Source: Kitasatospora mediocidica KCTC 9733 (lineage in GTDB: Bacteria; Actinomycetota; Actinomycetes; Streptomycetales; Streptomycetaceae). From it: 64,000 bases of DNA. Location: the NCBI RefSeq assembly GCF_000744225.1, contig NZ_JQLN01000001.1:434001-498000 (forward strand), written 5' to 3'. This document shows, piece by piece, positions 1 through 64,000 of this stretch; the first letter of the stretch is position 1; each line of letters opens with the position of its first letter. Under the pieces are notes generated by a model that was not told the origin of the DNA, did no database searches, and worked only from the letters and a program-made list of their open reading frames with translations. The translations under genes were made by a program, and so were the position numbers.

Positions 1-623
1 CGGCGCGAGAGCGTCCGCTGCCGGCGCACCACGCGCAGCACGTTGTCCTCCCAGCGCATGGACGGGTGCAGGTCGTTGAAGAGGTGACCCACGCCGTGTT
101 CGGCGACCTGGCGGGCCCGGTGGAACACGTCGGCGTCCAGGACGGCCCGGATCCGCGCCCAGTAGGGGGCGAGCGCCAGTTGCCAGTAGGCCTCGACCGC
201 CTCGACGACCCGGGGCATCCGGGCCTGCGGCTCGGCGTACAGGGTCCGCAGCCGGGGGCCGAGGGTGCCCTGATGGTGTTTCAGGTGGTCGAGGTCCTGG
301 CGGACCCGCGCACCAGGAGAGGCGAGGATCCCGGCCAGCTCCTGCGCCGGCGTGGGAGCCGGGCCGGCGGGCGCCGGGTTGAGGAAGTCGGGCACGTACC
401 CGGCGGGCGGAATCAACTCGGCCAGCCAGCCCCGGTCCAGGCCGGCGGCCAGTACCCGCGGCCGGACCTGCTCGACCCAGCGCCGGTGCACGGGGTGCGC
501 GGAGCCGGCGTCCGAGGTCAGCAGCCGGAAACTGGGGGCGATCTCCCACATCGGCGAGACGGCGAAGCGCAGCTGCGCCAAATCGTTGGCCGAGAAGGCC
601 AGTTCTGCCACCACGACGATCAC
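1..623 (-). CDS. ArsR-family-like regulator, N-terminal part (partial)
   Basis: The frame is open from a GTG at 623 to the left edge, so only the first ~207 residues are in the window and the C-terminal part is missing. The N-terminus contains LRFAVSPMWE, and the complete regulator at 1130-2107 has a matching RTRFAMSPLN segment followed by similar spacing of Pro/Tyr-rich and Trp-rich blocks. That neighbour carries a C-terminal winged-helix HTH, so this gene probably ends with one too, outside the window. Alternative in-frame GTG starts lie at 614 and 611. The remnant aldo/keto reductase is divergent. Family assignment is by resemblance to the neighbour; the target is unknown. Confidence 0.7.
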   Translation of the reverse strand, partial: MIVVVAELAFSANDLAQLRFAVSPMWEIAPSFRLLTSDAGSAHPVHRRWVEQVRPRVLAAGLDRGWLAELIPPAGYVPDFLNPAPAGPAPTPAQELAGILASPGARVRQDLDHLKHHQGTLGPRLRTLYAEPQARMPRVVEAVEAYWQLALAPYWARIRAVLDADVFHRARQVAEHGVGHLFNDLHPSMRWEDNVLRVVRRQRTLSR

Positions 624-682
624 CCCCCATGGTTCAGTCACAGCTTAATCAGTGGCTGCTCACAGTACCGCGTACCGATCAT

Positions 683-1105
683 ATGGACATGACATCGGAC
701 AACACCCCCGAATCTTTCATCGCGTCAGCATCGGGCACCTGGAAGCCCGGCAGCCTGAGCGTCAACCGGATCGGCTTCGGTGCGATGCGCCTGCCGCAGC
801 ACGGCCCGGCCTTCGTCCCCGACGCGGCCCCGAGCGGCCGAGCCCGCGCGATCGCCGTGCTGCGCCGCGCGGTCGAGATCGGGGTGAACCACATCGACAC
901 CGCCGCGTTCTACTTCTCGGCGCTGCGCTCCGCCAACGAGCTGATCAACCAGGCCCTGTGGACGCTGCACCAGGGGCCGCACGTCCTCGCCATCCCCGAC
1001 ACCGGAGACCTCGGCCACCTCGTCGAGAACGTGGCCGCCGGCGACCTGCGGCCCTCCACCGGCGAACTGGCCGCGCTGGACAGCCTGCACCGCTCTGCGG
1101 CCTGA
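683..1105 (+). pseudogene. Aldo/keto reductase with large internal deletion
   Basis: The first ~85 residues match the start of an aldo/keto reductase: RIGFGAMRLP, then a long helix and GVNHIDTAAFY, which holds the catalytic Asp/Tyr pair. After SANELINQAL the reading frame jumps to the far C-terminal segment (HVLAIPDTGDLGHLVENVAA, then the ELAALD helix). A normal family member has about 280-300 residues; this frame encodes about 140, so most of the barrel is absent, including the Lys and His of the active site. The deletion is in frame, so a short protein could still be made, but not an active reductase. ATG 683 and ATG 689 are both possible starts. Confidence 0.75.
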
Positions 1106-1129
1106 GGGTCGGTCGCGGGTCGGCAGGGA

Positions 1130-2107
1130 TCAGGCCGAGGTCCGGTCGGGGAGCTTCTGGTAGAGGACGCTGCGGGAGTGGCGGGTGCGCTGCAGGAGTC
1201 CGGCCCGATGCAGGATCTGCAGGTGGTAGGAGACGGTCGCCGAACTCAGGTGCAGGCGGCGGGCGAGTTCGACGGTGCTGCGGGGCTGGCTGAGTTCGAC
1301 CAGCAGCTGCGCGCGGGTGGGCCCGATCAGCTCGTCGCTCAGCGGGCCCGCCGCCCGGGAGGACGGGATCGCGGGATACACGATCAGCGGGGGACGCGGG
1401 TCGGCGCTTCCGTCGGGCTCACCGGCGCAGAAGATCGGCTTCGTGAAGAAGACGCTGGGCACCAGCACCATGGTGTCGGCCGCGACGCATTTCTCGTGGG
1501 AACTGGCCGTGAACTCCAGGCCGCCTTCGCGCCAGAGCAGGTCCGGAGCCAGCCGCTCCAGGGCCGGTGTCAGCCCCTCGCGCGCGACGACGCCGGACCT
1601 GAACGTGACGTCGTCCTCCAACCGCGACCGGATGTCGGACCAGTCGGGGGCGAGGACGAGTCGCCAGAACTGCTCCAGCTCGTCGGCGACGCGCTGGGCG
1701 AGGTGGTCCTCACCGCGTTCCAGCGCCGCGAGCAGCAGCCGCGGCGGCCGGTCGGCGTCCTCCTCCCCCCAGGCGTGACCGCCCAGGGCGGCGCCCAGCT
1801 CGTAGCGGATCCGTTCGGCGGGCGTGCCGACGACCTGGTGCAGGTCGGTGTCCAGGGAGGGTTGGAAGGTGGCCGGTTCGGGACGGGGGAAGTCCGGGGC
1901 GTAGCCGTGCGGACCGCCGCCGCACAGTACCGCCAGCAGTCCCAACCGCCGGTCGCGCAGGGCCTCGACGGCGCGGGCCCGCCACCGCGGGTCCATCTCC
2001 TGCGGGTAGCGGCCCAGCATGAAGAGCAGGTCCTGGGCGGTGTTCAGCGGACTCATCGCGAACCTGGTGCGACCGAGCCCCTGGGCACCCAGCTCAACGC
2101 GAATCAT
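1130..2107 (-). CDS. ArsR-family transcriptional regulator with long N-terminal domain
   Basis: A 325-residue protein starting at ATG 2107 (MIRVELG). The first ~240 residues form a poorly characterised, Trp/Arg-rich domain found in a group of actinobacterial ArsR-type regulators. The last ~75 residues are a winged helix: PTRAQLLVELSQPRSTVELA, then LSSATVSYHLQILHRAGLL as the recognition-helix region and RSVLYQK as the wing. It probably acts as a cytoplasmic DNA-binding repressor. It lies convergent to the truncated aldo/keto reductase and resembles the partial regulator at the left edge, so the two may be paralogues. No metal-binding Cys cluster is evident. The ligand is unknown. Confidence 0.8.
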   Translation of the reverse strand: MIRVELGAQGLGRTRFAMSPLNTAQDLLFMLGRYPQEMDPRWRARAVEALRDRRLGLLAVLCGGGPHGYAPDFPRPEPATFQPSLDTDLHQVVGTPAERIRYELGAALGGHAWGEEDADRPPRLLLAALERGEDHLAQRVADELEQFWRLVLAPDWSDIRSRLEDDVTFRSGVVAREGLTPALERLAPDLLWREGGLEFTASSHEKCVAADTMVLVPSVFFTKPIFCAGEPDGSADPRPPLIVYPAIPSSRAAGPLSDELIGPTRAQLLVELSQPRSTVELARRLHLSSATVSYHLQILHRAGLLQRTRHSRSVLYQKLPDRTSA

Positions 2108-2269
2108 CCAGGCCCACCTCGGCGATCGTTCCGTCGTAGAACCTGATCGAATCATTCGACCGCCGGTCACACATACGATTTTCTGGTTTCAGGCCGGTTC
2201 GGGCCGGTCAAACCCGGTCCGAACCGGAACGGGCCGCGCGGCGAACGGTGAGCTGCTACCACCGCTCGT

Positions 2270-2308
2270 CCACGGCGCCGACCTCACAGGGGAGGGTCGG
2301 CGCCGTGG
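2270..2308. terminator. Strong hairpin, likely terminator of the 2344-2763 gene
   Basis: A perfect 14-bp stem (CCACGGCGCCGACC at 2270-2283 with its complement at 2295-2308) encloses an 11-nt loop. It lies 35 bp beyond the stop codon of the minus-strand gene ending at 2344. There is no T tract, which is usual for actinobacterial terminators. Confidence 0.65.
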
Positions 2309-2343
2309 CGGCCGTCGGGCGGGAGGACCCGCGCGGGACCGTC

Positions 2344-2763
2344 TCAGTCGGTCTTCAGCAGGGCCGTGGCGCGCAGGGCGGTGAGCAGCGGGATCACCTT
2401 GTCCTCGTCGGCGCCCTCGGTGAAGTTCACGATGGCGTCGAGCACGGCGCGGGCGATGTCGCCGGCCGACTCGTCGGGGGCGGTGGCGGCCCAGCTCGTC
2501 AGGGTCCGGCCGATCGAGGTGCAGACCCGGGCGGTGACGTCCACCCGCAGGCGCTCCTCCAGCTCGTCCGGGTCCGTCAGGCCGTCGGCGCGGAAGGCAA
2601 GGGTGAGCAGGGCTTGCAGGGTCATGTCACCGTAGTCGGCGACCAGGACCGGCAGCGCCGCCTCGTCCGGACCGCGTTGGGCCAGCGCCGCGAGGGCGAC
2701 GTCGTCGCGCTTCCAGGCCGCCTCCAGCGCCGCCAGGGCGCGCAGGACCTCGTCCGGTTTCAT
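2344..2763 (-). CDS. Hypothetical alpha-helical protein (139 aa)
   Basis: A small acidic cytoplasmic protein starting at ATG 2763 (MKPDEVLRAL). It is almost entirely predicted helix, with Leu/Ala-rich segments and a conserved-looking tail (ARAVLDAIVNFTEGADEDKV). It has no signal peptide, membrane segment or Cys pair. A strong hairpin lies just downstream. I do not recognise the family. Codon use and GC match the surroundings, so it appears to be a genuine gene. Confidence 0.65.
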   Translation of the reverse strand: MKPDEVLRALAALEAAWKRDDVALAALAQRGPDEAALPVLVADYGDMTLQALLTLAFRADGLTDPDELEERLRVDVTARVCTSIGRTLTSWAATAPDESAGDIARAVLDAIVNFTEGADEDKVIPLLTALRATALLKTD

Positions 2764-3008
2764 CCGGTCACCGTACCGCGTACGCCGTCGCACTCCGAGT
2801 GGTCGGCGGACAAGCCGTCGGAGTGCGGCACTTGGCGACCGCCGTTGGCCTTTTTCCTTCGCCGTCGACCGTTCGCGCCGGGCCGCCCCGCAGGAGGGCT
2901 GATCCGCCGAACGGAGGCGGTACGGCTGCGCGGGCCGGGCAGCGGCGCGAGGATCGGGAGGGCACGCCATCCGCCTCTCCCCCACCCTTCCGAAGGAGTT
3001 GACGATCG

Positions 3009-3284
3009 ATGTTGGAGCGCGTCCGGCACCCGGACACCACCCAGATCACCTTCGTCCTGCCCGCCGGCCACCCCTGCGGGGAGGTCAGCGTCGTCGGCGA
3101 CTTCAACGACTGGCAGCCCGGCACCCACCCGTTGAGCACCCGCAAGAACGGCACCCGGTCGGTCACCGTCGCACTGCCCGCCGACGAACGCGTCTGTTTC
3201 CGCTACCTCGCGCACGGCGACTACTGGTTCGACGACGAGGGCGCCGACGGTCACGACGGCACCAACGGCTACCTCCACACCTGA
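3009..3284 (+). CDS. CBM48/isoamylase early-set domain protein
   Basis: A 91-residue single-domain protein. The segment SVVGDFNDWQPGTHPL is the hallmark of the glycogen-recognition (early set, CBM48/AMPK-beta-like) fold. It continues with alternating strands and FRYLAHGDYWFDDEGAD. An AAGGAG ribosome-binding site precedes ATG 3009. Such stand-alone domains bind alpha-glucan chains in the cytoplasm and sometimes tether enzymes to glycogen; here the partner is unknown. No glycogen enzyme lies nearby. The gene is followed by the VOC protein with a 39-bp gap and the two are probably cotranscribed. Confidence 0.8.
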   Translation: MLERVRHPDTTQITFVLPAGHPCGEVSVVGDFNDWQPGTHPLSTRKNGTRSVTVALPADERVCFRYLAHGDYWFDDEGADGHDGTNGYLHT

Positions 3285-3323
3285 TCCACCCGCCCAGGAC
3301 CCGAAAGGCAGGAACGACACGGG

Positions 3324-4103
3324 ATGCTCTCCACCGACTTCACCACCGGCGCACCCAGCTGGCTCGACGTCGCCAGCCCCGACACCGCGGCCAGCGCCGC
3401 CTTCTACACCGCCGTCTTCGGCTGGACCTTCGAGTCCGCGGGGCCCGAGGCGGACGGCTTCGGCTTCTTCCAGAAGGACGGCAAGACCCTCGCCGCCCTC
3501 GGCCGGCTCACCGAGGAGGGAGCCAGCCCGGCCTGGACGGTGTACTTCCAGACCCCGGACGCGGACGCCACGACCAAGGCGGCCGTGCAGCACGGCGGCA
3601 CCGTCCGCGCCGAGCCGTTCGACGTGATGGACGCCGGGCGGATGTCCTGCCTCACCGACCCGGGCGGTGCGCAGTTCGCCGTCTGGCAGCCCGCCACCTT
3701 CAAGGGTCTGGAGAAGGCCTCGGAGCACGACACGCTGTGCTGGGCCGAGCTGCACGTGGCGGACCCGGCGGGGGTGCTGGCCTTCTACCGCGCGCTGTTC
3801 GGCTGGCGGTCGCAGGAGATGGCGATGCCCGGGATGACCTACACCGTGCTGTCCACCGCCGCCGGCGACCAGCAGGACGCGTCGTTCGGCGGCCTCGCCG
3901 GTCTCCAGGAGGGCATGAAGCCGCTCTGGATCCCGTACTTCGACGCGGCCGAGACCGACGCCGTCGTGGCCCGGGTGCGGGAGAACGGCGGGTCCGTCCT
4001 GATGCCGGCCGCGGACGTGCCCGAGGTCGGCCGGATGGCCTGGCTCGCCGATCCCTTCGGCGCGCCCTTCGCCGTCATCACGCCGCGGCCGCCGTCCGCC
4101 TGA
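3324..4103 (+). CDS. Two-domain VOC (glyoxalase-like) protein
   Basis: 259 residues with two tandem VOC modules. The first runs from PSWLDVASPD with AAFYTAVFGW to about residue 125; the second begins at CWAELHVADPAGVLAFYRALFGW and runs to the end. Each ends with a 'P-G-x-F-A-V' type strand (DPGGAQFAVWQP and DPFGAPFAVITP). The organisation matches Streptomyces proteins annotated as hydroxylases or glyoxalase-family proteins with no proven substrate. No clear metal triad can be assigned with confidence. It is probably cotranscribed with the small CBM48 protein upstream, and a strong terminator follows. Confidence 0.85.
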   Translation: MLSTDFTTGAPSWLDVASPDTAASAAFYTAVFGWTFESAGPEADGFGFFQKDGKTLAALGRLTEEGASPAWTVYFQTPDADATTKAAVQHGGTVRAEPFDVMDAGRMSCLTDPGGAQFAVWQPATFKGLEKASEHDTLCWAELHVADPAGVLAFYRALFGWRSQEMAMPGMTYTVLSTAAGDQQDASFGGLAGLQEGMKPLWIPYFDAAETDAVVARVRENGGSVLMPAADVPEVGRMAWLADPFGAPFAVITPRPPSA

Positions 4104-4179
4104 CCGGCCCGGGCGGGCAGCATCGGGCTGACCCGCCGCTGACCCCGCCCTGACGGCGCCACCCTCGCGCGGAACGCGT

Positions 4180-4211
4180 CCGGCCCCCGTCGCGGGTGCG
4201 ACGGGGGCCGG
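4180..4211. terminator. Bidirectional terminator hairpin
   Basis: A perfect 14-bp stem (CCGGCCCCCGTCGC at 4180-4193, complement at 4198-4211) closes a 4-nt loop. It lies between the convergent VOC gene (ends 4103) and the secreted NlpC/P60-like gene (ends 4243), so it can serve both. Confidence 0.8.
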
Positions 4212-4242
4212 GCTCGGGATCCTCAGGAGGCCCCGGGAGGGT

Positions 4243-5016
4243 CTACCACCAGCCGTGGACGTCGTACCAGGAGCGGCCGTGGCCGGCCGAGGACTTGGTG
4301 TGGGTCGTGCCGTGGCCGGCCTTCGACGAGGACCAGGACGAGGACGAGGACGAGGACGAACCCGACGTCGAGGCCGAGGAGGTCGAGGTCGATCCCGAGG
4401 CCGCGGTGGAGGTCGAGGTCGACGTCGAGGTGGAGGCCGGGGCGGGCGCCGTGGTGGAGGCGGTGGCGCCGGTGCCGGTGACGTTGTTGTAGCGGTAGGG
4501 GGTGTAGTAGCTGGTGGGCCAGCCGTCCAGCGAGCTCGCGTCCAGGTTGCCCTGGTACTCGTTGGTGAGCTCGCTCGGGTTGTTCTCGGCGTAGAAGTTG
4601 AAGGTGCCGGCCGACTGGTCGACCCAGTTGCCGAAGAGGATGACGTGCTCGGCGGTGTAGTCGAGCGCGTCGCCGGGGGCGAGCTGGGAGGAGTCGATCT
4701 GGGTGGAGACGCTGGGGAGGGTCTGGGTCACCAGGCTGTCGCCGAGGTGCCAGGCCATCGAGACGTAGCCCGAGCAGTCCTCGCGGTAGCTGCCGTTGCT
4801 GTCGCTGTAGTTGGCGCCCTGGTTGTACGGCACGCCCTCGGTCACCCAGCTCTGGGCCCGCTGCACGACCTCGTCACGCGAGATGCTGCCGCCGACGGAC
4901 GAGGAGGAGGTCGTGGCGCTGGCGGCGAACGCGGGGGTCGCGATCAGGACGGAGGCGACGCCGACGCCGACCAGGCCGGTGAGGCAACGTCGCAGAGCAG
5001 GTCCGTGCTGGGACAT
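4243..5016 (-). CDS. Secreted NlpC/P60- or CHAP-like cell-wall hydrolase, Ser/Thr-rich tail
   Basis: 257 residues with a Sec signal peptide (basic start, hydrophobic core, cleavage after AFAASA near residue 33). The catalytic module spans about residues 45-175. It contains REDCSGYVSMAWHL, where Cys is the expected nucleophile, and EHVILFGNW with the expected His. The module ends near PTSYYTPYRYN. The C-terminal ~75 residues are an extreme Ser/Thr/Ala low-complexity region (STSTSTSTS and SSSSSSSW runs), probably extended or glycosylated. The predicted role is cleavage of peptidoglycan cross-links or stems outside the membrane. ATG 5016 was chosen because the signal peptide begins directly there. 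Confidence 0.8.
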   Translation of the reverse strand: MSQHGPALRRCLTGLVGVGVASVLIATPAFAASATTSSSSVGGSISRDEVVQRAQSWVTEGVPYNQGANYSDSNGSYREDCSGYVSMAWHLGDSLVTQTLPSVSTQIDSSQLAPGDALDYTAEHVILFGNWVDQSAGTFNFYAENNPSELTNEYQGNLDASSLDGWPTSYYTPYRYNNVTGTGATASTTAPAPASTSTSTSTSTAASGSTSTSSASTSGSSSSSSSSWSSSKAGHGTTHTKSSAGHGRSWYDVHGWW

Positions 5017-5178
5017 GGGGGATCTCCAGGATGGTGGTGGCAGGATCGGTCGGGGAGCGGACCGGTCGGGAAAAACCGGTTCAGGACGACCGTTGGGGAG
5101 AGAACTGGTCGGCGAGTACCAGTCGAATGAGGGGCCGGGTCGGTGAGGACCGGGCGAGGGGGGACTACGCGAGGGGGA

Positions 5179-5985
5179 CTACGCCAGCTGCCGGGCGACG
5201 GCGCTCAGCACGCCCTGGTCGGCCTGGGTGTCGTAGGGGGCGGCGTGGGCGCCCGCCCACTCGTCGAAGTGGACGACGGCCAGCGAGGCGCCCCGCTGCA
5301 CGGCGTAGAGGTGGTTGGTCTGCGGGCCGGCGGCGGAGACACCCTCCACACCGGTCCACTTCCGCGACCAGGCGGTGCCCGCGTCGATGCCGGCCGTGGT
5401 GGCGACCTGCGCGTCCGTCGCGAGATGTGCCTTGGCCTGCAGGGCCTGGGACTGGACCTGGCAGCTGCCCATCTTGGCCTGCAGGGCCTGGTAGGCGCTC
5501 TGTGCGGCGGCGGCGCTGGGGAAGGTGAAGACGTCCTGCTCGGCCGGCGTCTGGAAGACGCTGATGTAGGCCTGCTGCTGCCAGCTGGCCGCGCCGACCA
5601 CGGAGGCGCACTCGTTGAGCTCGATTCCGGTGTGCACGGCCTGCGTTCGGGCAGCGGTGAGCGGCTTCCAGCCCTCGACGGCGCCGTCGGGCAGCTGCGC
5701 GGCGGAGAGCCGTGCGGACACGGTGGAACCGGGCGCGGCCGAACCGGGCGCGGCCGTACCGGGCAACGCCGAGCCCGACGCCGGCCCGCCGGGCGGCGCG
5801 GCGGCTGCCGACGGCGCGGTGGAGGCCGCGGTGCCGGCCGGGGAAACGGCGGAGGCGGCGTGCGTGCTGCTGGTGCTGCTGCCGCAGCCGGTGGCGGTGG
5901 CCAGGACGGCCAGCCCGCCGATGACCGCGAGGACGGCGTGGCGAACGGGCCGGACAGCTATGAACGGGCGCGTGGAACCAGGCAT
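5179..5985 (-). CDS. Secreted lipoprotein of unknown function
   Basis: 268 residues starting at ATG 5985. The N-terminus has a hydrophobic stretch ending in a lipobox (ATATGC, Cys near residue 35), then a Ser/Ala/Pro/Gly-rich linker to about residue 105. The globular part carries ELNECASVVGAASWQQQAY and DVFTFPSAAAAQSAYQAL. It ends with LAVVHFDEWAGAHAAPYDTQ. This layout (Ala/Ser linker and 'sensor domain'-like body) is common in Streptomyces lipoproteins related to mycobacterial PknH-sensor-type extracellular domains, but that link is only a resemblance. It is probably lipid-anchored on the outer face of the membrane. Confidence 0.7.
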   Translation of the reverse strand: MPGSTRPFIAVRPVRHAVLAVIGGLAVLATATGCGSSTSSTHAASAVSPAGTAASTAPSAAAAPPGGPASGSALPGTAAPGSAAPGSTVSARLSAAQLPDGAVEGWKPLTAARTQAVHTGIELNECASVVGAASWQQQAYISVFQTPAEQDVFTFPSAAAAQSAYQALQAKMGSCQVQSQALQAKAHLATDAQVATTAGIDAGTAWSRKWTGVEGVSAAGPQTNHLYAVQRGASLAVVHFDEWAGAHAAPYDTQADQGVLSAVARQLA

Positions 5986-6450
5986 GGGGTGTCTTCCTAG
6001 CAGGGCCGCCGGGCCGTGGGGAGCACACAGCGGAGCAAGGCACGAGGTCCCGGACAGGGACCCGTCGGGGTTCGGCGGCCGGCAGACGAGGTGGCCACCG
6101 CAGGCCACACCTGAGTCGGTCGTGGCCTTCGGTGCGGCGGTCCTCTGGCTGAGGCGCGGCGCCCGGTGCCCCGGATTCTTGCCCGATGGTTCGTACGCTG
6201 TCAAGAAATCCGAAGGTCCCTCAGAGTGGCGCCCTTATGTCCGCTTTACTTGTATTTGAGGCTCTTGTCCTTCGGGCCTCGATGCGCTCTCGTCCGGCCC
6301 ATCCAAGCTCGCACACAAGGGAACTGACGGAACGTCCGGGAAAGGCGGGCCGGCAGTCGATCACCTGGGCGCCGCGATGGATCTTGCCCCTCCGAGGGGC
6401 CTTGGAGGTGTGACCCCCACCACGCGACGGGGTCTCAGCGGCGGGCGGCT
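5986..6450. other. Intergenic, no gene seen
   Basis: This 465-bp stretch lies between the lipoprotein start and the 3' end of the DNA ligase gene. The part nearest 5985 should hold the lipoprotein promoter. Short open frames here lack convincing ribosome-binding sites and protein-like composition. The GC content around 6185-6320 is lower than the neighbours. I see no repeat or RNA gene. Confidence 0.5.
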
Positions 6451-7446
6451 CTAACCACGCGGCAGGTCCTGTCGCGGTCCCCGCAGGCCGCGCCAGACCG
6501 GGTGGCGCAGGCGCCCCGCGTCGGTCCAGTGCAGGTACTCGACCTCGGCCGTCAGGGTGGGCCGGGTCCAGTGCGGGACCTCCCCCGCCGCCAACCCCGT
6601 CACCGGCGTGCCGAACGGCGACGCGTCGCACTCCAGCCGGCGCAGCAGGACGGCCAGGGCGCGGCGCTCGGCCATCGCGAAGCCGGAGCCGACCTTGCCG
6701 GCGTACCGCAGGCCCCCGGCCGCGCGAACACCGCAGAGAACGGCCTTCACCGCGGCGCCGTCGGCCGTCCCGGCGGCGATCCAGCCGCCGACGACGATGT
6801 CGACGGTGCGCAGGTTCTTCACCTTGACCCAGTCCAGCGAGCGCCGCCCAGGTGTATAGGGAGAGGCCATCCGCTTGGCGATCACGCCTTCGAGGTGCTG
6901 CTCCCGGGTGAAGGCCAGCGCGGCCGGACCGCTCTCCACCCAGTGCGGCGGCACCCGGACCCCGGTGCCGCCGATCGCCAGCGCGGAGAGGACCGACCGG
7001 CGCTCGACATAGGGCAGCTGCAGCAGCGGCGCGTCCAGGTGGGTGATGTCGAACGGGAGGTAGGTCGCGGGGGCGGCTCGCGCGGCCCGTTCGACCGCCT
7101 CGGCATGGACCAGGTGCAAGCGCTGTTGCAGCAGGGCGAACGAGGGCCGGCCCGCCCGGTCGAAGCAGACGATCTCGCCGTCGAGCGCCAGGGCGCGGGC
7201 GGGCAGCCGGCCCCGCAGGGCCTCGGTGATCTCGGGGAAGACGGCAGTGAAGTCCGTGCCGTGGCGGCCGACCAGCAGGACGTCGCCGCCCGGCTCGGCG
7301 AGCGCGGCGGCCCGCACACCGTCCCACTTCACTTCGAACGCCCACCCGGGCCCCGACGGGAGCGGCCCGACGGTGGCGAGCATCGGCGCGACGGGCGCCA
7401 GGCCGGCGGCGGGCGCGGGCTGCGACGGTGTGTGGTGACGGGCCAT
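6451..7446 (-). CDS. ATP-dependent DNA ligase (LigC/LigD-ligase-domain type)
   Basis: 331 residues starting at ATG 7446. The nucleotidyltransferase domain includes motif I EVKWDGVRA, with the adenylated Lys near residue 40. It also has ALDGEIVCFD (motif III), EGVIAKRMASPYTPGRRSLDWVK (motif IV/V) and a C-terminal OB fold (VVGGWIAAG and YAGKVGSGF). The size matches stand-alone ligases used in actinobacterial non-homologous end joining or base-excision repair. There is no Ku or LigD polymerase neighbour. The STAS gene is divergent, with about 195 bp between the two starts. It seals nicked DNA using ATP. Confidence 0.88.
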   Translation of the reverse strand: MARHHTPSQPAPAAGLAPVAPMLATVGPLPSGPGWAFEVKWDGVRAAALAEPGGDVLLVGRHGTDFTAVFPEITEALRGRLPARALALDGEIVCFDRAGRPSFALLQQRLHLVHAEAVERAARAAPATYLPFDITHLDAPLLQLPYVERRSVLSALAIGGTGVRVPPHWVESGPAALAFTREQHLEGVIAKRMASPYTPGRRSLDWVKVKNLRTVDIVVGGWIAAGTADGAAVKAVLCGVRAAGGLRYAGKVGSGFAMAERRALAVLLRRLECDASPFGTPVTGLAAGEVPHWTRPTLTAEVEYLHWTDAGRLRHPVWRGLRGPRQDLPRG

Positions 7447-7641
7447 GGCGCGGCCTCCTCCCGGTTCCACGATCCCACTCCCGGCTTTCCTCCGCGCTGC
7501 ACGGCCGAGACGAACACGGTCGTTCCTTCGGCTGACACCGCGTGGGCTACCTTCCGGGTGCCATTTGATCGTAGGGTCGTCCCCGGGGGTCTCTCCCCGG
7601 GAAGGGCGGGCGCATCCCGCCGCGATGGGAAGGCAGTACAG

Positions 7642-8040
7642 ATGGACATCGAAGGCACCGGCGCCGGCGCCGACGCGCACCCCTGGACCCAGCAGTCCGC
7701 GGCCGCGGGCGCGCGGGTGGAACGCGACACCGACGGTTCCGTGCTGTGCGGCCTCTCCGGTGACCTCGACCTGGACTCGCTGGACGCACCCCGGGCGGTC
7801 CTGGAGGGAATCCTGGCCTCCGGGGCACCGGTCCTGGTGGTCGACCTGGCCGAGGTGACCTTCTGCGACTCCTCGGGACTGAACATGCTGCTGCAGCTGC
7901 GCCTCGCGGCCCAGGAGGCCGGCGTCGCGCTGCGACTGGGCCCGGTGTCCGAGCAGGTCGCGCGGCTGTTGGAGATCACGGGGGCCGGGCAGGTCTTCGT
8001 CCGTCAGGACTCCACGGACGCCGCCCCGAACTCCGGCTGA
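7642..8040 (+). CDS. STAS-domain anti-anti-sigma factor
   Basis: 132 residues starting at ATG 7642. The STAS fold runs from about residue 25 to 120. The phosphoacceptor loop is TFCDSSGLNMLLQL, preceded by the strand PVLVVDLAEV, as in SpoIIAA/RsbV proteins; the Ser in DSSG is the likely phosphorylation site. It would bind an RsbW-type kinase when unphosphorylated. The next gene encodes a HATPase of exactly that kind, 119 bp downstream on the same strand, so the two form a partner-switching pair. No sigma factor is adjacent. Confidence 0.87.
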   Translation: MDIEGTGAGADAHPWTQQSAAAGARVERDTDGSVLCGLSGDLDLDSLDAPRAVLEGILASGAPVLVVDLAEVTFCDSSGLNMLLQLRLAAQEAGVALRLGPVSEQVARLLEITGAGQVFVRQDSTDAAPNSG

Positions 8041-8159
8041 CCGACGTCCGGCGAACCGGCCCGCCGGATGACGTGTTCGTCCGGGGCCGGCGGGCAGACG
8101 AAGGGGACCACCACGCCTCTCCCGGGCGGCTTTCCACAACGAACCATGGGGACGACCAG

Positions 8160-8642
8160 ATGACCAGCAGTGGCGGACCGCCGGCCGGTGCGACGCACAC
8201 CCCGCACCTGCCGCCCGGCGGTCAGCGACGACGCCTGACCCTGGTGGGCGTGCGGGGCCAGGTGGCCCGGGGCCGCGACTTCACCCGCCAGGCCCTGCTG
8301 GACTGGTACGGGATCCAGTCGGGCGACTCGCACGACCAGAGCACGGCCGACGACGTCCTGCTGCTGGTCTCCGAGCTGCTCGCCAACGCCGTCATGCACG
8401 CCGGCGGCCCGCAGGAGCTGTTGCTCCACGCCACCCCCGACCTGCTGCGCGTCGAGGTCCCCGACATGGACCCGGCCGTTCCCGAGCGCCGGACCCCGCA
8501 CCGGCCCGGCGTTCCCGGCGGTCACGGCCTGCACATCGTCGAACGCCTCTCCGACCACTGGGGTGTCACCTCGTGGGAGGGCGGCAAGACCGTCTGGCTG
8601 GAGATCGACTCCGCCCGGCTCGCCCCCACCGCCGACCGGTAA
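8160..8642 (+). CDS. RsbW-like ATP-binding anti-sigma/kinase protein
   Basis: 160 residues of the HATPase_c_2 type. The N box is ELLANAVMHAGG (about residue 75), followed by a degenerate G1 (VEVPDMDPAVP) and GGHGLHIVERLSDHWGV as G2. The usual Asp-x-Gly-x-Gly of G1 is replaced by D-M-D-P. Streptomyces regulators of this class often show that change, and activity then needs testing. It probably phosphorylates or sequesters the STAS protein encoded just upstream and controls an unlinked sigma factor. ATG 8160 follows a weak ribosome-binding site. Confidence 0.8.
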   Translation: MTSSGGPPAGATHTPHLPPGGQRRRLTLVGVRGQVARGRDFTRQALLDWYGIQSGDSHDQSTADDVLLLVSELLANAVMHAGGPQELLLHATPDLLRVEVPDMDPAVPERRTPHRPGVPGGHGLHIVERLSDHWGVTSWEGGKTVWLEIDSARLAPTADR

Positions 8643-8687
8643 CCCCCCTCCCGGGCAAGGTCGCTGACACCGGCGCAGCCCGGGCTG

Positions 8688-9740
8688 CTACCGCGTCGCG
8701 CAGGACTGACCGGCCTGCGCCACCGCCACCCGCGGCAACGCCCCCGGGTACTCGGCGCGCAGGAACGCGATCAGCTGCTCGCGGACCGCGCAGCGCAGTT
8801 CGAAGGCGTCCGAGGCGTTGCGCGCCGTCATGAGCGCGCGGACCACCATGGTGCTGGGGGTGGTGTCGACCACCTGGAGGGCGCTGCCGACGCCGTCCCA
8901 CCAGCGGCTCTCCTTCAGTACGCGGTCGAACTCGGCGCGCAGGACCTCCACCGGCGTGCTGTGGTCCAGGTGGAGCAGCGCGGTGCCGGTGATCGCGGGA
9001 TCGTTGCGGGACCAGTTCTCGAAGGGCTTGCCGACGAAGTAGGAGACCGGCATGACGATCCTGCGCTGGTCCCAGGTGACGATCACCACGTAGGTCAGCG
9101 TGATCTCCTCCACCGTCCCCCAGTCGCCCGCCACCACCACCTCGTCGCCGAGACGGACCATGTCGCCGAGCGCCAGCTGCACTCCGGCGAAGAGGTTGCC
9201 CAGCGTGCTCTGCGCGGCGATCCCGACCACCAGGCCGACGATCCCCGCGGAGGCCAGCAGGCTGGTGCCGATCGCACGGACCTGCGGGAACGTCATGAGC
9301 ATCGCGGCCAGCGCCACCACGGCGATGGCCGCGCCGGCCAGCCGGTGCAGCATCTCCGCCTGGGTCCGGATCCGCCGCAGCCGGGCCGGATCGCGGCGGT
9401 CGGTGGCGTAGCGGGCGAAGGACGTGTCGACCAGCAGGGCGAGCAGGCGGGCGCCGGCCCACGCACAGCTGACGATGGTCGCCAGCACCAGCAGATGTCG
9501 CACCGGCGCCCGGACGGCGGCCGCGAGCCCGGCCCCCGGTTCGCAGGCCAGCAGCAGCGCGGACCCGATCGCGAGCAGCATCGGCATCCGGCAGCGCCGC
9601 ACCAGCGGCCACCACACGCCGCCGTCCGAACGGCCCGCCGCCCTGCGGACGGCCGCCCGGACCGCGCGGTCCAGCAACAGCGTGGCCAGCACGACTCCCC
9701 CGCCGACCGTCACCGGGCGCAGGGCATTCCATAGCGACAC
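8688..9740 (-). CDS. MscS-family mechanosensitive ion channel
   Basis: 350 residues from GTG 9740, preceded by GGGAG. There are about four or five hydrophobic helices in the first ~180 residues. The pore-lining helix region is LLASAGIVGLVVGIAAQSTLGNLFAG, the MscS signature. A beta domain follows (MVRLGDEVVVAGDWGTVEEITLTYVV) with a cytoplasmic alpha/beta cage (IVMPVSYFVGKPFENWSR). The channel would release osmolytes on hypo-osmotic shock in the plasma membrane. It is divergent from helR, sharing the 356-bp spacer. Confidence 0.9.
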   Translation of the reverse strand: MSLWNALRPVTVGGGVVLATLLLDRAVRAAVRRAAGRSDGGVWWPLVRRCRMPMLLAIGSALLLACEPGAGLAAAVRAPVRHLLVLATIVSCAWAGARLLALLVDTSFARYATDRRDPARLRRIRTQAEMLHRLAGAAIAVVALAAMLMTFPQVRAIGTSLLASAGIVGLVVGIAAQSTLGNLFAGVQLALGDMVRLGDEVVVAGDWGTVEEITLTYVVIVTWDQRRIVMPVSYFVGKPFENWSRNDPAITGTALLHLDHSTPVEVLRAEFDRVLKESRWWDGVGSALQVVDTTPSTMVVRALMTARNASDAFELRCAVREQLIAFLRAEYPGALPRVAVAQAGQSCATR

Positions 9741-9965
9741 TGTGATCTCCCTCTGTATCGGTGGCCGAGGGCCCGTACGACGGGCCGCGCCATTTCCGCG
9801 CAGCACGAAGCCCAGCTGCAACCTCCTGGACCCCCGCCTGCCCTGCGCCGCCCGATACATGCGCGCGGTCAATTCGCCGCGCGAAGGGCTCGTCCCGTCC
9901 AGCGGAAACGACAAAGGCAAGGGAGCGTACACATCCCTTGCCACTCTCAAGATATAGCGCACCGG

Positions 9966-9985
9966 GGGGCTTGCGGCAAGACCCC
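9966..9985. promoter_or_regulatory. Rifamycin-associated element (RAE) upstream of helR
   Basis: GGGGCTTGCGGCAAGACCCC is a near-perfect inverted repeat. From memory, the published RAE consensus found upstream of rifamycin-inactivation and rifamycin-response genes in actinomycetes is GGGGCTTGCGGCAAGGCCCC, a single mismatch. It lies 111 bp before the helR start, in the position expected for a rifamycin-inducible promoter element. Confidence 0.85.
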
Positions 9986-10014
9986 GGTCGTGCCGCACAA
10001 TCGCTGACCGAGGA

Positions 10015-10059
10015 CAGAACCCATGCATTCGGGAGGTTCGCGAAGTGCATGCGGTTCTG
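10015..10059 (+). promoter_or_regulatory. helR leader hairpin
   Basis: A three-part stem: CAGAACC (10015-10021) with GGTTCTG (10053-10059), CATGCA (10022-10027) with TGCATG (10046-10051), and TTCG (10028-10031) with CGAA (10041-10044), with single-base bulges at 10045 and 10052. It lies between the RAE and helR, and the ATG of a small upstream ORF lies inside its left arm. It could act in transcription attenuation or translation control. Confidence 0.6.
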
Positions 10060-10100
10060 TCGTTTTCTGGGTCGTACGACAAGCGGAGCTGCTGACATGA
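10023..10100 (+). CDS. Candidate 25-aa leader peptide overlapping helR
   Basis: An ATG at 10023 is preceded by GAGGA (10010-10014). It opens a 25-codon frame (MHSGGSRSACG...AELLT) that ends in TGA at 10098-10100. The stop overlaps the helR start as ATGA, the classic geometry of translational coupling. The start codon is buried in the leader hairpin. No function can be read from the peptide itself. It may be fortuitous, but the ribosome-binding site, hairpin and overlap together make it worth listing. Confidence 0.45.
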   Translation: MHSGGSRSACGSVVFWVVRQAELLT

Positions 10101-12289
10101 AACCCCTGGCCACCAGCGCGTTCGACCTTCCCGGCCATCTTTCCCCCAAAGCCGACCCGGCGCTGATCGCCGACGACGAACGGCATTTCGCCGCCATTGC
10201 GCAGAGCCTGGAACAGGCGATCGCCGAACTGTCCGACCAGCTCGACGCCCAGCGCAGAGCACCCGGCGGTCTGGGCCGGGAGGCAATGGACCGCGACATC
10301 GAGATCCACCGGCTGACCGCCCGCCTGCGCGCCCTGCGCCGCTTCGGCCTGGACCTGTGCCTCGGACGCGTCGTCAGCACGGACACCGCCGAGCCCGCGT
10401 ACATCGGGCGGCTCGGCCTCACCGACAGCACGGGTCGCCGGCTGCTGCTGGACTGGCGCTCCCCGGCGGCCGAGCCGTTCTTCGCCGCGACCCACGCCCA
10501 TCCGATGGGCCTGGCGAGCCGCCGCCGGTACCGCTGGACCCGTGGCCGGATCGGCGACTACTGGGACGAGGTGTTCACCGCCGACGGGTCGGTGGGACAC
10601 GCCGCGCTCGACGACCAATCGGCCTTCATCGCCGGCCTGGGCAGCAGCCGCTCACCCCGGATGCGCGACGTACTCGCCACCATCCAGGCCGACCAGGACG
10701 CCGTCATCCGGGCGGGATCCCGGGGCACGCTCGTCGTCGACGGCGGTCCGGGGACGGGCAAGACCGTCGTCGCCCTGCACCGCTCCGCCTACCTGCTCTA
10801 CTCCGACCCGCACCTGGGCCGACGTCGGGGCGGCGTGCTGTTCGTCGGTCCGCACCAGCCCTACCTGGCCTACGTCGCCGACGTCCTGCCCAGCCTCGGG
10901 GAGGAGGGCGTGCGGACCTGCACCCTGCGCGACCTCGTCGCCGAGGGAGCCACGGCAGCGGTCGAGACCGACCCGGAGGTGGCCCGGCTCAAGTCGTCCG
11001 CAGAGCTGGTGAGGGCGATCGAGCCCGCCGTCGGCATCTACGAGGAGCCGCCGACCGAGGGCATGACGGTCTCCACCCACTGGTCCGACCTCTGGCTGAG
11101 CGCCGACGACTGGGCGGCGGCCTTCGAGGCGCCGGACCCCGGTACGCCGCACAACGAGGCACGCGACCAGGTCAGGGAGGAACTGATCACCATCCTGACG
11201 GACAAGGACGACAGCGACGCCTCACCCGAGCTCCTGCGGCGCTCGCTGCTGCAGAACCGGGAGCTGATCAGCACCCTCAACCGCGCCTGGCCGATGATCG
11301 AGGCGACCGACCTCGTCGGGGACCTGTGGTCGGTCCCCGCCTACCTGCGCAAGTGCGCCCCCTGGCTCGGACCCGACGAGGTCCGCACGCTACAGCGCCA
11401 GGACGCCCAGGCCTGGACGGACTGCGACCTGCCGCTCCTGGACGCGGCACGCCGACGGCTCGGCGACCCGAAGACGTCGGAGCGCGCCCGCCGGCGCGAC
11501 GCCGCCGTCGCCGCCGAACGCGCGCACCTGGCCGACGTCGTCGACGATCTGCTGGCGGCCGACGACGACGGCGAAGGCGCGGTGACGATGCTGCGCGGGT
11601 GGGACCTTCAGGACACCCTGATCGACCGGAGCGCGCTGCCCGTCTCCGACCCGGAACCGCTGGCGGGCCCGTTCGCGCACATCGTGGTGGACGAGGCCCA
11701 GGAACTGACCGACGCGCAGTGGCAGATGCTGCTGCCACGCTGCCCGTCCCGGAGTTTCACCATCGTCGGGGACCGTGCCCAGGCCAGGCACGGGTTCACC
11801 GAGTCCTGGCGGGAGCGGCTGGAGCGGGTCGGACTCGACCGGATCGAGGTGGCCTCCCTGAGCATCAACTACCGGACTCCGGAGGAGGTCATGGCGCAGG
11901 CCGAGCCGGTCATCCGCGCCGCGCTGCCGGACGCCAACGTGCCGACCTCCATCCGCAGCGGCGGCGTCCCGGTCCTGCACGGATCCGTGGCGGAGCTGGA
12001 CTCGATCCTCGAGGACTGGCTCGCCGCGCACGCCGAGGGGATCGCCTGCGTCATCGGCACCGGTGGAGTCGACGACGGTGGGCTCGACGCGAGCCGCGGG
12101 GATCGGTCGCCTCGCGTCCGCTCGCCTCGCGTCCGGTCGCTGACCCCGGAACTGTCGAAGGGGCTGGAGTTCGACCTGGTCGTCCTCATCGACCCGGAGG
12201 CGTTCGGCGAGGGGATCCAGGGAGCGGTCGACCGCTACGTCGCGATGACCCGGGCCACCCAGCAGCTCGTCATCCTCACGAGCTCCTGA
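10097..12289 (+). CDS. helR: HelR-type RNA polymerase recycling ATPase (UvrD/HelD superfamily)
   Basis: 730 residues. The N-terminal coiled coil (about 20-85) matches the HelD NTD that inserts into the RNA polymerase secondary channel. The helicase 1A domain has DWRSPAAEPFF and a Walker A GGPGTGKT at about residues 216-223. Later come HIVVDEAQELTDAQW (Walker B/motif II, ~530), VGDRAQ (motif III) and a C-terminal motif V/VI (LTPELSKGLEFDLVVL, RYVAMTRATQQLVIL). HelD-class ATPases dissociate stalled RNA polymerase. In Streptomyces, RAE-controlled HelR displaces rifamycins from the enzyme and gives tolerance. The RAE upstream supports this class. ATG 10097 follows GGAG at 10085. Confidence 0.9.
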   Translation: MKPLATSAFDLPGHLSPKADPALIADDERHFAAIAQSLEQAIAELSDQLDAQRRAPGGLGREAMDRDIEIHRLTARLRALRRFGLDLCLGRVVSTDTAEPAYIGRLGLTDSTGRRLLLDWRSPAAEPFFAATHAHPMGLASRRRYRWTRGRIGDYWDEVFTADGSVGHAALDDQSAFIAGLGSSRSPRMRDVLATIQADQDAVIRAGSRGTLVVDGGPGTGKTVVALHRSAYLLYSDPHLGRRRGGVLFVGPHQPYLAYVADVLPSLGEEGVRTCTLRDLVAEGATAAVETDPEVARLKSSAELVRAIEPAVGIYEEPPTEGMTVSTHWSDLWLSADDWAAAFEAPDPGTPHNEARDQVREELITILTDKDDSDASPELLRRSLLQNRELISTLNRAWPMIEATDLVGDLWSVPAYLRKCAPWLGPDEVRTLQRQDAQAWTDCDLPLLDAARRRLGDPKTSERARRRDAAVAAERAHLADVVDDLLAADDDGEGAVTMLRGWDLQDTLIDRSALPVSDPEPLAGPFAHIVVDEAQELTDAQWQMLLPRCPSRSFTIVGDRAQARHGFTESWRERLERVGLDRIEVASLSINYRTPEEVMAQAEPVIRAALPDANVPTSIRSGGVPVLHGSVAELDSILEDWLAAHAEGIACVIGTGGVDDGGLDASRGDRSPRVRSPRVRSLTPELSKGLEFDLVVLIDPEAFGEGIQGAVDRYVAMTRATQQLVILTSS

Positions 12290-12311
12290 CGTCGCGGTGA
12301 CCCGGGCGGGG

Positions 12312-12773
12312 TCAGGCCGGCGGTGACTCGTCGGCGAGCCGGTTGCTGCGGTCGATCTCGGGCATGTGTGTCTCGGCCCAGACCCGCAGGGCAGCGAGCG
12401 GACCTTCGAGGGACAGGCCGAGCCCGGTGAGCCGGTAGTGGACGGCGGGCGGCACGGTGGGCTCCACGCGGCGCGCGACCAGGCCGTCGCGGACCAGGCT
12501 CTGCAGGGTGACGGACAGCATCTTCTGTGAGATGCCCGGGATACGGCGCCGCAGTTCCGCGAAACGGAGTTCGCCCGGAGCTGCCTCGGCCAGCACCTTG
12601 ACCACCATCGACGTCCACTTGGTGCCGATGCGGTCGAGCAACTGGCGGGTCGGGCAGAGCGGATCCAGCAGGTCACCGCGCTCACCGGGCTGCCGACCGG
12701 GTTCGCCGGGCCTCGATCCGGGCCTCGATCCGGGCCTCGATCCGGGCCTCGATCCGGGCCTCGATGTGGTCAC
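12312..12773 (-). CDS. HxlR-family transcriptional regulator
   Basis: 153 residues from GTG 12773. Residues ~35-145 match the HxlR winged helix: LLDRIGTKWTSMVVKVLAEA, then LRFAELRRRIPGISQKMLSVTLQSLVRDGLVAR and PAVHYRLTGLGLSLEGPL. The usual N-terminal Cys is present (LCPTRQLL). The first ~25 residues are an RPGS repeat encoded by a 12-bp DNA repeat and may be an extension unique to this strain. It is divergent from the alpha/beta hydrolase at 12877, the probable target. HxlR proteins usually respond to reactive electrophiles or quinones. Confidence 0.88.
   Translation of the reverse strand: MTTSRPGSRPGSRPGSRPGSRPGEPGRQPGERGDLLDPLCPTRQLLDRIGTKWTSMVVKVLAEAAPGELRFAELRRRIPGISQKMLSVTLQSLVRDGLVARRVEPTVPPAVHYRLTGLGLSLEGPLAALRVWAETHMPEIDRSNRLADESPPA
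12708..12765. repeat. 12-bp tandem repeat, about 4.8 copies
   Basis: The unit GGGCCTCGATCC repeats exactly four times from 12708 and then partially to 12765. It encodes the RPGS repeats at the N-terminus of the HxlR regulator. Copy number is expected to vary by slippage. Confidence 0.9.
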
Positions 12774-12876
12774 CCGGGGCTCACCACCTGAAGGGAAAGT
12801 GCCGTCTTGGGGAGACCAGCATAGTTCCCTAGCGTGACCTGGTCACCATTCCTCACCACCCACCTGGAGCCCCTCC

Positions 12877-13728
12877 ATGCCCGAGCAGCGACGTATCCGC
12901 GCCAACGGTGTCGAACTGAATGTCGCCCTCGCCGGATCGGGCCCGGCCGTCCTGCTGCTGCACGGCTTCCCGCACACCTGGGAGCTGTGGACGGACGTCA
13001 TGGCCGATCTGTCCAGCCGCTACCGCGTCATCGCGCCGGACCTGCGCGGGTTCGGCGCGAGCAGCCGGGCCACCTCCGGGTACGACGCGGGCACCCTGGC
13101 CGAGGACGCCGCCGCGCTTCTCAGCGCGCTCGGCGTGTCCTCGGCCGCGGTGGTGGGCATCGACGCGGGCACCGCGCCGGCCCTCCTCCTCGCCCTGCGC
13201 CGACCCGGTCTCGTCCGGCGCCTGGTCGTCATGGAATCCGTGCTGGGCGGGCTGCCGGGCGCCGAGGACTTCCTCGCCGACGGGCCGCCGTGGTGGTTCG
13301 GCTTCCACTGCGCCGCGCCCGGCCTCGCCGAGACCGTGTTGGAGGGCCACGAGGACGCCTACGTCGACTGGTTTCTGAAGGCCGGCACGCTCGGCGACGG
13401 GGTCTCCCCCGCCCTCCGGGACGCCTTCGTCCGCGCATACACCGGCCGTCAGGCGCTGAGCTGCGCGTTCTCGTACTACCGGGCCCTGCCCGAGAGCGCG
13501 GTACAGATCGCGCAGGCGGTCGCCGCCGCCCGCCTGACGGTGCCGACGATGGCGCTGGGCGCCCGGCCCGTCGGCGCTGCGCTGGAACGCCAACTCCGCC
13601 CGTTCGCCGACGATCTCACCGGACACGTCATCGAAGACTGCGGCCACATCATCCCGCTGCACCGGCCGCGCGCCCTGCTCACCCTGCTGCATCCGTTCCT
13701 GGCCGGTGCGGACGCGAAAGCAGCGTGA
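12877..13728 (+). CDS. Alpha/beta hydrolase with Asp nucleophile (epoxide hydrolase/dehalogenase-like)
   Basis: 283 residues. The oxyanion motif is HGFPHTW (29-35). The nucleophile elbow is GIDAG (94-98), so the nucleophile is Asp96 rather than Ser, as in epoxide hydrolases and haloalkane/fluoroacetate dehalogenases. The catalytic His is in DCGHIIPLHRP near the C-terminus. RVIAPDLRGFGASS and the cap-domain segment with WWFGFHCA also fit that group. It is cytoplasmic. The divergent HxlR gene at 12312-12773 is probably its regulator, suggesting induction by an electrophile. The substrate is unknown. Confidence 0.85.
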   Translation: MPEQRRIRANGVELNVALAGSGPAVLLLHGFPHTWELWTDVMADLSSRYRVIAPDLRGFGASSRATSGYDAGTLAEDAAALLSALGVSSAAVVGIDAGTAPALLLALRRPGLVRRLVVMESVLGGLPGAEDFLADGPPWWFGFHCAAPGLAETVLEGHEDAYVDWFLKAGTLGDGVSPALRDAFVRAYTGRQALSCAFSYYRALPESAVQIAQAVAAARLTVPTMALGARPVGAALERQLRPFADDLTGHVIEDCGHIIPLHRPRALLTLLHPFLAGADAKAA

Positions 13729-13753
13729 CCGGGACGGGGAACGACCCGCGGCA

Positions 13754-14077
13754 CTAGAAGTGGGAGCGGTCGACCTGGGCCGGGACGACCGCCCGGCGGA
13801 CCGCGCGGGGGTCGGGACGGTGGTCGGGACGGTGGTCGGGTCGGCGGACCAGGTCCGGGCGGCGGAGGTGCTGGTGGGCTCCGGTCGCGAACATCCGGAC
13901 CTCGCCGCGGTCGCTGATCTCCGCGCAGACCGTCCCGCTGTCGTCGTGGTAGAGCGGGTGGCCGCCGGGGCCGACGGTGTCGCGCCGGTGCACGAGCACG
14001 ATGTCGCAGCCGGGCACGTCGTCGGGACCGGGGCCCGGCTCGTGGAAGAAGGTCAGCTCATAGTGGTCGTCGGACAT
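13754..14077 (-). CDS. Small conserved streptomycete protein (DUF6296-like)
   Basis: 107 residues from ATG 14077, preceded by GGAGGAG. The core reads YELTFFH..., CDIVLVHRRDTVGPGGHPLYHDD and GTVCAEISDRGEVRMFATG. This pattern resembles small Kitasatospora/Streptomyces proteins I associate with DUF6296; that name is from memory. The C-terminal third is Arg/Pro/Asp-rich and includes an RPDHRPDH repeat. It is convergent with the hydrolase at 12877. The function is unknown. Confidence 0.6.
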   Translation of the reverse strand: MSDDHYELTFFHEPGPGPDDVPGCDIVLVHRRDTVGPGGHPLYHDDSGTVCAEISDRGEVRMFATGAHQHLRRPDLVRRPDHRPDHRPDPRAVRRAVVPAQVDRSHF

Positions 14078-14376
14078 CGGGCTCCTCCGAGTAGGGCGCC
14101 GATGGCACGGCGCGGGCACGGGCTTCCGCCGCCTACCCCCGTTCCTCCGGCGTATGCACCGGTCCCCGCTGCCCCACGACTCGCCCGGGGCACCGCCGGC
14201 CCCGCAGGCATCCCGTCGCCCGGATGGCCGCTGCCGCTGCGGCTCCGGGTGCCGGTGCGCAGAATCGTAGATGCGTGAGTCCGCCGACGGCCGGAGGCCG
14301 GGATCGCGGACCGCGCCGGCAGCCATCCGGCCGAGGGCCGGGCCGCCTGCGATCGTGCACAATTCGAGGAGTCCTG

Positions 14377-15561
14377 ATGGCCCGCGCAATATCCGATGAT
14401 CTATCAGTCCGGTCCTTAGCCGGAGCGGGCGCCCCAGCGCAGCCCGCCTTCCCACCCCCGGCCGGGGCCGAGGCCGCGACAGCCGAACCCGACGTGATGC
14501 CCGCGTGGTCCGTTGCGACCGCAGCCGTCGAGGCGCCGCCATTCGTCGAGCCGCCAGTCATGGAGCCGCCAGTCGTGGACGCTCCGGCCGGCAGTGTCGA
14601 GCAGCCGGCGGAGCAGCAGAGCGCGGCAGCCCTCCTGCACACCGTGGCCGTGCAACGACCGGCAGCCGAGCTGGCCCAGCTGCTCCTGGTCCTGCGCACC
14701 AGCGGCCGCAGCCCGCACGCGCTGGCGCTGCTCCAGGCGGCGGCGCTCGCTCGTCCGGTCGAAGAGGTCGTCCAGCTCTTCCGCTCGCTGCACACCCACC
14801 ACCCCCACGCGACGACCACCGCGCAGGAGCGCCGCGACACCATCGCCGCCCTGCACGGCGCGTCCCGCGTCCGGCCCGTCGCCGAAGTGGCGCACCTGGT
14901 CCTGGGGTTCCAGGACAGCGGGCAGAGCGCGCTCGCGGACGAGGTCCTGCACGCCGCCGCGCTGGGCCGCTCGGTGGAGGACGTCGCCCAGTTGATCCCG
15001 ATGCTGGACGACCAGCGGCGCGCGCCCGCGGCCTCCCTGGCCGTCAGCGTCGCGGAGCTCCCCGGCCTGTCCGAGCCCGAGCCCGGTGCCGAGGCTGTTC
15101 CCGAGCCCGCGCCTCAGCAGCAGGTGCGCCCCCGGGGCGGCGGCAGGGGCCTGCGGACGCCGTGGCGCGGGCCGGCGGCCGGCGCGCTGGTCCTCGCGGC
15201 GGCGGCGCAACTGCTCGCCCATCTGCCGCAGTTGGTCCAGTGGCCGTGGCACTTCGGCGCGCTCTGCGCGGTAGCGGCGCTGTGCGCGGCCGGTGCTGCG
15301 CTGCTGGCCCGGCGCGACACGCCCGCCGTCTGGGTGCTCGCCGCGATCGGCGCCACCGCGGCGGCCTTCCCCGGCGGACAACTGGCCCTGACCGGTACCG
15401 TCCCCGCCGTCCTGGGGCCGTTCACCAGCGACGAGGGGAACAGCCTGTTCGCGGTGGCCAACGCCATCACCCTGCTGGCCGCCGGCACGGTCCTGGTGCT
15501 GGCCCTCCTCGCCGTCGTGTACCGGCTGCGCCCCGGGCAGACACGGACGGCCCGCCGGTGA
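14377..15561 (+). CDS. Membrane protein with helical repeats
   Basis: 394 residues starting at ATG 14377 behind GAGGAG. Residues ~15-75 are Ala/Pro/Glu-rich. Residues ~75-225 contain at least three degenerate ~38-residue helical repeats built on 'RPVEEVxxLxxxLxxxGxxxxAxxxLxAAALxR' (for example RPAAELAQLLL, RPVEEVVQLFR, RPVAEVAHLVL, RSVEDVAQLIP). The C-terminal third has four hydrophobic helices (GALVLAAAAQLLAHL, FGALCAVAALCAAGAALL, VWVLAAIGATAAAFPGG, AITLLAAGTVLVLALLAVV). The N-terminal repeat region is probably cytoplasmic. I do not recognise a named family or function. Confidence 0.7.
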   Translation: MARAISDDLSVRSLAGAGAPAQPAFPPPAGAEAATAEPDVMPAWSVATAAVEAPPFVEPPVMEPPVVDAPAGSVEQPAEQQSAAALLHTVAVQRPAAELAQLLLVLRTSGRSPHALALLQAAALARPVEEVVQLFRSLHTHHPHATTTAQERRDTIAALHGASRVRPVAEVAHLVLGFQDSGQSALADEVLHAAALGRSVEDVAQLIPMLDDQRRAPAASLAVSVAELPGLSEPEPGAEAVPEPAPQQQVRPRGGGRGLRTPWRGPAAGALVLAAAAQLLAHLPQLVQWPWHFGALCAVAALCAAGAALLARRDTPAVWVLAAIGATAAAFPGGQLALTGTVPAVLGPFTSDEGNSLFAVANAITLLAAGTVLVLALLAVVYRLRPGQTRTARR

Positions 15562-15627
15562 CACAGCCGGGCCGGCCGCCGGGCGTTTCCGGTGGCCGGC
15601 CCGGCGGCCGCCGTGGGCGGCTCTCGC

Positions 15628-15969
15628 TCACGCGGGGTGGACGCGGCCTCCGAAGAAGACCTGGGTCTCGGTGATCCGGCCGTCCCGAACGGTGCTCACC
15701 TCGACGTTGCGGTGGCGGGCGCCCGTCTTCAACTCGTACTCGTACAGCAGGAAGACGTCGTCGCCACCGGCGGGCACGACGCTCAGGATCCACTGGCCGC
15801 GCACGCGGTCGGCCGTCGGGAAGCACCGGTCGAAGAACGCGGCGCGGTCGATCCGGTCGTCCTGCGGGCTGGTGAAGGTGAAGTCCTCCGCGATCAGGCT
15901 CTCGGCTCTCGCCCGGTCCTGGGCGAGGTAGCTCTCCAGACACGCACGGACGACGTCGACGTTCGACAT
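15628..15969 (-). CDS. SnoaL/NTF2-like protein
   Basis: 113 residues. It shows the NTF2 cone-fold signature: a long N-terminal helix (VVRACLESYLAQDRARAESLI), then DFTFTSPQDDRIDRAAFFDRCF, followed by four antiparallel strands (WILSVVPAGGDDVFLLYEYEL, HRNVEVSTVRDGRITETQVFFG). Proteins of this type include small-molecule isomerases and steroid/polyketide cyclases, but most genomic copies have no known substrate. It stands alone between convergent and same-strand genes, with no polyketide genes adjacent. Confidence 0.82.
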   Translation of the reverse strand: MSNVDVVRACLESYLAQDRARAESLIAEDFTFTSPQDDRIDRAAFFDRCFPTADRVRGQWILSVVPAGGDDVFLLYEYELKTGARHRNVEVSTVRDGRITETQVFFGGRVHPA

Positions 15970-16046
15970 GACCGTGGCTCCTTCCGTACGGAACCGGCTG
16001 TCGTCCCCACTATGGCGTCACCACGGCCGTTCGGCGGGCGATCCGC

Positions 16047-16322
16047 TCAGTCATCGCCCGGCGAGTCCTGCTGCCCGATCACGCGAAGCTGCATCTCGGC
16101 CAGGTGCTCGCGCCAGCGCACGGCGGTCTCCTCCAGCGACGCCCCGCCGAACTCCGCGTCCACCCGCAGCGCGTCCACACACATCTCCACGAGGGTGAGC
16201 GCGATGGTCCGCAACTGCGGGGCCTCCATCGACCGCAGCAGCTCCTCGGTCCCGGGCTGGTCCCCGTTGAGCTGACAGGTGACCAGGGCGATCGTCATGA
16301 TGTCGTCGTCCAGCGTGGGCAT
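16047..16322 (-). CDS. Small hypothetical protein (91 aa)
   Basis: A small acidic protein starting at ATG 16322 behind a strong AAGGAGGT ribosome-binding site. It is largely helical (MTIALVTCQLNGDQPG, then LRTIALTLVEMCVDALRV) and ends acidic. It contains two Cys residues but no metal motif. It has no signal peptide or membrane segment. The strong ribosome-binding site argues that it is expressed. I do not recognise the family. Confidence 0.65.
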   Translation of the reverse strand: MPTLDDDIMTIALVTCQLNGDQPGTEELLRSMEAPQLRTIALTLVEMCVDALRVDAEFGGASLEETAVRWREHLAEMQLRVIGQQDSPGDD

Positions 16323-16420
16323 CGGCGGCACACCTCCTTGTCCGCTCCCCACTGTGCCAGTCCCCCTCCACCTCGCGCAGCAGCTCGCGGCACAACCGCC
16401 CTTCCGGGCACCCCCGGCGG

Positions 16421-17647
16421 TCAGTCGACCGGGGCCGGGACGTAGCGGTCGAGCAGGCCGATGGGCGAGTCGCAGGGCCAGCTGCAGAACCCGGCGCGTT
16501 CCACCTCCTCGTAGAACGGGACGCCGTCGTCGGCCCGGTGCGGGGCCCGGTCATGGTGGAGGTGGACGACGGGGTCGGCGTGGCGGTCCATCGGGCCGTA
16601 GCGCTCGGCGCGCCAGACGAAGTCCTGGTCCTCGCCGCCCCAGCCGGAGAAGCGCTCGTCCATCCCGCCGATCCGGCTGAACAGCGACTCGCGCAGCCAG
16701 ACGCAGCCGCCGGGCGGGCGGCGCAGGAACACCCCGCGCAGCCCGCTCTGGTCCACCGCCGCGCCGCCCTCCTGGCAGCGCCGGCGCACGGCGGCCCGGC
16801 TGGCCTGCGGGTCGAGGAAGAGCATGTCCTGGAACGGCCAGTGCGCCTGGGTACCCGGCTGCCGGAACCGGGCGACCGCCCGGGCGACGAAGTCGCGGTC
16901 GACCAGGATGTCGCCGTCCAGGACGCAGACCAGTTCAGCGGGCCTGGCGCCGTGCACCACACCGACGTTGACGGTCCAGGACTTGTTGAAGCGCCCGGGG
17001 CAGGGGGCGAACAGGTACTGGTCGCAGGCGTCCGCGAACAGCTCGCGCCAGCGCGGCCGTTCGTCGCTCTCGACGACGATCACCCGGTAGCGCTCGCGCG
17101 GGTGGCTCTGGTCGGCGAGGGCGGCCAGGACGGCGGCGAGGTTGCGCAGCCGTCCCTGCGCGTCGTCCTGCGCGCGGAACGGGATCACCACGGCGGCGTC
17201 CACCGGGTGCCGGCCGTGATGCGGCGGACGGGCGAGTTTGCCGAGCAGCTCGGCGGCCGTCAGCGCGGGGGCGTCTGGCGCCGGGAGCGGCGCGCCGGGC
17301 TTGGCCAGCAGCCGGGACAGGGTCTCCACCGTGGCTGTGGCGTCGGCCAGTTGGGCGACCAGGTGGTCGGGGTCGGGGTCCGCCAGCAGCGGCAGCAGGA
17401 GCTTGGCCAGCCGGTGCGCGGCGGCCGAGTCCTGTGGCGCGCCCGCGAGTTCGGCGGTTGCCGCGACCGCGCGCGGGTCGGCGAGGGCCGACAGCGCGCG
17501 GACGGTGGCGTGGTGGGCGTCGGCCGACCAGTCCCAGTAGTCCGGGGCGACGCCCCGTGCCACCGGGTCACCGGCCAGGATCACGCTGCTGACGGCGGCG
17601 GCGGCGAGCGCCTCGGGGTCGTACGGCCGGGCGGGCAGGTCGGACAC
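16421..17647 (-). CDS. Family 2 glycosyltransferase with galactosyltransferase-type C-terminal domain
   Basis: 408 residues. Residues ~1-150 form an Ala/Leu-rich helical extension. The GT-A domain starts at VDAAVVIPFRAQD and carries VCVLDGDILVD, the Asp-x-Asp-type metal site. GGCVWLRESLFSRIGGMDERF and GWGGEDQDFVWRAE follow, the latter typical of the GT27-like domain that provides the catalytic base. It lacks membrane segments and is probably a soluble cytoplasmic transferase of a hexose from a nucleotide sugar. It lies on the same strand as the HAD gene upstream but is separated by a hairpin, so it may not belong to the nitrosourea operon. Confidence 0.85.
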   Translation of the reverse strand: MSDLPARPYDPEALAAAAVSSVILAGDPVARGVAPDYWDWSADAHHATVRALSALADPRAVAATAELAGAPQDSAAAHRLAKLLLPLLADPDPDHLVAQLADATATVETLSRLLAKPGAPLPAPDAPALTAAELLGKLARPPHHGRHPVDAAVVIPFRAQDDAQGRLRNLAAVLAALADQSHPRERYRVIVVESDERPRWRELFADACDQYLFAPCPGRFNKSWTVNVGVVHGARPAELVCVLDGDILVDRDFVARAVARFRQPGTQAHWPFQDMLFLDPQASRAAVRRRCQEGGAAVDQSGLRGVFLRRPPGGCVWLRESLFSRIGGMDERFSGWGGEDQDFVWRAERYGPMDRHADPVVHLHHDRAPHRADDGVPFYEEVERAGFCSWPCDSPIGLLDRYVPAPVD

Positions 17648-17693
17648 GGCGGGTCTCCGGACGGGGTCGATGGTGGTGGTGGAGTGGGGTGTG

Positions 17694-17731
17694 CGGTGGC
17701 CCCCGGGTCGCTGGTCCGGGGGCCACCGCGG
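17694..17731. terminator. Hairpin after the HAD gene
   Basis: GCGGTGGCCCC and its complement GGGGCCACCGC, with an extra GG/CC pair and one bulge, form a long stem around an ~8-nt loop. It starts next to the stop of the minus-strand HAD gene (17734), and the glycosyltransferase gene begins below it at 17647. Confidence 0.65.
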
Positions 17732-17733
17732 GG

Positions 17734-18453
17734 TCAGCCGGTCTCTGCCGTACGCCAGTTGATCCCGGCGAGGTCGGCCACCACGATGTCGGCGGCGGCC
17801 AGTGCCCGCGCGTCGTGGGTGGTGGTGAGGCCGACGCAGCGCAGCCCGGCCGCCTTGGCCGCGGCGATGCCCGCCGGGGCGTCCTCGAAGGCGATCGCGT
17901 CGGCGGGCGAGACCCCGAGCGCGGCGATGCCGGCCAGGTAACCTTCGGGGTCGGGCTTGCCCGCCACCACGTCCTCGGCGGTGATCAGGACCTTGAACAG
18001 CCCGGCTCCGCCGACGTTCTCCAGCAGGTCGGTGGCGTGCTCGCGCAGGCCGGAGGTGACGACCGCGAGCGGGACGCCGGCCGCGTGCAGTCGGGCGATC
18101 AACTCGGCCGCGCCGGGCACCGGGTAGGGCGGCGGGCTGTCCGGGCCGTTCAGGTAGCCGCAGGCCTCCTCGAACAGCTCGTCGACGGAGTGCTCGCCGG
18201 GGAAGCGGTGCACGTGCTCGGCCAGCGACTCCTGGCCGCGCCGGCCGACGAAGCTCGCCAACAGCGCGTCGTCGCAGGGCAGTCCGTGCGTGGTGAAGAG
18301 CCTGGTCCAGGCGGCGCGGCTGCGGTGCTCGGTGGCGACGAGGGTGCCGTCCAGGTCGAACAGGGCTGCTCCGGCGCGCAGTTCGAGGCGCCGGGTCGGT
18401 TCGGTGGGGTGCGTGGGGTGCGTGGGGTGCGTGGGGTGCGTGGGCTGGGTCAT
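17734..18453 (-). CDS. HAD-family sugar phosphatase
   Basis: 239 residues. The HAD motifs are ALFDLDGTLVATE (motif I), VVTSGL (motif II), the Lys of KPDPEGYLAG (motif III) and IAFEDAPAGIAAAKAAGLRCVGL (motif IV), with a helical C1 cap between motifs I and II. This arrangement matches beta-phosphoglucomutase/sugar-phosphate phosphatases, so a small sugar phosphate is the likely substrate. It is the last gene in the minus-strand run MFS-amidase-HAD, with a 55-bp gap to the amidase. Streptozotocin carries a glucosamine, so dephosphorylation of a glucosamine-6-phosphate conjugate is plausible, but this is inference. The first ~20 residues are a THP repeat. Confidence 0.82.
   Translation of the reverse strand: MTQPTHPTHPTHPTHPTEPTRRLELRAGAALFDLDGTLVATEHRSRAAWTRLFTTHGLPCDDALLASFVGRRGQESLAEHVHRFPGEHSVDELFEEACGYLNGPDSPPPYPVPGAAELIARLHAAGVPLAVVTSGLREHATDLLENVGGAGLFKVLITAEDVVAGKPDPEGYLAGIAALGVSPADAIAFEDAPAGIAAAKAAGLRCVGLTTTHDARALAAADIVVADLAGINWRTAETG
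18406..18441. repeat. 9-bp tandem repeat, four copies
   Basis: GGGGTGCGT repeats exactly four times and encodes the Thr-His-Pro repeats at the N-terminus of the HAD phosphatase. It is probably prone to in-frame copy-number change. Confidence 0.9.
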
Positions 18454-18508
18454 CGGTGGTCGGTTCCTTGGGTGATCACGTGTCGGGTGCGGTGGACGGG
18501 GTCGGGGA

Positions 18509-19975
18509 TCAGGCCCCCAGCCGCAGGTCGCGGTAGGAGTCGGCCCACGGGAGCCGGGCCTCGATCGCTGCCGCGCCCCGGATCACCTTGACGTCCTGGT
18601 GGCGGCGGGCGGCCAGCTGGAGCCCGACCGGCACGCCGTTGGCGGCCCGGCCCACCGGCACGGACGCGGCGGGGCTGGCGATCAGGTTGAACGGGCTGGT
18701 GAGCGACCAGCCGACGTAGCGGTCCACCGGACGGCCGTCGATCTCGTGCGGCCCCACCGTGTCGCGGCCGCTGCCGTTGGGCACCCCGGTGATCCCGTTG
18801 ACCGGGCTGGCGATCAGGTCGTAGCGGTCGAAGAGGTCCTCGAAGGCGTCCAGGACCTGGGTGCGCATCAGGTCCTCCAGGCGGAAGTCGACCGCGCGGA
18901 ACGAGTCGCCGACCCGGACGCTGTCGATGTAGCCCGCCTCGATCGAACCGCTGTGGTCGCCGACCAGGTCGAGGCCCTGGCGCCGGGCGACCTCGGCGGA
19001 CTCCGCGTGGCAGAGCGAGAGGTAGCGCCGCCACATGGCGGTGAGCTCGTCGTGCGGGAACGGCAGCTTGAAGTCGACCTCCTCGACCACCGCGCCGGCC
19101 TCCACCAGGGCGGGCAGCGCGACGCGCACCAGCCGCTCGGCCTCCGCCGTCACCGGGTAGCCGCCCAGGTCGGGGCTGTAGGCCACCCGCAGGCCGGTCA
19201 GGTCACCGTCCAGCCCGTCGGCCAGCCGGTCGCCGACCGGGAAGGAGAACGGGTCGCGCGGGTGCGGGCCGGACATCACGTCCAGCCCGATCACCGCGTC
19301 CCGCACCGAGCGGGCCAGCGGGGCGTAGCAGACCATCGGGTTCAGCCGGCGGAACGCGTTCGGCTTGGCCGGCACGGCGACCCGGCCGAAGGTGGTCATC
19401 ATCGCGAAGACCCCGCAGAAGGCGGCCGGCACGCGCAACGAGCCGCCCGCGTCCGATCCCTGGGCCAGCGGCACCAGCCCGGCGGCGACGGCCGCGGCGC
19501 TGCCGCCGGAGGAGCCGCCCGCGTTCATGGCCAGGTTGAACGGCGTCGGCGTCGGGCCGAACAATGCGTTGTCGGTGGTCGCCTTGAAGCCGAACTCGGG
19601 GGTGTTGGTCTTGCCCACCACGATGGCGCCGGCCTGCTCCAGGCGCTCGACGCACAGGATCGTCTCGGTGGGCACGTCCTCGGCGAAGACCAGCGAGCCG
19701 CGGGTCATCCGGACTCCGGCGACCGGGTCGAGGTCCTTCACGGCGATCGGCACGCCGTGCAGCGGGCCCAGCTCGGCGCCGGACCGCACCGCCTGCTCGG
19801 CCTTCTTCGCGGCGTCCAGCGCCCGGTCCGCACAGACCGTCACCACCGCGTTCACGGTGGGGTTGAGCTGCTCGATCCGCGCCAGGCTGGCCTCGACCGC
19901 CTCCACCGGCGAGATCTCGCGCCGCCGGATCAGCTCGGCCAGTCGGTGGGCTGTCAGGTCGGTGGGCTCGGTCAT
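18509..19975 (-). CDS. Amidase-signature family hydrolase
   Basis: 488 residues from ATG 19975, preceded by AGGAGA. The Ser-cisSer-Lys triad is visible: Lys80 in PIAVKDLD, Ser155 in GGSSGGSAAA and Ser179 in GSDAGGSLRVPA. The length and order match GatA-like amidases. There is no GatB/GatC partner, so it is a stand-alone amidase, probably cytoplasmic. It lies 102 bp after the MFS gene and 55 bp before the HAD gene in one probable operon, divergent from the SznE/SznF genes. It may cleave an amide or urea-type intermediate or a protective acyl/aminoacyl group in the nitrosourea pathway; this role is inferred from position only. Confidence 0.87.
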   Translation of the reverse strand: MTEPTDLTAHRLAELIRRREISPVEAVEASLARIEQLNPTVNAVVTVCADRALDAAKKAEQAVRSGAELGPLHGVPIAVKDLDPVAGVRMTRGSLVFAEDVPTETILCVERLEQAGAIVVGKTNTPEFGFKATTDNALFGPTPTPFNLAMNAGGSSGGSAAAVAAGLVPLAQGSDAGGSLRVPAAFCGVFAMMTTFGRVAVPAKPNAFRRLNPMVCYAPLARSVRDAVIGLDVMSGPHPRDPFSFPVGDRLADGLDGDLTGLRVAYSPDLGGYPVTAEAERLVRVALPALVEAGAVVEEVDFKLPFPHDELTAMWRRYLSLCHAESAEVARRQGLDLVGDHSGSIEAGYIDSVRVGDSFRAVDFRLEDLMRTQVLDAFEDLFDRYDLIASPVNGITGVPNGSGRDTVGPHEIDGRPVDRYVGWSLTSPFNLIASPAASVPVGRAANGVPVGLQLAARRHQDVKVIRGAAAIEARLPWADSYRDLRLGA

Positions 19976-20077
19976 CCCTGGTTCTCCTAGCTGGGTCGCT
20001 CGGATGGGCACACTGCTGCTCTCTACGGGTGAACACCGCTCGGGCCGAAGTGGTTGCGGTGCGCGGCGCGACGCCGC

Positions 20078-21565
20078 TCAGTCGGTGCGACGGACGGCCT
20101 GCGCGGCCGCCAGGGTGGCGAGGGCGGCCACCGCGGCCAGCCCGAGCGCGGTGAGGGCGAACGCCGTGCCGGGCGCGTGCGCGACGCCGCGGCGCCCGGC
20201 CAGGGCGGGGTAGAGCGTGCCGAAGACCGCCACGCCCAGCACGCCCGCGAGTTGGGCGATGGTGTTGACCGAACCGCTCAGATCGGCGGCGTACCGGGGC
20301 GGCACCGCCAGCGTGAGCAGGGTCAGCAGCGAACTGAACGTGGTACCCAGGGCGAGCCCGCCGAAGCAGAGCACCACGGCCAGCGCGGCCGGCCGTGCGG
20401 CGCCGGCGGCCTGGAGCAGCGCGAGAGCGCCGTACGACAGCGTCAGCAGCAGGCCGCCCAGCACCGGCAGGCGCCGGCGCAGCGCGGCGGGCAGGCGCGG
20501 GAGCAGCGGGCCGGTGATACCGAAGCAGAGCACCCAGCCCAGCGGCACCAAGCCGGACTGCCAAGGGCTCAGACCGAGTTGCTGCTGAAGGTGGAGGGCG
20601 AGCAGGTACAGCAGGGAGAGGTAGGTCAGGGTGGTGCCGGCCTGGGCGAGCAACGCCCAGCGGACGGCGGGCAGGCTCAGCGGCCGCAGGTCCAACGCCG
20701 GGCGCCCGCCCCGCTCGGCCACCCGGCGTTCGGTCCGGGCGAAGGCGATCAGGCCGGGCACGGTGAGCGCGAGGACGGCCCAGATCCACCAGGGCCGGCC
20801 AAGGCCCGGGCCCAGCGTCAGCGGGAGCACGGCGGCGAGCGTGGAGCCGGCCAGCAGCGCGGTCCCGGCCAGGTCCAACCCGTCCTGCCCGGTGGGTGGT
20901 TCGGGCGCGGCGGCGGTCGGTCCGGCCGGGGTGCGGACGGTGCGCGGCAGCAGCCGGACGCCGACGGTCAGCGCGGCGATCCCGGCCGGCACGTTGATCA
21001 GGAAGGCGGCCCGCCAGCCGCTGCCCAGCAGGTCGGCGGAGACCAGCACGCCGCCGAGGATCTGGCCCAGCGCGGCGCTGCCGGACAGGGTCGCGGCGTA
21101 CAGGCCGACCGCCTGGCCCCGGCGCTCGGCCGGGAACCACTGGTGGATGCCGATCAGGACCGAGGGCACCATCAGCCCGGCCCCCACGCCCTGCACCAGG
21201 CGGGCGGCGATCAACGCCCCGGTGCCGGGGGCCAGTCCGCACAGCAGCGAAGCGGTGGTGAACAGCGCGAGGCCGCCCAGGAAGGCCCGGCGGACGCCGA
21301 GCCGGGCCGCCAGCCGGGCGCCGGTCACCAGCGTCAGCGCGTAGAGCAGCACGTATCCGGTCACCACGAGGGTGAGGTCGCCGGCCGAGGTGCCCAGGTC
21401 GGCGCGGATCGAGGGCGCGGCGACATTGGCCACCGCGGTGTCGATGTTGGCCATGGCCTGGCCCGAGAGCAGGATCAGCAGGAGCCAGGCGGCGGCCCGG
21501 GGCGGCGGGTGCACGCCCGCCCGGTCCACGGCGGGCGCGACGGCGGCGCGGGCCTGCTCGGTCAT
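20078..21565 (-). CDS. MFS drug exporter, DHA2 (14-TM) type
   Basis: 495 residues from ATG 21565 behind AAGGAG. Fourteen hydrophobic segments are visible. The signatures are MANIDTAVANVAAPSI (motif D1-like), LAARLGVRRAFLGGLALF (motif A) and ARLVQGVGAGLMVPSVL. GSGWRAAFLINVPAGIAAL is typical of the EmrB/QacA family. It is the first gene of a minus-strand run with the amidase and HAD gene. Its promoter region is shared with the nitrosourea genes, so it is the best candidate for export of the final product or self-resistance. Confidence 0.88.
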   Translation of the reverse strand: MTEQARAAVAPAVDRAGVHPPPRAAAWLLLILLSGQAMANIDTAVANVAAPSIRADLGTSAGDLTLVVTGYVLLYALTLVTGARLAARLGVRRAFLGGLALFTTASLLCGLAPGTGALIAARLVQGVGAGLMVPSVLIGIHQWFPAERRGQAVGLYAATLSGSAALGQILGGVLVSADLLGSGWRAAFLINVPAGIAALTVGVRLLPRTVRTPAGPTAAAPEPPTGQDGLDLAGTALLAGSTLAAVLPLTLGPGLGRPWWIWAVLALTVPGLIAFARTERRVAERGGRPALDLRPLSLPAVRWALLAQAGTTLTYLSLLYLLALHLQQQLGLSPWQSGLVPLGWVLCFGITGPLLPRLPAALRRRLPVLGGLLLTLSYGALALLQAAGAARPAALAVVLCFGGLALGTTFSSLLTLLTLAVPPRYAADLSGSVNTIAQLAGVLGVAVFGTLYPALAGRRGVAHAPGTAFALTALGLAAVAALATLAAAQAVRRTD

Positions 21566-21778
21566 GGTGCTCCTTGCCTGCGGGACCCTGCGGCGGCGCG
21601 CAGAGGCTGTCGTGTACACGTGTCCGCGCGGACGTGCGCGGGTATCGCAGGGTGGAACACCGGTGGGGTCCGTTCGGTTGCGCGACACCGCGACTCCGCC
21701 TGCGCGAGTACAACGTCGGCCCTTCACGTTCAAGCCTTCCGATCGGCTTGCCCGGCTGGCTATGGTCTGAACATCGCT

Positions 21779-21794
21779 AGTGGTCTAGACCTAG
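21779..21794. promoter_or_regulatory. DasR-like operator (dre) in the divergent promoter
   Basis: AGTGGTCTAGACCTAG matches 13 of 16 positions of the DasR-responsive element AGTGGTCTAGACCACT, and its core GGTCTAGACC is a perfect palindrome. It lies 22 bp before the start of the IS701-like gene and 214 bp before the MFS start. A half site (ATGGTCT) lies about 18 bp upstream. DasR is a GntR-family regulator sensing glucosamine-6-phosphate; another GntR protein could also use this site. Confidence 0.6.
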
Positions 21795-21815
21795 AGGGGA
21801 TAGGCAGCAGGAATC

Positions 21816-22910
21816 ATGGGCAACCCGGGTCTGCACATCGACGCCTCCTCCGAACTCGCCAAGCTGGTGGCTCCGCTCTTCAGTCGCTCCGAACCACGGC
21901 GGCAGGCTCTCGCCTACATCGACGGCCTGCTGAACGCCGCCGAACGCGGGAACAGCAGGCTGCTCGCGGAGCACGCCGGCGCCCCCAGCGTCTGGAGCAC
22001 TCAGCGCCTGCTCACCCGGGCCCGCTGGGACGCGGAGGAGCTGCGGGACCGGATCCGCGACTTCCTCGGTGAGCAACTGGGACGCCCGTCAGCCCAGTTG
22101 GTGCTGTGCCAGTACGAAACTCGGCGCACCGGCAACCAGGCGGTGGCCGTCGCGCGGCAGTCCACCGAACGCGACCCCCGCCCGCACAACAGCCAGGTCG
22201 CGGTCCTGCTCTGCTACGTCTCCCCTCACGGCAGCGCGCTGGTGGACCGGGAACTGTTCCTGCCGCCGGAGTGGGCCGAGGACCCGGCCCGCTGCGCCGA
22301 CGCCGGCATCCCCGAGGGGCAGACCCGCTACCGCTCCAAAGCCGCACTGGGACGCGAGATGGCCGAGCGCGCGTCGGCCGGCGGACTGCCCTTCTCCTGG
22401 GTGGTGGGCGGGCCGGGCTTCGGCCGGGACTCCGCCCTGCGCGACTGGCTGCGCCGGCGCCGGCTGCCCTACGTCCTCGAACTGCCGCCCGAGATCGCCC
22501 ATTTGACCCAACTGTCGTTCCGGGCGATCGAGGCCCCCCGCCCCGCCGGGATCAACTCGCCCCACCTGGAGGGCAGCTGGCAGGTGGTCGGCAGCGACAC
22601 CGCGCTCTCCCGACGGCTCTGGGGACCGCCCGCGGACGGCTTCCGGTACACCGTCCTGCTGAGCCGGAATACGGCCGGCGACGAGCACGTCCACCTGGTT
22701 CACGCGCCCGAACCGACCCCGCTGGTGTCCATGGCGTACGCGGTCCTCTCGCGCCGGACCGCCGATCTGACGATCCGTCGGGCCGAGGAGGACGCCGGCC
22801 TCGGCAGCCACCAGGTTCGGGGCTGGGTCGCCTGGTACCGGCACACCACCCTGGCGCTGGCGGCAGCGGCCGTCCGCGAGACCCGGCCGACGGCGCACCG
22901 AGCGCCCTGA
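21816..22910 (+). CDS. Degenerate IS701-like transposase protein in the biosynthetic cluster
   Basis: 364 residues collinear with IS701-family transposases over the whole length: YIDGLLNAAERGN, QRLLTRARWDAEELRDRIR, NSQVAVLLCYVSPHG, LPFSWVVGGPGFGRDSALRDWL and the C-terminal GLGSHQVRGWVAWYRHTTLAL. The first catalytic position, normally DDTGF, reads CQYET (98-102). The second, normally ADE, reads GGP (198-200). Both Asp residues are therefore lost, while the final E-containing helix is kept. No terminal inverted repeats were seen. The intact, undisrupted frame inside a biosynthetic locus suggests a domesticated protein, perhaps DNA-binding and regulatory, rather than a mobile element. It is the first plus-strand gene after the dre-like site. 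Confidence 0.8.
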   Translation: MGNPGLHIDASSELAKLVAPLFSRSEPRRQALAYIDGLLNAAERGNSRLLAEHAGAPSVWSTQRLLTRARWDAEELRDRIRDFLGEQLGRPSAQLVLCQYETRRTGNQAVAVARQSTERDPRPHNSQVAVLLCYVSPHGSALVDRELFLPPEWAEDPARCADAGIPEGQTRYRSKAALGREMAERASAGGLPFSWVVGGPGFGRDSALRDWLRRRRLPYVLELPPEIAHLTQLSFRAIEAPRPAGINSPHLEGSWQVVGSDTALSRRLWGPPADGFRYTVLLSRNTAGDEHVHLVHAPEPTPLVSMAYAVLSRRTADLTIRRAEEDAGLGSHQVRGWVAWYRHTTLALAAAAVRETRPTAHRAP

Positions 22911-23197
22911 GCACGGGAATTGGCGCCAAGTACCGTTCCCGGCATTGATCCCTTGCCGCCCGCCGATGCGGCTGGTGTACTCAAATCATCGGTGGACAAG
23001 CAACTCCTCTGTACACCGAGTCATTCACGCTGTGCTTTTCCGGACGTCCGCCGCCGTTCAGCACCATTCGTCAGGCACCTCCCGGCGCACCTGAGCCGGC
23101 ACAAATCGCACGGGTAATTCTCCGCATTGCGGCACTGCCCGACCCACCGAAACGGCCGCCGCAATTCCGCCCCCTTTTCAGGAGTGTTCACACCGCG

Positions 23198-24289
23198 ATG
23201 GCCGAGACCACCACTCATCTTGACGCAGTCGCCGACCCGCAGCCGAGCGCGGGGCACCGCACCGCGGCGGCCGACCCCGCCACCGACCCGCATGCCCGGA
23301 TCGCACTGGCGGGCCTGCACACCAGAGCCCAGGAGCTGGGCCGACTCGCCAACGTCACCATCGACGCGTTGGCCGATCCCGCCGCCGCCCTGAGGACCAC
23401 CGGCCCCGACTTCGCCGAGCTGGCCCGGGAGACCGTGCCTCGCTGGCACTTCGCCATGCTCAACGACCACGAGCGCAACGACGCGCTCGCGGTGGCGCTG
23501 GAGCGGGTGGTCCCGCCCGGCGCCACGGTGCTGGACATCGGCGCGGGCACCGGACTGCTCGCGATGATGGCCGTGCGGGCCGGTGCGAAGCACGTCTACA
23601 GCTGCGAGGCCAACCCGATGATGGCCGAGGTGGCCCGCCAGGTGGTCGCCGAGCACGGGTTCACCGACTCCGTCACCGTCCTCGCCAAGCGCTCGACGGA
23701 GCTGGTGGTCGGCCAGGACCTGCCCGACCGGGTGGACGCGGTGATCTCCGAGATCGTCGACTGCGGCCTGATCGGCGAGGGGCTGCTGCCCTCCGTCCGG
23801 CATGCACGGGCCGAACTCCTGGCCCCGGGCGGCGTCCTGCTGCCGCGCACCGCGCGGGTGCTCGGGGCGCTGGTGCAGAGCGAGGCCGCGGCCCGGCTCA
23901 ACCGGGTCGACAACGCCGGGGGCTTCGACGTCTCGCTGCTCAACACCTTCGCCACGGTGGGGCACTTCCCCGTCCGACTGCACACCTGGCCGCACCGCGT
24001 GCTCTCCGAGCCGGTCGAACTCGCCGCCTTCGACTGCGAGTCGGGGCCACTGGAGGCCGGCCGCCGGTCGCTGAGCGTGCCGGTGCACACCGCGGGCACC
24101 GCGCACATCCTGGTCGCCTGGTTCGAACTGGACCTGGGCGGCGGCGTGACCCTGCGCAACAGCCCGGAGAACGTCAGCTCGCACTGGATGCAGGCGATGA
24201 TCCCGCTCCCGACGCCCGTCGAGGTGACACCGCAGAAGCCTCTGGCCCTCGAACTCCACTGGAGCGAGACCAAGTTCGAACTGCGCTGA
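23198..24289 (+). CDS. sznE: PRMT-like L-arginine N-methyltransferase (SznE type)
   Basis: 363 residues with the protein-arginine-methyltransferase core. Motif I is VLDIGAGTGLL (111-121) and the acidic SAM ribose ligand is Glu137 in SCEANP. The double-E loop SEIVDCGLIGE has Glu185 and Glu194, and the THW-like loop is SSHW (327-330). It lacks a dimerisation arm typical of protein-specific PRMTs. In streptozotocin biosynthesis SznE methylates free L-arginine to N-omega-methyl-L-arginine, the substrate of SznF. The SznF homologue follows after 42 bp on the same strand, which makes this function very likely. The leader (about 20 residues) is Ala/Thr/Asp-rich. Confidence 0.9.
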   Translation: MAETTTHLDAVADPQPSAGHRTAAADPATDPHARIALAGLHTRAQELGRLANVTIDALADPAAALRTTGPDFAELARETVPRWHFAMLNDHERNDALAVALERVVPPGATVLDIGAGTGLLAMMAVRAGAKHVYSCEANPMMAEVARQVVAEHGFTDSVTVLAKRSTELVVGQDLPDRVDAVISEIVDCGLIGEGLLPSVRHARAELLAPGGVLLPRTARVLGALVQSEAAARLNRVDNAGGFDVSLLNTFATVGHFPVRLHTWPHRVLSEPVELAAFDCESGPLEAGRRSLSVPVHTAGTAHILVAWFELDLGGGVTLRNSPENVSSHWMQAMIPLPTPVEVTPQKPLALELHWSETKFELR

Positions 24290-24331
24290 CCGCGCGCCAC
24301 CCCCACTCCCCCGGATGGAAGGAACCCGATC

Positions 24332-25753
24332 GTGTCCCACACCCCGATCGCGCACGTGCCCTTCGCCCTGCACGGCGAGGAGCTGCGCCAGGCCGTCATC
24401 GCCTACGCGGCCAACCCCATCTACCGCGACAACGAGGAATGGGAGAACGCGGACAACCCGTACCACCGCCAGCTGCGTCCCCAGGTCCTGCCGCACCTGG
24501 ACTTCGACCGGGTGCCCGCCCGCGACCGCGCCCTGGAATACAGCAGCCTGGCCGCCCAGCGGATCCTCACCAGCATCTACGAAGCCGACCTGGTGTTCTT
24601 CCCCAAGGCCGGCCTGGGCGAGTTGAACGACGACTTCCGCGCCTACTACAGCCCCGGCAACCGGGCCCGCGGCGAGCTGATCCGCCCGGCACTGGAGCGC
24701 TTCGCCTTCGGCTTCCTCGACGAGGAGGTCGAGGTCAGCGGCACGTGGGACCAGGCGGGCCTGGAGACCTACCTGGAGTCGCTGGACGTCGACGCGACCG
24801 GCCACGCCTCGCTCGCGGAACAGGCGATCCTCAACTCCTCGGACCCGCAGCGGGCCGCCCGGATGTGGCTGATCCAGTTCGCCCCCGATTTCCTCTCCGA
24901 AGCCTCCCCGATGGCCCGGAACGTGCTCGGCTACTACGGCAACACGCAGTCGGAATGGTTCAAGATCGTCATTGACGAATACGGCTACGGCGTCCACGAC
25001 ACCAAGCACAGCCAGCTTTTCGAACGCACCCTGGAATCGGTCGGACTGAGCTCGGAACTCCACCGCTACTGGCAGTACTACCTCGTCAGCAGCCTGGCGA
25101 TGAACAACTACTTCCACTATCTCGGAAAGAACCACGAGCATTTCTTCCGCTACCTCGGCGCGCTGTACTACACGGAGAGCACGCTGGTCGATTTCTGCCG
25201 CCGGGCGACCTCACTGCTCGACAAGGTCTTCGAGGGGCAGGCCGACACCCGCTACTTCACCGAGCACGTGCACATCGACCAGCACCACGGCCGGATGGCC
25301 CTGGAGAAGCTCATCAAGCCGCTGATCGCCGAGCACGGCGACCAGATCATCCCCGAACTCGTGCGGGGCATCGAGGAGTTCCGGGCGCTGAGCACCCTGG
25401 CCGACGAGGACTTCGCCACCCAGATCGCCTGGATGGACGACGGCCCGCGCTACAAGGAACTGCACGGACCGGTCCACCGGGCGATCCTCGACGGCAAGGT
25501 CACCGCACCGGTCGCGCACATCGTCGAGCCGTTCGGCGAACTCTCCAACACCCACAGCCACGAGGGCGACGAGCTCTGCCACATCGTCTCCGGCACGATG
25601 CGCTTCGTCAGCGGCTTCAACTCCCACCAGATCCTGGAGGCCGGGGAGGGCACGGTGATCCAGCGCAACCGCCTGCACGGCGCGATCATCGAGTCGCACG
25701 AGTGCATCTACCAGATCCACTCCGTGGGGGACTACCAGGCATGCCTGTCCTGA
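24332..25753 (+). CDS. sznF: N-nitrosourea-forming diiron/cupin enzyme (SznF type)
   Basis: 473 residues from GTG 24332, behind AAGGAA. Residues ~1-130 are the N-terminal helical domain, ~130-380 the heme-oxygenase-like diiron domain and ~385-473 a cupin. The SznF diiron ligand positions are all present: Glu190 (FLSEASP), Glu216 (IDEYGYG), His226 (TKHS), Glu282 (YYTES), Asp316 and His319 (HIDQHHG), with His312 nearby. The cupin iron ligands are His408, His410 and His449. SznF hydroxylates N-methyl-L-arginine twice at the diiron site, then the cupin iron rearranges it to an N-hydroxy-N-methyl-N-nitroso-citrulline. The start of the Rieske gene overlaps its end. Confidence 0.94.
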   Translation: MSHTPIAHVPFALHGEELRQAVIAYAANPIYRDNEEWENADNPYHRQLRPQVLPHLDFDRVPARDRALEYSSLAAQRILTSIYEADLVFFPKAGLGELNDDFRAYYSPGNRARGELIRPALERFAFGFLDEEVEVSGTWDQAGLETYLESLDVDATGHASLAEQAILNSSDPQRAARMWLIQFAPDFLSEASPMARNVLGYYGNTQSEWFKIVIDEYGYGVHDTKHSQLFERTLESVGLSSELHRYWQYYLVSSLAMNNYFHYLGKNHEHFFRYLGALYYTESTLVDFCRRATSLLDKVFEGQADTRYFTEHVHIDQHHGRMALEKLIKPLIAEHGDQIIPELVRGIEEFRALSTLADEDFATQIAWMDDGPRYKELHGPVHRAILDGKVTAPVAHIVEPFGELSNTHSHEGDELCHIVSGTMRFVSGFNSHQILEAGEGTVIQRNRLHGAIIESHECIYQIHSVGDYQACLS

Positions 25754-26088
25754 CCTTCGCGGTGAGCGGGCCGGGCAACTGCGTCGAGGTGGGCGGTGTG
25801 CCGTACGTCTACGCCCGTACGGCACAGGGCGGTTCGGTGATCCGGGCGTCCTGCCCGCACCGCGGCGGGCCGCTGCACCTGGCGACCCCGGACCCCACCG
25901 GCCGGCAGCTGGTCTGCCCCTGGCACGAGCGCGGCACCTCGCTGGGCCGACTGCGCAAGGAGATCCCCGCGGTGCGCCGGGGATCGGTCGTCACCGCCGT
26001 GATCCCCGGCGATCCCGGCAGCACGGTGGTCCACCGGCACCTGCCGCTCTCGCCCGGGCTCTCCGTGGGCTGTCGGGAACAGTTCTGA
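25741..26088 (+). CDS. Rieske [2Fe-2S] protein
   Basis: 115 residues. It overlaps the end of the sznF-type gene by 13 bp, so translation is probably coupled. The cluster ligands are Cys38-x-His40 (SCPHRGGPL) and Cys59-x2-His62 (VCPWHERG), spaced as in small Rieske ferredoxins. No oxygenase domain is attached. It could deliver electrons to the diiron centre of the preceding enzyme or to a later oxidation. The C-terminal third lacks motifs. Confidence 0.88.
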   Translation: MPVLTFAVSGPGNCVEVGGVPYVYARTAQGGSVIRASCPHRGGPLHLATPDPTGRQLVCPWHERGTSLGRLRKEIPAVRRGSVVTAVIPGDPGSTVVHRHLPLSPGLSVGCREQF

Positions 26089-26166
26089 CGATCAGTCACC
26101 ATTGAATCCCTCCGGCCGGCCGCCGCACGCCCGGGCGGCCGGCCACCCACCGACAAAGGACTCGTC

Positions 26167-27510
26167 TTGGCCGTCCCCGACCCTCACCGACCCGCCGTCA
26201 TCGTCGACCCGTTCTCCTCCGGCGGGATGTACGCCCCGGCCTTCACCGCGGCCGGTGTGCCCGTGATCGCGGTCACCTCCTACCCCGAGGTGCCGGCCGC
26301 CTACGCGGACTCCTTCCACCCCGGCGACTTCACCCGCGTCCTCGCCTTCGACGGCGACGTGGAGCGCCTGGTCGCCGAACTGCGCCCGTACGCCCCGCGC
26401 TGCGTGCTGCCCGGCGCCGAGAGCGGCGTCGAACTCGCCGACCGGCTCACCGAGCGCCTGAACCCCAGGACCGTCAACACCCCGGCGCTGGCCACCGCCC
26501 GCCGGGACAAGGGCGCGATGGCCCTGGCCGTCCGGGCGGCCGGGCTGCCGGGGATCCGGCAGATCTGCACCGACGACCCCGACGAGGTCGAACGCTGGCT
26601 GGCGGACGCTCGGTTGGGCGGCCGGGACCTGGTGGTCAAGCCCCCCAGGAGCGGCAGCACCGACGGCGTCACCCGGGTGCCCGCCGGACAGGACTGGCGG
26701 GTGCCGTTCAACGCCCAGCTCGGCCGGACCAACCAGTGGCGCAACCTCAACGACCGCATGGTGGTTCAGGAATACGCCGTCGGCACCGAGTACGTGGTGG
26801 ACACCTTCAGCCACGGCGGCCGGCACACGGTGGCCGACGTCTGCCGCTACGGGAAGATCGACAACGGCGAGCAGATGGCCGTCTACGAGAGCCTGAACTG
26901 GGTCTCCCCCGAGGACCCGGCGGTCCCGGTCCTGACCGCCTACGCCGAGGCGGTGCTCGACGCGGTCGGCTTCCGGTACGGCGCCGCGCACATCGAGGTG
27001 ATGCTCACCGCCGAGGGCCCCCGGCTGGTCGAGGTCAACTCCCGCCCGCACGGCGGCGGCCACCCCGACTTCTGCCGCACGGCCACCGGCGACAGCCAAC
27101 TCCACCGCGCCGTCCGCTGGTTCACCGAGGGCAGCAGCATCCCCAAGAGCTATCAGCTGCTGCGCCAGATGACCGTGCTCTTCCTGATCGCGCGCAGCTC
27201 CGGCACCGTGCGCAACGTCGGCGCGCTGGCCGGGGTCGAGAAGCTGGCCTCGCACCACCGCTCCGCGGTCCGCCTCAAGGACGGCGACCGGGTGCACGCC
27301 ACCCGCGATCTGCTGGACACCCTGCAGCTGGGGTTCGTGGTCCTCAGCCACCGGGATGAGCGGCAACTCAACGAGGACATCGCCGCCGTCCGCCGGCTGG
27401 AGGGCGAAGTCGTCATCGAGGAGGAGACGTCAGAGAAGCGTGGTGAGGGCTTTGTCGAGGAGCCTGCCGTCACGGAGACCGCCGAAGCGGTGGCCTCCGA
27501 GCGCGGGTGA
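26167..27510 (+). CDS. ATP-grasp amide/peptide ligase
   Basis: 447 residues from TTG 26167, behind AAAGGA. A pre-ATP-grasp Rossmann-like domain (VIVDPFSSGGMYAPAF) is followed by the ATP-grasp core. Lys158 lies in DLVVKPPRSGSTDG, the adenine region is VVQEYAVGTEYVVD (199-212), and the Mg ligands are Glu289 and Asn291 in LVEVNSRPHGGG. ATP-grasp enzymes activate a carboxylate as acyl phosphate and couple it to an amine. Here it could attach the nitrosourea amino acid, or a carrier amino acid, to an amine such as glucosamine. The last ~25 residues are acidic and extended. It overlaps the following exporter gene by 4 bp. Confidence 0.88.
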   Translation: MAVPDPHRPAVIVDPFSSGGMYAPAFTAAGVPVIAVTSYPEVPAAYADSFHPGDFTRVLAFDGDVERLVAELRPYAPRCVLPGAESGVELADRLTERLNPRTVNTPALATARRDKGAMALAVRAAGLPGIRQICTDDPDEVERWLADARLGGRDLVVKPPRSGSTDGVTRVPAGQDWRVPFNAQLGRTNQWRNLNDRMVVQEYAVGTEYVVDTFSHGGRHTVADVCRYGKIDNGEQMAVYESLNWVSPEDPAVPVLTAYAEAVLDAVGFRYGAAHIEVMLTAEGPRLVEVNSRPHGGGHPDFCRTATGDSQLHRAVRWFTEGSSIPKSYQLLRQMTVLFLIARSSGTVRNVGALAGVEKLASHHRSAVRLKDGDRVHATRDLLDTLQLGFVVLSHRDERQLNEDIAAVRRLEGEVVIEEETSEKRGEGFVEEPAVTETAEAVASERG

Positions 27511-28196
27511 GCGGTTCCGCGGCTCTGGCCGCCGCGTGCTCCGCGACCTTCCTCGGCAGCTGCGCGGCGGTGATCGTCACGCCGGGCCCGGACGCGGTGC
27601 TGGTGACCCAGCTGCTGCGGCGCCACCGCCGCCGGGGCCCTGCGCTGGCCGCCGCGGCGGGCATGCTCACGGCCGGCGCCGGGCACGCGGCGCTGGCCGT
27701 CACCGGGGTCGCGGCCCTGCTGGTGGCCGTGCCCGCGCTGCTCACGGTGCTGCGGGTGGCCGGCGCCGCGCTGCTGCTGTGGTGGGGCGCCCGGGCGGTG
27801 CACGGCGCGCTGCGCCGGCAGGGCGCGACGGCGGCGGCCGACGCGGCGCCGGGACCGGCCGCCGGGACCGGCCGCTGCTACCTGCTCGGGCTGGCCTCCA
27901 CCGGCAGCAACCCCAAGGTCGGCCTCTTCCTGCTCGCGTTCCTGCCGCAGTTCGTCCCGCCGGGCGTCGCCCCCGCTCCCGCCATGACGCTGCTGGCCGG
28001 CGTCTACCTCACGATGGGCGCGATCTGGCTGAGCGTCCTGATCGAGTCCGGGCACCGCCTCGGCCGCTGGCTGGAGCGGCGCCGCTCGGTCCAGGCCGGG
28101 CCGCAGGCCTCGGCGCCGCGGGCGGCCCGGATCCTGGACGCGGTGGTCGGCGTGGTGTTCATCGCGCTGGCCGCCCGACTGCTTCTGGCGCCGTGA
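27507..28196 (+). CDS. LysE/RhtB-family exporter
   Basis: 229 residues from GTG 27507 with a GTGA overlap to the ATP-grasp gene. There are about six hydrophobic helices. The N-terminal signature is FLGSCAAVIVTPGPDAVLVTQLL, typical of the LysE superfamily, and the mid segment STGSNPKVGLFLLAFLPQFV is the second hallmark. LysE proteins export amino acids and derivatives, which fits the amino-acid-like nitrosourea produced by SznF. A role in export or detoxification of a pathway intermediate is therefore likely. Its 3' end lies 23 bp from the converging alkyltransferase gene. Confidence 0.85.
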   Translation: MSGSAALAAACSATFLGSCAAVIVTPGPDAVLVTQLLRRHRRRGPALAAAAGMLTAGAGHAALAVTGVAALLVAVPALLTVLRVAGAALLLWWGARAVHGALRRQGATAAADAAPGPAAGTGRCYLLGLASTGSNPKVGLFLLAFLPQFVPPGVAPAPAMTLLAGVYLTMGAIWLSVLIESGHRLGRWLERRRSVQAGPQASAPRAARILDAVVGVVFIALAARLLLAP

Positions 28197-28219
28197 GCGC
28201 CCCCGTGACGCTGCGGTGC

Positions 28220-28720
28220 TCAGACGGGCAGGCCCTCCAGCGCGAGCAGCAGGCGCTTGGCGTCGGTGCCGCCCGCGTAGCCCGTCAGCGAGCCGGTCGA
28301 GCCGACCACCCGGTGGCAGGGCACGACCACGCAGAGCGGGTTGGCGCCCAGCCGCGCGCCGACCGCCCGGGCCGCCGTCGGCCGGCCGATCGCCCGCGCC
28401 AACTCGCCGTACGTCGCGGTGCGTCCGTACCCGACCCCGTCGAGCGCCGCCAGCACCTGGCGCCCGAACGCGGTGGCCAGCCGCAGGTCCAGCGGCAGCG
28501 CGAACTCCCGCAGATCGCCCGCCAGATACCCGTCGATCTGCCGGGCGGCCCGGTCGAGCACGGGGTGCGAGGCGACGGTGGCCGGTGCGGCCAGCCCCGC
28601 GCGCGCCAGCACGTCCGCCCGGGCGGGGGCGAAGGCGCAGTGGACGAGGTGCGTCTCGGTGGCGATCAGCTCCAGGGTCCCGATCCGGGTCTCGTGGGCG
28701 ATGCGGAGGGTGTCGATCAT
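28220..28720 (-). CDS. ogt: O6-alkylguanine-DNA alkyltransferase
   Basis: 166 residues. The active-site motif is VVVPCHRVVGS, with acceptor Cys135 and His136. The arginine finger helix is ARAVGARLGANPL, and the C-terminal loop is GSLTGYAGGTDAKRLLL. The N-terminal domain (1-80) is reduced, as in bacterial Ogt. The protein removes methyl groups from O6-guanine in suicide fashion. N-methyl-N-nitrosoureas alkylate exactly that position, so its location against the nitrosourea cluster suggests self-resistance. It is the last gene of the sigma/Ada-like/Ogt run. Confidence 0.9.
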   Translation of the reverse strand: MIDTLRIAHETRIGTLELIATETHLVHCAFAPARADVLARAGLAAPATVASHPVLDRAARQIDGYLAGDLREFALPLDLRLATAFGRQVLAALDGVGYGRTATYGELARAIGRPTAARAVGARLGANPLCVVVPCHRVVGSTGSLTGYAGGTDAKRLLLALEGLPV

Positions 28721-28783
28721 TGCGGTCTCTTTCGGGTGGAACGGCGGGGAGGGCCGGAGGGTGCGGAGCGGGTGGAACAGCTT

Positions 28784-29644
28784 TCAGGCCGCCACCGGGC
28801 GGCAGCTCAGGCAGGCCCGGAAGCCGGCCGCCCCGGCCTGGTCCGCCGAGGCGAACGGCACCTCGTGCCGGGCGGTGATCCGGCGGGCGTGCGCACAGGT
28901 CGGATAGCAGAAGATCCGGGTGGTCCCGCTGCCGAGGAACCGGGCCCCGGCCCGCGCGAAGCGGTCGACGCGCTCCTCGTCGACGCCCTCGCGCTCCCGC
29001 AGCCGCTCGGCGAAGCCGGTGGGCAGCCCGCAGTCCGCCGGGGTCCCGTCGGGCAGGCTGAGCCGGTGGGTCGGGATCAGCGCCGGGGCCGGGTTGGCCC
29101 GCACCGCGCGCCACACCTCCTCGGGCGTCAGCGCGCCGCCGACCTCCCGGAGCAACCAGGCCGCGGGCCGCAGCTGACCGAACGGGATGGCCCGGACCGC
29201 CTCCAGCACCGCGATCTGCGTCGCGCCCAGCCGGCCGAACTCGTAGCGCAGCACTCTGTCCCGCCCGGTGCGCAGCGCGCCCAGCAGCCCCGGCGGCGGC
29301 TTGGTCACCGCCACCGCGGACCGGCCGGTCCTGGTCCGGTACGCCGTCTCGAACTCCTCCGCCGTCCCGAACCACTCCACCGCCGCCGACCCGGTCACCA
29401 TGCCGCGCCCGTGCGCCACGTACAGCGCGCCGACCGGGCTCGGCACTGCCAGATAGCGGTCGTAGCGGTGCGCGGGGACGCCCGCGCGCTCCAGGATCAG
29501 GGCCGCGAACCCGGCCGGCGCGGGCTCGCGCAGCTCCGCCAGCCCGGCGACCAGCCCGGTCGCCGGCCCCGCGTCGTACGCCTCGGGCATCGTGCGGCCC
29601 AGCGGTGACCCGTTCACCCGCCGGCCCTCGTCCGACCCGTTCAT
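28784..29644 (-). CDS. Ada-like protein: inactive alkyltransferase domain plus C-terminal methylphosphotriester Zn domain
   Basis: 286 residues from ATG 29644 behind GAGGAGG. Residues ~60-205 resemble an Ogt fold: a RYLAVPSPVGALYVAHG start, FETAYRTRTGR, GATQIAVLEAVRAIPFGQ and then LIPTHRLSLPDG. Thr192 replaces the catalytic Cys, so base repair should be dead. Residues ~235-286 match the Ada N-terminal domain: GTTRIFCYPTCAHARR then GFRACLSCRP, with Zn ligands Cys246, Cys250, Cys278 and Cys281. Cys246 corresponds to the methylphosphotriester acceptor of Ada. The domain order is thus swapped relative to E. coli Ada. The start overlaps the sigma factor stop as ATGA. Confidence 0.82.
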   Translation of the reverse strand: MNGSDEGRRVNGSPLGRTMPEAYDAGPATGLVAGLAELREPAPAGFAALILERAGVPAHRYDRYLAVPSPVGALYVAHGRGMVTGSAAVEWFGTAEEFETAYRTRTGRSAVAVTKPPPGLLGALRTGRDRVLRYEFGRLGATQIAVLEAVRAIPFGQLRPAAWLLREVGGALTPEEVWRAVRANPAPALIPTHRLSLPDGTPADCGLPTGFAERLREREGVDEERVDRFARAGARFLGSGTTRIFCYPTCAHARRITARHEVPFASADQAGAAGFRACLSCRPVAA

Positions 29645-30267
29645 CCCGTCACCTCCTCGCTGTACCGACCCTCTCCCCGACCGGACGTACCGGACCCGCC
29701 GGCGTCGGCGGCCAGCTGCGGCGCCGCCCGCAGGGCCGCCAGCCCGCGCGACACCTGGGCCTTCACCGTGCCCACCGGGCTGTCCAGGATCTGCGCGACC
29801 TCCTGGTAGCTCAGCTCGCCGATGTGCCGCAGCACCACCGGCAGCCGGTGGTGCTCCGGCAGGTCGGCCAGCGCCAGCACCAGCCGGTCGCGCCGCGTCC
29901 CGTCCAGCGCCCGCTGCTCGGGCCCGGGCGCGCGATCCGCCGGCTCGACGTCGCTCACCTGCACCCCGTCCGCCGTCGCCGGCCGGCGGGCCGCCGTACG
30001 GACGTGGTTGCGCCACACGTTGGCGGCGATGGTCAGCAGCCAGGCCCGGGGCTGGAGCTCCCGGCGCCGCTGCGGCGAGTAGTCGCGCAGCGCGCTGTAG
30101 GCGCGCAGGAAGGTGTCCTGTCCCAGGTCGTCGGCCTCCCGGGCGGACCCCGACAACCGCAGCAGCACCGCGCGGACGGCGCCGGCCTGGGTGCGGACGA
30201 GTTCGGTGAACCCGTCGTCCAGGTCGGTCGCCAGCAGCTCGGTGATCGGTGGGGGCATCTCGTCCAT
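29641..30267 (-). CDS. ECF-type RNA polymerase sigma factor
   Basis: 208 residues. Sigma region 2 is GDLGQ-like (READDLGQDTFLRAYSALRDY, then PRAWLLTIAANVWRNHVR). Region 4 is LPEHHRLPVVLRHIGELSYQEVAQILDSPVGTVKAQVSRGLAAL. There is no region 3 and no anti-sigma gene next to it. Its stop overlaps the start of the Ada-like gene, so the two are translationally coupled. It may direct transcription of the repair genes in response to alkylated DNA or of other targets. ATG 30267 follows GAGGTAGGTG; GTG 30270 is an alternative. Confidence 0.88.
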   Translation of the reverse strand: MDEMPPPITELLATDLDDGFTELVRTQAGAVRAVLLRLSGSAREADDLGQDTFLRAYSALRDYSPQRRRELQPRAWLLTIAANVWRNHVRTAARRPATADGVQVSDVEPADRAPGPEQRALDGTRRDRLVLALADLPEHHRLPVVLRHIGELSYQEVAQILDSPVGTVKAQVSRGLAALRAAPQLAADAGGSGTSGRGEGRYSEEVTG

Positions 30268-30332
30268 CACCTACCTCAACACCGCCGTCCCCGAACCGGT
30301 TGCAGCACCAGGAGCGGGTGGCAGCGGGCAGG

Positions 30333-30767
30333 CTACTGGACGAGCAGCGGCGCGGCGCCCGCGCGCGGGGTGGGGAGTGCCTGCGGGTCGGGGAGTGCCT
30401 GCGGGGCGGGGAGGCCGGTGGTCCGGCCGCGGTCGGGCAGCTCGATGATCGCGGTCCCGGCGGCGCGCAGGAAGTCGGTGACGGCGTCCGCCGTCCGGTC
30501 GTCCAGCGAGAAGACCCAACGGCCGGGGACCAGCAGCGTGCCGACCTGCCCCACGGCGGCCCGGGCGAGCAGCTGTCGCAGCTGGGGGCGCACGGCCCGG
30601 GAGGAGACGCCGTTGTCGAGGAAGACCTCGGGGGCGGGCAGGCCGAGCCGGGCGGCGTGCTCCTCCAGCGCGCGCAGATGGGGGGCCATCCGCCAGCTGT
30701 CGTACGGGAAGCAGCGCAGGTAGAGCGCGGTTCCCGCCGGGGTCCGCAGGGCAAGGCCGCCGGCCAT
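30333..30767 (-). CDS. Resolvase N-terminal-like protein without catalytic Ser
   Basis: 144 residues from ATG 30767 behind AGGAGGAG. The segment TALYLRCFPYDSWRMAPHLRALEEHAARLGLPAPEVFLDNG, then RPQLRQLLARA and TLLVPGRWVFSLDD, follows the topology of serine-recombinase catalytic domains. The usual LRVS catalytic motif reads LRCFPYDS instead. It lacks the recombinase DNA-binding part, so site-specific recombination is unlikely. It is the first gene of the run leading into the sigma factor, Ada-like protein and Ogt, about 65 bp before the sigma gene. Its promoter region carries a DasR-like operator. The function is unknown. Confidence 0.6.
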   Translation of the reverse strand: MAGGLALRTPAGTALYLRCFPYDSWRMAPHLRALEEHAARLGLPAPEVFLDNGVSSRAVRPQLRQLLARAAVGQVGTLLVPGRWVFSLDDRTADAVTDFLRAAGTAIIELPDRGRTTGLPAPQALPDPQALPTPRAGAAPLLVQ

Positions 30768-30878
30768 GGTCGCTCCTCCTCGTCGTGCGGGCCGGTGCTG
30801 TGCGCGGCCCGCGGTAGATCCGGGCGCTGCCGGTTCTCGGCTGGGGATGCGTCCTGGGGTCCTCCGTGTGCGGACCAT

Positions 30879-30894
30879 AGTGGCGTAGACCACT
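30879..30894. promoter_or_regulatory. Second DasR-like operator (dre), before the repair operon
   Basis: AGTGGCGTAGACCACT matches 14 of 16 positions of the dre consensus AGTGGTCTAGACCACT. It lies 112 bp upstream of the resolvase-like gene that opens the sigma/Ada/Ogt run, in the only intergenic gap before it. A related site is in the main nitrosourea promoter at 21779. Confidence 0.55.
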
Positions 30895-30929
30895 CCTCTT
30901 TGTCCACATCAGGACGGTGTGCTCACCAC

Positions 30930-32585
30930 TCAGGACACTCGGTCATCGGGCTCAGGTCCCGTGAAGGTCCGCCGCAGGTGCTCGGCCGGCCCGCCGCCGT
31001 CGGCCGGGAGCAGCCGGGCGCCCAGGTAGCCGTCCGGGCGGACCAGGAAGGCCTCGCCGTCGCGGGCGCCGTAACCCGCGCGGAACGCGCCGTCGGCGTC
31101 GTGGACCACGGGCATCCGCAGGCCGTCCAGGCGGGCACCCGGGGCCAGGACCGCGTAGACGTCCAGCAGACCGTGCGCCGCCGCCACGGCCTCGGCCGCG
31201 CAGTCGTCCAGGACGGCCGGCCTGGCATCGGCTCCGCCGTACAGCAGGAGGGTGTGCCGCGGGCCGCGCAGCAGGTCGAACAGCCGCATCCGGTACCCGG
31301 CGAGATCGCGCAGCAGACCGCCGCAGTCCGGCGCCCGCTCGCCCGGCGCCGGGCCCGCCGCCGGTACCTCGCCCGGCGGCTCGCTGAGGGGGCTGTCCGG
31401 GTAGCCCACCAGCAGCTGCGCCTCGCGGCGCAGGAGCGTCCGCACGGACCCGGGGTCGGCCTCGATCCCGGCGCGCGCGTGCCGCACGGTGCGCCCGACC
31501 ACCTCCTCGCCGACCGGGTGACGCTCGGCGTGGTAGCTGTCGAGCAGGCTTTCGTCAGCGACCAGGTGGAGCACCAGGGCGAGTTTCCAGGCGAGGTTGT
31601 AGGCGTCCTGAATGCCGGTGTTCATGCCCTGCGCGCCGGTCGGCGGGTGGATGTGGGCGGCGTCCCCGGCGACGAAGACCCGGCCGACCCGGTAGCGGTC
31701 CACCAGGCGGTGGCTGATCCGGAAGGCGGAGGACCAGCGCAGCGCGGATGCGGTGGCCGGCCGCGGTGCGAGCCGGTCGAGGACGGCCTGGAGCTGGTGC
31801 AGCTCGGGCGCGTTGGCGCTGTCCAGGCCGTGCCGGACCCCGGTTCCCCCGGCACCCCCGTGTTCGGCGACGCCGAGCTCGGGCGGCACCAGCATCGACA
31901 TCCGGTAGCGCCCGTGGCCCGGCAGCGGGATGCAGACCAGGATGTCGTCGGGGCCGCCCACGGGGTCGCGGCGGGTGGCGCGGACGGCGTAGCCGGGCGG
32001 CATGTCCCAGTCGAGCTCCACATCGCCGAGCATGTACTGCTCGTCGAACGCGCCCCCCTCGAAGCTCAGGCCCAACGCCCGGCGCACCACACTGTGCGCG
32101 CCGTCGCAGCCGACCAGGTAGCGGCAGCGCACCGTCTCGACCCCCTCGGGCGAGCGGATGACGGCCCGCACTCCGTCCGCGTCCTGGTCGAGCGAGACCA
32201 GCTCGCGGCCGCGCTCGACCCCGCCGCCGTGGCTCACCAGGCAGTCGGCCAGCAACCGCTCGGTCGCGTACTGCGGCAACGCGGCGAAGCGGTACGGGAC
32301 GTCGGGCGCCAGCTCCAGCTCCAGCTCCAGCCGCGAGACCTGCCGGCCGTCGACGAAGACCAGCTGCCCGCGCAGGAGCAGCGCACCGTCCAGCGCCTGG
32401 CGGGCCAGCCCCATGGCGTCCCAGATCTCCAGCGTCCTCGGCTGAACGCCCACGGCCTTGGCGTACAGCTGCGGGGCGGCCAGCCGGTCGACGACGCGGC
32501 ACTCGACGCCACGGCGGCGTAACTCGGCGGCGGCCGTCAGCCCCACCGGGCCGGCGCCCACCACCAGGACATCAGTGTCGAACAT
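30930..32585 (-). CDS. FAD-dependent aromatic monooxygenase (group A, PheA/TfdB type)
   Basis: 551 residues from ATG 32585. The FAD-binding Rossmann motif is DVLVVGAGPVGLTAAAEL. The DG motif is YLVGCDGAHSVVRRALG, and the ribityl-binding GD motif is FVAGDAAHIHPPTGAQGMNTGIQDAYNLAWKLA. The substrate domain lies between, and the C-terminal ~130 residues resemble the thioredoxin-like tail of phenol hydroxylases. It probably hydroxylates an aromatic or polyketide substrate using NAD(P)H and O2. No polyketide genes adjoin, and no RAE lies upstream, so there is no reason to call it a rifamycin monooxygenase. Its link to the nitrosourea cluster is open. Confidence 0.85.
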   Translation of the reverse strand: MFDTDVLVVGAGPVGLTAAAELRRRGVECRVVDRLAAPQLYAKAVGVQPRTLEIWDAMGLARQALDGALLLRGQLVFVDGRQVSRLELELELAPDVPYRFAALPQYATERLLADCLVSHGGGVERGRELVSLDQDADGVRAVIRSPEGVETVRCRYLVGCDGAHSVVRRALGLSFEGGAFDEQYMLGDVELDWDMPPGYAVRATRRDPVGGPDDILVCIPLPGHGRYRMSMLVPPELGVAEHGGAGGTGVRHGLDSANAPELHQLQAVLDRLAPRPATASALRWSSAFRISHRLVDRYRVGRVFVAGDAAHIHPPTGAQGMNTGIQDAYNLAWKLALVLHLVADESLLDSYHAERHPVGEEVVGRTVRHARAGIEADPGSVRTLLRREAQLLVGYPDSPLSEPPGEVPAAGPAPGERAPDCGGLLRDLAGYRMRLFDLLRGPRHTLLLYGGADARPAVLDDCAAEAVAAAHGLLDVYAVLAPGARLDGLRMPVVHDADGAFRAGYGARDGEAFLVRPDGYLGARLLPADGGGPAEHLRRTFTGPEPDDRVS

Positions 32586-32684
32586 GGCTGCCTCCCGGTC
32601 CGGTCGCTCCCCCGTCCAGCCTGCACCTGGCCGCGCGACCGTCGCCACCGCGACGGCCGCGTGTGCGGCCCCGGCTCTCCGCTG

Positions 32685-33965
32685 TCAGAAGACGATGACG
32701 TTCCGGTCCAACGGCAGCTCGTCGCGGTGCGGACCGGCGAACGGCGAGTCGTCGACCGGCAGCACGCCCGTGGGCTGCAGACCGAGGTTGTCGTCCCAGA
32801 TCCGCGGCGCGACGTGGCCGACCACGTCGAACGCCCCGAACGTGTAAGGCGGGCTGTCGGTCGGGAAGAACTCCGCGGTCGTCATCACCTGGAAGTGCAG
32901 GTGCGGCGTGGTCGAGTTGCCGCTGTTGCCGATCAGCGCGAGCACCTGCCCGGGCTCGACACAGTCCCCCTCCCGCACCTGGATGGAGTCGTGCTCAAGG
33001 TGCGCGTAGAGCAGGAACCTCCCCGGCGCGACCTCCAGCGTGATGTGGTTGCCGACGGTGTCCTGGATCGGCGGCACGGTGGGCGGGACCGGCGGCGGGT
33101 TGTCCGCCAGGCCGTCCTGCACCTCGACCACCTTGGCGCGGGCCGCGGCGGTCACCGGCTGACGGAAGCTCAGGTAACTTTCCAGTCTGGCGGGATCGCC
33201 CTCCCAGACCTGGTCGTGGTCGCCGACCTTGAACCAGTCGACGGCGAAGCGCTGCGGCACGTCCAGCCGCCCGTTGATCGGCGCCAGCCCGCGCCGGTGG
33301 TGGGTGTTGCCGCAGCAGCTCTCGCTCGCGTACCAGGCACCCGGCTGCACCGGCGGCTCCAGGCGGAGCGGGGCCCGCGAGGAGAGCGGCACACGGCCGA
33401 CCGTCTCCTCGAACGGCGCCGGGCCCGCGGGCGCCAGGACCGCGCCGGTGAGGTGGTGCTCCAGCGCGGTGGGCACGCTCGCGGCGGGGTCGAGCACCAG
33501 GTCCAGCCAGACCACCCACTGCTCGGACCCGGCCAGCACCGTCCCGGCCGTGGCATCCTGCCGTTCCTGCCGCTTCGGCCCGTCCGTCCCCTCCCCCGGG
33601 ATCGGATCGCCGACCGGGTTCGCCGCCGCGGCGAGTGCGTCCCCGCTCAGTGACCCCACCACCTGCCCGGTCTGCGCGTCCTGGACCTCGACCCGGTCCA
33701 GCCGCACCGGCGTCCGGCTGCCGAGCGCGTTCGTCGTGAACAGCTCGTAGGACACGTGAACCCTGCCGTCGGAGGCCCTGAACGGCGCCGGCTCGGTGAT
33801 CACCGACGTCACCAGCGGCGTGAACTGCGTCCCCGGCGGCAACGCCCGCGGCCCCGCCGCCTGCGCGGGCAACGCGGCCGCAGTCAGCACCGCCACCCCC
33901 AGCGCGGCCCTGGCCAGCCCGCGGATCAGCACTCCCCCGCAACGACGACGCTCCCGGTGCACCAC
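32685..33965 (-). CDS. Secreted M23-like peptidase
   Basis: About 426 residues with a Sec signal (hydrophobic core ending at ALPAQAAG). The C-terminal half is an M23/LytM-like beta domain. GNHITLEVAPGRFLLYAHLEHDSIQV and GQVLALIGNSGNSTTPHLHFQVM include the HxH motif (HLHF). The first zinc His, usually in an 'H-x-G-x-D' motif, is not seen; RFAVDWF occupies the equivalent place, so activity is uncertain. The N-terminal ~200 residues form an Ig-like domain (VHVSYELFTTN). It probably lies outside the cell and acts on peptidoglycan. GTG starts at 33965, 33962 or 33932 are possible; 33965 gives the better signal peptide. Confidence 0.72.
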   Translation of the reverse strand: MVHRERRRCGGVLIRGLARAALGVAVLTAAALPAQAAGPRALPPGTQFTPLVTSVITEPAPFRASDGRVHVSYELFTTNALGSRTPVRLDRVEVQDAQTGQVVGSLSGDALAAAANPVGDPIPGEGTDGPKRQERQDATAGTVLAGSEQWVVWLDLVLDPAASVPTALEHHLTGAVLAPAGPAPFEETVGRVPLSSRAPLRLEPPVQPGAWYASESCCGNTHHRRGLAPINGRLDVPQRFAVDWFKVGDHDQVWEGDPARLESYLSFRQPVTAAARAKVVEVQDGLADNPPPVPPTVPPIQDTVGNHITLEVAPGRFLLYAHLEHDSIQVREGDCVEPGQVLALIGNSGNSTTPHLHFQVMTTAEFFPTDSPPYTFGAFDVVGHVAPRIWDDNLGLQPTGVLPVDDSPFAGPHRDELPLDRNVIVF

Positions 33966-34194
33966 GTCTTGCCCGCCTCTCCTCCCAGCCGGCCGACCCA
34001 CCCCGGGCCGCCCACGCCCGCCGGTCCCACCGCCGCGACGCACTCACATGAAAGGCGACACCCCCCAACCCCACCCGCACGCCGCAACAGCACCCCGCGC
34101 CACACCACCCGTCCGGCGGACGGCAAGGGCACTCGGCCGACGGCGTGGACCGGGACGACGGCGACAGCCCCGGTCCGCCCGCGCAATGCCGTGG

Positions 34195-34494
34195 TCAGGC
34201 TCTGCGGTGGCGACCGGCGGCCTTGCGCGGGGCCGGGGCAGGCAGCATGTCCCGCATCACCCCATCGCCGATGATGCCGTTGACATGGCGCTGAGCGGCG
34301 GCGTAGTCGTCGGCGACAGTGACCGGAACCCACTGGACGCCGTCCCACTCCTGGATGAGGCGCGGGGCTCCGGGGTTGACGTGCGCGGCCCGCACGGTGC
34401 CGTCCAGAGCGACCACGCGCAGCTGTCCGACCGGACGGAGCCGCCTCTCCCACCGGGCTGCCCACTTCTCCAAGGGCTCGTCCTGGTCGTCCAC
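34195..34494 (-). CDS. Small streptomycete protein (DUF6087-like)
   Basis: 99 residues from GTG 34494, preceded by GAGAGGA. The core is LEKWAARWERRLRPVGQLRVV, then GAPRLIQEWDGVQWVPVTVADDYAAAQRHVN and a basic end. This pattern resembles a family I know as DUF6087, often found beside mobile or accessory genes in Streptomyces; the family name is from memory. It is cytoplasmic with no known function. It borders the fragment-rich region that follows. Confidence 0.65.
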   Translation of the reverse strand: MDDQDEPLEKWAARWERRLRPVGQLRVVALDGTVRAAHVNPGAPRLIQEWDGVQWVPVTVADDYAAAQRHVNGIIGDGVMRDMLPAPAPRKAAGRHRRA

Positions 34495-34551
34495 CGGCTG
34501 GTCCTCTCCTCGGTACGCCGAGCGTAGCCGCAGGCTCAGGGGACGCAGGCT

Positions 34552-34806
34552 TCACCGGCCTACAGGCATGGGCCGAGGCGGTAGTTGGGGCGAAGACCAG
34601 GAAAGCGAGGGCTGAAAGTCACACCAGCTGCCGTCAAACGGAAACGCGCCAGCCTCGACCTGCTTCACGACGCGGATCCCTTCACCACGGATCTGTTCGG
34701 CTTCCTCGGCGGTCCAGTAGGACGGGTGGCCGATCTTGTCCGCTAAGGAGTCCTCGTCCTTCCACACCCAGGTTCGATCAACGGCGACGTTGATGTCCAG
34801 CTCTTG
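34552..34806 (-). pseudogene. DUF402-domain protein, C-terminal fragment
   Basis: The reading frame carries ELDINVAVDRTWVWKDEDS followed by HPSYWTAEEAEQIRGEG and AGAFPFDGSWCDF. These are the last ~85 residues of a DUF402 (nucleoside-triphosphatase-like) protein with its conserved WKDED. The N-terminal ~two thirds are missing upstream of 34806, where the sequence changes to unrelated DNA and an IS630 fragment follows. It appears to be a remnant. Confidence 0.75.
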
Positions 34807-34881
34807 GTCACATGGCCCCGGAGCCGGGCACGGCAGGCTACTGCCTGTCGTGATCCACCTGTGTCGATCGGCCCCCACTAC

Positions 34882-35073
34882 ATGCCTGTTGCCCCGGCCC
34901 GCCCGATAACCCTGACCCTCGCGGAACGCGAACGACTGAAGAAGCTGGCCTACGGCCACAAGACCGAGCACCGGATGCGCCTACGTGCGCAGATCGTCCT
35001 GCACGCGGCGCGCGGACGCTCCAACGCGCGCATCGCCCGAGAGACCGGGCTGCACCTGGACACCGTGACCAAA
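34882..35073 (+). pseudogene. IS630-family transposase, N-terminal HTH fragment
   Basis: ATG 34882 starts ARPITLTLAERERLKKLA, followed by RMRLRAQIVLHAARG and NARIARETGLHLDTV. This is the N-terminal HTH of IS630-type transposases. The match ends at about residue 64, just where a 'R-x-W' helix should follow; the DDE domain is absent. The DNA beyond runs directly into the 3' end of the MarR gene. No inverted repeats were identified. It is an inactive remnant. Confidence 0.75.
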
Positions 35074-35083
35074 GAGACAGAAC

Positions 35084-35575
35084 CTAGGATTCCCCGGCCT
35101 CCTCGACGTTGGCGACCATCCTGCGCAGCACCTTGAGCGCGGCCACGTACTCTTCATCGCTGATGCCCTCGTGGACCACGGCGCGCAGCTCGGTCACCAG
35201 CTCGCGCAGCCGCACCCTGGCAGCCTCCCCGGCATCGGTAAGCTGCAGGCGCTGCCCGGCGTCGCTCCGGAGCCAGCCGCGGTGGAACAGCTGGTCGATG
35301 ACACGAGCGATCTCATGCGGCCCGTCCGCGAGGGGCGTCAGCTGGATGACGACCTCCTCGCGACTCGGCGCCGCGGGGGCGCCGTTTACCCGGTTGAGCA
35401 CCCAGTACTGCGGCTGCGTGACGTCGATCCTGGCCATAGCGTCACGCAGATGCCGGGTGACGGCTTCGTGGGCGAGGCCACTCCAGTAGCCAATGGGCTG
35501 GGTGGCCAGCATGTCGTCGGTGGCGGCCGGGTCAGCCGGCGCCTGGTCGGTGGTGATGTCAGTCAGCGGTCCCAT
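35084..35575 (-). CDS. MarR-family transcriptional regulator
   Basis: About 163 residues. The winged helix comprises PQYWVLNRVNG, SREEVVIQLTPLADGPHEIARVIDQLFHRGWL as the recognition region, and RLQLTDAGEAARVRLRELV as the wing and dimer helix. ATG 35575 was chosen; a GTG at 35605 would add ten residues and has a similar, weak ribosome-binding site. The gene is intact although its 3' end abuts the IS630 fragment. The target is unknown. The divergent gene is a broken XRE-type frame. Confidence 0.75.
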   Translation of the reverse strand: MGPLTDITTDQAPADPAATDDMLATQPIGYWSGLAHEAVTRHLRDAMARIDVTQPQYWVLNRVNGAPAAPSREEVVIQLTPLADGPHEIARVIDQLFHRGWLRSDAGQRLQLTDAGEAARVRLRELVTELRAVVHEGISDEEYVAALKVLRRMVANVEEAGES

Positions 35576-35675
35576 GACCGCGACGCTATATCCCCCAACG
35601 CTCACACACCCCCATCCGAGGGACGAATAGTCGTACCGGGCAGGGAGGTGAACTGTCCGCGCACAAGGATCTGAG

Positions 35676-36430
35676 ATGTCCGCTCACCCGGACGGCCCGC
35701 TGTCCGTTGACAGCGCCCTGGCCTACCTGGCCGCCTACGACGACCACCACGCGAAGGTGTTCAGCCGCACCGAACCACGAACCGGCATCGACCCGTTCAT
35801 GAACCTGGTCACCGAGGACACCATGCTCCGACGCACCTTCACGGGCGGCATGTTGGCCGCCGCCGCCCCGATGCTCGATCTCGCGGCTTTGGACCACCTG
35901 ACCGCCGCCGCCCGCGACGCCCACCGCCGCCCGCGATGCCAAACCGGCCATCCGCAGCGAACTCCTCGCCCTGGGCGCCCGAGCAGCGGAGCGCACCGCA
36001 TGGTTGCACCGCGACGCAGGATCACCCGAGCAGACCACCTCCTACTGGTACGGCCGGTCGAAGGAGTGGGCCACCGTCACCGGCGATGGGGCGATGCACG
36101 CCTACGTGTTGCTCCGCCAGGCGCAGGCGCTGGGCCACGACGACCCGGTCCGGATGCCCGATCTGGCCAGGGCCGCGATCGCTGGTCCGTGGATGCTGCC
36201 ACCCCGGCCGCGCGCCGAAACAATCCAGCAGGAGGCCCGGGGCATGGCGATGACCGGCGCAAGCGTGGACGAGATCGCTCGGGTTCTGGACCGGGCGCAC
36301 GCGGCGCTCGATAAGGCCACCGTGCCACCCGGTCCGCCGAGTTGCACGGGGCCGCTCGGTGACGGCTACACGCGGGAGCGGCTCATGGTGCAGTCCGGGA
36401 TCTGCCTTCGCGAGGCCAAACGCCCAGCTG
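35676..36430 (+). pseudogene. XRE-type regulator remnant with frameshift
   Basis: The first frame (ATG 35676) reads ALAYLAAYDDHHAKVFSRTEP and DTMLRRTFTGGMLAAAAPM, typical of the C-terminal, helical part of actinobacterial helix-turn-helix regulators. The HTH itself is missing. Around 35915-35940 a near-repeat of ~19 nt shifts the frame. The second frame continues with KPAIRSELLALGARAAERTAWLHRDAG and TTSYWYGRSKEWATVTGD, up to GDGYTRERLMVQSGICLREA. At about 36430 the homology stops and the next remnant begins on the other strand. Confidence 0.72.
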
Positions 36431-36815
36431 ACGCCGTCGTGGTGCGGCGACCCGCGTGCAGGGCGGCGGCACCTCCCGAGAACGAGGCCGCGATGACGTG
36501 CACCGGCCCCGGCTGCCCGGTGATCTCCGCCAGGTGATCGGATGCGGCCCGGACGTCGTTGGCCACTCCGGCGATGGTGACGTCCGAGAAGCGGCCTCCA
36601 CTCGCACCATGCGCACGCAGGTCGAACCGCAGACACGTGATGCCGACGGCGGCCAGGGAGGCCGCGAGCCGAGTGAAGAAGCCCCCCTCCTCGCGGGTGA
36701 CTCCGGCCCCGTGGGCGAGGACTGCCAAGGCTGCCGGAGGAGTTGGGGCAGGGGTGACCGTGCCGAACAGAACGGTGCCGTCCAAGGAGCGGACTTCCGT
36801 CTCGTAGTCAGTCAT
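36366..36815 (-). pseudogene. Alpha/beta hydrolase, N-terminal fragment
   Basis: From ATG 36815 the frame reads LAVLAHGAGVTREEGGFF, LRFDLRAHGASGGR and VHVIAASFSGGAAALHAG. This is the start of an alpha/beta hydrolase with the oxyanion His and the nucleophile Ser in ASFSGG. At about 36440 homology ends and the frame runs antisense through the XRE remnant to a stop at 36366. The catalytic Asp and His are missing. The two remnants are joined head-on at this point. Confidence 0.75.
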
Positions 36816-36914
36816 GCGCCGACGGTAGCCAGATGTCCGGCTGGAACCTGCCCCTGGGGGAGGTTCTACGGTTCGTCCGGCAGCACGGCAATGCTTGCGA
36901 GAAAGAGGTCAATC

Positions 36915-37655
36915 ATGACGACGTTCCTGCTGGTCCCCGGTCTCTGCATGGGCGGGTGGGCCTGGGAGGCGGTGGCCGCCGAGCTGGTGGCGCGCGGGCA
37001 CCGGGCGGTGCCGGTGACGCTCGCGGGGTTGGAGGGACGGGACGGCGCGGAGCGGGGGGCCGGTGGGCGTATCGGGCTCGCCGAGCATGCCGCGCAGGTG
37101 GTGGCGCTGCTCGACGCGCACGGGCCGGGGGTGGTGCTGGTGGCGCACAGCTACGGGATCTTCCCCGCGCTCACCGCCGCCGACCGGCGACCCGAGCTGG
37201 TCGGGCGGGTGGTGTTCGTGGACACCGGCATCCCGGAGGACGGCGAGTCGGTGGTGACGAGCCTGGTGGGCGCGGGCCTCGCCACCAGGATCGAGGACGG
37301 TGTGGTCCCGGTGCCGAGCGAACTGACCGGGTTCCCGGACGCGCAGCGGGAGCGCTACCAGCGCCTGGGCGCCCCGCACCCGGGCGCGACCCTCACCGAC
37401 CCCGCCGAGCTGACCGGCGCCTGGTCCGGGCTGCCCACCACGGGTGTGTTCTGCCTGGAGAACGGCCTCAGCCTGGAGGTGGCCCGGGCCCTGCACGCCA
37501 CCGGCGCCCCCAGGTTCGCCAAGCTCGCCGAGCCGGGGGTGACCTTCTTCGAGATGGCGACCGGCCACTACCCGATGTTCTCCGCCCCCGTCGAGCTGGC
37601 CGAGATCCTGGTCCGCGCGGCGGCCGGCGAGGGGGCGAGCCTCTACGGCGACTGA
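36915..37655 (+). CDS. Alpha/beta hydrolase (esterase/salicylate-esterase-like)
   Basis: 246 residues from ATG 36915 behind AGAGG. The oxyanion region is FLLVPGLCMGGWAW. The nucleophile elbow is VLVAHSYGIFPAL, with Ser in the AHSYG motif. The C-terminal His is in MATGHYPMFSAPVELAEIL. The layout matches plant-type MES/hydroxynitrile-lyase-like esterases common in Streptomyces. It is a cytoplasmic, intact gene directly after the degraded stretch. The substrate is unknown. Confidence 0.85.
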   Translation: MTTFLLVPGLCMGGWAWEAVAAELVARGHRAVPVTLAGLEGRDGAERGAGGRIGLAEHAAQVVALLDAHGPGVVLVAHSYGIFPALTAADRRPELVGRVVFVDTGIPEDGESVVTSLVGAGLATRIEDGVVPVPSELTGFPDAQRERYQRLGAPHPGATLTDPAELTGAWSGLPTTGVFCLENGLSLEVARALHATGAPRFAKLAEPGVTFFEMATGHYPMFSAPVELAEILVRAAAGEGASLYGD

Positions 37656-37762
37656 ACGGCGAGCCCTCCTCCCCTGCCGGTCGGGACCTTCGGCCCGGCG
37701 GCCCGGTTGTCGTACCCGGGCGCTAGATTCCTTGCAGGTCAAGGCAGGTGAGGAGAACACAG

Positions 37763-40234
37763 GTGGGAGACGTCGAGCGCGCCGCGATCGCGGCCGCGTA
37801 CCGGCTGGCGCAGCCGTCGGTGATCCGCGAGCTGCTGGAGCGGCTGCGCGCGGGCACGAGCGAGCTGCTGGAGCACGGGCAGGCGCTGCCGCGCGGGCTG
37901 ACGGACGCGGTGATCGCCTCCGGGGACCGCGGGCTCCAGGTCGCGCTGGCCAAGGGCTACTACGGCGCGCCCGGGATGCGTGCGGCACACCTGGGGCTGG
38001 CCCGGCTGGGCGATCCCGTGGTGGGGCAGGCGCTCTACAAGGCGCGCCGGTGGGCGGACAGTTCGCCCGACATCCGGGCCGCCGTGCTGGCCGGCGCCGA
38101 TCCGGCCGATCCGGGCTGGCGCGCGCCGGGCGGGCTGGTCGAGCAGCTGCTCGGACCGGACGGCGACAACGTCCTGGCGCCCGCCCTGCGGGCGCCCTTC
38201 CCCGAGCTGGTCGCCCACGCCCTGCAGCGGCACGGCGAGTTGCTGCCGCCGGCGATGGTCGAGGTGTCCTGCCGGGCCGTGCTCGACCACGGCGGCCGGG
38301 CGCAGCTCGCGTCGCTGGCCGATCTCGTCGAGCAGTGGGACGAGTTGGGGCATCCGGGGCTCGCCGCACTGCTGCGCCGGGCGGCGGCCGCGCCGGAGCC
38401 GGCCGCCCTGCTGCGCGGCGACCTGTCGGCGACCGACGAACTGCTCTTCGCGGTGCGCCACCGCTCCGGGCGCCGTCCGGACCTCACGGTGCGACCCGAC
38501 TGGGCGCAGGTCTGGATGGAGCACCGCCGCCGGCCGCTCTCCGCCGATGCGATCATGACGCTCAACCGGTTCCCCGACTGCCCGCCGGACCTCGCGGTGG
38601 AGGGCTTCCGCTCCGATCCGTCCGGGACGCTGGCGCGCGGCACCGGCCCGCTGCCGCTGCCCGTCCTGCTGGGCACGGACCTCCCGGCGGACGTCGCGCT
38701 CGACCTGCCCGCCTACCGCCTGCACCAGGCCCTGCGGGCCGGCATCGAGGCGGGCTGGCTGCCCGTCGAGTGGATGCTGCGCGAGGTGCGGCCCGCGCAG
38801 CTCGCGCTGGAGAGCCTGCCGCAGGCCGCGGTGGCCGGCGACGCCACCCGCGCGGCGGTCGCGGGGCTGCTCGCGCCGCTGGGCGCCGACCCGGCGGCCT
38901 GGATATCCCTCTACCGCCTGGTCGGCAAGTTCCAGGGCCCGGCCGAGGAGTTGGTGGCCGCCGCCCGCACCGCGCCCGGTGGCGCCAAGGCACGGTCCTG
39001 GCCGCGCGCGCTCGACGCCACGTTCCCCTCCCGCGAGCCGGACGGCGCGCGGTGGATCTTCCAGCTGCTGTTCCGCTACGCCGAGCCGGACGTCCAGGAG
39101 GCCCTGGTCCCGTACCTCGACGCCCGCACGATCCAGCAGCTGCTGGTCTTCGGGCCCTGCCCGGGCCGGCTCCGCGACCGGATCACGGCCGTGCACGGCC
39201 GGGCGGCGCACCTCGCCCAGGCCTCCCACCGTGCGTTGCCCGCCGAGGCGCTGACGCAGCTGCTGGACCTGGACGACCCCGAGGTCAACGCCAAGCTCTA
39301 CCGCTACTGCACGATCGACCAGGAGGAACGGGTACGGATCCTGGCCGGCCAGGGCCGCCGCGGCGGCACGGTCCCGGTCCACCCCGAGCTGCTGGCCGAC
39401 CTGGCGGCGGTCAAGGCCACCCACCGCCGCCACTGGCTGACCGCCGGTCACTTCTCCGGCGACCCGCAGGTGCTGAGGGCCACCCTCGCCCGCTGCCAGC
39501 TGCACACCGAGGCGGGCCGGCTGCGCGCCGTGCTCCGGCTGTGGGAGCGGCACGGGCCGCAGGAGGTCGAAGCCCTGCTGGACGAAACGGAGTTCCCCGG
39601 CCGCGTCGTGGAGCGGCATCCGCTGGCCGGCGGCACCAGCCGCACCGTGCGCAAGGCGCTCAGCGCGCCGGACGGGCTCGCGGTGCTGCGCGCCCGGCTG
39701 GCCGCCGAGGAGGAGCCGGAGCGGCTGGTGGCGCTGCTGCGTCGCAAGGCCGTCGCCGCGGTCGCCGATCTGGTCCGCTACCTGGCCGCCGAGGGCACCG
39801 CGTTGCCGTGGCCGGAGCTGACCCGGGCCCACCAGGAGGAACCACTCGGCGCCGAGCTGCTGGCCGGGCTCGCCGCCCGACCGGACTGTCCGCGCGTCCT
39901 GCTGCTGGCCGCGTTGCGCACCGAGCTGACGTGGCCGCGTTCGATCGGTCTGACCTGGCTGCCCGCGGCCCTGGACGCGGGCCGGCTGACCACCGCCGAC
40001 GTCCTGCGGGAGGCCTACCCGGCCCCCGCCGTGCTGGAGTACCTCGCCGCCGCCGACCTCGGGCGCCATCGCCAGGTCACCCGCTGGCGGCCGCCCGTAC
40101 GGGAGGCGACGCGACTGCTGGACGAGCACCTGGGGACCGACCCGGAGGCGTTCGCGGTCGCCCTCCAGCTGCTCCCGGACTTCACCGGCTCGCTCCCCGA
40201 GTTGCTGGCCACCACGGCGGCCGTCGTGGGCTGA
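37763..40234 (+). CDS. Large helical hypothetical protein (823 aa)
   Basis: From GTG 37763, preceded by GAGGAG (an upstream GTG at 37748 is possible but has no ribosome-binding site). The protein is almost entirely alpha-helical with repeated Leu/Ala/Arg-rich segments of 35-45 residues, resembling HEAT/ARM-type solenoids. It has no signal peptide, membrane segment or nucleotide-binding motif that I can see. Streptomyces genomes carry large proteins like this without known roles. It probably forms a protein-binding scaffold. No partner is obvious from its neighbours. Confidence 0.65.
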   Translation: MGDVERAAIAAAYRLAQPSVIRELLERLRAGTSELLEHGQALPRGLTDAVIASGDRGLQVALAKGYYGAPGMRAAHLGLARLGDPVVGQALYKARRWADSSPDIRAAVLAGADPADPGWRAPGGLVEQLLGPDGDNVLAPALRAPFPELVAHALQRHGELLPPAMVEVSCRAVLDHGGRAQLASLADLVEQWDELGHPGLAALLRRAAAAPEPAALLRGDLSATDELLFAVRHRSGRRPDLTVRPDWAQVWMEHRRRPLSADAIMTLNRFPDCPPDLAVEGFRSDPSGTLARGTGPLPLPVLLGTDLPADVALDLPAYRLHQALRAGIEAGWLPVEWMLREVRPAQLALESLPQAAVAGDATRAAVAGLLAPLGADPAAWISLYRLVGKFQGPAEELVAAARTAPGGAKARSWPRALDATFPSREPDGARWIFQLLFRYAEPDVQEALVPYLDARTIQQLLVFGPCPGRLRDRITAVHGRAAHLAQASHRALPAEALTQLLDLDDPEVNAKLYRYCTIDQEERVRILAGQGRRGGTVPVHPELLADLAAVKATHRRHWLTAGHFSGDPQVLRATLARCQLHTEAGRLRAVLRLWERHGPQEVEALLDETEFPGRVVERHPLAGGTSRTVRKALSAPDGLAVLRARLAAEEEPERLVALLRRKAVAAVADLVRYLAAEGTALPWPELTRAHQEEPLGAELLAGLAARPDCPRVLLLAALRTELTWPRSIGLTWLPAALDAGRLTTADVLREAYPAPAVLEYLAAADLGRHRQVTRWRPPVREATRLLDEHLGTDPEAFAVALQLLPDFTGSLPELLATTAAVVG

Positions 40235-40266
40235 GCCGAACCCGCCGGGCATCCGGGAGACCACCG

Positions 40267-40379
40267 CCTGGCGTCCGCGTCCTGCGCGGCCATCTGGACC
40301 GGCACCTGGAGGAGTTGGAGCGCTCGGTGAGCGCGGCGGGCGGCACCGTGCACTGGGCGGCCGGCCCGGTCCCACGACG
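40267..40379 (+). pseudogene. Short LutB (lactate utilisation) fragment
   Basis: One frame between 40267 and 40379 encodes VRVLRGHLDRHLEELERSV followed by SAAGGTVHWA. This resembles the segment near the N-terminus of LutB-type iron-sulphur proteins ('H-L-x-x-Y/H-L-E-x-L-E-x-N ... A-G-G-x-V-H-W-A'). Nothing further of the gene remains. It is a short match and may be coincidence. Confidence 0.4.
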
Positions 40380-40426
40380 GTGTGTCGTGGCGCACCGTTC
40401 GGGCCCGGGCCGGGGATGCTGGACCG

Positions 40427-41527
40427 GTGCCGTCTTCCTCAGCGCTCAGCGCGCGCGCCGCCACCACCACCACCTCTCGGCGTGCGGTGCTCGGGCTCGC
40501 GGCGGCGGCCGCCGGGACGCTGGGCGTCGGGGCCGGGCCGGCCGCCGCGTCGGGCGGGGGTGTGGTGCCGACCCTGAGCCTGCTGCTGGCGGCGGACCAG
40601 GCCAGTGACCGGGTGCTGCTGCTGGATCCGAACGACCCGTCGTGGTGGCAGGGCGGCGCCGCGCAGCGGCGGGCGGCGGCGCGGGTGGCGCTGTGGTCGT
40701 GGTCGGCGCTCGACGACACCGGCCTCGGCGCGCTGGACCCCGCGCGCAGTTGGCAGCTGGTCAGCGACGCGAAGTACCGCTTCCTGCGGGGCCGGCAATG
40801 GGTGCTCTGCTGTGCCTCGGAGGGGCTGGCCGCGGTGCTGCCCTATCCGGCCGGCGGTGCCGCCTGGGCCACCACGGCCGACGGGAACCTGCACGCCATC
40901 GAGCTCCTGCCGGACGGCAATGTCGCGATCGCCGCCAGCGAGGGCGGGTACATCCGCCTCTACGCCGCCTCCCAGGGCCCCCGGGCGACCCGGAACGTCC
41001 AGCTCGACCTGGTCGGCGCGCACGGCCTGTACTGGGACGCCGTCCACCACCTGCTCTGGGCGCTGGGCAGCGAACGGCTCGTCGGGCTGGCCGTCGGCGG
41101 CACCCCGGCCGCCCCGCAGTTGTCCGTCGTGCGCGTCGTGCACCTGCCCGACCCCGGCGGCCACGACCTGACGCCGGTGGCCCAGGACCACGACCGGCTG
41201 TGGGTCGCCACCGGTCGCCGGGTGTTCCAGTACTCCGTCTCCGAGGACGCCTTCGTCGGCTACGCCGGGCAGCGGGAGATCGACCTGCGGGGGGTCAAGA
41301 GCGTCGGCGACGACCCGGTCACCGGGCAGGTCCTGACGGTGGTCCCGAGCACCGACAACCCGTGCCCGTGGTGCACCTCGACCGTCAGCTTCCACCGGCC
41401 CGACGGCAGCCGGCGGATCGAGGGGACGAGCCTGTACCGGGCCCGGTGGATGCCCCGGCCGCCTGGCGGCGTCAGGAGCGCGCCGGACGCCACATGGTCG
41501 TCACCACGTGACCGGACGGGACGGTGA
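40427..41527 (+). CDS. Tat-secreted beta-propeller-like protein (DUF6528-like)
   Basis: 366 residues from GTG 40427. The N-terminus has a twin-arginine signal (TTSRRAVLGLAAAAAGTLG) followed by a small-residue stretch. The mature part is built of repeated four-strand blades such as NLHAIELLPDGNVAIAASEGGYIRLYA, GLYWDAVHHLLWALGSERLVGL and DRLWVATGRRVFQYSV. This fits a six-bladed propeller. I associate this Streptomyces family with DUF6528, from memory. It folds in the cytoplasm and is exported. Its end overlaps the converging GNAT gene by 56 bp. Confidence 0.72.
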   Translation: MPSSSALSARAATTTTSRRAVLGLAAAAAGTLGVGAGPAAASGGGVVPTLSLLLAADQASDRVLLLDPNDPSWWQGGAAQRRAAARVALWSWSALDDTGLGALDPARSWQLVSDAKYRFLRGRQWVLCCASEGLAAVLPYPAGGAAWATTADGNLHAIELLPDGNVAIAASEGGYIRLYAASQGPRATRNVQLDLVGAHGLYWDAVHHLLWALGSERLVGLAVGGTPAAPQLSVVRVVHLPDPGGHDLTPVAQDHDRLWVATGRRVFQYSVSEDAFVGYAGQREIDLRGVKSVGDDPVTGQVLTVVPSTDNPCPWCTSTVSFHRPDGSRRIEGTSLYRARWMPRPPGGVRSAPDATWSSPRDRTGR

Positions 41528-42080
41528 CCGTGCCGCTCGGGGTGAAGCCGACGGCGGCGTAGCGCGCGTTGTTGGCGGGGTTGCAGGACTCCAGGTAGGC
41601 GGGCGCGCCGAGGGCGTCGATCCGCGCCAGGCTCTCCCGCAGCAGGCCCATCCCGAGGCCGTGCCCGCGGTGGTCGCTGTGGGTGGCGAGCAGGCTCAGG
41701 AAGAAGTGCGGCTCGCTCGGGTAGTGCGCCTCCAGCCGCTCCAGGATCTCCAGGACCCCGGCGGCGGTGCTCGGGCCCGCGGCGTCGACCAGGTAGTCCT
41801 CGAAGCCGTCGGCCTCCTCGGGCGACAACTCGATGCCGCCCGGCGGGATCCACAGCGCCGCGGCCTCGACCTTCTCGGTCACCAGCATCCACGGGTAGCG
41901 CAGCGCGGAGGTGGCGAAGAGCCGCCACATCGCCGCCGCCTGCTCGGCGCGCCGCCCGACGTCGGGGAAGGCCGGTCCCCACAGCGGGTCGTCGAAGAAC
42001 GCGGTGGTCAGGGCGGCGACGATCGCGTCCACGTCGGCGGGGGTCGCCACGCGCGCGGGGACGGCGGGAGGAGTGATCAC
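41472..42080 (-). CDS. GNAT-family N-acetyltransferase
   Basis: 202 residues from GTG 42080. The GNAT fold is visible: an N-terminal helix (ADVDAIVAALTTAFFDDP), motif A strand (FFLSLLATHSDHRGHGLGMGLLRESLARID) with the acetyl-CoA loop HRGHGLG, then AYLESCNPANNARYAAVGF for motif B. It would transfer an acetyl group from acetyl-CoA to a small amine. Its substrate cannot be inferred. It overlaps the 3' end of the Tat-secreted gene and is preceded by a strong hairpin belonging to the next minus-strand gene. Confidence 0.85.
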   Translation of the reverse strand: MITPPAVPARVATPADVDAIVAALTTAFFDDPLWGPAFPDVGRRAEQAAAMWRLFATSALRYPWMLVTEKVEAAALWIPPGGIELSPEEADGFEDYLVDAAGPSTAAGVLEILERLEAHYPSEPHFFLSLLATHSDHRGHGLGMGLLRESLARIDALGAPAYLESCNPANNARYAAVGFTPSGTVTVPSGHVVTTMWRPARS

Positions 42081-42098
42081 CCTGCCAGGGTAAGCGCA

Positions 42099-42136
42099 CG
42101 GCGCGGTGGGGCGGCGGCTGCCGTCCCACCGCGCCG
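42099..42136. terminator. Hairpin downstream of the sialidase-like gene
   Basis: CGGCGCGGTGGG (42099-42110) pairs perfectly with CCCACCGCGCCG (42125-42136) around a 14-nt loop. It lies 18 bp beyond the stop of the minus-strand gene ending at 42155. Confidence 0.7.
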
Positions 42137-42154
42137 GGTCAGCGCGTCAGCGGA

Positions 42155-44224
42155 TCAACGCGTCCAGTGCGGGCGCAGCGTGACGCTGAGAATGGTGCGG
42201 TACTCGGCGGGCTGGGCCGCCGGGACGGTGTACGGCGCGGCCGGGTTGGTGCCGTAGACGGCGCCGGTGCCGGGCAGCGGCTTGGGGGTGGAGTAGCCGG
42301 CGAAGAGCATCGTCAGGCTGCCGTTGTCGTTCTGCACCACGGTCGGGTCGTAGACCCGGCCCGCGTAGTAGCCCGAGACGCCCAGGGCGCCGCCGGTCGC
42401 GGCCTGCTGGGCCAGCGCCGAGAAGGAGTAGTCGGTGCCGATCAGCTTCTGCGGGGCAGACCAGTTCTTCCCGTCCTTGGAGGAGGCGTAGAAGATCTGG
42501 TTGAAGGCGTCGCTGTCGCCGTCCGAGGCGTACGCGCCGGACAGGAAAAGGCCGTAGCTGCCGTCGGGGTTGGTGATGACGGTGCCGCGCGAGCCGATCC
42601 AGCGCAGCACGGAGTCGCTGGTGCTGGTCGGGTCGCCGAGGCCGCTGACCTGGCCGAGGTCGGTGAAGTGCAGGCCGTCGGTGGTGTAGGCGGCGCGGAC
42701 CACGGTGTAGTCCTCGTTGTTGCCGTACAGCGACTTGGGCTTGTTCTTGCCCTCGCCGATCGCCGCCAGCTGCGCGTACGGGGTGACCGCCGCGCCGGGC
42801 GCGCCGACGCTGCTGCCCTTGGCCACCGTGCCGGTGCCGCCGGTGCAGCCGGTGAGGTGGGTGGCGTCGGCGCCGGTGCAGGTGACCTGGACGATGCCGG
42901 CCGCCGTGCCGAGGCTGACGGTGACCGAGCCGCCGGCCGGCTTCAGCGCGGTGCTGTCCGCCACCGGGAGGGTCGCGGCCGGCAGGGTGACCGCGGCCGT
43001 GGTGGTGGTCGGCGTGAAGTAGTTGAGGATCTTCTCGGTGTAGAGCACCGCGACGCTGCCCTTGGGCGCGCCCTGGTAGTGCGGGATGGTGCTGATGATG
43101 CCGTCGGGCGCGATCAGGCCGGAGGTCTGCTGCGCGGTCGCCGGGATCAGCGCGTCCGCGGTGATCGCGTCGCCCGCGGCGACGGTGACGCCGCCCGCCG
43201 TACGCGTGGTGCAGCCGGTGAAGGCCGTCGCGGTGGCGGTGGCGTCGTTGCAGTCGACCGTGACGCCGTCGACCGTGAAGTGGCCCGGCTGCTCGAAGTT
43301 CGCGGTGTTGGCGGCGGCGATGGTGACGCCGGCGCCGCCCGGTCCGGCCGGGACGGTGACGGGCGCGGTGGCGGTGGTGCTGCCGCCCTGGCCGACCGGC
43401 TCGGCGGCGGGCAGGCCGGCCAGCTGGTTGCCGTCCTTGGGGGTCAGGTGGTGGACGATCAGGTTGGTGCCCAGTGCGTCGCCGGAGGGGCGCGAGAGCG
43501 TGTAGAGCACCTGGCCGGAGTGGCCGGTGCCCGCGTAGTTCGGGACCTTCAGGACGAACGCGTGGCCCTGGCCGTCGTCGTTGGTGTTGCCGTTCGGGCA
43601 CAGGCCGGCGTTCTGCTCCAGTGCCTCGCCCGCGTACTTCCAGGTCTTGCCGTGGTCGGTGGAGGTGGCGGCGACCACCGCCTCGTCACCGTCCTTGGGA
43701 CGGTAGTCGAACAGGCCCGACAGCGTGTCGCCGCCGTCGTCGCTGGTCACGAACGGGAAGTAGTAGGGCTGCATCGGCAGCGTGCTGCCCTTGGGCTGGC
43801 GGACCACCGTACCGGTCTCGGGGGTGGCGCCGCCGCTGGAGCAGTAGCCCGTGAGCGGGCCGGGGGTGCCGGTGACGCCGCTGGCGGCCGGGACCGCGCC
43901 GGTGCCGGACGGGTCGACGGCCAGGTTGGGGTAGGTCACGCCGCCGACGGTGACCGTGCCGCTGCCGCCGCCCGAGTAGACCGGCAGGCTGTTGCTGTAC
44001 GAGGCACCCTGCGTCGGGTCGCCCTGCGCGAGGGTCCAGGGACCGCCCTTGACCTTGTCGACCACGGGCGTGCCGACGGTGTAGCCGAGCACACCGTGCT
44101 GGTGGTGCCCCCAGTCCCAGCCGTCGCCCTGGCCGGCGGCCAGGGCGGGGCCGGCGGTGGCAGTGAGCGCGGCGAGCGTGGTCACCGCCAGAGCGGCTGC
44201 TGTCGCGATACGGCGACGAGGCAT
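42155..44224 (-). CDS. Large secreted protein, sialidase/BNR-propeller-like
   Basis: 689 residues from ATG 44224 behind GGAGGG. It has a Sec signal (residues 1-30, ending PALAAG). The chain alternates strand-rich parts with Asp-box-like elements (STDHGKTWKYAGEAL; SKDGKNWSAPQKL; TTDGLHFTDLGQV), as in BNR/sialidase propellers. The internal region (about 270-480) contains several Thr/Ala-rich low-complexity stretches and Cys-containing repeats (VDCNDATATATAFTGC and VTCTGADATHLTGC), which suggest two Ig-like insertions. No catalytic Asp/Glu/Tyr set can be named, so sialidase activity is uncertain. It is divergent from the phosphodiesterase gene. Confidence 0.65.
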   Translation of the reverse strand: MPRRRIATAAALAVTTLAALTATAGPALAAGQGDGWDWGHHQHGVLGYTVGTPVVDKVKGGPWTLAQGDPTQGASYSNSLPVYSGGGSGTVTVGGVTYPNLAVDPSGTGAVPAASGVTGTPGPLTGYCSSGGATPETGTVVRQPKGSTLPMQPYYFPFVTSDDGGDTLSGLFDYRPKDGDEAVVAATSTDHGKTWKYAGEALEQNAGLCPNGNTNDDGQGHAFVLKVPNYAGTGHSGQVLYTLSRPSGDALGTNLIVHHLTPKDGNQLAGLPAAEPVGQGGSTTATAPVTVPAGPGGAGVTIAAANTANFEQPGHFTVDGVTVDCNDATATATAFTGCTTRTAGGVTVAAGDAITADALIPATAQQTSGLIAPDGIISTIPHYQGAPKGSVAVLYTEKILNYFTPTTTTAAVTLPAATLPVADSTALKPAGGSVTVSLGTAAGIVQVTCTGADATHLTGCTGGTGTVAKGSSVGAPGAAVTPYAQLAAIGEGKNKPKSLYGNNEDYTVVRAAYTTDGLHFTDLGQVSGLGDPTSTSDSVLRWIGSRGTVITNPDGSYGLFLSGAYASDGDSDAFNQIFYASSKDGKNWSAPQKLIGTDYSFSALAQQAATGGALGVSGYYAGRVYDPTVVQNDNGSLTMLFAGYSTPKPLPGTGAVYGTNPAAPYTVPAAQPAEYRTILSVTLRPHWTR

Positions 44225-44489
44225 GTCTGTCCCTCCGTTAGACGTCCCGTGCCGATGCGCCGCACGGGTCAGCGCAGATCCTGACGCCCTGCCGGGACCG
44301 GCACGAGAGGTCTGCACCAGTGTTCACCGACCGTTCGCCCCACGGCCCTGCAACGCACCGCGTGGGCCACTCATCGCCTGGTTACCCGCCAGGAGTTCAC
44401 CCGCCCGCTGCCCCCGGGCCACCCCAGCCCGCTACTCATGACCCGAACACAGAACCTTGCCACCGCACGTGAGTTCCCTGGAGAGCCCT

Positions 44490-46136
44490 GTGACCCGTCG
44501 TTCCCTTCGTCCGGCCGCCGTCCTCGGTATGGCCGGGCTGCTCGGCGGGGCGTGCCTCGCCCCGGCCTACGCCGCTCCGGCCGCGGGCCACGCCGCCGCC
44601 AAGCACGTCCTGCTGATCTCGGTCGACGGGATGCACCAGTCCGACCTGGCCTGGTACATCGCCCAGCACCCGCAGTCGGCGCTGGCCCGCCTGGTGCGTG
44701 GCGGGGTGGAGTACACCGGGGCGAAGACCACCACGCCCTCCGACAGCTTCCCCGGGATGGTTGCGCAGGCCACCGGCGGCGGCCCGGGCACCAGCGGCAT
44801 CTACTACGACGACACCTACAACGCCGCGCTGCTCCCGGCCGGCACCACCAGTTGCAAGGGCGTCAAGCCCGGCGTGGAGGTGGACCTCACCGAGGACCTC
44901 GACCTCAACAAGGCCTCCATCGACGCCGGCCAGGGCCTGGCGAACCTCCCGGCGAGCATCCTGTCGATGACCGGCGACCCCACCAAGCTGCTCAACCCGG
45001 CCACGCTGCCGGTCGACCCGGCCACCTGCAAGCCGGTCTACCCGCACTCCTACCTCCAGGTGAACACCATCTTCGAGGTGGCCCGGCAGGCCGGTCTGCG
45101 CACCGCCTGGTCCGACAAGCACGCCGCGTACGAGATCCTCGACGGGCCCTCGGGCACCGGCATCCAGGACCTCTTCACCCCGGAGATCAACTCCGACGCG
45201 CTCGGCTACCCCGCGGGCAACGACTGGACCACCGACAACAAGGCCACCGAGCAGTACGACACCTACAAGGTGCAGGCCGTCCTCAACGAGATCGACGGCT
45301 ACGACCACAGCCGCACCCAGAAGGTCGGCACGCCCGCGATCTTCGGCCTCAACTTCCAGTCGGTGTCGACCGCCGAGAAGCTGCCCGCCTCCGAGGGCCT
45401 GGCCGGCGGCTACACCGCGCCGAACGTGCCCGGCCCGCTGCTGCAGCGGAACCTGGACTACGTGAACACCCAGATCGGCGAGCTCACCGCCGAGTTGCGC
45501 AAGCAGCACCTCCAGGACAGCACCACGGTGATCCTCTCCGCCAAGCACGGCCAGTCCCCCACCGACCCGTCCGCGCTCACCCGCGTCGACGACGGCCCGC
45601 TGCTCGACGGCCTGAACGCCGCCTGGAAGAAGCTCCACCCGGGCACCGCGGACCTGGTCGCGCACGCCGTGGACGACGACGGCATGTTGATCTGGCTCTC
45701 GGACCGCTCCAAGGCCGCGACCGACTTCGCCAAGAGCTACCTGCTCGCGCAGAACGGCACCGGCACCGACATCAACGCCAAGCCGAAGGCGTTCACCGCC
45801 GGCGGCCTGACGAAGGTGTACGCGGGCGCCGACGCGGCCCGCTACTTCGGTGTGGCCCCCGGCGACGCCCGGGTGCCCGACCTCTTCGGGATCGGCCAGC
45901 AGGGCGTGGTCTACACCGGCGGCACCAAGAAGATCGCCGAGCACGGCGGGGCGCACGCCGACGACCTGGACGTGCCGCTGGTGGTCTCCGGTGCGGGCAC
46001 GCCCGACCGGGTGCGGGACGGCGCCACCGTCCACACCACCCAGATCGCCCCGACCATCCTGTCCCTGCTCGGCCTCAACCCGCAGAAGCTGCAGGCCGTC
46101 CGCCAGGAGGGCACCGCCGTCCTGCCGGTGCGCTGA
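44490..46136 (+). CDS. Secreted alkaline phosphatase-superfamily/nucleotide pyrophosphatase-like enzyme
   Basis: 548 residues from GTG 44490 behind GGAGAG. It has a Sec signal (ends APAYAAPAAG). The metal-binding start is HVLLISVDGMHQSDL, and the Thr nucleophile region is TPSDSFPGMVAQATGG (Thr/Ser position in TTTPSDSFPG). SDKHAAYEIL and VILSAKHGQSPTD follow, and DDLDVPLVVSGAGTPD and TTQIAPTILSLLGLNP end the fold. This is the pattern of type I phosphodiesterase/nucleotide pyrophosphatase proteins. It probably hydrolyses phosphodiesters outside the cell, serving phosphate or nucleotide salvage. Confidence 0.8.
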   Translation: MTRRSLRPAAVLGMAGLLGGACLAPAYAAPAAGHAAAKHVLLISVDGMHQSDLAWYIAQHPQSALARLVRGGVEYTGAKTTTPSDSFPGMVAQATGGGPGTSGIYYDDTYNAALLPAGTTSCKGVKPGVEVDLTEDLDLNKASIDAGQGLANLPASILSMTGDPTKLLNPATLPVDPATCKPVYPHSYLQVNTIFEVARQAGLRTAWSDKHAAYEILDGPSGTGIQDLFTPEINSDALGYPAGNDWTTDNKATEQYDTYKVQAVLNEIDGYDHSRTQKVGTPAIFGLNFQSVSTAEKLPASEGLAGGYTAPNVPGPLLQRNLDYVNTQIGELTAELRKQHLQDSTTVILSAKHGQSPTDPSALTRVDDGPLLDGLNAAWKKLHPGTADLVAHAVDDDGMLIWLSDRSKAATDFAKSYLLAQNGTGTDINAKPKAFTAGGLTKVYAGADAARYFGVAPGDARVPDLFGIGQQGVVYTGGTKKIAEHGGAHADDLDVPLVVSGAGTPDRVRDGATVHTTQIAPTILSLLGLNPQKLQAVRQEGTAVLPVR

Positions 46137-46176
46137 GGCACCAGAACGGCGACGTGCAAGCCCAGCGGCCTCCGGT

Positions 46177-46983
46177 TCAGCGCACCGGGGGCCGCTGCAG
46201 GAACTCCTCGACGAGCCGGAGCAGTTCCTCCGGCTTCTCCAGGACCGCCAGGTGGCCGGCGTCGAGTTCGACGAACTCGCTGCCCGGGATGGCCTCCTGG
46301 AACTCCCGGGCGTACCTGGGCTGGACCAGCTGGTCCAGCCGGTTGCCGATGACGAGCGTGGCGGCCTCGATCTTCGCCAGGCTGTCGCTGACGTCCAGCC
46401 GGCCGATCAGGTCGACCAGCGCGACCATGCCGGGCGAGGGCAGCAGTCCGGCCCGCAGCATCAGCCGCTCGCGCGGGGTGAGCGTGTCCAGGTAACGGTC
46501 CGAGACCGCGTGCAGGAGGGTGAACTCGGCGAAGGTGTTGGCGTCCACCTCCGCGAGCCGCTGCCAGGTGCGGGTGAACATGCGCTGCCACGGATGGCCG
46601 TAGTGGGCGAATCCTCCGCAGAGGACCAGCCGGCGCACGAGCCCGGGCTCCTGGGCCGCCGCAGCGGCGGCGACGACCGCGCCGGTGGAGAAGCCGATCA
46701 CGTCCACCGGGCCGCGCGCGGTCTCCCGCACCACCGCGAGAATCTGGTCGGCCAACCGGTCGACGTCCAACTCCCCTTCGGGGAGCGGCGTGAGGCTGCT
46801 CCCCGAATAGCCGGGCACGATCACCCTGCGGGTCTTCAGCAGCTCGTCGAGCAGGTGCGGAAAGCTGGTCTCCGGGTGCCCGCTCGCGCCATGCAGGAGG
46901 ACGACCTCCGGGCCCTGACCCTCGGCGTAGTAGCCGACGGACACCCCGTCGACGTCGACATGCTGCGGTTGCGTGCTGAACAT
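46177..46983 (-). CDS. Alpha/beta hydrolase, third gene of the TetR-controlled set
   Basis: 268 residues from ATG 46983. The oxyanion motif is VVLLHGASGHP and the nucleophile elbow is VIGFSTGAVVAAA (Ser in GFSTG). The catalytic Asp lies in VIGNRLDQLVQP and the His in LDAGHLAVLEKPEELL. It belongs to the 'alpha/beta fold hydrolase' group near esterases and carbon-carbon hydrolases. It follows the MFS gene by 53 bp on the same strand, and both probably form one operon controlled by the TetR-type regulator at 49057. The substrate is unknown. Confidence 0.85.
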   Translation of the reverse strand: MFSTQPQHVDVDGVSVGYYAEGQGPEVVLLHGASGHPETSFPHLLDELLKTRRVIVPGYSGSSLTPLPEGELDVDRLADQILAVVRETARGPVDVIGFSTGAVVAAAAAAQEPGLVRRLVLCGGFAHYGHPWQRMFTRTWQRLAEVDANTFAEFTLLHAVSDRYLDTLTPRERLMLRAGLLPSPGMVALVDLIGRLDVSDSLAKIEAATLVIGNRLDQLVQPRYAREFQEAIPGSEFVELDAGHLAVLEKPEELLRLVEEFLQRPPVR

Positions 46984-47036
46984 GGTTCCCCCTGAGTGGC
47001 GTTGCCCCCGAGCGCGGTCCGGGCGGACCTGGGGGT

Positions 47037-48272
47037 TCACTTCACCGGTACGGCCACCGCGTCGGCCTCCCGGACGTCCTGTGCCTCCTGCCGGTTCGAG
47101 GACCGCTTGGACCACCAGGTGAGCGTGGCCGCGACCAGCGCGAAGCCGGCGGAGACCGGCAGCAGGTAGGCGGCGGAACCGGCGGTGGCGAGCAACGAGG
47201 CGCCGATGACGCTGGACAGGAACTGTCCCAGATAGGCGCTGGAGGTGTTGAGCGAGGTCACCAGAGGCGCGCCGCCTTCGGGCGCGTACCCGATGATGCG
47301 GTGCTGCTGCGGTCCGATGACCGAGAAGGACACCACACCGCTGAGCGCCTGCAGCACGGCCACGAGGGCGAACTCGCCCCGGACCGTGAGCATCAGCAGG
47401 ACGACCACGGCGATCCCGGTGGTGGCACCCATGACGATGAGCCGCGGGTCGCGCCGGTCGGCCAGCGTGCCGGACATCAGGTTCCCGCCGGTGGCGGCGA
47501 TGCCGAACACCAGGAGCAGCACGGCGAGTCGGCCCTGATGACCGCCGATGGCAGGGGCGAAGACGGCGCTCATGTAGGTGAACGGCAGGAAGATCGCGAC
47601 GAAGGCCAGCACCGTGACGACCAGGACCTTCAGCACGCGCCGGTCGGTGAGCGGCGCCAGGCGCTGGCGCAGGGTGATGCTCTGGTCGAGCCTGATCTTC
47701 GGCAACAGGGTGGCGATGGCCACCGCGACCAGACCCGCCACGGCGGTGACGAACCAGATCGCCGCCTGCCAGCCCCAGGCGCTCCCGATGAACGTGCCCA
47801 GCGGGGCGCCCAGCACGAGGGCCAGCGTCGAGCCGGCGGTGACCATGGCGATGGCGCTGCCGCGTCGCTTGGGGCCGGCCAGCGTCGCGGCCGTCGCGAC
47901 GGCGTTGGCCGCGAACATCGCCGCGCCGGAGCCGGCGAGGACGCGGGAGGCGAGGATCAGGCCGTAGGGCTGCGCCAGCGCGGTGATCGCATTGCCTAAC
48001 CCGAGCAGCACGAGCGCGGTCACCAGGACCCGGCGCCGGGACCACTTGCTGGTGACGGTGGCCAGGACCGGCGACAGGATGGCGTACGCGAGCGTGAACA
48101 CGCTGACCAGCTGGCCGGCTTCGGCCGTGCTGATCTTCAGCGATTTCGTGATGTCGGGGAGCAGGCCGACGATGACGAATCCGTCGGTACCCACCGCGAA
48201 GGCGCCGAGCGTCAGCAGGGCGGTGCGTGCGCGCCAGCCGCGCCCCGGGGAGGTGGTGTCGGTGTCGCTCAT
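47037..48272 (-). CDS. MFS transporter, 12-TM (DHA1/AraJ type)
   Basis: 411 residues. Twelve hydrophobic segments are visible. Signatures are TLGAFAVGTDGFVIVGLLPDI, SVFTLAYAILSPVL and SRVLAGSGAAMFAANAVATAA, with motif A-like ATVTSKWSRRRVLVTAL. These are typical of drug or sugar efflux pumps such as AraJ/CmlR-type. It is preceded by an 18-bp operator (48308-48325) matching the one before the PPOX gene, so it should be TetR-controlled. Confidence 0.88.
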   Translation of the reverse strand: MSDTDTTSPGRGWRARTALLTLGAFAVGTDGFVIVGLLPDITKSLKISTAEAGQLVSVFTLAYAILSPVLATVTSKWSRRRVLVTALVLLGLGNAITALAQPYGLILASRVLAGSGAAMFAANAVATAATLAGPKRRGSAIAMVTAGSTLALVLGAPLGTFIGSAWGWQAAIWFVTAVAGLVAVAIATLLPKIRLDQSITLRQRLAPLTDRRVLKVLVVTVLAFVAIFLPFTYMSAVFAPAIGGHQGRLAVLLLVFGIAATGGNLMSGTLADRRDPRLIVMGATTGIAVVVLLMLTVRGEFALVAVLQALSGVVSFSVIGPQQHRIIGYAPEGGAPLVTSLNTSSAYLGQFLSSVIGASLLATAGSAAYLLPVSAGFALVAATLTWWSKRSSNRQEAQDVREADAVAVPVK

Positions 48273-48307
48273 CCGAATCCTGTTCTCTCACGATCCTTCT
48301 CAGGAGA

Positions 48308-48325
48308 CGGTACCGGTCGGTACCG
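48308..48325. promoter_or_regulatory. TetR-type operator, copy 1
   Basis: CGGTACCGGTCGGTACCG is a near-palindrome. It differs at two positions from CGGTACCGATCGGTTCCG at 49009, and both copies are followed by AAT. It lies 36 bp upstream of the MFS start. Confidence 0.7.
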
Positions 48326-48367
48326 AATCGGGTCAAGCAGATCCACGGCGCGCGAAGTTGACGACGG

Positions 48368-48988
48368 TCAGTGGTCGAGGCGAGCCCGCAGGCGGGCGTT
48401 CTCCTCCTCCAGCTCGGCCAGCCGTCGGCGCAGCGGCAGGGTGGCCTGGTCGACCTCTTCGGCGGTGTAGCGCGGGGTGATGTGCTGGTGGCAGTTCCAG
48501 GCGAGGCCCTCCACCCGGATCTCCAGCAGGCGCTCCACGCGCCCGTCCGTGCGCACCTCCTCCAGCCGCCGGGCGAGAGCGGGGTACTCCTCCGCGGACT
48601 TGACCTCCGCGCGACCGAGGATCTTCAACCGCGCCTGGCGTGCGTAGTCCATGAAGAACAGCGCCACCCGCCGGTCCTCGCGCACGTTGCCGACGGTGAT
48701 GTACTGCCGGTTCCCGCGGACGTCGGCGAAGGCGAGCGTGCGCTCGTCGAGCACGTGCACGAAGCCCTGCGGCCCGCCGCGGTACTGGATGTACGGCCAG
48801 CCGGTCTCGCTCACGCTGCCCAGGTAGAACCCGTCACGGGAGGCGATGAAGCCCCGCTCGGCCTCCCCCAGCAGGTCGGGTTCGTCGGCGGGCCCGGCCA
48901 GCGCGCGGCCCACCGCCCGTGCGCTGCCCTGCTCCTCCTGCACGTGGCGGACGCTGTCGGTATAGGCCAGATGTGCATAGCGACTCAT
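48368..48988 (-). CDS. Pyridoxamine 5'-phosphate oxidase-family protein
   Basis: 206 residues from ATG 48988. The split-barrel FMN-binding fold is shown by FYLGSVSETGWPYIQYRGG, LAFADVRGNRQYITVGNV and VALFFMDYARQARLKILGRAEV. Most members bind FMN or F420 and reduce small oxidants. The C-terminal helix (LPLRRRLAELEEENARLRARL) is a coiled coil that may aid dimerisation. It is divergent from the TetR gene and probably cotranscribed with the MFS and hydrolase genes. Confidence 0.85.
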   Translation of the reverse strand: MSRYAHLAYTDSVRHVQEEQGSARAVGRALAGPADEPDLLGEAERGFIASRDGFYLGSVSETGWPYIQYRGGPQGFVHVLDERTLAFADVRGNRQYITVGNVREDRRVALFFMDYARQARLKILGRAEVKSAEEYPALARRLEEVRTDGRVERLLEIRVEGLAWNCHQHITPRYTAEEVDQATLPLRRRLAELEEENARLRARLDH

Positions 48989-49008
48989 CGAATTGACTCC
49001 CAGCAGAA

Positions 49009-49026
49009 CGGTACCGATCGGTTCCG
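49009..49026. promoter_or_regulatory. TetR-type operator, copy 2
   Basis: CGGTACCGATCGGTTCCG lies between the divergent PPOX (start 48988) and TetR (start 49057) genes. It matches 16 of 18 positions of the copy at 48308. A further GGTACCG occurs at about 49038, which could be a half site. Confidence 0.7.
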
Positions 49027-49056
49027 AATAACGTCAAGGTACCGTACACTGACCAC

Positions 49057-49623
49057 ATGCCGACAGACGCACGAGAACGCCTCCTCCAGGGGGCCGAAGA
49101 GCTCTTCTACGAGGAGGGCATCCGCGCCGTCGGCGTGGAGCGGCTGCTGGCCGTCACCGGCGTCGGACGCGCCTCCTTCTACCGGCACTTCGCCGGCAAG
49201 GACGAGCTGGTCTACGCCGTCCTGAAGCGACGCGACGCCCACTGGCACGCCTGGCTGGAGGAGACGGTGACCGCCCACGGCGGCGGACCGCTCGCCGTCT
49301 TCGACGCCCTCGCGGAGTCCGCCGAGTCCGAGAACTTCCGCGGCTGCGCCTTCATCAACGCCATGGCCGAGGCCTCCGACCCGCACGGCGAGATCTTCCG
49401 CCTGGCGAACGAGCACAAGAACAAGGTGACCGCCCTCCTCGACCGCCTGATCGAGGAGCAGGGCCACCCCGACCACCGGGCGCTGGCCGAGCAGTTCATG
49501 CTGCTGATGGACGGCGCCACCGTCACCGCCATGCGCACCCGCGGCGGCGGCGCGGCCCGCCGGGCCCGGGCCATCGCCGAACGCCTGCTGGCCGCACCGC
49601 CGGTGGAGCCGGTTCCCGTTTAG
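49057..49623 (+). CDS. TetR-family repressor
   Basis: 188 residues. The N-terminal HTH is ARERLLQGAEELFYEEGIRAVGVERLLAVTGVGRASFYRHFAGKDELV, the textbook TetR pattern. The C-terminal ~130 residues form the ligand pocket and dimer helices. The operators at 49009 and 48308 lie beside its own promoter and the MFS gene. It probably represses itself and the PPOX-MFS-hydrolase genes until a drug or metabolite binds. Its stop overlaps the converging histidine kinase gene. Confidence 0.9.
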   Translation: MPTDARERLLQGAEELFYEEGIRAVGVERLLAVTGVGRASFYRHFAGKDELVYAVLKRRDAHWHAWLEETVTAHGGGPLAVFDALAESAESENFRGCAFINAMAEASDPHGEIFRLANEHKNKVTALLDRLIEEQGHPDHRALAEQFMLLMDGATVTAMRTRGGGAARRARAIAERLLAAPPVEPVPV

Positions 49624-51194
49624 ACCGGGTCTGACAGCCCTCGGCCAGGGGGCAGCAGCACGGTGAACTCCGTGCGCCCCGGGCGGCTGGCGACCGTGAG
49701 GGTGCCGCCGTGCGCCTCGACGACGGTGTGCACGATGGCGAGGCCGAGGCCGGTGGTGCCCGAGCTGCGGGAACGGGCCTCGTCGCCGCGGACGAAGCGT
49801 TCGAAGGCGCGTTCCGGCGGCTGGAGGCCGATGCCGGGCCCGGTGTCGGTGACCGTCAGTCGCACGCCGCGCGCGGCGGCCAGCCGCAGGGTCACCTCGG
49901 TGCCCTGCGGCGTGTGGGTGCGGGCGTTCGTCAGCAGGTTGCCCACCACCTGGCGCAGCCGGTCGCCGTCGCCACTGACCAGGACCGGCCGCTCGGGCAG
50001 GACCAGGCACCACCGGTGCTCCGGCCCCGCCGCGCGGGCGTCGGCGGTGCAGTCCAGCGCGATCCGGGTGAGGTCGACCTCGCCGAGCGCCAGCGGGCGT
50101 CCGGCGTCCAGCCGGGCCAGCAGGAGCAGGTCCTCCACCAGCAGGCCCATCCGCCGCGACTCGGCGTCGATCCGGGTCAGCGAGTGCCGGACGGCGGGCG
50201 GGACCGGGCCGCGGTGGCGCAACGCGAGCTCGGTGTGCCCGCGGACGCTCGCCAGCGGGGTGCGCAACTCGTGGCTGGCGTCCGCGGTGAAGGCGCGCAG
50301 CCGTTCCTCCACGGCCTGGCGCTCGGCCAGCGCGTCCTCCAGGTGGCCGAGCATCCGGTTGAGGGCGTTGCCGACCCGGCCCACCTCGGTCCGCGGGTCG
50401 TCGTCCGGGGCGCGGACCGAGAGCGCCACCGCGCCGTTGGACAGCGGCAGGGCACTGACCCGCTCGGCGGTGGCGACCACCCGGCCGAGCGGGCGCAGCG
50501 ACCAGCGGATCCAGAGCGCTCCGGCGACGCCGGTCACGGCCAGCGCCACGCCGAACACCAGCAGTTCGACGGTGATCAGCCGGTGCACGGTGTCCTCCAC
50601 CGGGCGCAGCGGCAGTCCGACGACCAGCACGTCGCCGTCCTGGCCGGTGATCGCGTGCAGCCGGTAGTGGTGCAGCGTGGAGAGCGCGACGTCGGCGGGC
50701 GGTCCGCCGACCGCGAGCGCGGCCAGCGCCTGCCGGTCCCGGGCCGTCAGCTTGACCAGGTCGTCGGTGTCGGCGGCCATGTCGCCGGCCTCCACCGCGG
50801 CGTCGTCGGCATCGCCGTCCACCACACCGGCGTTGATGACCACGCCGTTCTTGAGGCGGGCGCCGAAGGTGCCGGGCGCCTGCGCCCGGGTGTCACTGCT
50901 GTCACCGCTGTCGTCACTGTCGTCGCTGTCGTCCATCGGATCGGAGGTCACGGTCGTGCCGTCCGGGGTCGCGCCGCCGCGGCGCTCCAGGCTGGCGGCG
51001 TAGCGGCCACCGGTGTCGGACAGTTGCTGGTCGAGCCGGACGCTCAGGAAGTGGCGCAGCGTGTCGGTGGTGGTCAGACCCACCCCGGCGCAGGTGAGGA
51101 CCAGCAGGGTGAGCATGCCGGCGATCAGCCGGGCCCGCAGCGTGCGGGGCACCGGGCGGCACCGCACCGGGCGACGCCGTACCAGGCAGCGCAC
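49620..51194 (-). CDS. Sensor histidine kinase
   Basis: About 524 residues from GTG 51194, 8 bp after the response regulator stop. TM1 lies near residues 23-42 and TM2 near 206-230 (LITVELLVFGVALAVTGVAG). The extracytoplasmic part between them holds an unusual acidic stretch (DDSDDSDDSGDSSD). HAMP is followed by the H box FTADASHELRTPLASVRGH, the N box LRQVVGNLLTNARTHTPQG, and the G boxes VTDTGPGIG and TGLGLAIVHTVVEAHGG. It would sense an external signal and phosphorylate the partner regulator encoded just upstream. Confidence 0.88.
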   Translation of the reverse strand: MRCLVRRRPVRCRPVPRTLRARLIAGMLTLLVLTCAGVGLTTTDTLRHFLSVRLDQQLSDTGGRYAASLERRGGATPDGTTVTSDPMDDSDDSDDSGDSSDTRAQAPGTFGARLKNGVVINAGVVDGDADDAAVEAGDMAADTDDLVKLTARDRQALAALAVGGPPADVALSTLHHYRLHAITGQDGDVLVVGLPLRPVEDTVHRLITVELLVFGVALAVTGVAGALWIRWSLRPLGRVVATAERVSALPLSNGAVALSVRAPDDDPRTEVGRVGNALNRMLGHLEDALAERQAVEERLRAFTADASHELRTPLASVRGHTELALRHRGPVPPAVRHSLTRIDAESRRMGLLVEDLLLLARLDAGRPLALGEVDLTRIALDCTADARAAGPEHRWCLVLPERPVLVSGDGDRLRQVVGNLLTNARTHTPQGTEVTLRLAAARGVRLTVTDTGPGIGLQPPERAFERFVRGDEARSRSSGTTGLGLAIVHTVVEAHGGTLTVASRPGRTEFTVLLPPGRGLSDPV

Positions 51195-51202
51195 CGGGCG
51201 CC

Positions 51203-51928
51203 TCAATGCGGCACTCTCAGCACGTAGCCGGCGCCCCGCACGGTGTGGATCACCGGCGGGCAGCCGTGGTCGACCTTCTTGCGCAGGTAGCTGATGTAGA
51301 GCTCCACCACGTGTGCCTGGCCGCCGAAGTCGTAGGACCAGACGGCGTTCAGGATCTCCGCCTTGCTCAGCACCTGCCGCGGATGCTGCATCAGGTAGCG
51401 CAGCAGGGCGTACTCGGTGGGGCTCAGCTCGATCGGCCGGCCGTCCCGGGTCACCTCGCGGGCCTGGTCGTCCAGCACCAGACCGCCCACCACCAGGGCC
51501 CCCTCGCGCGGCCCGGCCGGAGCGACGGCGGCGGAGTCGGCCCGGCGCAGCAGACTGTGCAGCCGGGCCATCACCTCGCCGAGGCTGAACGGCTTGGTGA
51601 CGTAGTCGTCGCCGCCGGCGGCGAGCCCGGCGATCCGCTCCTCCACCGCGTCCCGCGCGGTGAGGAAGAGCACCCGCACCTCGGGCTGCTCGCACTGGAT
51701 GCGCCGCAGCACCTCGACCCCGTCGAACTCGGGCAGCATGACGTCCAGGACCACCGCGTGCGGGCGCCAGGCGGCGGCCGCGGCGACGGCGGCCGGGCCG
51801 GTGGTCGCCGCGCGGGCCTCCCAGCCCTCGTAGTCCACGGCGGCGCACAGCACCTCGACCAGGTCGGGTTCGTCGTCGACGACCAGGATCCGCCGCCGTG
51901 ACCGGTCGAGGTCGGGTGCGCTGTGCAT
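51203..51928 (-). CDS. OmpR/PhoB-family response regulator
   Basis: 241 residues from ATG 51928. Receiver domain: ILVVDDEPDLVEVL with the acidic pair, phosphoacceptor Asp in AVVLDVMLPEFDG, Thr in FLTARDAVEE and Lys in YVTKPFSLGEV. The C-terminal winged helix contains ELSPTEYALLRYLMQHPRQVLSKAEIL and VVELYISYLRKKVDHG, ending HTVRGAGYVLR. It forms an operon with the kinase that follows 8 bp later and lies after the two EXORDIUM-like genes on the same strand. Confidence 0.92.
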   Translation of the reverse strand: MHSAPDLDRSRRRILVVDDEPDLVEVLCAAVDYEGWEARAATTGPAAVAAAAAWRPHAVVLDVMLPEFDGVEVLRRIQCEQPEVRVLFLTARDAVEERIAGLAAGGDDYVTKPFSLGEVMARLHSLLRRADSAAVAPAGPREGALVVGGLVLDDQAREVTRDGRPIELSPTEYALLRYLMQHPRQVLSKAEILNAVWSYDFGGQAHVVELYISYLRKKVDHGCPPVIHTVRGAGYVLRVPH

Positions 51929-52033
51929 GGCAGTCCCTGCGATTCGTGTCGACGACGGGCGGACGGGCAGCGGCGCGGGCAGTCCTGACGCACTCTCAGG
52001 CTGCCCGCGCCGCGACGGGCTCAAGCAGCGACG

Positions 52034-52966
52034 TCAGCCGTGCGTCACGCACTTGGCGGCGCTGTTGGACCACAGGCCCTGGAGGTCGAAGCTGCCGGTG
52101 CTGAGCGCGACGAAGGCGTCCATGTTCTCGCACTCGTCGCCGATCTCACCGCCGCCGCCGTTCCAGCCGATGCTGGGCCAGGTGTCGGTCACCGTCTCGG
52201 CGTACTCGTGGGTCTCGGTGGACTCGATGCCCGACAGCGCCCGGCCGTCGGTCAGCGTGGTGCAGCCGTCCACACCGGTGTCCGGGACGTACGGCAGGTT
52301 GGTGTAGGCGAGGTTGCCGTACGACGAGGCGGTGTAGTCGTGCCAGGCGCAGAAGCCGCTGCTGGGGAAGCCGTCCGGGTGGGTGCCGGTGGCGGAGACG
52401 ATGACGTACTGGGCGTTCAGGTTGGGGGCCTGGGTGGTGTTGCCGAAGTGCGCGGCGGCCTTGACGGCCTCGGCGGCCAGCTGGGCGGCGGTGGCGCTGG
52501 AGGGTGCGGCGGCCGCGTTGTCGAACCAGGTGCCGACCAGCGGGGTGGAGGTCGGGTGGACGATGTGGGTGCCCTTGGTGCCGCAGTTGCTGGTGCCCTT
52601 GGCGACGCCCTCGCAGTACTGCGAGAGGATGGTGCCCCAGGTGTCCTTGCTCCCGTACAGGCCCTTGAACATGTTCTGCATGTCGGGCGCGACGCCGGCC
52701 GGGTCCGAGGACCACTGCGAGCCCCAGAAGACCAGGTACACCTTCGGCGTGGGCGAGACGACGCCCTGGGTGGCGCTGGAGCCGACCTTGAGGGTGTTGC
52801 TCGACGCCAGCGGCCGGATGCCCTGGTGGATCGGCTTGACGCCGTGGTGGGCGGCGGCGGTGGCCGCGGAGGCCTGGCCGGCGGTGGCGAAGGAGGTCGC
52901 GCCGAGCGCGGCGAGGCCGAGGACGGCCAGGGCCCGGGCGGTGAACGAGAAGGGGCGGATACGCAT
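52034..52966 (-). CDS. Secreted EXORDIUM-like protein, shorter paralogue
   Basis: 310 residues with a Sec signal (1-35, ends AGQASAAT). The core KVYLVFWGSQWSSD and MQNMFKGLYG, then APNLNAQYVIVSATGTHPDG and GFCAWHDYTA, lead to ESTETHEYAETVTD followed by NGGGGEIGDECENM. The HExxE-type motif and the later GD.C segment resemble the EXORDIUM/phosphate-induced family, where a metal site is suspected. It is paralogous to the larger gene upstream and lies 105 bp before the response regulator. The function is unknown. Confidence 0.75.
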   Translation of the reverse strand: MRIRPFSFTARALAVLGLAALGATSFATAGQASAATAAAHHGVKPIHQGIRPLASSNTLKVGSSATQGVVSPTPKVYLVFWGSQWSSDPAGVAPDMQNMFKGLYGSKDTWGTILSQYCEGVAKGTSNCGTKGTHIVHPTSTPLVGTWFDNAAAAPSSATAAQLAAEAVKAAAHFGNTTQAPNLNAQYVIVSATGTHPDGFPSSGFCAWHDYTASSYGNLAYTNLPYVPDTGVDGCTTLTDGRALSGIESTETHEYAETVTDTWPSIGWNGGGGEIGDECENMDAFVALSTGSFDLQGLWSNSAAKCVTHG

Positions 52967-53229
52967 GGTGGGGGGTTCTCCCGTTGTGAGGGGGGGGTGA
53001 ACGGCGTGCGTGCTGCCGCCAGTTACCCAACCATTCCGCCAGGGGCGCGTCTATACGCCGGACATGACAAGGAGCCACTTTTTACGGAGTCGTCATCAGG
53101 TTTCGCCAGTATTTCCCGTCTGAAGCACCCAAGTCGGGAGAAATGCGAGGGGCGCTTCTCACGTATCGTCAGCGTTCGCCGGATTCGCGCAGGGTTGGGA
53201 AGCCGGACGCCGCACCTGCGCCCAGGAAC
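52967..53229. other. Intergenic, promoter of the smaller EXORDIUM-like gene
   Basis: This spacer lies between the start of the minus-strand gene at 52966 and the hairpin at 53230. It is less GC-rich than the genes (for example CTTTTTACGG at about 53080) and probably holds the promoter. I found no ORF with protein-like composition. Confidence 0.45.
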
Positions 53230-53266
53230 AACTGTGGGGGCGGGCCAGTGGCCCGCCCCCACAGTT
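53230..53266. terminator. Strong terminator hairpin
   Basis: AACTGTGGGGGCGGGCC (53230-53246) pairs perfectly with 53250-53266, giving a 17-bp stem and a 3-nt loop. It lies 14 bp after the stop of the minus-strand gene ending at 53280. Confidence 0.85.
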
Positions 53267-53279
53267 CACTGATCAGGGA

Positions 53280-55175
53280 TCAGGAGGTGGTCACGTCGTC
53301 GTAGTAGGTGTAGGTCGGGTCACCGGGGTAGTTGTCGTCCTTGTTGGTGAGCGTGAGGGTGTAGCTGTGGCCGGCGGTCAGCGTGCCGCTGGCGGTCTTC
53401 CAACCGGCACCCAGGGTGCAGGTCTTGGCCAGCACCGTGGCGGTGGTGCCGGTGGTGTTGTCCTTGAGGGTGGCGGTCGCCCAGTCGTACGTGACGGTGT
53501 CGTTGCAGGTCACGTCGTAGGAGAAGGACACCTTGCTGGAGCCGGCCGGCGCGGTGAAGGTCTGGCTCACCGAGGAGGTGGTGCTCGGGTTGGCCGAACC
53601 GACCATCGCACCGTAGCTGCCGCTGTGGGCGGCCGCGGCGGAGGCCGAGGCCTGGCCGGTCGCGGTCCAGCTGCTCAGGCTGCCGGTCTCGAAGCCACCG
53701 TTGACGATGGCGCTGCCGCCACCGCCCGAGCCGCTGACGGTCCAGCTGAACGAGGTGCTGCCGGAGGCGCCGGTGGTGTCGGTGGCCTTGACCGTCGTGC
53801 TGAAGGTGCCGGCCGCACTCGGGGTCCCGCTGATCAGGCCCGAGGAGCTGATCGACAGGCCCGTGGGCAGACCGGTGGCCGAGTAGGTCAGGGTCTGGCC
53901 GGAGGCCGAGTCACTGGCGCTGACCTGGAGCGAGACCGCGGTACCGACGGTGCCGCTCTGGCTGCCCGGGTTGTTGACCGTGACGGTGTTGCCCTGGCCG
54001 CCGCCGCCGACGATCGGGTGCGAGATGGCGCACGCGTTGGTGTCGTTGGACCAGCTGGCCTGCTCGGAGTAGGTGCCGAAGCTGCCGAACGAGATGTTGG
54101 CCGCGCCGCCGGCGGTGCCCGGCGACAGCCAGGCGCACTCGTCGGAGTTCTCCTGGCCGTTGAACGAGCTGCCGGTGTTGTTGGTCCAGCCGCCGGCCGG
54201 GTTCTGGTCCGACATCATCTCGTGCCACTCGTGGCCGAGCGTCATCGTCCAACCGTCGAGGGTTCCGGGCGAGTTGACGAACCCGACACCACAGCCCGCA
54301 CCGGAGTCCATGTTGTACGGCTGGTTGCTGAACGCGACATCGCCGTAGGGCGAGGTCACGGCGCCGCCGGTGAGCGTGCTGTCACCGTTGTAGTCGTGCC
54401 AGGCGCAGTACTGGCCCTGGTAGCTGTCCGGGTTGGTGCCGTGCGGCGAGAGGATCACGTAGTACGCGTCCCGGTTCGCGGCAGCCGTGGTGTTGCCGAA
54501 GTGGGCGGCCGCGTTGACGGCCTCCTGGCCGAGCTGGTGGCCCGAGGCGGTGGCCGGCGAGGCGGCCGCGTTGTCGTACCACACGCCGGACAGCACGCCA
54601 CCGGCCTGGTACGGCACGAAGTTGGCGTTGGAGGGGCAGCTGGTCGCGCCGGTTGCCACGTTCGGGCCGTCGCACCACTGGGTCAGGTCGGCCGACCACA
54701 GCTCGTTGTTGGTGCCGATGCCCTTGAACATCTGCTGCGCCGCGCCTGCCGCGCCGTCCGCGTCACCCGAGAACTTCGCGTTCCCGTTGCTGTCGGTGCT
54801 CTGCGATCCCCACTGGTTGCCGTAGAACACCAGGTAGACCTTGGAGTGGCCACTCTGGACGCCGATGCCGTCGACACCGCCGCCGTACGAGAGCGTCTCC
54901 GTCCCGGTCGCCACGTTCGGCGTCGCCTGGCTGGCGGCCCACGACTTCATCTTGGCGTTCTGCTGGATGGTCGGCATCGCCCCGTGCCGGTACGGGTGGC
55001 CGAACGCGGGGCTGTAGGGGTCGGTGACGGTGCTGCTGACCTGCGTGGGGTGCGCAACCGGCGCGGCCACTGCCTGGGGTGCGGCGGCGGCGAGCATGGC
55101 ACCGGTTACCAGGGACAGCGACGCGAGGCCGGTCAAGGCAACTCTGGCCGCGCCGCGGATGTGGGGGGTACCCAT
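53280..55175 (-). CDS. Secreted EXORDIUM-like protein with Ig-like and carbohydrate-binding-like domains
   Basis: 631 residues from ATG 55175, Sec signal about 1-38. Residues ~100-390 form the EXORDIUM-like domain: KVYLVFYGNQWGSQ, MFKGIGTNNELWSADLTQWCDGP, GQYCAWHDYNGD and TLGHEWHEMMSDQNPAGGW with HExxxMxxD, then NGQENSDECAWLSPG. An Ig-like putative He_PIG domain (VSLQVSASDSASGQTLTYSATG) covers about 400-480. The C-terminal ~150 residues are a jelly-roll resembling carbohydrate-binding modules (NGGFETGSLSSWTATG). It is probably anchored or bound at the wall or mycelial surface. A strong terminator follows. Confidence 0.75.
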   Translation of the reverse strand: MGTPHIRGAARVALTGLASLSLVTGAMLAAAAPQAVAAPVAHPTQVSSTVTDPYSPAFGHPYRHGAMPTIQQNAKMKSWAASQATPNVATGTETLSYGGGVDGIGVQSGHSKVYLVFYGNQWGSQSTDSNGNAKFSGDADGAAGAAQQMFKGIGTNNELWSADLTQWCDGPNVATGATSCPSNANFVPYQAGGVLSGVWYDNAAASPATASGHQLGQEAVNAAAHFGNTTAAANRDAYYVILSPHGTNPDSYQGQYCAWHDYNGDSTLTGGAVTSPYGDVAFSNQPYNMDSGAGCGVGFVNSPGTLDGWTMTLGHEWHEMMSDQNPAGGWTNNTGSSFNGQENSDECAWLSPGTAGGAANISFGSFGTYSEQASWSNDTNACAISHPIVGGGGQGNTVTVNNPGSQSGTVGTAVSLQVSASDSASGQTLTYSATGLPTGLSISSSGLISGTPSAAGTFSTTVKATDTTGASGSTSFSWTVSGSGGGGSAIVNGGFETGSLSSWTATGQASASAAAAHSGSYGAMVGSANPSTTSSVSQTFTAPAGSSKVSFSYDVTCNDTVTYDWATATLKDNTTGTTATVLAKTCTLGAGWKTASGTLTAGHSYTLTLTNKDDNYPGDPTYTYYDDVTTS

Positions 55176-55895
55176 TTGTGGGGGATCCTCTCTGCTGCTG
55201 ACCGCCCGTTGCCGGGTTCGGCGTGGGCGGTCGGCTCTGGGGGTCAGGACAGCGAGGCGCACCAGGGCGTTGCACAACCCGGACGTCGCACCGTGTCCGC
55301 GCAGGGCTCTGCGCAGGGAGGAACCCGGCAGGTGCGCTGGTGGGCCACGGCGTGGCTATCTGCGGACGTCCGTCCGTCTCCGACGGCGGGTGGAACCAAC
55401 CATGCCGACTCGCACGGTCTCTGGCGGTATGACAGGTGGTGCGCCGTTCGCTGCCGTGAAGCAAAGCAGAGTTGACAAGAGAGGGTCAACGGGGTTGCAC
55501 GGGCCGATCGGGCTGCCGCCGATATTCAGAGAGAACTGAGAAGTTGGCCCCCGCGGAAGGCGCCGGACCGCATTCCGGCGGGAATCGAGCGGCCCCCGGG
55601 CATTCGCCCTCACCATTCAGAGGATTCTCAGAGCCCTGCGGGACTGGCAGCCGGGCCGACGGTGGGTCAGGATTGGTCCAACCGCAGTGGCGTCCGTGCG
55701 CCGACGGCGGTTCGATCGGGCGCCCGGAGTGGGGTGTACACCGGCCCGACCGGGAAATGCGCGGGCTGTTCGGCCGATCGCTATTTCGCGACGTCCGGGC
55801 AATCTGCGGCAGGGAGTTCCCAGCTGCCGCGATCCGTCGATCGGAGGTCTCTTGCGCGGAGATCCGTGACCCGGATCCAGGCTCCTGGGCGATCG
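55176..55895. other. Intergenic, no convincing gene
   Basis: About 720 bp between the start of the EXORDIUM-like gene and an inverted repeat. The end near 55176 must hold that gene's promoter. Long frames on both strands exist but lack ribosome-binding sites and have Arg/Gly/Pro-rich shadow-like composition. I see no repeat or RNA gene. Confidence 0.5.
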
Positions 55896-55966
55896 TCGAC
55901 AGTTCCCGTCGGGCCAGCCCGCGGGGTCGGGTGCGATGGGGTCGCACGTCCGACGGGAACTGTCGA
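55896..55966. terminator. 17-bp inverted repeat with nested hairpin
   Basis: TCGACAGTTCCCGTCGG (55896-55912) has a perfect complement at 55950-55966. Inside the 37-nt loop GTGCGA and TCGCAC form a second stem. The outer stem lies 18 bp beyond the stop of the minus-strand gene ending at 55984, so a terminator is likely, but the nested structure is unusual. Confidence 0.55.
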
Positions 55967-55983
55967 TCAGGCGGTGCGCCGTC

Positions 55984-56397
55984 CTACTCGACCATCGTGG
56001 AGCCGGCGGCGGCGGCCATGGCCTCGCCGACGCCGACGCCGCTCGAACCGCCGTCGACCGAGCCGACCGTGTTGTCGTGGCCCGCGTTGAAGATGTCGTC
56101 GCCGGCAAGCTGGTTGCCGTTGCCCATCACGAACGTGCTGCTGGCGACCGCCTGCGCGTCGTCGCCGGAGGCCATGCCGTCGCCGACGCCGACCCCCGAC
56201 TGACCGCCGTTGTACGAACCGACGGTGTTGTCGTGGCCCGCGTTGAAGATGTCGTTCGCGGCGAGCTGGTTGTCGTTGCCCATCACGAACGTGTTGTTCG
56301 AGGCGGGCACCGCGCCGTCCGCGAAGGCGGCGGTGGGCAGGCAGACAGCGCCGAGGGCGGCGAGCACGACTACCGCGATTCTGACCGGGCGTCCCAT
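55984..56397 (-). CDS. Secreted duplicated-repeat protein
   Basis: 137 residues from ATG 56397, behind GGAAGG. The Sec signal covers 1-27 (ends TAAFADG). The mature part is two nearly identical ~48-residue repeats: NNTFVMGNDNQLAANDIFNAG...NGGQSGVGVGDGMA and SSTFVMGNGNQLAGDDIFNAG...DGGSSGVGVGEAMA. Each repeat is rich in Asn, Gly and Asp and contains HDNTVGS. No Cys is present in the mature part. The pattern hints at a beta-solenoid or amyloid-type extracellular structural protein, but not at chaplins, whose motifs are absent. The function is unknown. Confidence 0.78.
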   Translation of the reverse strand: MGRPVRIAVVVLAALGAVCLPTAAFADGAVPASNNTFVMGNDNQLAANDIFNAGHDNTVGSYNGGQSGVGVGDGMASGDDAQAVASSTFVMGNGNQLAGDDIFNAGHDNTVGSVDGGSSGVGVGEAMAAAAGSTMVE

Positions 56398-56587
56398 GTC
56401 GGATCCCTTCCTTTCCTGGTTCGAATTCCTGCCACGGAGAGTAAGGTTCGCAGGTCCGCGCCTTGCGGACCGTCCCCCGGATGGCCCGTGTCGGCCCTTG
56501 CGTCCGACTATCGGACTGTCGGCGCCGGTGATCGGCCACGAGCCGTGCGCGGCACGGATGACCCGGATGGTCCGCGATGATGGCGGT

Positions 56588-57385
56588 ATGTCACGTTCGA
56601 TGAGCCAACACCAGCACCGGCACCGGCAGGCCGGGGAGGAGCCGGCCACCGGGTCCGCCACCGGATCGGCCACCCGTCCGGGTGGGACACCGTCCCCGCG
56701 GCCGACCGGGACGCGGGCGCGGCTGCGGGCGGCCCGGCACTGGGTGGGGGCGTGGGTGGCGACCGCGCCCGGCAGCTACATCTGGCTGCTGATCCTGACC
56801 GTCACGGCCCTCCAGTTCGCCCAGCTGCCGAAGCGGACGGCCAACGTCGTCCTGCGGGTGGACAGCACCAACCTCTCGGAGCTCTTCCACCACCCGGTCG
56901 CGGTGTTCATCCTCAGTGCGCTGTGGACCCAGACACCGTCGCTGCTGAGCTACATCGTGCTGTTCCACCTCTCCCACATCCCCGTCGAACGCTGGGTGGG
57001 CACCGCGCGCTGGCTGATCACAGTCGCCAGCGCCCACGTCGGCGCCACGCTGATCAGCCAGGGCACCGTCTGGCTGGCGATCCGCTGGGGAGCCGACCCG
57101 GCGCACATGGCGCACACCCTGGACGTCGGCGTCAGCTACGGCCTCGCCGGGGCGGCAGGCCTGCTGGGCTACCGCTTCACCCGGCCCTGGCGGTGGGTCT
57201 ACTTCGTCGTGGCGCTCGGCTACCTGGCGGCCAAGGTCGCCACCGGGCAGACCTTCACCGACGTCGGCCACCTCTCGGCGCTGGTGATCGGCATGCTCTT
57301 CTACCGCTTCGCCCGGGGCCGCCCGCTGTGGGACCCGCCGCAGCTGGTCCGCGCCCTCGTCACCAGGGCGCGGGCGCGGCACTAG
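56588..57385 (+). CDS. Rhomboid-like membrane protein
   Basis: 265 residues from ATG 56588. About six hydrophobic helices follow a basic, Ser/Pro/Thr-rich N-terminus of ~50 residues. HLSHIPVERWVGTARWLITV, GVSYGLAGAAGLLGYRF (catalytic-Ser-like GxSxG region) and FTDVGHLSALVIGMLFYRF (His-like) match rhomboid-type topology. The usual GASG is GVSYG here, so proteolytic activity is uncertain. It overlaps the 3' end of the Ser/Thr kinase gene by 4 bp. Confidence 0.75.
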   Translation: MSRSMSQHQHRHRQAGEEPATGSATGSATRPGGTPSPRPTGTRARLRAARHWVGAWVATAPGSYIWLLILTVTALQFAQLPKRTANVVLRVDSTNLSELFHHPVAVFILSALWTQTPSLLSYIVLFHLSHIPVERWVGTARWLITVASAHVGATLISQGTVWLAIRWGADPAHMAHTLDVGVSYGLAGAAGLLGYRFTRPWRWVYFVVALGYLAAKVATGQTFTDVGHLSALVIGMLFYRFARGRPLWDPPQLVRALVTRARARH

Positions 57386-59082
57386 GAACCGCGCGGGTGG
57401 CTGCGCTTCACGTTGCCCTTGGTGTCGGTCTCCAGGTAGCCGCTGCCGTCGTAGGCGTCGGAGAGGTAGACGCTGATGCTCGGGGTGCCGTCCAGGATGT
57501 CGGGGCCGACGATCACGTAGCGGCTGGTCGGGTTGGCGACGTTCAGCGTCGCCTGGGCCTTCTGCAGCAGGGACGGCAGGAGGTCCCAGTCGTAGCCGCG
57601 CAGGTCCACCGTCGTGTTCTCGCCGGTGTCCACCGAGCCGCCGGGCGAGTGGGTGACCGCGCCGTCGCGGTAGTCGACCTGGTCGTAGTGCAGCGGGTCG
57701 GCGGCGGTGGGCACCTCGGCGCTCGCGTAGCCGGGGTAGACGACGAGTTCGACGACCCGGCCGTTGGTCATCAGCGGGCTGATCGCCGCGACCGTGGCGC
57801 GCATGCCGTCGGGGGTGAGCAGGTCCTTCGGCGCGGGTGTCGCGGCGGCGCCCGCGGACGCGGGCGGGGCGGCCTGCGCACCGCCGGAGGCCGCCGTCCC
57901 GGGGGTCGCCGTGCCCGGGGCGACCACACCGGGGCTGCCGCTGCCGGAGGCGCGCAGCGAGGTGTGGCCGGTGCTCGGCTCCATGGTCCAGACGAGGGCG
58001 CCGATCACCGCCGCACACACCACGACGGAGGTGGTGCCCAGCACGGTCCGCCCGCGCCGGGAGCGGGCCGGCGGCCGGAGCGGGCCGTCCTTCGCCAGCG
58101 GCACCGGGGGGCCGAAGACGCTGGAGGGCAGCCGGTCGGTCGGCGCGGCCGCGCCGGCCGCCGGACCGAAGGGTGACGGGGTGTCCAGGAACGTCGGTGC
58201 CCAGGGCGCCGGGCCGGGGCCGGCCTGGCCCGCGCCCTGCTCGGCCGCGGCGAGCAGCCGGTCGAGCTGGTCGGCGTCCGGGCGCTGTGCCGGGTCGCGG
58301 GCCAGCAGCGCGGACAGCATCGGGCCGAGCTGCCCGGAGCGGACCGGCGGCGGCAGCGGCTCGTCGAGCACCGCGGCCAGCGTGGCGAGGGTGGTGGCCC
58401 GGCGCAGCGGGTGGTACCCCTCGACGGCGACGTACAGCATCATGCCGAGCGACCAGAGGTCGGAGGAGGGGTTGCCCTCCTCACCGCGGATCCGCTCGGG
58501 CGCGATGTACTCGGGTGAGCCGATCAGCGCGCCGGTCGCCGTCAGCGTCGCGGAGCCGTGCACGGCGGCGATGCCGAAGTCGGTGAGCACGGGGGTGCCG
58601 TCGGTGCGCAGCAGGACGTTGCCGGGCTTAACGTCCCGGTGCTGGATGCCGGCGGCGTGCGCGGCGCGCAGGGCGGAGAGGACGCCACGGCCGATCCTGG
58701 CCGCCTCCGGCACGGTCAGCGGGCCCTGGGCCAGCCGGTCGGCCAGGCTGCCGCCTCCCACCAGCTCCATCACCAGCCAGGGGTGCGGGTGCTCGGCGGT
58801 GTCGACGATGTGGTGGATGATCACGACGTTCGGGTGCTGGAGGCGGGCCAGCGACCGCGCCTCGCGCAGCACCCGTTCGCGCATCTCCAGCTGGCCGGCC
58901 GGGTCGGCCGCGGCCATCGCCGGGTCGCCGGTGCGGACCTCCTTGAGCGCGACCTCGCGGTGCAGGGCGCTGTCGCGGGCACGCCAGACCAGGCCCATGC
59001 CTCCACCGCCGAGTTGTTGCAGCAGTTCGAAGCGGCCGTCGATGAGCCGTGTCTGCGGCCCGCCATTGTTCATGGCGGTCAT
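57382..59082 (-). CDS. Membrane Ser/Thr protein kinase (PknB type)
   Basis: 566 residues from ATG 59082 (ATG 59073 is an alternative). The kinase domain (~15-280) has the G loop LGGGGMGLVWRARD, Lys47 in VALKEV, HRDVKPGNVLL as the catalytic loop and DFGIAA as the DFG motif. GSPEYIAPERI and DLWSLGMMLY follow. A Pro/Ala linker leads to one TM segment (SVVVCAAVIGALVW, ~375-390), then a Ser/Pro/Gly/Ala-rich extracellular part. There is no PASTA repeat; the end is a globular ~150-residue sensor-like domain (YDWDLLPSLLQKA). It regulates targets by phosphorylation. Its 3' end overlaps the rhomboid-like gene. Confidence 0.9.
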   Translation of the reverse strand: MTAMNNGGPQTRLIDGRFELLQQLGGGGMGLVWRARDSALHREVALKEVRTGDPAMAAADPAGQLEMRERVLREARSLARLQHPNVVIIHHIVDTAEHPHPWLVMELVGGGSLADRLAQGPLTVPEAARIGRGVLSALRAAHAAGIQHRDVKPGNVLLRTDGTPVLTDFGIAAVHGSATLTATGALIGSPEYIAPERIRGEEGNPSSDLWSLGMMLYVAVEGYHPLRRATTLATLAAVLDEPLPPPVRSGQLGPMLSALLARDPAQRPDADQLDRLLAAAEQGAGQAGPGPAPWAPTFLDTPSPFGPAAGAAAPTDRLPSSVFGPPVPLAKDGPLRPPARSRRGRTVLGTTSVVVCAAVIGALVWTMEPSTGHTSLRASGSGSPGVVAPGTATPGTAASGGAQAAPPASAGAAATPAPKDLLTPDGMRATVAAISPLMTNGRVVELVVYPGYASAEVPTAADPLHYDQVDYRDGAVTHSPGGSVDTGENTTVDLRGYDWDLLPSLLQKAQATLNVANPTSRYVIVGPDILDGTPSISVYLSDAYDGSGYLETDTKGNVKRSHPRGS

Positions 59083-59332
59083 CGTAGGAGACGGGAGTGA
59101 CGGGTCGGCGCCGGGCTCCCCGCTGCTCAGCGCCGCCCGCCGCCGTGCCGGCCGCCGCTTCCCTGGCCGGGACCGGGTGGTGGGGCGAAGGCCCGTTCCA
59201 CCGCGGGTACTTGGCAGGCCCGAGCGCACGTGTGAGAATTCCCCGGACTCCCGCACAGGCTCACCGGAGTTCCGCACGCCCGTCCCCGTCTCGGCGGATC
59301 CCGCCACGTCATCTCCGACCGGAGGACCGACG

Positions 59333-61279
59333 TTGAACAGGCTCGGCACACGCGCCCTGGCGACCGTCGCGGCGCTCTGCTCCGTGCTGGCGCTCTCCAC
59401 CGGCAGCGGGGAGGCCGCCCCCGCGACTCCCGCCCCCGCCGCGCAGTCCCACCCGATGACCGGCCCGCAGCTCGCCGCCTCCTGGACCGGCCCGCTCAGC
59501 ACCCGTGGCCGCTACGTCGTCGACGCCGACAGCCGGCGCTTCAAGCTGGTCTCCGGCAACTGGGAGGGCGCCCAGGGCACCTGGCTGGGCAGCGGCGACC
59601 CCGCGGACCCCGCCGAGAACCAGAGCGGCGAGGTCTCCGCCAACCTCCCGCTGGGTCTGGACCGCGCCCCGATGGCCGAGATCCTGGCCGGCTTCCACAG
59701 CCTGGGCCTCAACAGCATCCGGCTGCCGTACTCCAACGCGCTCGTGCATGACACCACCACCGTCCCCGACTCCGCGGTCGCCGCCAACCCGCAGCTGCGC
59801 GGCGACACACCGTTGCAGGTGTACGACGCGGTGGTCGCCGCACTGACCGGCGACGGCTTCGCGGTCGTCCTCAACGACCACACCACCACCGCGCGCTGGT
59901 GCTGCGGCCTGGACGGCAACGAGCGCTGGAACAGCGGGCAGAGCACCGCGCAGTGGGAGGCCGACTGGCTCTTCATGGTCAACCGCTACCGGGCGAACAA
60001 GCGGGTGGTCGGAGCCGACCTGCGCAACGAGGTCCGCCGGGACGTCACCGACGACCCGAACTGGGGCTGGGGAGACGCCCACGACGAGAACGCGGCGTTC
60101 GAGGAGGCCGGGAACCTGATCCTGCGGGCCGATCCCGACCTGCTCGTGATCATGGAGGGGATCAACTGGCAGGGCATCCCGCTCAACGGGCTGCCGCACG
60201 GCCGACCGATGCTCACCCCCGTCCAGAACCTCTCCAACACCCTGATCGAGTCGGACAAGCTCGTCTACTCGGCGCACTTCTACGCCTACACCGGCCCGGC
60301 CAACAGCGGAGCCGGCAGCGGCCTCGGCGCCACCAGCGACCCCCGGTACGAGGACTTCACGCCCGCCCAACTCGCCCAGGTGGTCAACCAGGAGGCGCTC
60401 TTCGTCACCCAGTCCGGCCAGCACTTCACCGCCCCGGTCTGGGTCAGTGAGTTCGGCGCCGCCGGGCGTGGCGAGAGCGACCCCAAGGAGCAGGCCTGGT
60501 TCGACGCGTTCACCGACATCCTGGCCGCGAACGACACCGACTTCGCCGTCTGGCCCCTGGTCGGATGGACCACGAACGGGACACCGCAGGACAGTTGGGC
60601 GCTCCTCGACTACGCCGCAGACGGCACGCAGCTGAGCGTCGACGACCCGGGCGACTGGCGGGCCGCCGACTGGCACAAGCTGCTCTCGGCGCCGAGCCTG
60701 ACCGGCGACGTCGCGCCGGCACCGCGCTGGAACATGCTGAACCTCGACCACGCCGACTACGACGTCTCCGCCCGGATGCTCGCGCTGCCGGACTGGGACC
60801 CGGGTGCACGCAAGGGCGACTGCCCGGACACCGAACGGCTCGCCGGGCTGAGCCGCAGCGACAGCCGAGGCCTGTGCACGGACGCCGGGCAACCGCCCGT
60901 CGCGCCCGGGCCGTACGTCACGGTCACCGACGAACGCTACGTCACCGAGGGCGACTGGGCGCCCGGTTACAGCAAACTCCAGTGCCCGGACGCCTCCTTC
61001 GCCGTGGGCTACAGCGTGCGCGGCAACGCCATGTCGTCGCTGCTCTGCGCACCGGCCGGCGGCCCGCTGCCGACCGGCGGACGGGACGTCTGGTTCGACC
61101 ACGGCGACAACCGGCCGCCGACCGGCGGCGCCACCGGCGCCGACTGGGCGCCCGGCTACTACAAGGGGCAGTGCGCCGACGGCGAGTACGTGGCCGGTGT
61201 CGCCTACACCTGGCAGTGGAACGACGGCGGGGTGCCCGACGCCCTGCTCTGCCGCCCGCTGACAGCTGCCGGCGGCTGA
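59333..61279 (+). CDS. Secreted GH5-family glycosidase
   Basis: 648 residues from TTG 59333, preceded by GGAGGA. It has a Sec signal (1-30). The GH5 barrel runs to about residue 430: LNSIRLPYSN, GFAVVLNDHT, ADLRNEV with acid/base Glu233, and VWVSEFGAAG with nucleophile Glu373. The C-terminal ~150 residues contain a repeated Cys/Trp-rich module (EGDWAPGYSKLQCPD... and ADWAPGYYKGQCADG) that may bind substrate. The preferred glycan cannot be read from sequence; cellulase, mannanase and endoglycoceramidase-like types are all possible. A hairpin follows. Confidence 0.85.
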   Translation: MNRLGTRALATVAALCSVLALSTGSGEAAPATPAPAAQSHPMTGPQLAASWTGPLSTRGRYVVDADSRRFKLVSGNWEGAQGTWLGSGDPADPAENQSGEVSANLPLGLDRAPMAEILAGFHSLGLNSIRLPYSNALVHDTTTVPDSAVAANPQLRGDTPLQVYDAVVAALTGDGFAVVLNDHTTTARWCCGLDGNERWNSGQSTAQWEADWLFMVNRYRANKRVVGADLRNEVRRDVTDDPNWGWGDAHDENAAFEEAGNLILRADPDLLVIMEGINWQGIPLNGLPHGRPMLTPVQNLSNTLIESDKLVYSAHFYAYTGPANSGAGSGLGATSDPRYEDFTPAQLAQVVNQEALFVTQSGQHFTAPVWVSEFGAAGRGESDPKEQAWFDAFTDILAANDTDFAVWPLVGWTTNGTPQDSWALLDYAADGTQLSVDDPGDWRAADWHKLLSAPSLTGDVAPAPRWNMLNLDHADYDVSARMLALPDWDPGARKGDCPDTERLAGLSRSDSRGLCTDAGQPPVAPGPYVTVTDERYVTEGDWAPGYSKLQCPDASFAVGYSVRGNAMSSLLCAPAGGPLPTGGRDVWFDHGDNRPPTGGATGADWAPGYYKGQCADGEYVAGVAYTWQWNDGGVPDALLCRPLTAAGG

Positions 61280-61332
61280 CCGGCGGCTGACCGGCCCGGC
61301 GTCACACCCCTTGAGGGATCGTCAGCCGCCGG
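61269..61332. terminator. Terminator hairpin after the GH5 gene
   Basis: CCGGCGGCTGAC occurs twice in tandem (61269-61280 and 61280-61291), and its perfect complement GTCAGCCGCCGG lies at 61321-61332. Either copy can form a 12-bp stem, the nearer one with a 29-nt loop. It overlaps the stop of the GH5 gene. Confidence 0.6.
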
Positions 61333-61334
61333 GT

Positions 61335-61350
61335 GCTATCAGGTGATAGC
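61335..61350. promoter_or_regulatory. Palindromic operator before the Fic-type gene
   Basis: GCTATCA-GG-TGATAGC, a perfect 7-bp inverted repeat, ends 8 bp before the ATG of the toxin-like gene. Its AT-rich arms contrast with the local GC content. It probably overlaps the promoter and may be bound by the toxin or an antitoxin. Confidence 0.6.
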
Positions 61351-61358
61351 TTACGGCC

Positions 61359-61736
61359 ATGGCGATCGTTCTGCATGTGGACCTCCCCTGGGTCCTCACG
61401 GTGACCGAGCGGGCCGGGGTGAGCGACCCGGCGCCACTCGACTACGGCGTGGCCGTCGCCGCCGTGGAGCGCCACCGCGCCGTCCTGGCCGGCCAGGACG
61501 TCTACGGCGGTGCCTTCGCCCGCGCCGCCGCGCTCACCCACACGCTGGGGCGGCTGCCCTGGCTGGAACGCTCCAACCTGCGGGTCGCCGTCGCCGTCGC
61601 GCACGGGTACCTGCGCGACAGCGGCGTCCCGGTCACCCTCGACCGGGACCGCGCCGACGCCCTCGCCCGCGCCCTGGAACGCCCGACCGGCACCGCGACC
61701 GAGATCGCCGAGATCCTGCGGACCTGGCGCAGTTGA
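61359..61736 (+). CDS. Fic/Doc-type toxin-component protein, orphan
   Basis: 125 residues. DYGVAVAAVERHRAVLAGQDVYG, then AAALTHTLGRLPWLERSNLRVAVAVAHGYLRDSG and TGTATEIAEILRTWRS match small streptomycete proteins annotated as Fic-family toxin components. The canonical HPFx[DE]GNGR motif is absent: the equivalent region reads GRLPWLERSN, so AMPylation is doubtful. Such genes usually follow a short ribbon-helix-helix antitoxin gene; none is seen upstream, where the GH5 gene ends. A palindromic operator lies just before it. Confidence 0.75.
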   Translation: MAIVLHVDLPWVLTVTERAGVSDPAPLDYGVAVAAVERHRAVLAGQDVYGGAFARAAALTHTLGRLPWLERSNLRVAVAVAHGYLRDSGVPVTLDRDRADALARALERPTGTATEIAEILRTWRS

Positions 61737-61792
61737 CGGCGCGCGGGCCGCTGGGCGCGGTCCGGGTGCGGCACCGACCACAGGCCGCGAGG

Positions 61793-62740
61793 CTACCCGT
61801 TGGCGAACACGGCGCCGCACTGCGACAGCACCCGGTTGCCGTGCTCGGTCAGCGCGGCCGTGTGGGCGCCCAGGGTGCCCACGGCCTGGCGGCCCTGCGT
61901 GAGCAGCCGCTCCCGGCGGGCGTCGACGGCCGGAGCACCGCCCCCCAGAGCACTGCCGGCCAGCCGGCCGTAGAGCAGGACGCTGCGCGCCAGCACCACG
62001 GTCTGCTGGAAGAGCCCGGACAGCGGCCGGGGATCGGCCCGCAGCGGTGTGGGGACCAGCAGTTCGGCCGGCGCGTCCGCTCCGGCGGCCGGCCGCTCGG
62101 GGACCAGGAACGGATCGGCCGCGGCAGCCGCATTGCAGCTGGTGTGTGCGCCCTCGTGCACCAGCGCCTCGGCGAACCGGACCGGACCGGGCAGCCCGGC
62201 GGCGTTGGCCCGCAGGCGGGCGCGGTGGATGAGGACGGCGCCGTGCACGGCGAAGTCGGTGAACCCGTCGATCGCGTCGCCGTCCAGCAGGGCGATCTCG
62301 ACGACCGACTCCCGGACCTCGGCCGCGCTTTCCGGCCAGGTCACCGTCAACAGCTCCAACGCCGCCGCCAGCGCCTCGCGTTCGGATTCGCGCCAGCCGA
62401 CGACCTCGGCGGCGGCCGGCCGTTCGCCGTCCGCACGGGCCGGGACCGAGCGCATCGCGCGGGCCAGACTGCGCCGCAGGTGGTCGCGCGGCTGGGCCGC
62501 ACCGAAGCCGGCCGACGGCAGCCGCGCGAACTCGCGCTCCAGCGCCCGCCGCCGCCCGGGGGGCAACGGGCCCGAGCGCAGCGCACGTTGGACGCTGTGC
62601 ACGAGCTCGACCGCGGCCGGATCCCGCAACACGCCGTCCCCCGGCGCCCGCAACTCCGCCCGGTCGAGCACCGAGCCCATCCGCTCCAGCAACCTCACCC
62701 GGTCACCGACGGCTTCCCGGGCATCCGGCTCGACCTGCAC
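61793..62740 (-). CDS. HExxH-motif protein (aKG-dependent peptide hydroxylase-like)
   Basis: 315 residues from GTG 62740 (behind AGGAGG). The central motif is FAEALVHEGAHTSCNAA, an HExxH zinc/iron site (HEGAH). It is followed by DPFLVPE, then PTPLRADPRPLSGLFQQTVVLARSVLLY, typical of the HEXXH-domain proteins linked to RiPP pathways. In that family iron and 2-oxoglutarate can hydroxylate Asp or other residues of a precursor peptide. No precursor or lanthionine synthetase lies in the window, so the substrate is open. The next gene upstream on the strand is an oligopeptide ABC transporter ATPase. Confidence 0.75.
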   Translation of the reverse strand: MQVEPDAREAVGDRVRLLERMGSVLDRAELRAPGDGVLRDPAAVELVHSVQRALRSGPLPPGRRRALEREFARLPSAGFGAAQPRDHLRRSLARAMRSVPARADGERPAAAEVVGWRESEREALAAALELLTVTWPESAAEVRESVVEIALLDGDAIDGFTDFAVHGAVLIHRARLRANAAGLPGPVRFAEALVHEGAHTSCNAAAAADPFLVPERPAAGADAPAELLVPTPLRADPRPLSGLFQQTVVLARSVLLYGRLAGSALGGGAPAVDARRERLLTQGRQAVGTLGAHTAALTEHGNRVLSQCGAVFANG

Positions 62741-63063
62741 CTGCGCCTCCTCGGGACGTGCCCATCGGCATCTCATCCTCAGCGACGGCGTTCAGCGCGG
62801 GCAAGGACCGGCGATCGGTCGTAGTGGTTACGCGTCCTTCTGGCGACGGCCGGAACTCGCCTTGCCAGCGGCGCCCGTGTGCGCCGGCGAGCGGATGGCG
62901 AATGCACTCCCGCCCCGCTGCTCGCCGTGCTCCCCCGGCGCCGCAGCGCCCACGGCGGCCCGCGGGCCGACGCACCGCCTTTGCGCCCCACACCAGCCCC
63001 CCGCGGTCACCACGATGGCCCGGATCTCGATCTCGATCTCGGACGACGCGAGCAGCCGGCCCG
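62741..63063. other. Intergenic before the HExxH gene
   Basis: This 323-bp gap separates two minus-strand genes. It carries three short GATCTC units near 63020-63040 and weak frames on the minus strand ending near 62828. The composition is slightly lower in GC than the genes. I see no convincing precursor peptide. Confidence 0.4.
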
Positions 63064-63906
63064 CTACTCCCCCACCGGCGTGACCGCCACCAGTTCGCGG
63101 CGTCGGCGCCCGATCTCCCCTGGGTCCCAGCCGGCGTGCGGCACGGACGCCAACAGCAGCTGTGTGTAGGGGTGTTGGGGCGCAGCGAGGAGATCGGCGA
63201 CGCCCTGCTGCTCCACGGTCCGCCCCCGGTACATCACCAACGCCTCGTCGCAGACATAGCGCACCACCGCCAGGTCGTGACTGACGAAGACCAGGCCGAT
63301 ACCGGTGTCGCGCCGGATGTCGGACAGCAGGTTGAGCACCTGCGCCTGCACCGACACGTCCAGCGCCGACACCGCCTCGTCCAGCACCAGGACGGCCGGC
63401 TCGACGGCCAACGCCCGCGCGATCGCCGCGCGTTGACGCTGCCCGCCGGAGAGTCCGCGCGGCAGCGCGGCCGCCTCGCGCTCGCCGAGGCCGACCTGGG
63501 CCAGCAGTTCGCGCACCCGCGCGGCCCGCACCGCGCGGTCGGCGCAGCCGTGCAGCCGCAGCACCCCGTCCAGGGTGGCCCCGATGCTGATCCGGCCGTC
63601 CAGCGAGAGGTACGGGTCCTGGAAGACGATCTGCACCGCCTTGGCGCGCGCCAGCCGCTCGGCGCGCCCCCGGGTGCGGGCGGCCAGCGGCGCGCCCTGG
63701 ACCAGGATCTCGCCCTGGTCGGGACGCTCCAGGCCGACCAGCATCCGCGCGGTGGTGGTCTTGCCGGAGCCGGACTCGCCGACCAGCCCGAGGGCCCCGC
63801 CCGCGTGCAGCGAGAAGGACAGGTTCTCGACGGCGACCAGCCGGCTCCCGCCGCTCGGATAGGTCTTGCGCAGGCCCACGGCCTGAAGCAAAGGGGTGGT
63901 GTTCAA
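63064..63906 (-). CDS. Oligopeptide/nickel-type ABC transporter ATP-binding protein (OppF-like)
   Basis: 280 residues from TTG 63906. Walker A GLVGESGSGKTTTARML, the Q-loop VFQDPYLSLDGRISIG, the signature LSGGQRQRAAIARAL, Walker B AVLVLDEAVSALD and the H-loop FVSHDLAVVRYV are all present. The C-terminal tail (LLAAPQHPYTQLLLASVPHAG) is the oligopeptide-transporter-specific extension. It energises import of peptides or related molecules. The TTG overlaps the stop of the preceding gene as TTGA, so the two ATPases are coupled. Confidence 0.92.
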   Translation of the reverse strand: MNTTPLLQAVGLRKTYPSGGSRLVAVENLSFSLHAGGALGLVGESGSGKTTTARMLVGLERPDQGEILVQGAPLAARTRGRAERLARAKAVQIVFQDPYLSLDGRISIGATLDGVLRLHGCADRAVRAARVRELLAQVGLGEREAAALPRGLSGGQRQRAAIARALAVEPAVLVLDEAVSALDVSVQAQVLNLLSDIRRDTGIGLVFVSHDLAVVRYVCDEALVMYRGRTVEQQGVADLLAAPQHPYTQLLLASVPHAGWDPGEIGRRRRELVAVTPVGE

Positions 63907-64000
63907 CGGTCCACCTCACTGAGGATCGAGTCGGCCAGGTGACAGGCGACCAACCTCTCGCCCACCGGGGCCAGTTCGGGCGGCGACTGGTCGCACAGGC
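63903..64000 (-). CDS. Partner ABC transporter ATPase, C-terminal end (OppD-like, partial)
   Basis: Only the last 31-32 codons are in the window, in a frame ending VGERLVACHLADSILSEVDR. The Cys-x-x-x...ACHLA pattern is the C-terminal Cys motif of OppD/DppD proteins. The stop overlaps the start of the OppF-like gene. The remainder and the permeases should lie to the right of the window. Confidence 0.8.
   Translation of the reverse strand, partial: LCDQSPPELAPVGERLVACHLADSILSEVDR

Follow-up and report, generated by a model that had tools for sequence, protein, structure and literature searches.

We analyzed a stretch of actinomycete DNA of 64,000 nucleotides (the window), in which gene calls, domain matches and comparison with 18 other sznF loci placed a 13.9-kb cluster at positions 16421–30270 (Table 1). 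The bounds given in a preliminary description, 17734–28196, were thus too narrow on both sides. All the genes named in that description have coding-type GC3 and agree with the domain matches, and its account of their arrangement was borne out: the PRMT-like and SznF-type genes are adjacent, with domain matches for both; the Rieske, ATP-grasp and LysE genes follow with overlaps or small gaps (the Rieske gene, read from its ATG at 25741, overlaps sznF by 13 bp); and an MFS–amidase–HAD operon is divergent on the minus strand (17734–21733). The additional genes are those for a GT7C-type glycosyltransferase and an IS701-like ORF and, directly beyond position 28196, a repair and regulator set consisting of MGMT, an AGT–Ada fusion and an ECF sigma factor. 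No tRNA genes were found in the window, no Rfam family reached the gathering threshold between 14000 and 34000, and no Padloc family matched the IS701-like, GT7C or ATP-grasp proteins. Two small ORF families (c20 and c21), seen opposite the MFS gene in three window-type loci, look spurious.

Table 1. Features of the 13.9-kb cluster, in window coordinates
Feature	Position	Strand	Basis
GT-A glycosyltransferase, Glyco_transf_7C domain (GT7C)	16421..17647	-	Pfam; DGD and WGGED motifs; AF2 model
HAD-family phosphatase, beta-phosphoglucomutase-like	17734..18453	-	Domain matches
Amidase-signature hydrolase	18509..19975 (likely ATG 19975; ORF open to 20011)	-	Domain matches; GGSSGG motif
DHA2-type MFS exporter	20078..21565 (likely ATG 21565; ORF open to 21733)	-	Domain matches
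Palindrome TGGTCTAGACCT, DasR (dre)-like site	21781..21792	.	23 bp before IS701-like gene
Catalytically dead IS701-family transposase homologue, predicted cluster regulator	21816..22910	+	NCBIfam IS701; residue loss; fold; genome distribution
AAGTACCGTTC-N13-CTTGCC element, predicted operator	22928..22957	+	270 bp before PRMT gene
SznE-like arginine N-methyltransferase (PRMT-like)	23198..24289	+	Pfam; SE-x8-E and SHW motifs
SznF-like N-nitrosourea synthase, diiron HDO domain and cupin	24332..25753	+	Pfam; PDB 6m9r match
Rieske [2Fe-2S] ferredoxin, predicted electron donor	25741..26088 (ORF from 25702; likely ATG 25741)	+	Pfam; CPH-x18-CPWH
ATP-grasp L-amino-acid ligase	26167..27510	+	Domain matches; nearest solved relative PDB 30vh
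LysE-type exporter	27507..28196	+	Domain matches; 4-bp overlap with ATP-grasp gene
O6-methylguanine-DNA methyltransferase (MGMT), predicted self-resistance	28220..28720	-	PCHR acceptor intact
AGT–Ada fusion	28784..29644	-	AGT acceptor Cys lost (PTHR); Ada zinc domain with four Cys
ECF-type sigma factor	29641..30270	-	4-bp overlap with AGT–Ada gene

N-methyl-N-nitrosoureas form a class of clinical drugs and are unusual among natural products in methylating DNA. The SznF homologue matched PDB 6m9r over its full length (E = 2.3e-234), with 338 of 471 residues identical (72%); in Pfam, Haem_oxygenas_2 was matched at 4.2e-33 and Cupin_2 at 2e-5, the latter with 24.6 bits and thus under the cut-off of 27.2. 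The diiron ligands E215, H225, E281, H311, D315 and H318 and the cupin residues H407, H409, H448 and Y459, as listed in passages of PMC11705231, are all retained. The HDO and C-terminal cupin architecture and the published ligands of an SznF-type N-nitrosourea synthase are therefore present in the predicted protein. E189 and D222 of SznF are also conserved, and conserved catalytic residues are found in the predicted SznF, MGMT, amidase and Rieske proteins. According to passages of a 2024 review (PMC11705231), SznF/StzF is the sole enzyme identified as building the N-methyl-N-nitrosourea group.

The loci compared were the window and 18 other sznF loci, leaving out ten SznF-like loci at 26–30% identity (L023–L032). 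PRMT, SznF and Rieske genes occurred together in 18 of the 19 loci (G019 had no PRMT match, and G261 was distant, at 37–44%), the ATP-grasp ligase gene in 17 and the LysE gene in 16, where blanks in L002, L004, G044 and G353 are not losses because these loci end at contig or stretch ends. We scanned 394 Streptomycetaceae genomes for sznF, GT7C, AGT–Ada and the dead IS701 gene, and found an SznF homologue at ≥59% identity in 15, absences in these scans being soft because few candidates were scored per genome at first look. Passages of a 2024 paper (PMC10849742) report SznF plus 135 proteins for szn-type clusters; with these 136 proteins and 15 genomes, SznF homologues can hardly be called very rare, though they had been called rare at the outset. 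Relatives of SznF on plasmids comprised 13 records, all ≤42% identical.

The MGMT gene with PCHR was present in 15 of the 19 loci, and the AGT–Ada and sigma genes in 12, or in 13 with G044, whose copies sit on another contig (C376). This linkage fits the needs of a DNA methylator. Passages of PMC9040887 name AlkB and AGT homologues as means of self-resistance to streptozotocin, and streptozotocin clusters are described in parts of PMC12224297 as having two MGMT genes, a 2OG oxygenase and a sigma gene; the window has two AGT-type direct-reversal repair genes and a sigma factor, as expected of a szn-type cluster. Its AGT–Ada protein has the Ada zinc domain of E. coli Ada with all four Cys, but the domain order is reversed (AGT first) and the acceptor Cys is replaced by Thr (PTHR instead of PCHR). 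This acceptor was lost in 9 of 13 sznF-linked AGT–Ada copies, compared with 1 of 12 others. An AraC-type helix-turn-helix domain was not matched in the AGT–Ada protein at E = 0.001. As a marker of nitrosourea clusters alone, AGT–Ada was rejected, since 12 of the 23 genomes containing it have no sznF match; on this side, the expectation in the preliminary description that flanking genes should be absent where sznF is absent failed.

The same expectation fared better for GT7C: the five genomes among the 394 in which it was found at ≥71% identity all carry sznF (hypergeometric 4e-8; this and the shuffle and Fisher tests overstate independence, because the loci are related by descent), with the qualification that one of these five genomes has the amidase–MFS–HAD–GT7C set 0.9 Mb from sznF. 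The wider GT7C family is not specific to sznF clusters, since 22 additional genomes, all lacking an sznF match, have homologues at 35–57%. The AF2 model of GT7C (pLDDT 88.5) has a fold that matches chondroitin synthase, B4GalT and GalNAc-T; this is a general GT-A answer, indicating neither sugar nor acceptor. The gene lies in the same place in G011, L002, G044, L004 and G189, and the set adjoins the nitrosourea operon in 6 of the 7 genomes or records having it. In the remaining arrangement, that of G262, the set is divergent from a CADD/PabS-like HDO operon, and for this reason the link between the set and the nitrosourea is taken as no more than probable. The set could accordingly be a separate pathway that merely neighbors the nitrosourea operon, as its position in G262 beside another HDO operon would suggest, but the restriction of close GT7C homologues to genomes with sznF and the adjacency in six of seven cases make this unlikely.

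To compare the window with the streptozotocin szn/stz cluster of S. achromogenes (BGC0002313, BGC0002294), we used the nearest available relatives of the latter, G262, G190 and G371, whose SznF proteins are 87–89% identical to PDB 6m9r; szn gene content was taken from these relatives and from passages of PMC12224297 and PMC9040887. The genes for PRMT, SznF, Rieske protein, L-amino-acid ligase, LysE, MGMT, AGT–Ada and sigma factor are common to both. However, the streptozotocin-like loci have a second ATP-grasp gene (c8), an alpha/beta hydrolase gene (c10) and a PF09859 (2OG) oxygenase gene that are not found in the window, whereas the window has GT7C, HAD, amidase, MFS and dead IS701 genes and two DNA sites. 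No counterpart of c8 or c10, both present in 3 of 3 szn-type loci, was found in the six window-type loci within their reach, where the c8 query matched just at 28–30%, at the other ATP-grasp gene. A PF09859-type 2OG/AlkB-like oxygenase had no match in the window, and fragments alone were found elsewhere in the genome. In a quick tree (no bootstraps; groups tested against other labelled rows), the window SznF fell outside the streptozotocin clade. Production of streptozotocin itself, with the missing genes supplied from elsewhere and the amidase/GT module incidental, would agree with the shared core, MGMT, AGT–Ada and sigma genes and with the presence of the amidase–MFS–HAD–GT7C set in the szn-type genome G262; the missing c8, c10 and oxygenase genes and the position of the window SznF in the tree nevertheless render it rather improbable. 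Because c8, c10 and the 2OG gene are missing and the amidase–MFS–HAD–GT genes stand in their place, the product is likely a conjugate other than streptozotocin.

The window-type relatives are Kitasatospora sp. SolWspMP-SS2h (L001, on the same contig as G011), Streptomyces durbertensis (L002), Streptomyces sp. CBMA156 (L003, on the same contig as G044), Streptomyces sp. SID8352 (L004) and G189. They share with the window the genes, the divergent layout and the AAGTACYG and GGTCTAGACC sites; their SznF proteins are 81–83% identical to that of the window, and they differ in that the order of amidase and MFS genes is swapped and that PF09859 oxygenase homologues lie nearby in G011 and G189, compared with none in the window. 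By its gene content, this is a variant streptozotocin cluster that has DNA-repair genes of its own. The original proposal of a streptozotocin-type nitrosourea cluster, possibly for a different conjugate, is thus upheld by the identity and ligands of SznF, the PRMT motifs, the conserved gene order and the adjacent O6-methylguanine repair genes.

In each of the ten loci that have it, the IS701-like gene lies a short way ahead of PRMT on the same strand. The protein scored 236.5 bits against NCBIfam IS701 (cut-off 150) and is modelled with a Tn5-like, RNase H-like transposase fold (AF2 pLDDT 82.6; match to a Tn5 transposase–DNA complex at E = 5.2e-10, TM 0.58/0.47). Compared with IS701 transposases (NF033540, DDE_5), the cluster proteins are 35–40% identical with the genus set (L143, 30%; best of three queries), but have lost catalytic Asp and were found among the 394 genomes only in sznF clusters. 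In the presumed catalytic columns, which were assigned by invariance and by the DDE and YREK motifs, both Asp are invariant in 30 of 30 IS701 proteins; none of the ten cluster copies retains the first, only G353 retains the second, and the catalytic Glu is lost in all ten. The window has C98, G199 and D317 at these columns, the third position being still an acid. The 20 full-length dead homologues formed one clade (99). A dead homologue at E = 1e-62 or better was found in 7 of 394 genomes, in each case inside an sznF cluster (hypergeometric 2e-11, with the reservation given above); the G353 copy, which is 39% identical and runs off the stretch end, was missed at this cut. The gene shows the signature of purifying selection, with dN/dS of 0.15–0.36 in six of seven pairs and 0.64 in the pair of the window and G011.

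The database annotation of relatives as IS701 transposases and a score above the IS701 cut-off are what an ordinary insertion sequence, or a decaying pseudogene lying in the cluster by chance, would give. We nevertheless rejected an ordinary insertion and consider this explanation quite improbable: the catalytic residues are lost, yet the gene is full-length wherever the locus holds the whole of it; dN/dS is mostly <0.4; the copies form a single clade in a fixed position before PRMT in all ten loci and occur only in sznF clusters among the 394 genomes; and a single AGTACYG site lies near the gene in the window, with no pair of such ends around it, although other IS701 end types exist. We therefore read the IS701-like gene as a domesticated transposase that likely regulates the cluster.

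In all ten loci with an IS701-like gene, the sequence AAGTACYG lies 233–342 bp upstream of the PRMT match; in the loci without one, it was absent from the PRMT strand within 5 kb upstream of PRMT. AAGTAC was the only 6-mer common to all ten gaps between IS701-like and PRMT genes (those of L002 and G353 start slightly inside the IS701-like gene), and 0 of 200 shuffles gave one. In total, AAGTACYG had 32 matches in 684 kb, compared with 12.6 expected from a mononucleotide shuffle, and these include matches on the opposite strand within the sznF gene of five loci; the position weight matrix for the site was built from the same sites that it then finds. The core resembles the IS701 ends CTAGTACTGCAA (three of four elements), a modest resemblance given that 2.5% of the remaining 8-mers from these gaps are no worse a match, and TAGTACYG at both ends was missing in 20 of 30 IS701 loci, a few of which are cut by contig ends. 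AAGTACYG is possibly a relic of an IS701 end. Its conservation suggests that the dead transposase would bind AAGTACYG and set PRMT–sznF transcription.

The second site, AGTGGTCTAGACCTAG at 21779–21794, agrees with the published dre consensus A(G/C)TGGTCTAGACCA(G/C)T at 13 of 16 positions, with one mismatch to the inner 12-mer, and is a putative DasR target. Its core, GGTCTAGACC, is common to DasR responsive elements (dre) such as tcaggtctagacctgt and tgtggtctagacctct, published sites given in passages of PMC4398421. The core occurs six times in the 684 kb covered by the 19 loci, in every case closely upstream of an IS701-like gene; all six window-type loci have the dre-like palindrome, which was found at no other place in the 19 loci, and TGGTCTAGACCT was found at two other places in the 8.68-Mb genome. 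The conservation of this DasR-like site in front of the IS701-like gene suggests that the cluster would be gated by the supply of aminosugars.

Gene content and order, the loss of Asp in the IS701-like protein and the two conserved DNA sites are read from the sequence itself. By analogy with the known SznE/SznF pair, L-arginine would be converted to N-omega-methyl-L-arginine and then to N-delta-hydroxy-N-omega-methyl-N-omega-nitroso-L-citrulline, with the Rieske protein as the likely electron donor. A GrbD-like role of the SznF homologue in making a diazeniumdiolate (graminine) for a metallophore, to which the homology of GrbD-type proteins with SznF (passages of PMC10849742) might point, is highly improbable, as PRMT adjoins sznF, identity to SznF is 72%, the genes for O6-methylguanine repair suggest a methylating agent, and the scan of genes between 12877 and 34043 gave no match to an NRPS or PKS domain. 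Going by their families, the L-amino-acid ligase may join the nitrosourea warhead to a second unit, GT7C and HAD may form a glycoside and remove phosphate, the amidase may trim, and the MFS and LysE proteins may export. MGMT likely protects the producer by O6-methylguanine repair, and the sigma factor and AGT–Ada protein may sense methyl phosphotriesters in DNA and induce repair. The predicted product is a DNA-methylating nitrosourea. We assign a probability of about 0.7 to the reading that in this 13.9-kb cluster arginine would be methylated and likely made into a nitrosourea warhead, which is likely ligated and glycosylated, with likely O6-methylguanine repair and likely regulation by the dead IS701 protein.

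A second cluster type with other tailoring genes allows warhead transfer and attachment partners to be asked about directly, and its product can be sought in named public strains. The AGT–Ada series, in which the acceptor Cys is often lost and the sensor domain kept, allows the sensing of alkylation to be studied in a natural experiment. More surprising is the dead IS701 gene: since it occurs together with its site and the cluster, it can be tested cleanly. Among the literature matches listed, there was no report of a transposase-derived regulator in a bacterial antibiotic cluster; those that did appear were transposase-derived transcription factors of plants and animals. Somewhat short of an even chance, in our estimate, is the wider hypothesis that a transposase was domesticated once in a genotoxin cluster, losing its triad and keeping end binding, with a captured AAGTACYG as operator, a DasR-gated promoter and an Ada-like sensor without a repair site. 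If true, the making of a DNA-methylating agent would be controlled by a switch that comes from a transposon and is gated by nutrients, alongside an Ada-like sensor that gave up its repair site.

The preliminary description had placed a streptozotocin-type N-nitrosourea cluster at 17734..28196. All of its genes were found: a PRMT-like gene directly 5' of an sznF homologue; Rieske, ATP-grasp and LysE genes downstream, with overlaps or short gaps; and a divergent MFS-amidase-HAD operon. However, the real span is wider, with a Glyco_transf_7C glycosyltransferase (GT7C) gene following that operon on one side and repair and sigma factor genes on the other. The PRMT-like protein carries an SE-x8-E loop and an SHW motif, which we take to be PRMT hallmarks. 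The SznF homologue matched the Streptomyces achromogenes SznF chain (PDB 6m9r) over its full length (E 2.3e-234; 338/471 residues identical), and its closest relatives were Kitasatospora-named proteins (93%). In the alignment, all essential residues listed for SznF in the consulted part of PMC11705231 were kept. The structure nearest to the ATP-grasp enzyme was the L-amino-acid ligase PDB 30vh (E 4.6e-49). Judged by gene content, this is a putative szn-type nitrosourea cluster.

Coordinates of the features (window positions unless a contig or locus is named)
Feature	Genome	Position	Strand
Nitrosourea cluster	window	16421-30270	
IS701-like gene	window	21816-22910	+
Predicted operator (bipartite form)	window	22928..22957	
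sznF homologue	window	24332-25753	
Second IS701-like gene (L063)	G000 (window's own genome)	C1:200064-201140	
PF09859 oxygenase fragments (L180, L181)	G000	C5:2266550-2266708	
Distant SznF-PRMT pair (L022)	G261	C15:195867-197132	
Module and divergent operon	G262	L147:1538-10527	

We compared the window with 18 further sznF loci, 19 in total: L002 (Streptomyces durbertensis), L004 (Streptomyces sp. SID8352), L005 and one locus each from 15 genomes. L001 and L003 lie on the same contigs as the G011 and G044 loci and were counted once. The comparison excluded ten further Streptomycetaceae SznF-like genes (L023-L032; 26-30% identity), which may belong to different N-nitroso or diazeniumdiolate pathways. 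PRMT, SznF and Rieske occurred together in 18/19 loci, G019 having no PRMT match; the ATP-grasp ligase gene was present in 17 and LysE in 16. The G261 locus was distant (SznF 37%). The L022 pair of that genome (SznF 39% to 6m9r), near which the ATP-grasp, LysE and repair genes of the window had no match, is by its sequence a predicted SznF cluster of another kind.

Three sorts of loci were distinguished. Streptozotocin-like, szn-type loci (G262, G190, G371; SznF 87-89% to 6m9r) carry a second ATP-grasp gene, an alpha/beta hydrolase gene and a PF09859 oxygenase gene, whereas in the six window-type loci (window, G011, L002, G044, L004, G189) the second ATP-grasp and hydrolase genes are absent and GT7C, HAD, amidase and MFS genes (51-78% identity) stand in their place. 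PF09859 homologues lie nearby in G011 and G189; the window contained no match, and its genome only the short fragments L180 and L181, possibly remnants of the oxygenase gene kept by szn-type clusters. The third sort (G152, G368, G232, G353) has the IS701-like gene and lacks GT7C and HAD; the amidase gene is present in the first three. A quick SznF tree, read against its labelled rows, gave one branch for the window-type loci and one for the szn-type loci (SH-aLRT 99 each), and one for the third sort (SH-aLRT 82). The window cluster is likely a variant whose product is a conjugate other than streptozotocin.

Of 394 Streptomycetaceae genomes, five have a GT7C gene of at least 71% identity; all five also carry sznF, and in four of these the GT7C-HAD-amidase-MFS module abuts it. 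In the szn-type genome G262 the same four genes lie 0.9 Mb from sznF, so the module can travel; its role in the nitrosourea pathway is putative. There it is divergent from a small operon with a CADD/4-aminobenzoate-synthase-like heme-oxygenase-like oxidase gene and, read by eye, genes for a PLP enzyme (Cys/Met-metabolism family-like), a GNAT-like and an MFS-like protein; a second pathway using the module is possible. The folds resembled by the GT7C model (pLDDT 88.5) are those of chondroitin synthase, beta-1,4-galactosyltransferase and GalNAc-transferase, which would fit an NDP-hexose donor and name no particular one.

Between the two divergent operons lies an IS701-like gene, absent from the preliminary description, that scores above the IS701 cut-off. 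Two Asp columns were invariant across 30 IS701 proteins of the genus, and one Glu column was kept in 29; we take these three to be the DDE triad. The window protein has C98, G199 and D317 there, and in the ten cluster copies Glu was always gone, as were both Asp except the second in G353. At least two triad residues were lacking in 21/107 database homologues, the query included; one was a fragment (P0219) and the 20 full-length proteins formed a single clade (99, FastTree). At E 1e-62 or better, the dead form occurred in 7/394 genomes, always within an sznF cluster. Six pairs gave a pairwise dN/dS of 0.15-0.36, and the window versus G011 gave 0.64. The model (pLDDT 82.6) matched the complex of Tn5 transposase with transposon ends (E 5e-10, probability 1.00). 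The protein is likely a transposase-derived regulator of the cluster; literature searches, covering the openings of the listed abstracts, gave no description of such a regulator. Dead proteins of the IS701 family may occur more widely. The second IS701-like gene of this genome, L063, keeps only the second catalytic Asp and has a single AGTACYG match, within the gene.

In the gap between the IS701-like and PRMT genes, AAGTAC was the sole 6-mer common to 10/10 loci and AAGTACCG the sole 8-mer in 9/10; none of 200 dinucleotide shuffles yielded such a word. AAGTACYG lies 233-342 bp upstream of the PRMT match in all ten loci with the dead gene. In the nine loci that lack this gene (G019 without PRMT), the 5 kb preceding PRMT contained no such site on the same strand. 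Overall, 32 hits in 684 kb compare with 12.6 expected from mononucleotide shuffling. A second copy is present in G152, G368 and G232, where it is oriented to the amidase-bearing operon at a distance of 2.3 kb from that operon. The bipartite form has a single occurrence in the whole genome (8.68 Mb). The ends of multi-copy IS701 elements were CTAGTACTGCAA in three genomes and not in a fourth, and TAGTACYG stood at both ends of 10/30 IS701 loci. The AGTACYG core common to both hints at a relic IS701 end turned predicted operator, but 2.5% of other 8-mers from these gaps match the ends equally well.

The palindrome GGTCTAGACC occurred six times in 684 kb, each just upstream of the dead gene in a window-type locus, and TGGTCTAGACCT three times genome-wide, once at this site. 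The consulted part of PMC4398421 gives DasR-bound sites with exactly this core. The palindrome matches the core of DasR sites and is a predicted DasR target. DasR responds to N-acetylglucosamine, in keeping with possible aminosugar use by the pathway.

After lysE, the opposite strand encodes an O6-methylguanine-DNA methyltransferase (MGMT; PCHR intact), a fusion of AGT and Ada zinc domains (AGT-Ada) and an ECF sigma factor, the last two genes overlapping by 4 bases. Because N-methyl-N-nitrosoureas methylate guanine O6 and phosphates, this set corresponds to the needs of a producer. The consulted part of PMC9040887 cites AlkB and AGT homologues for streptozotocin self-resistance. For both streptozotocin clusters, that of PMC12224297 reports a pair of MGMT genes along with genes for a 2OG oxygenase and a sigma factor. 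The AGT acceptor Cys was replaced by Thr, Ala, Val or Ser in 9/13 sznF-linked AGT-Ada copies and lost in 1/12 from genomes without an sznF match (Fisher 0.004, uncorrected for kinship), whereas all four Ada cysteines were intact in 25/25; the MGMT PCHR was intact wherever the site aligned (16 copies, 15 loci). We read the fusion as a putative methyl-phosphotriester sensor that accompanies a genuine repair enzyme and whose likely output is the sigma factor. In the 12 genomes without an sznF match (L102, L104, L105, L107-L113, L115, L116), where 11 copies keep the Cys, AGT-Ada genes may point to further clusters for DNA-alkylating or diazo compounds.
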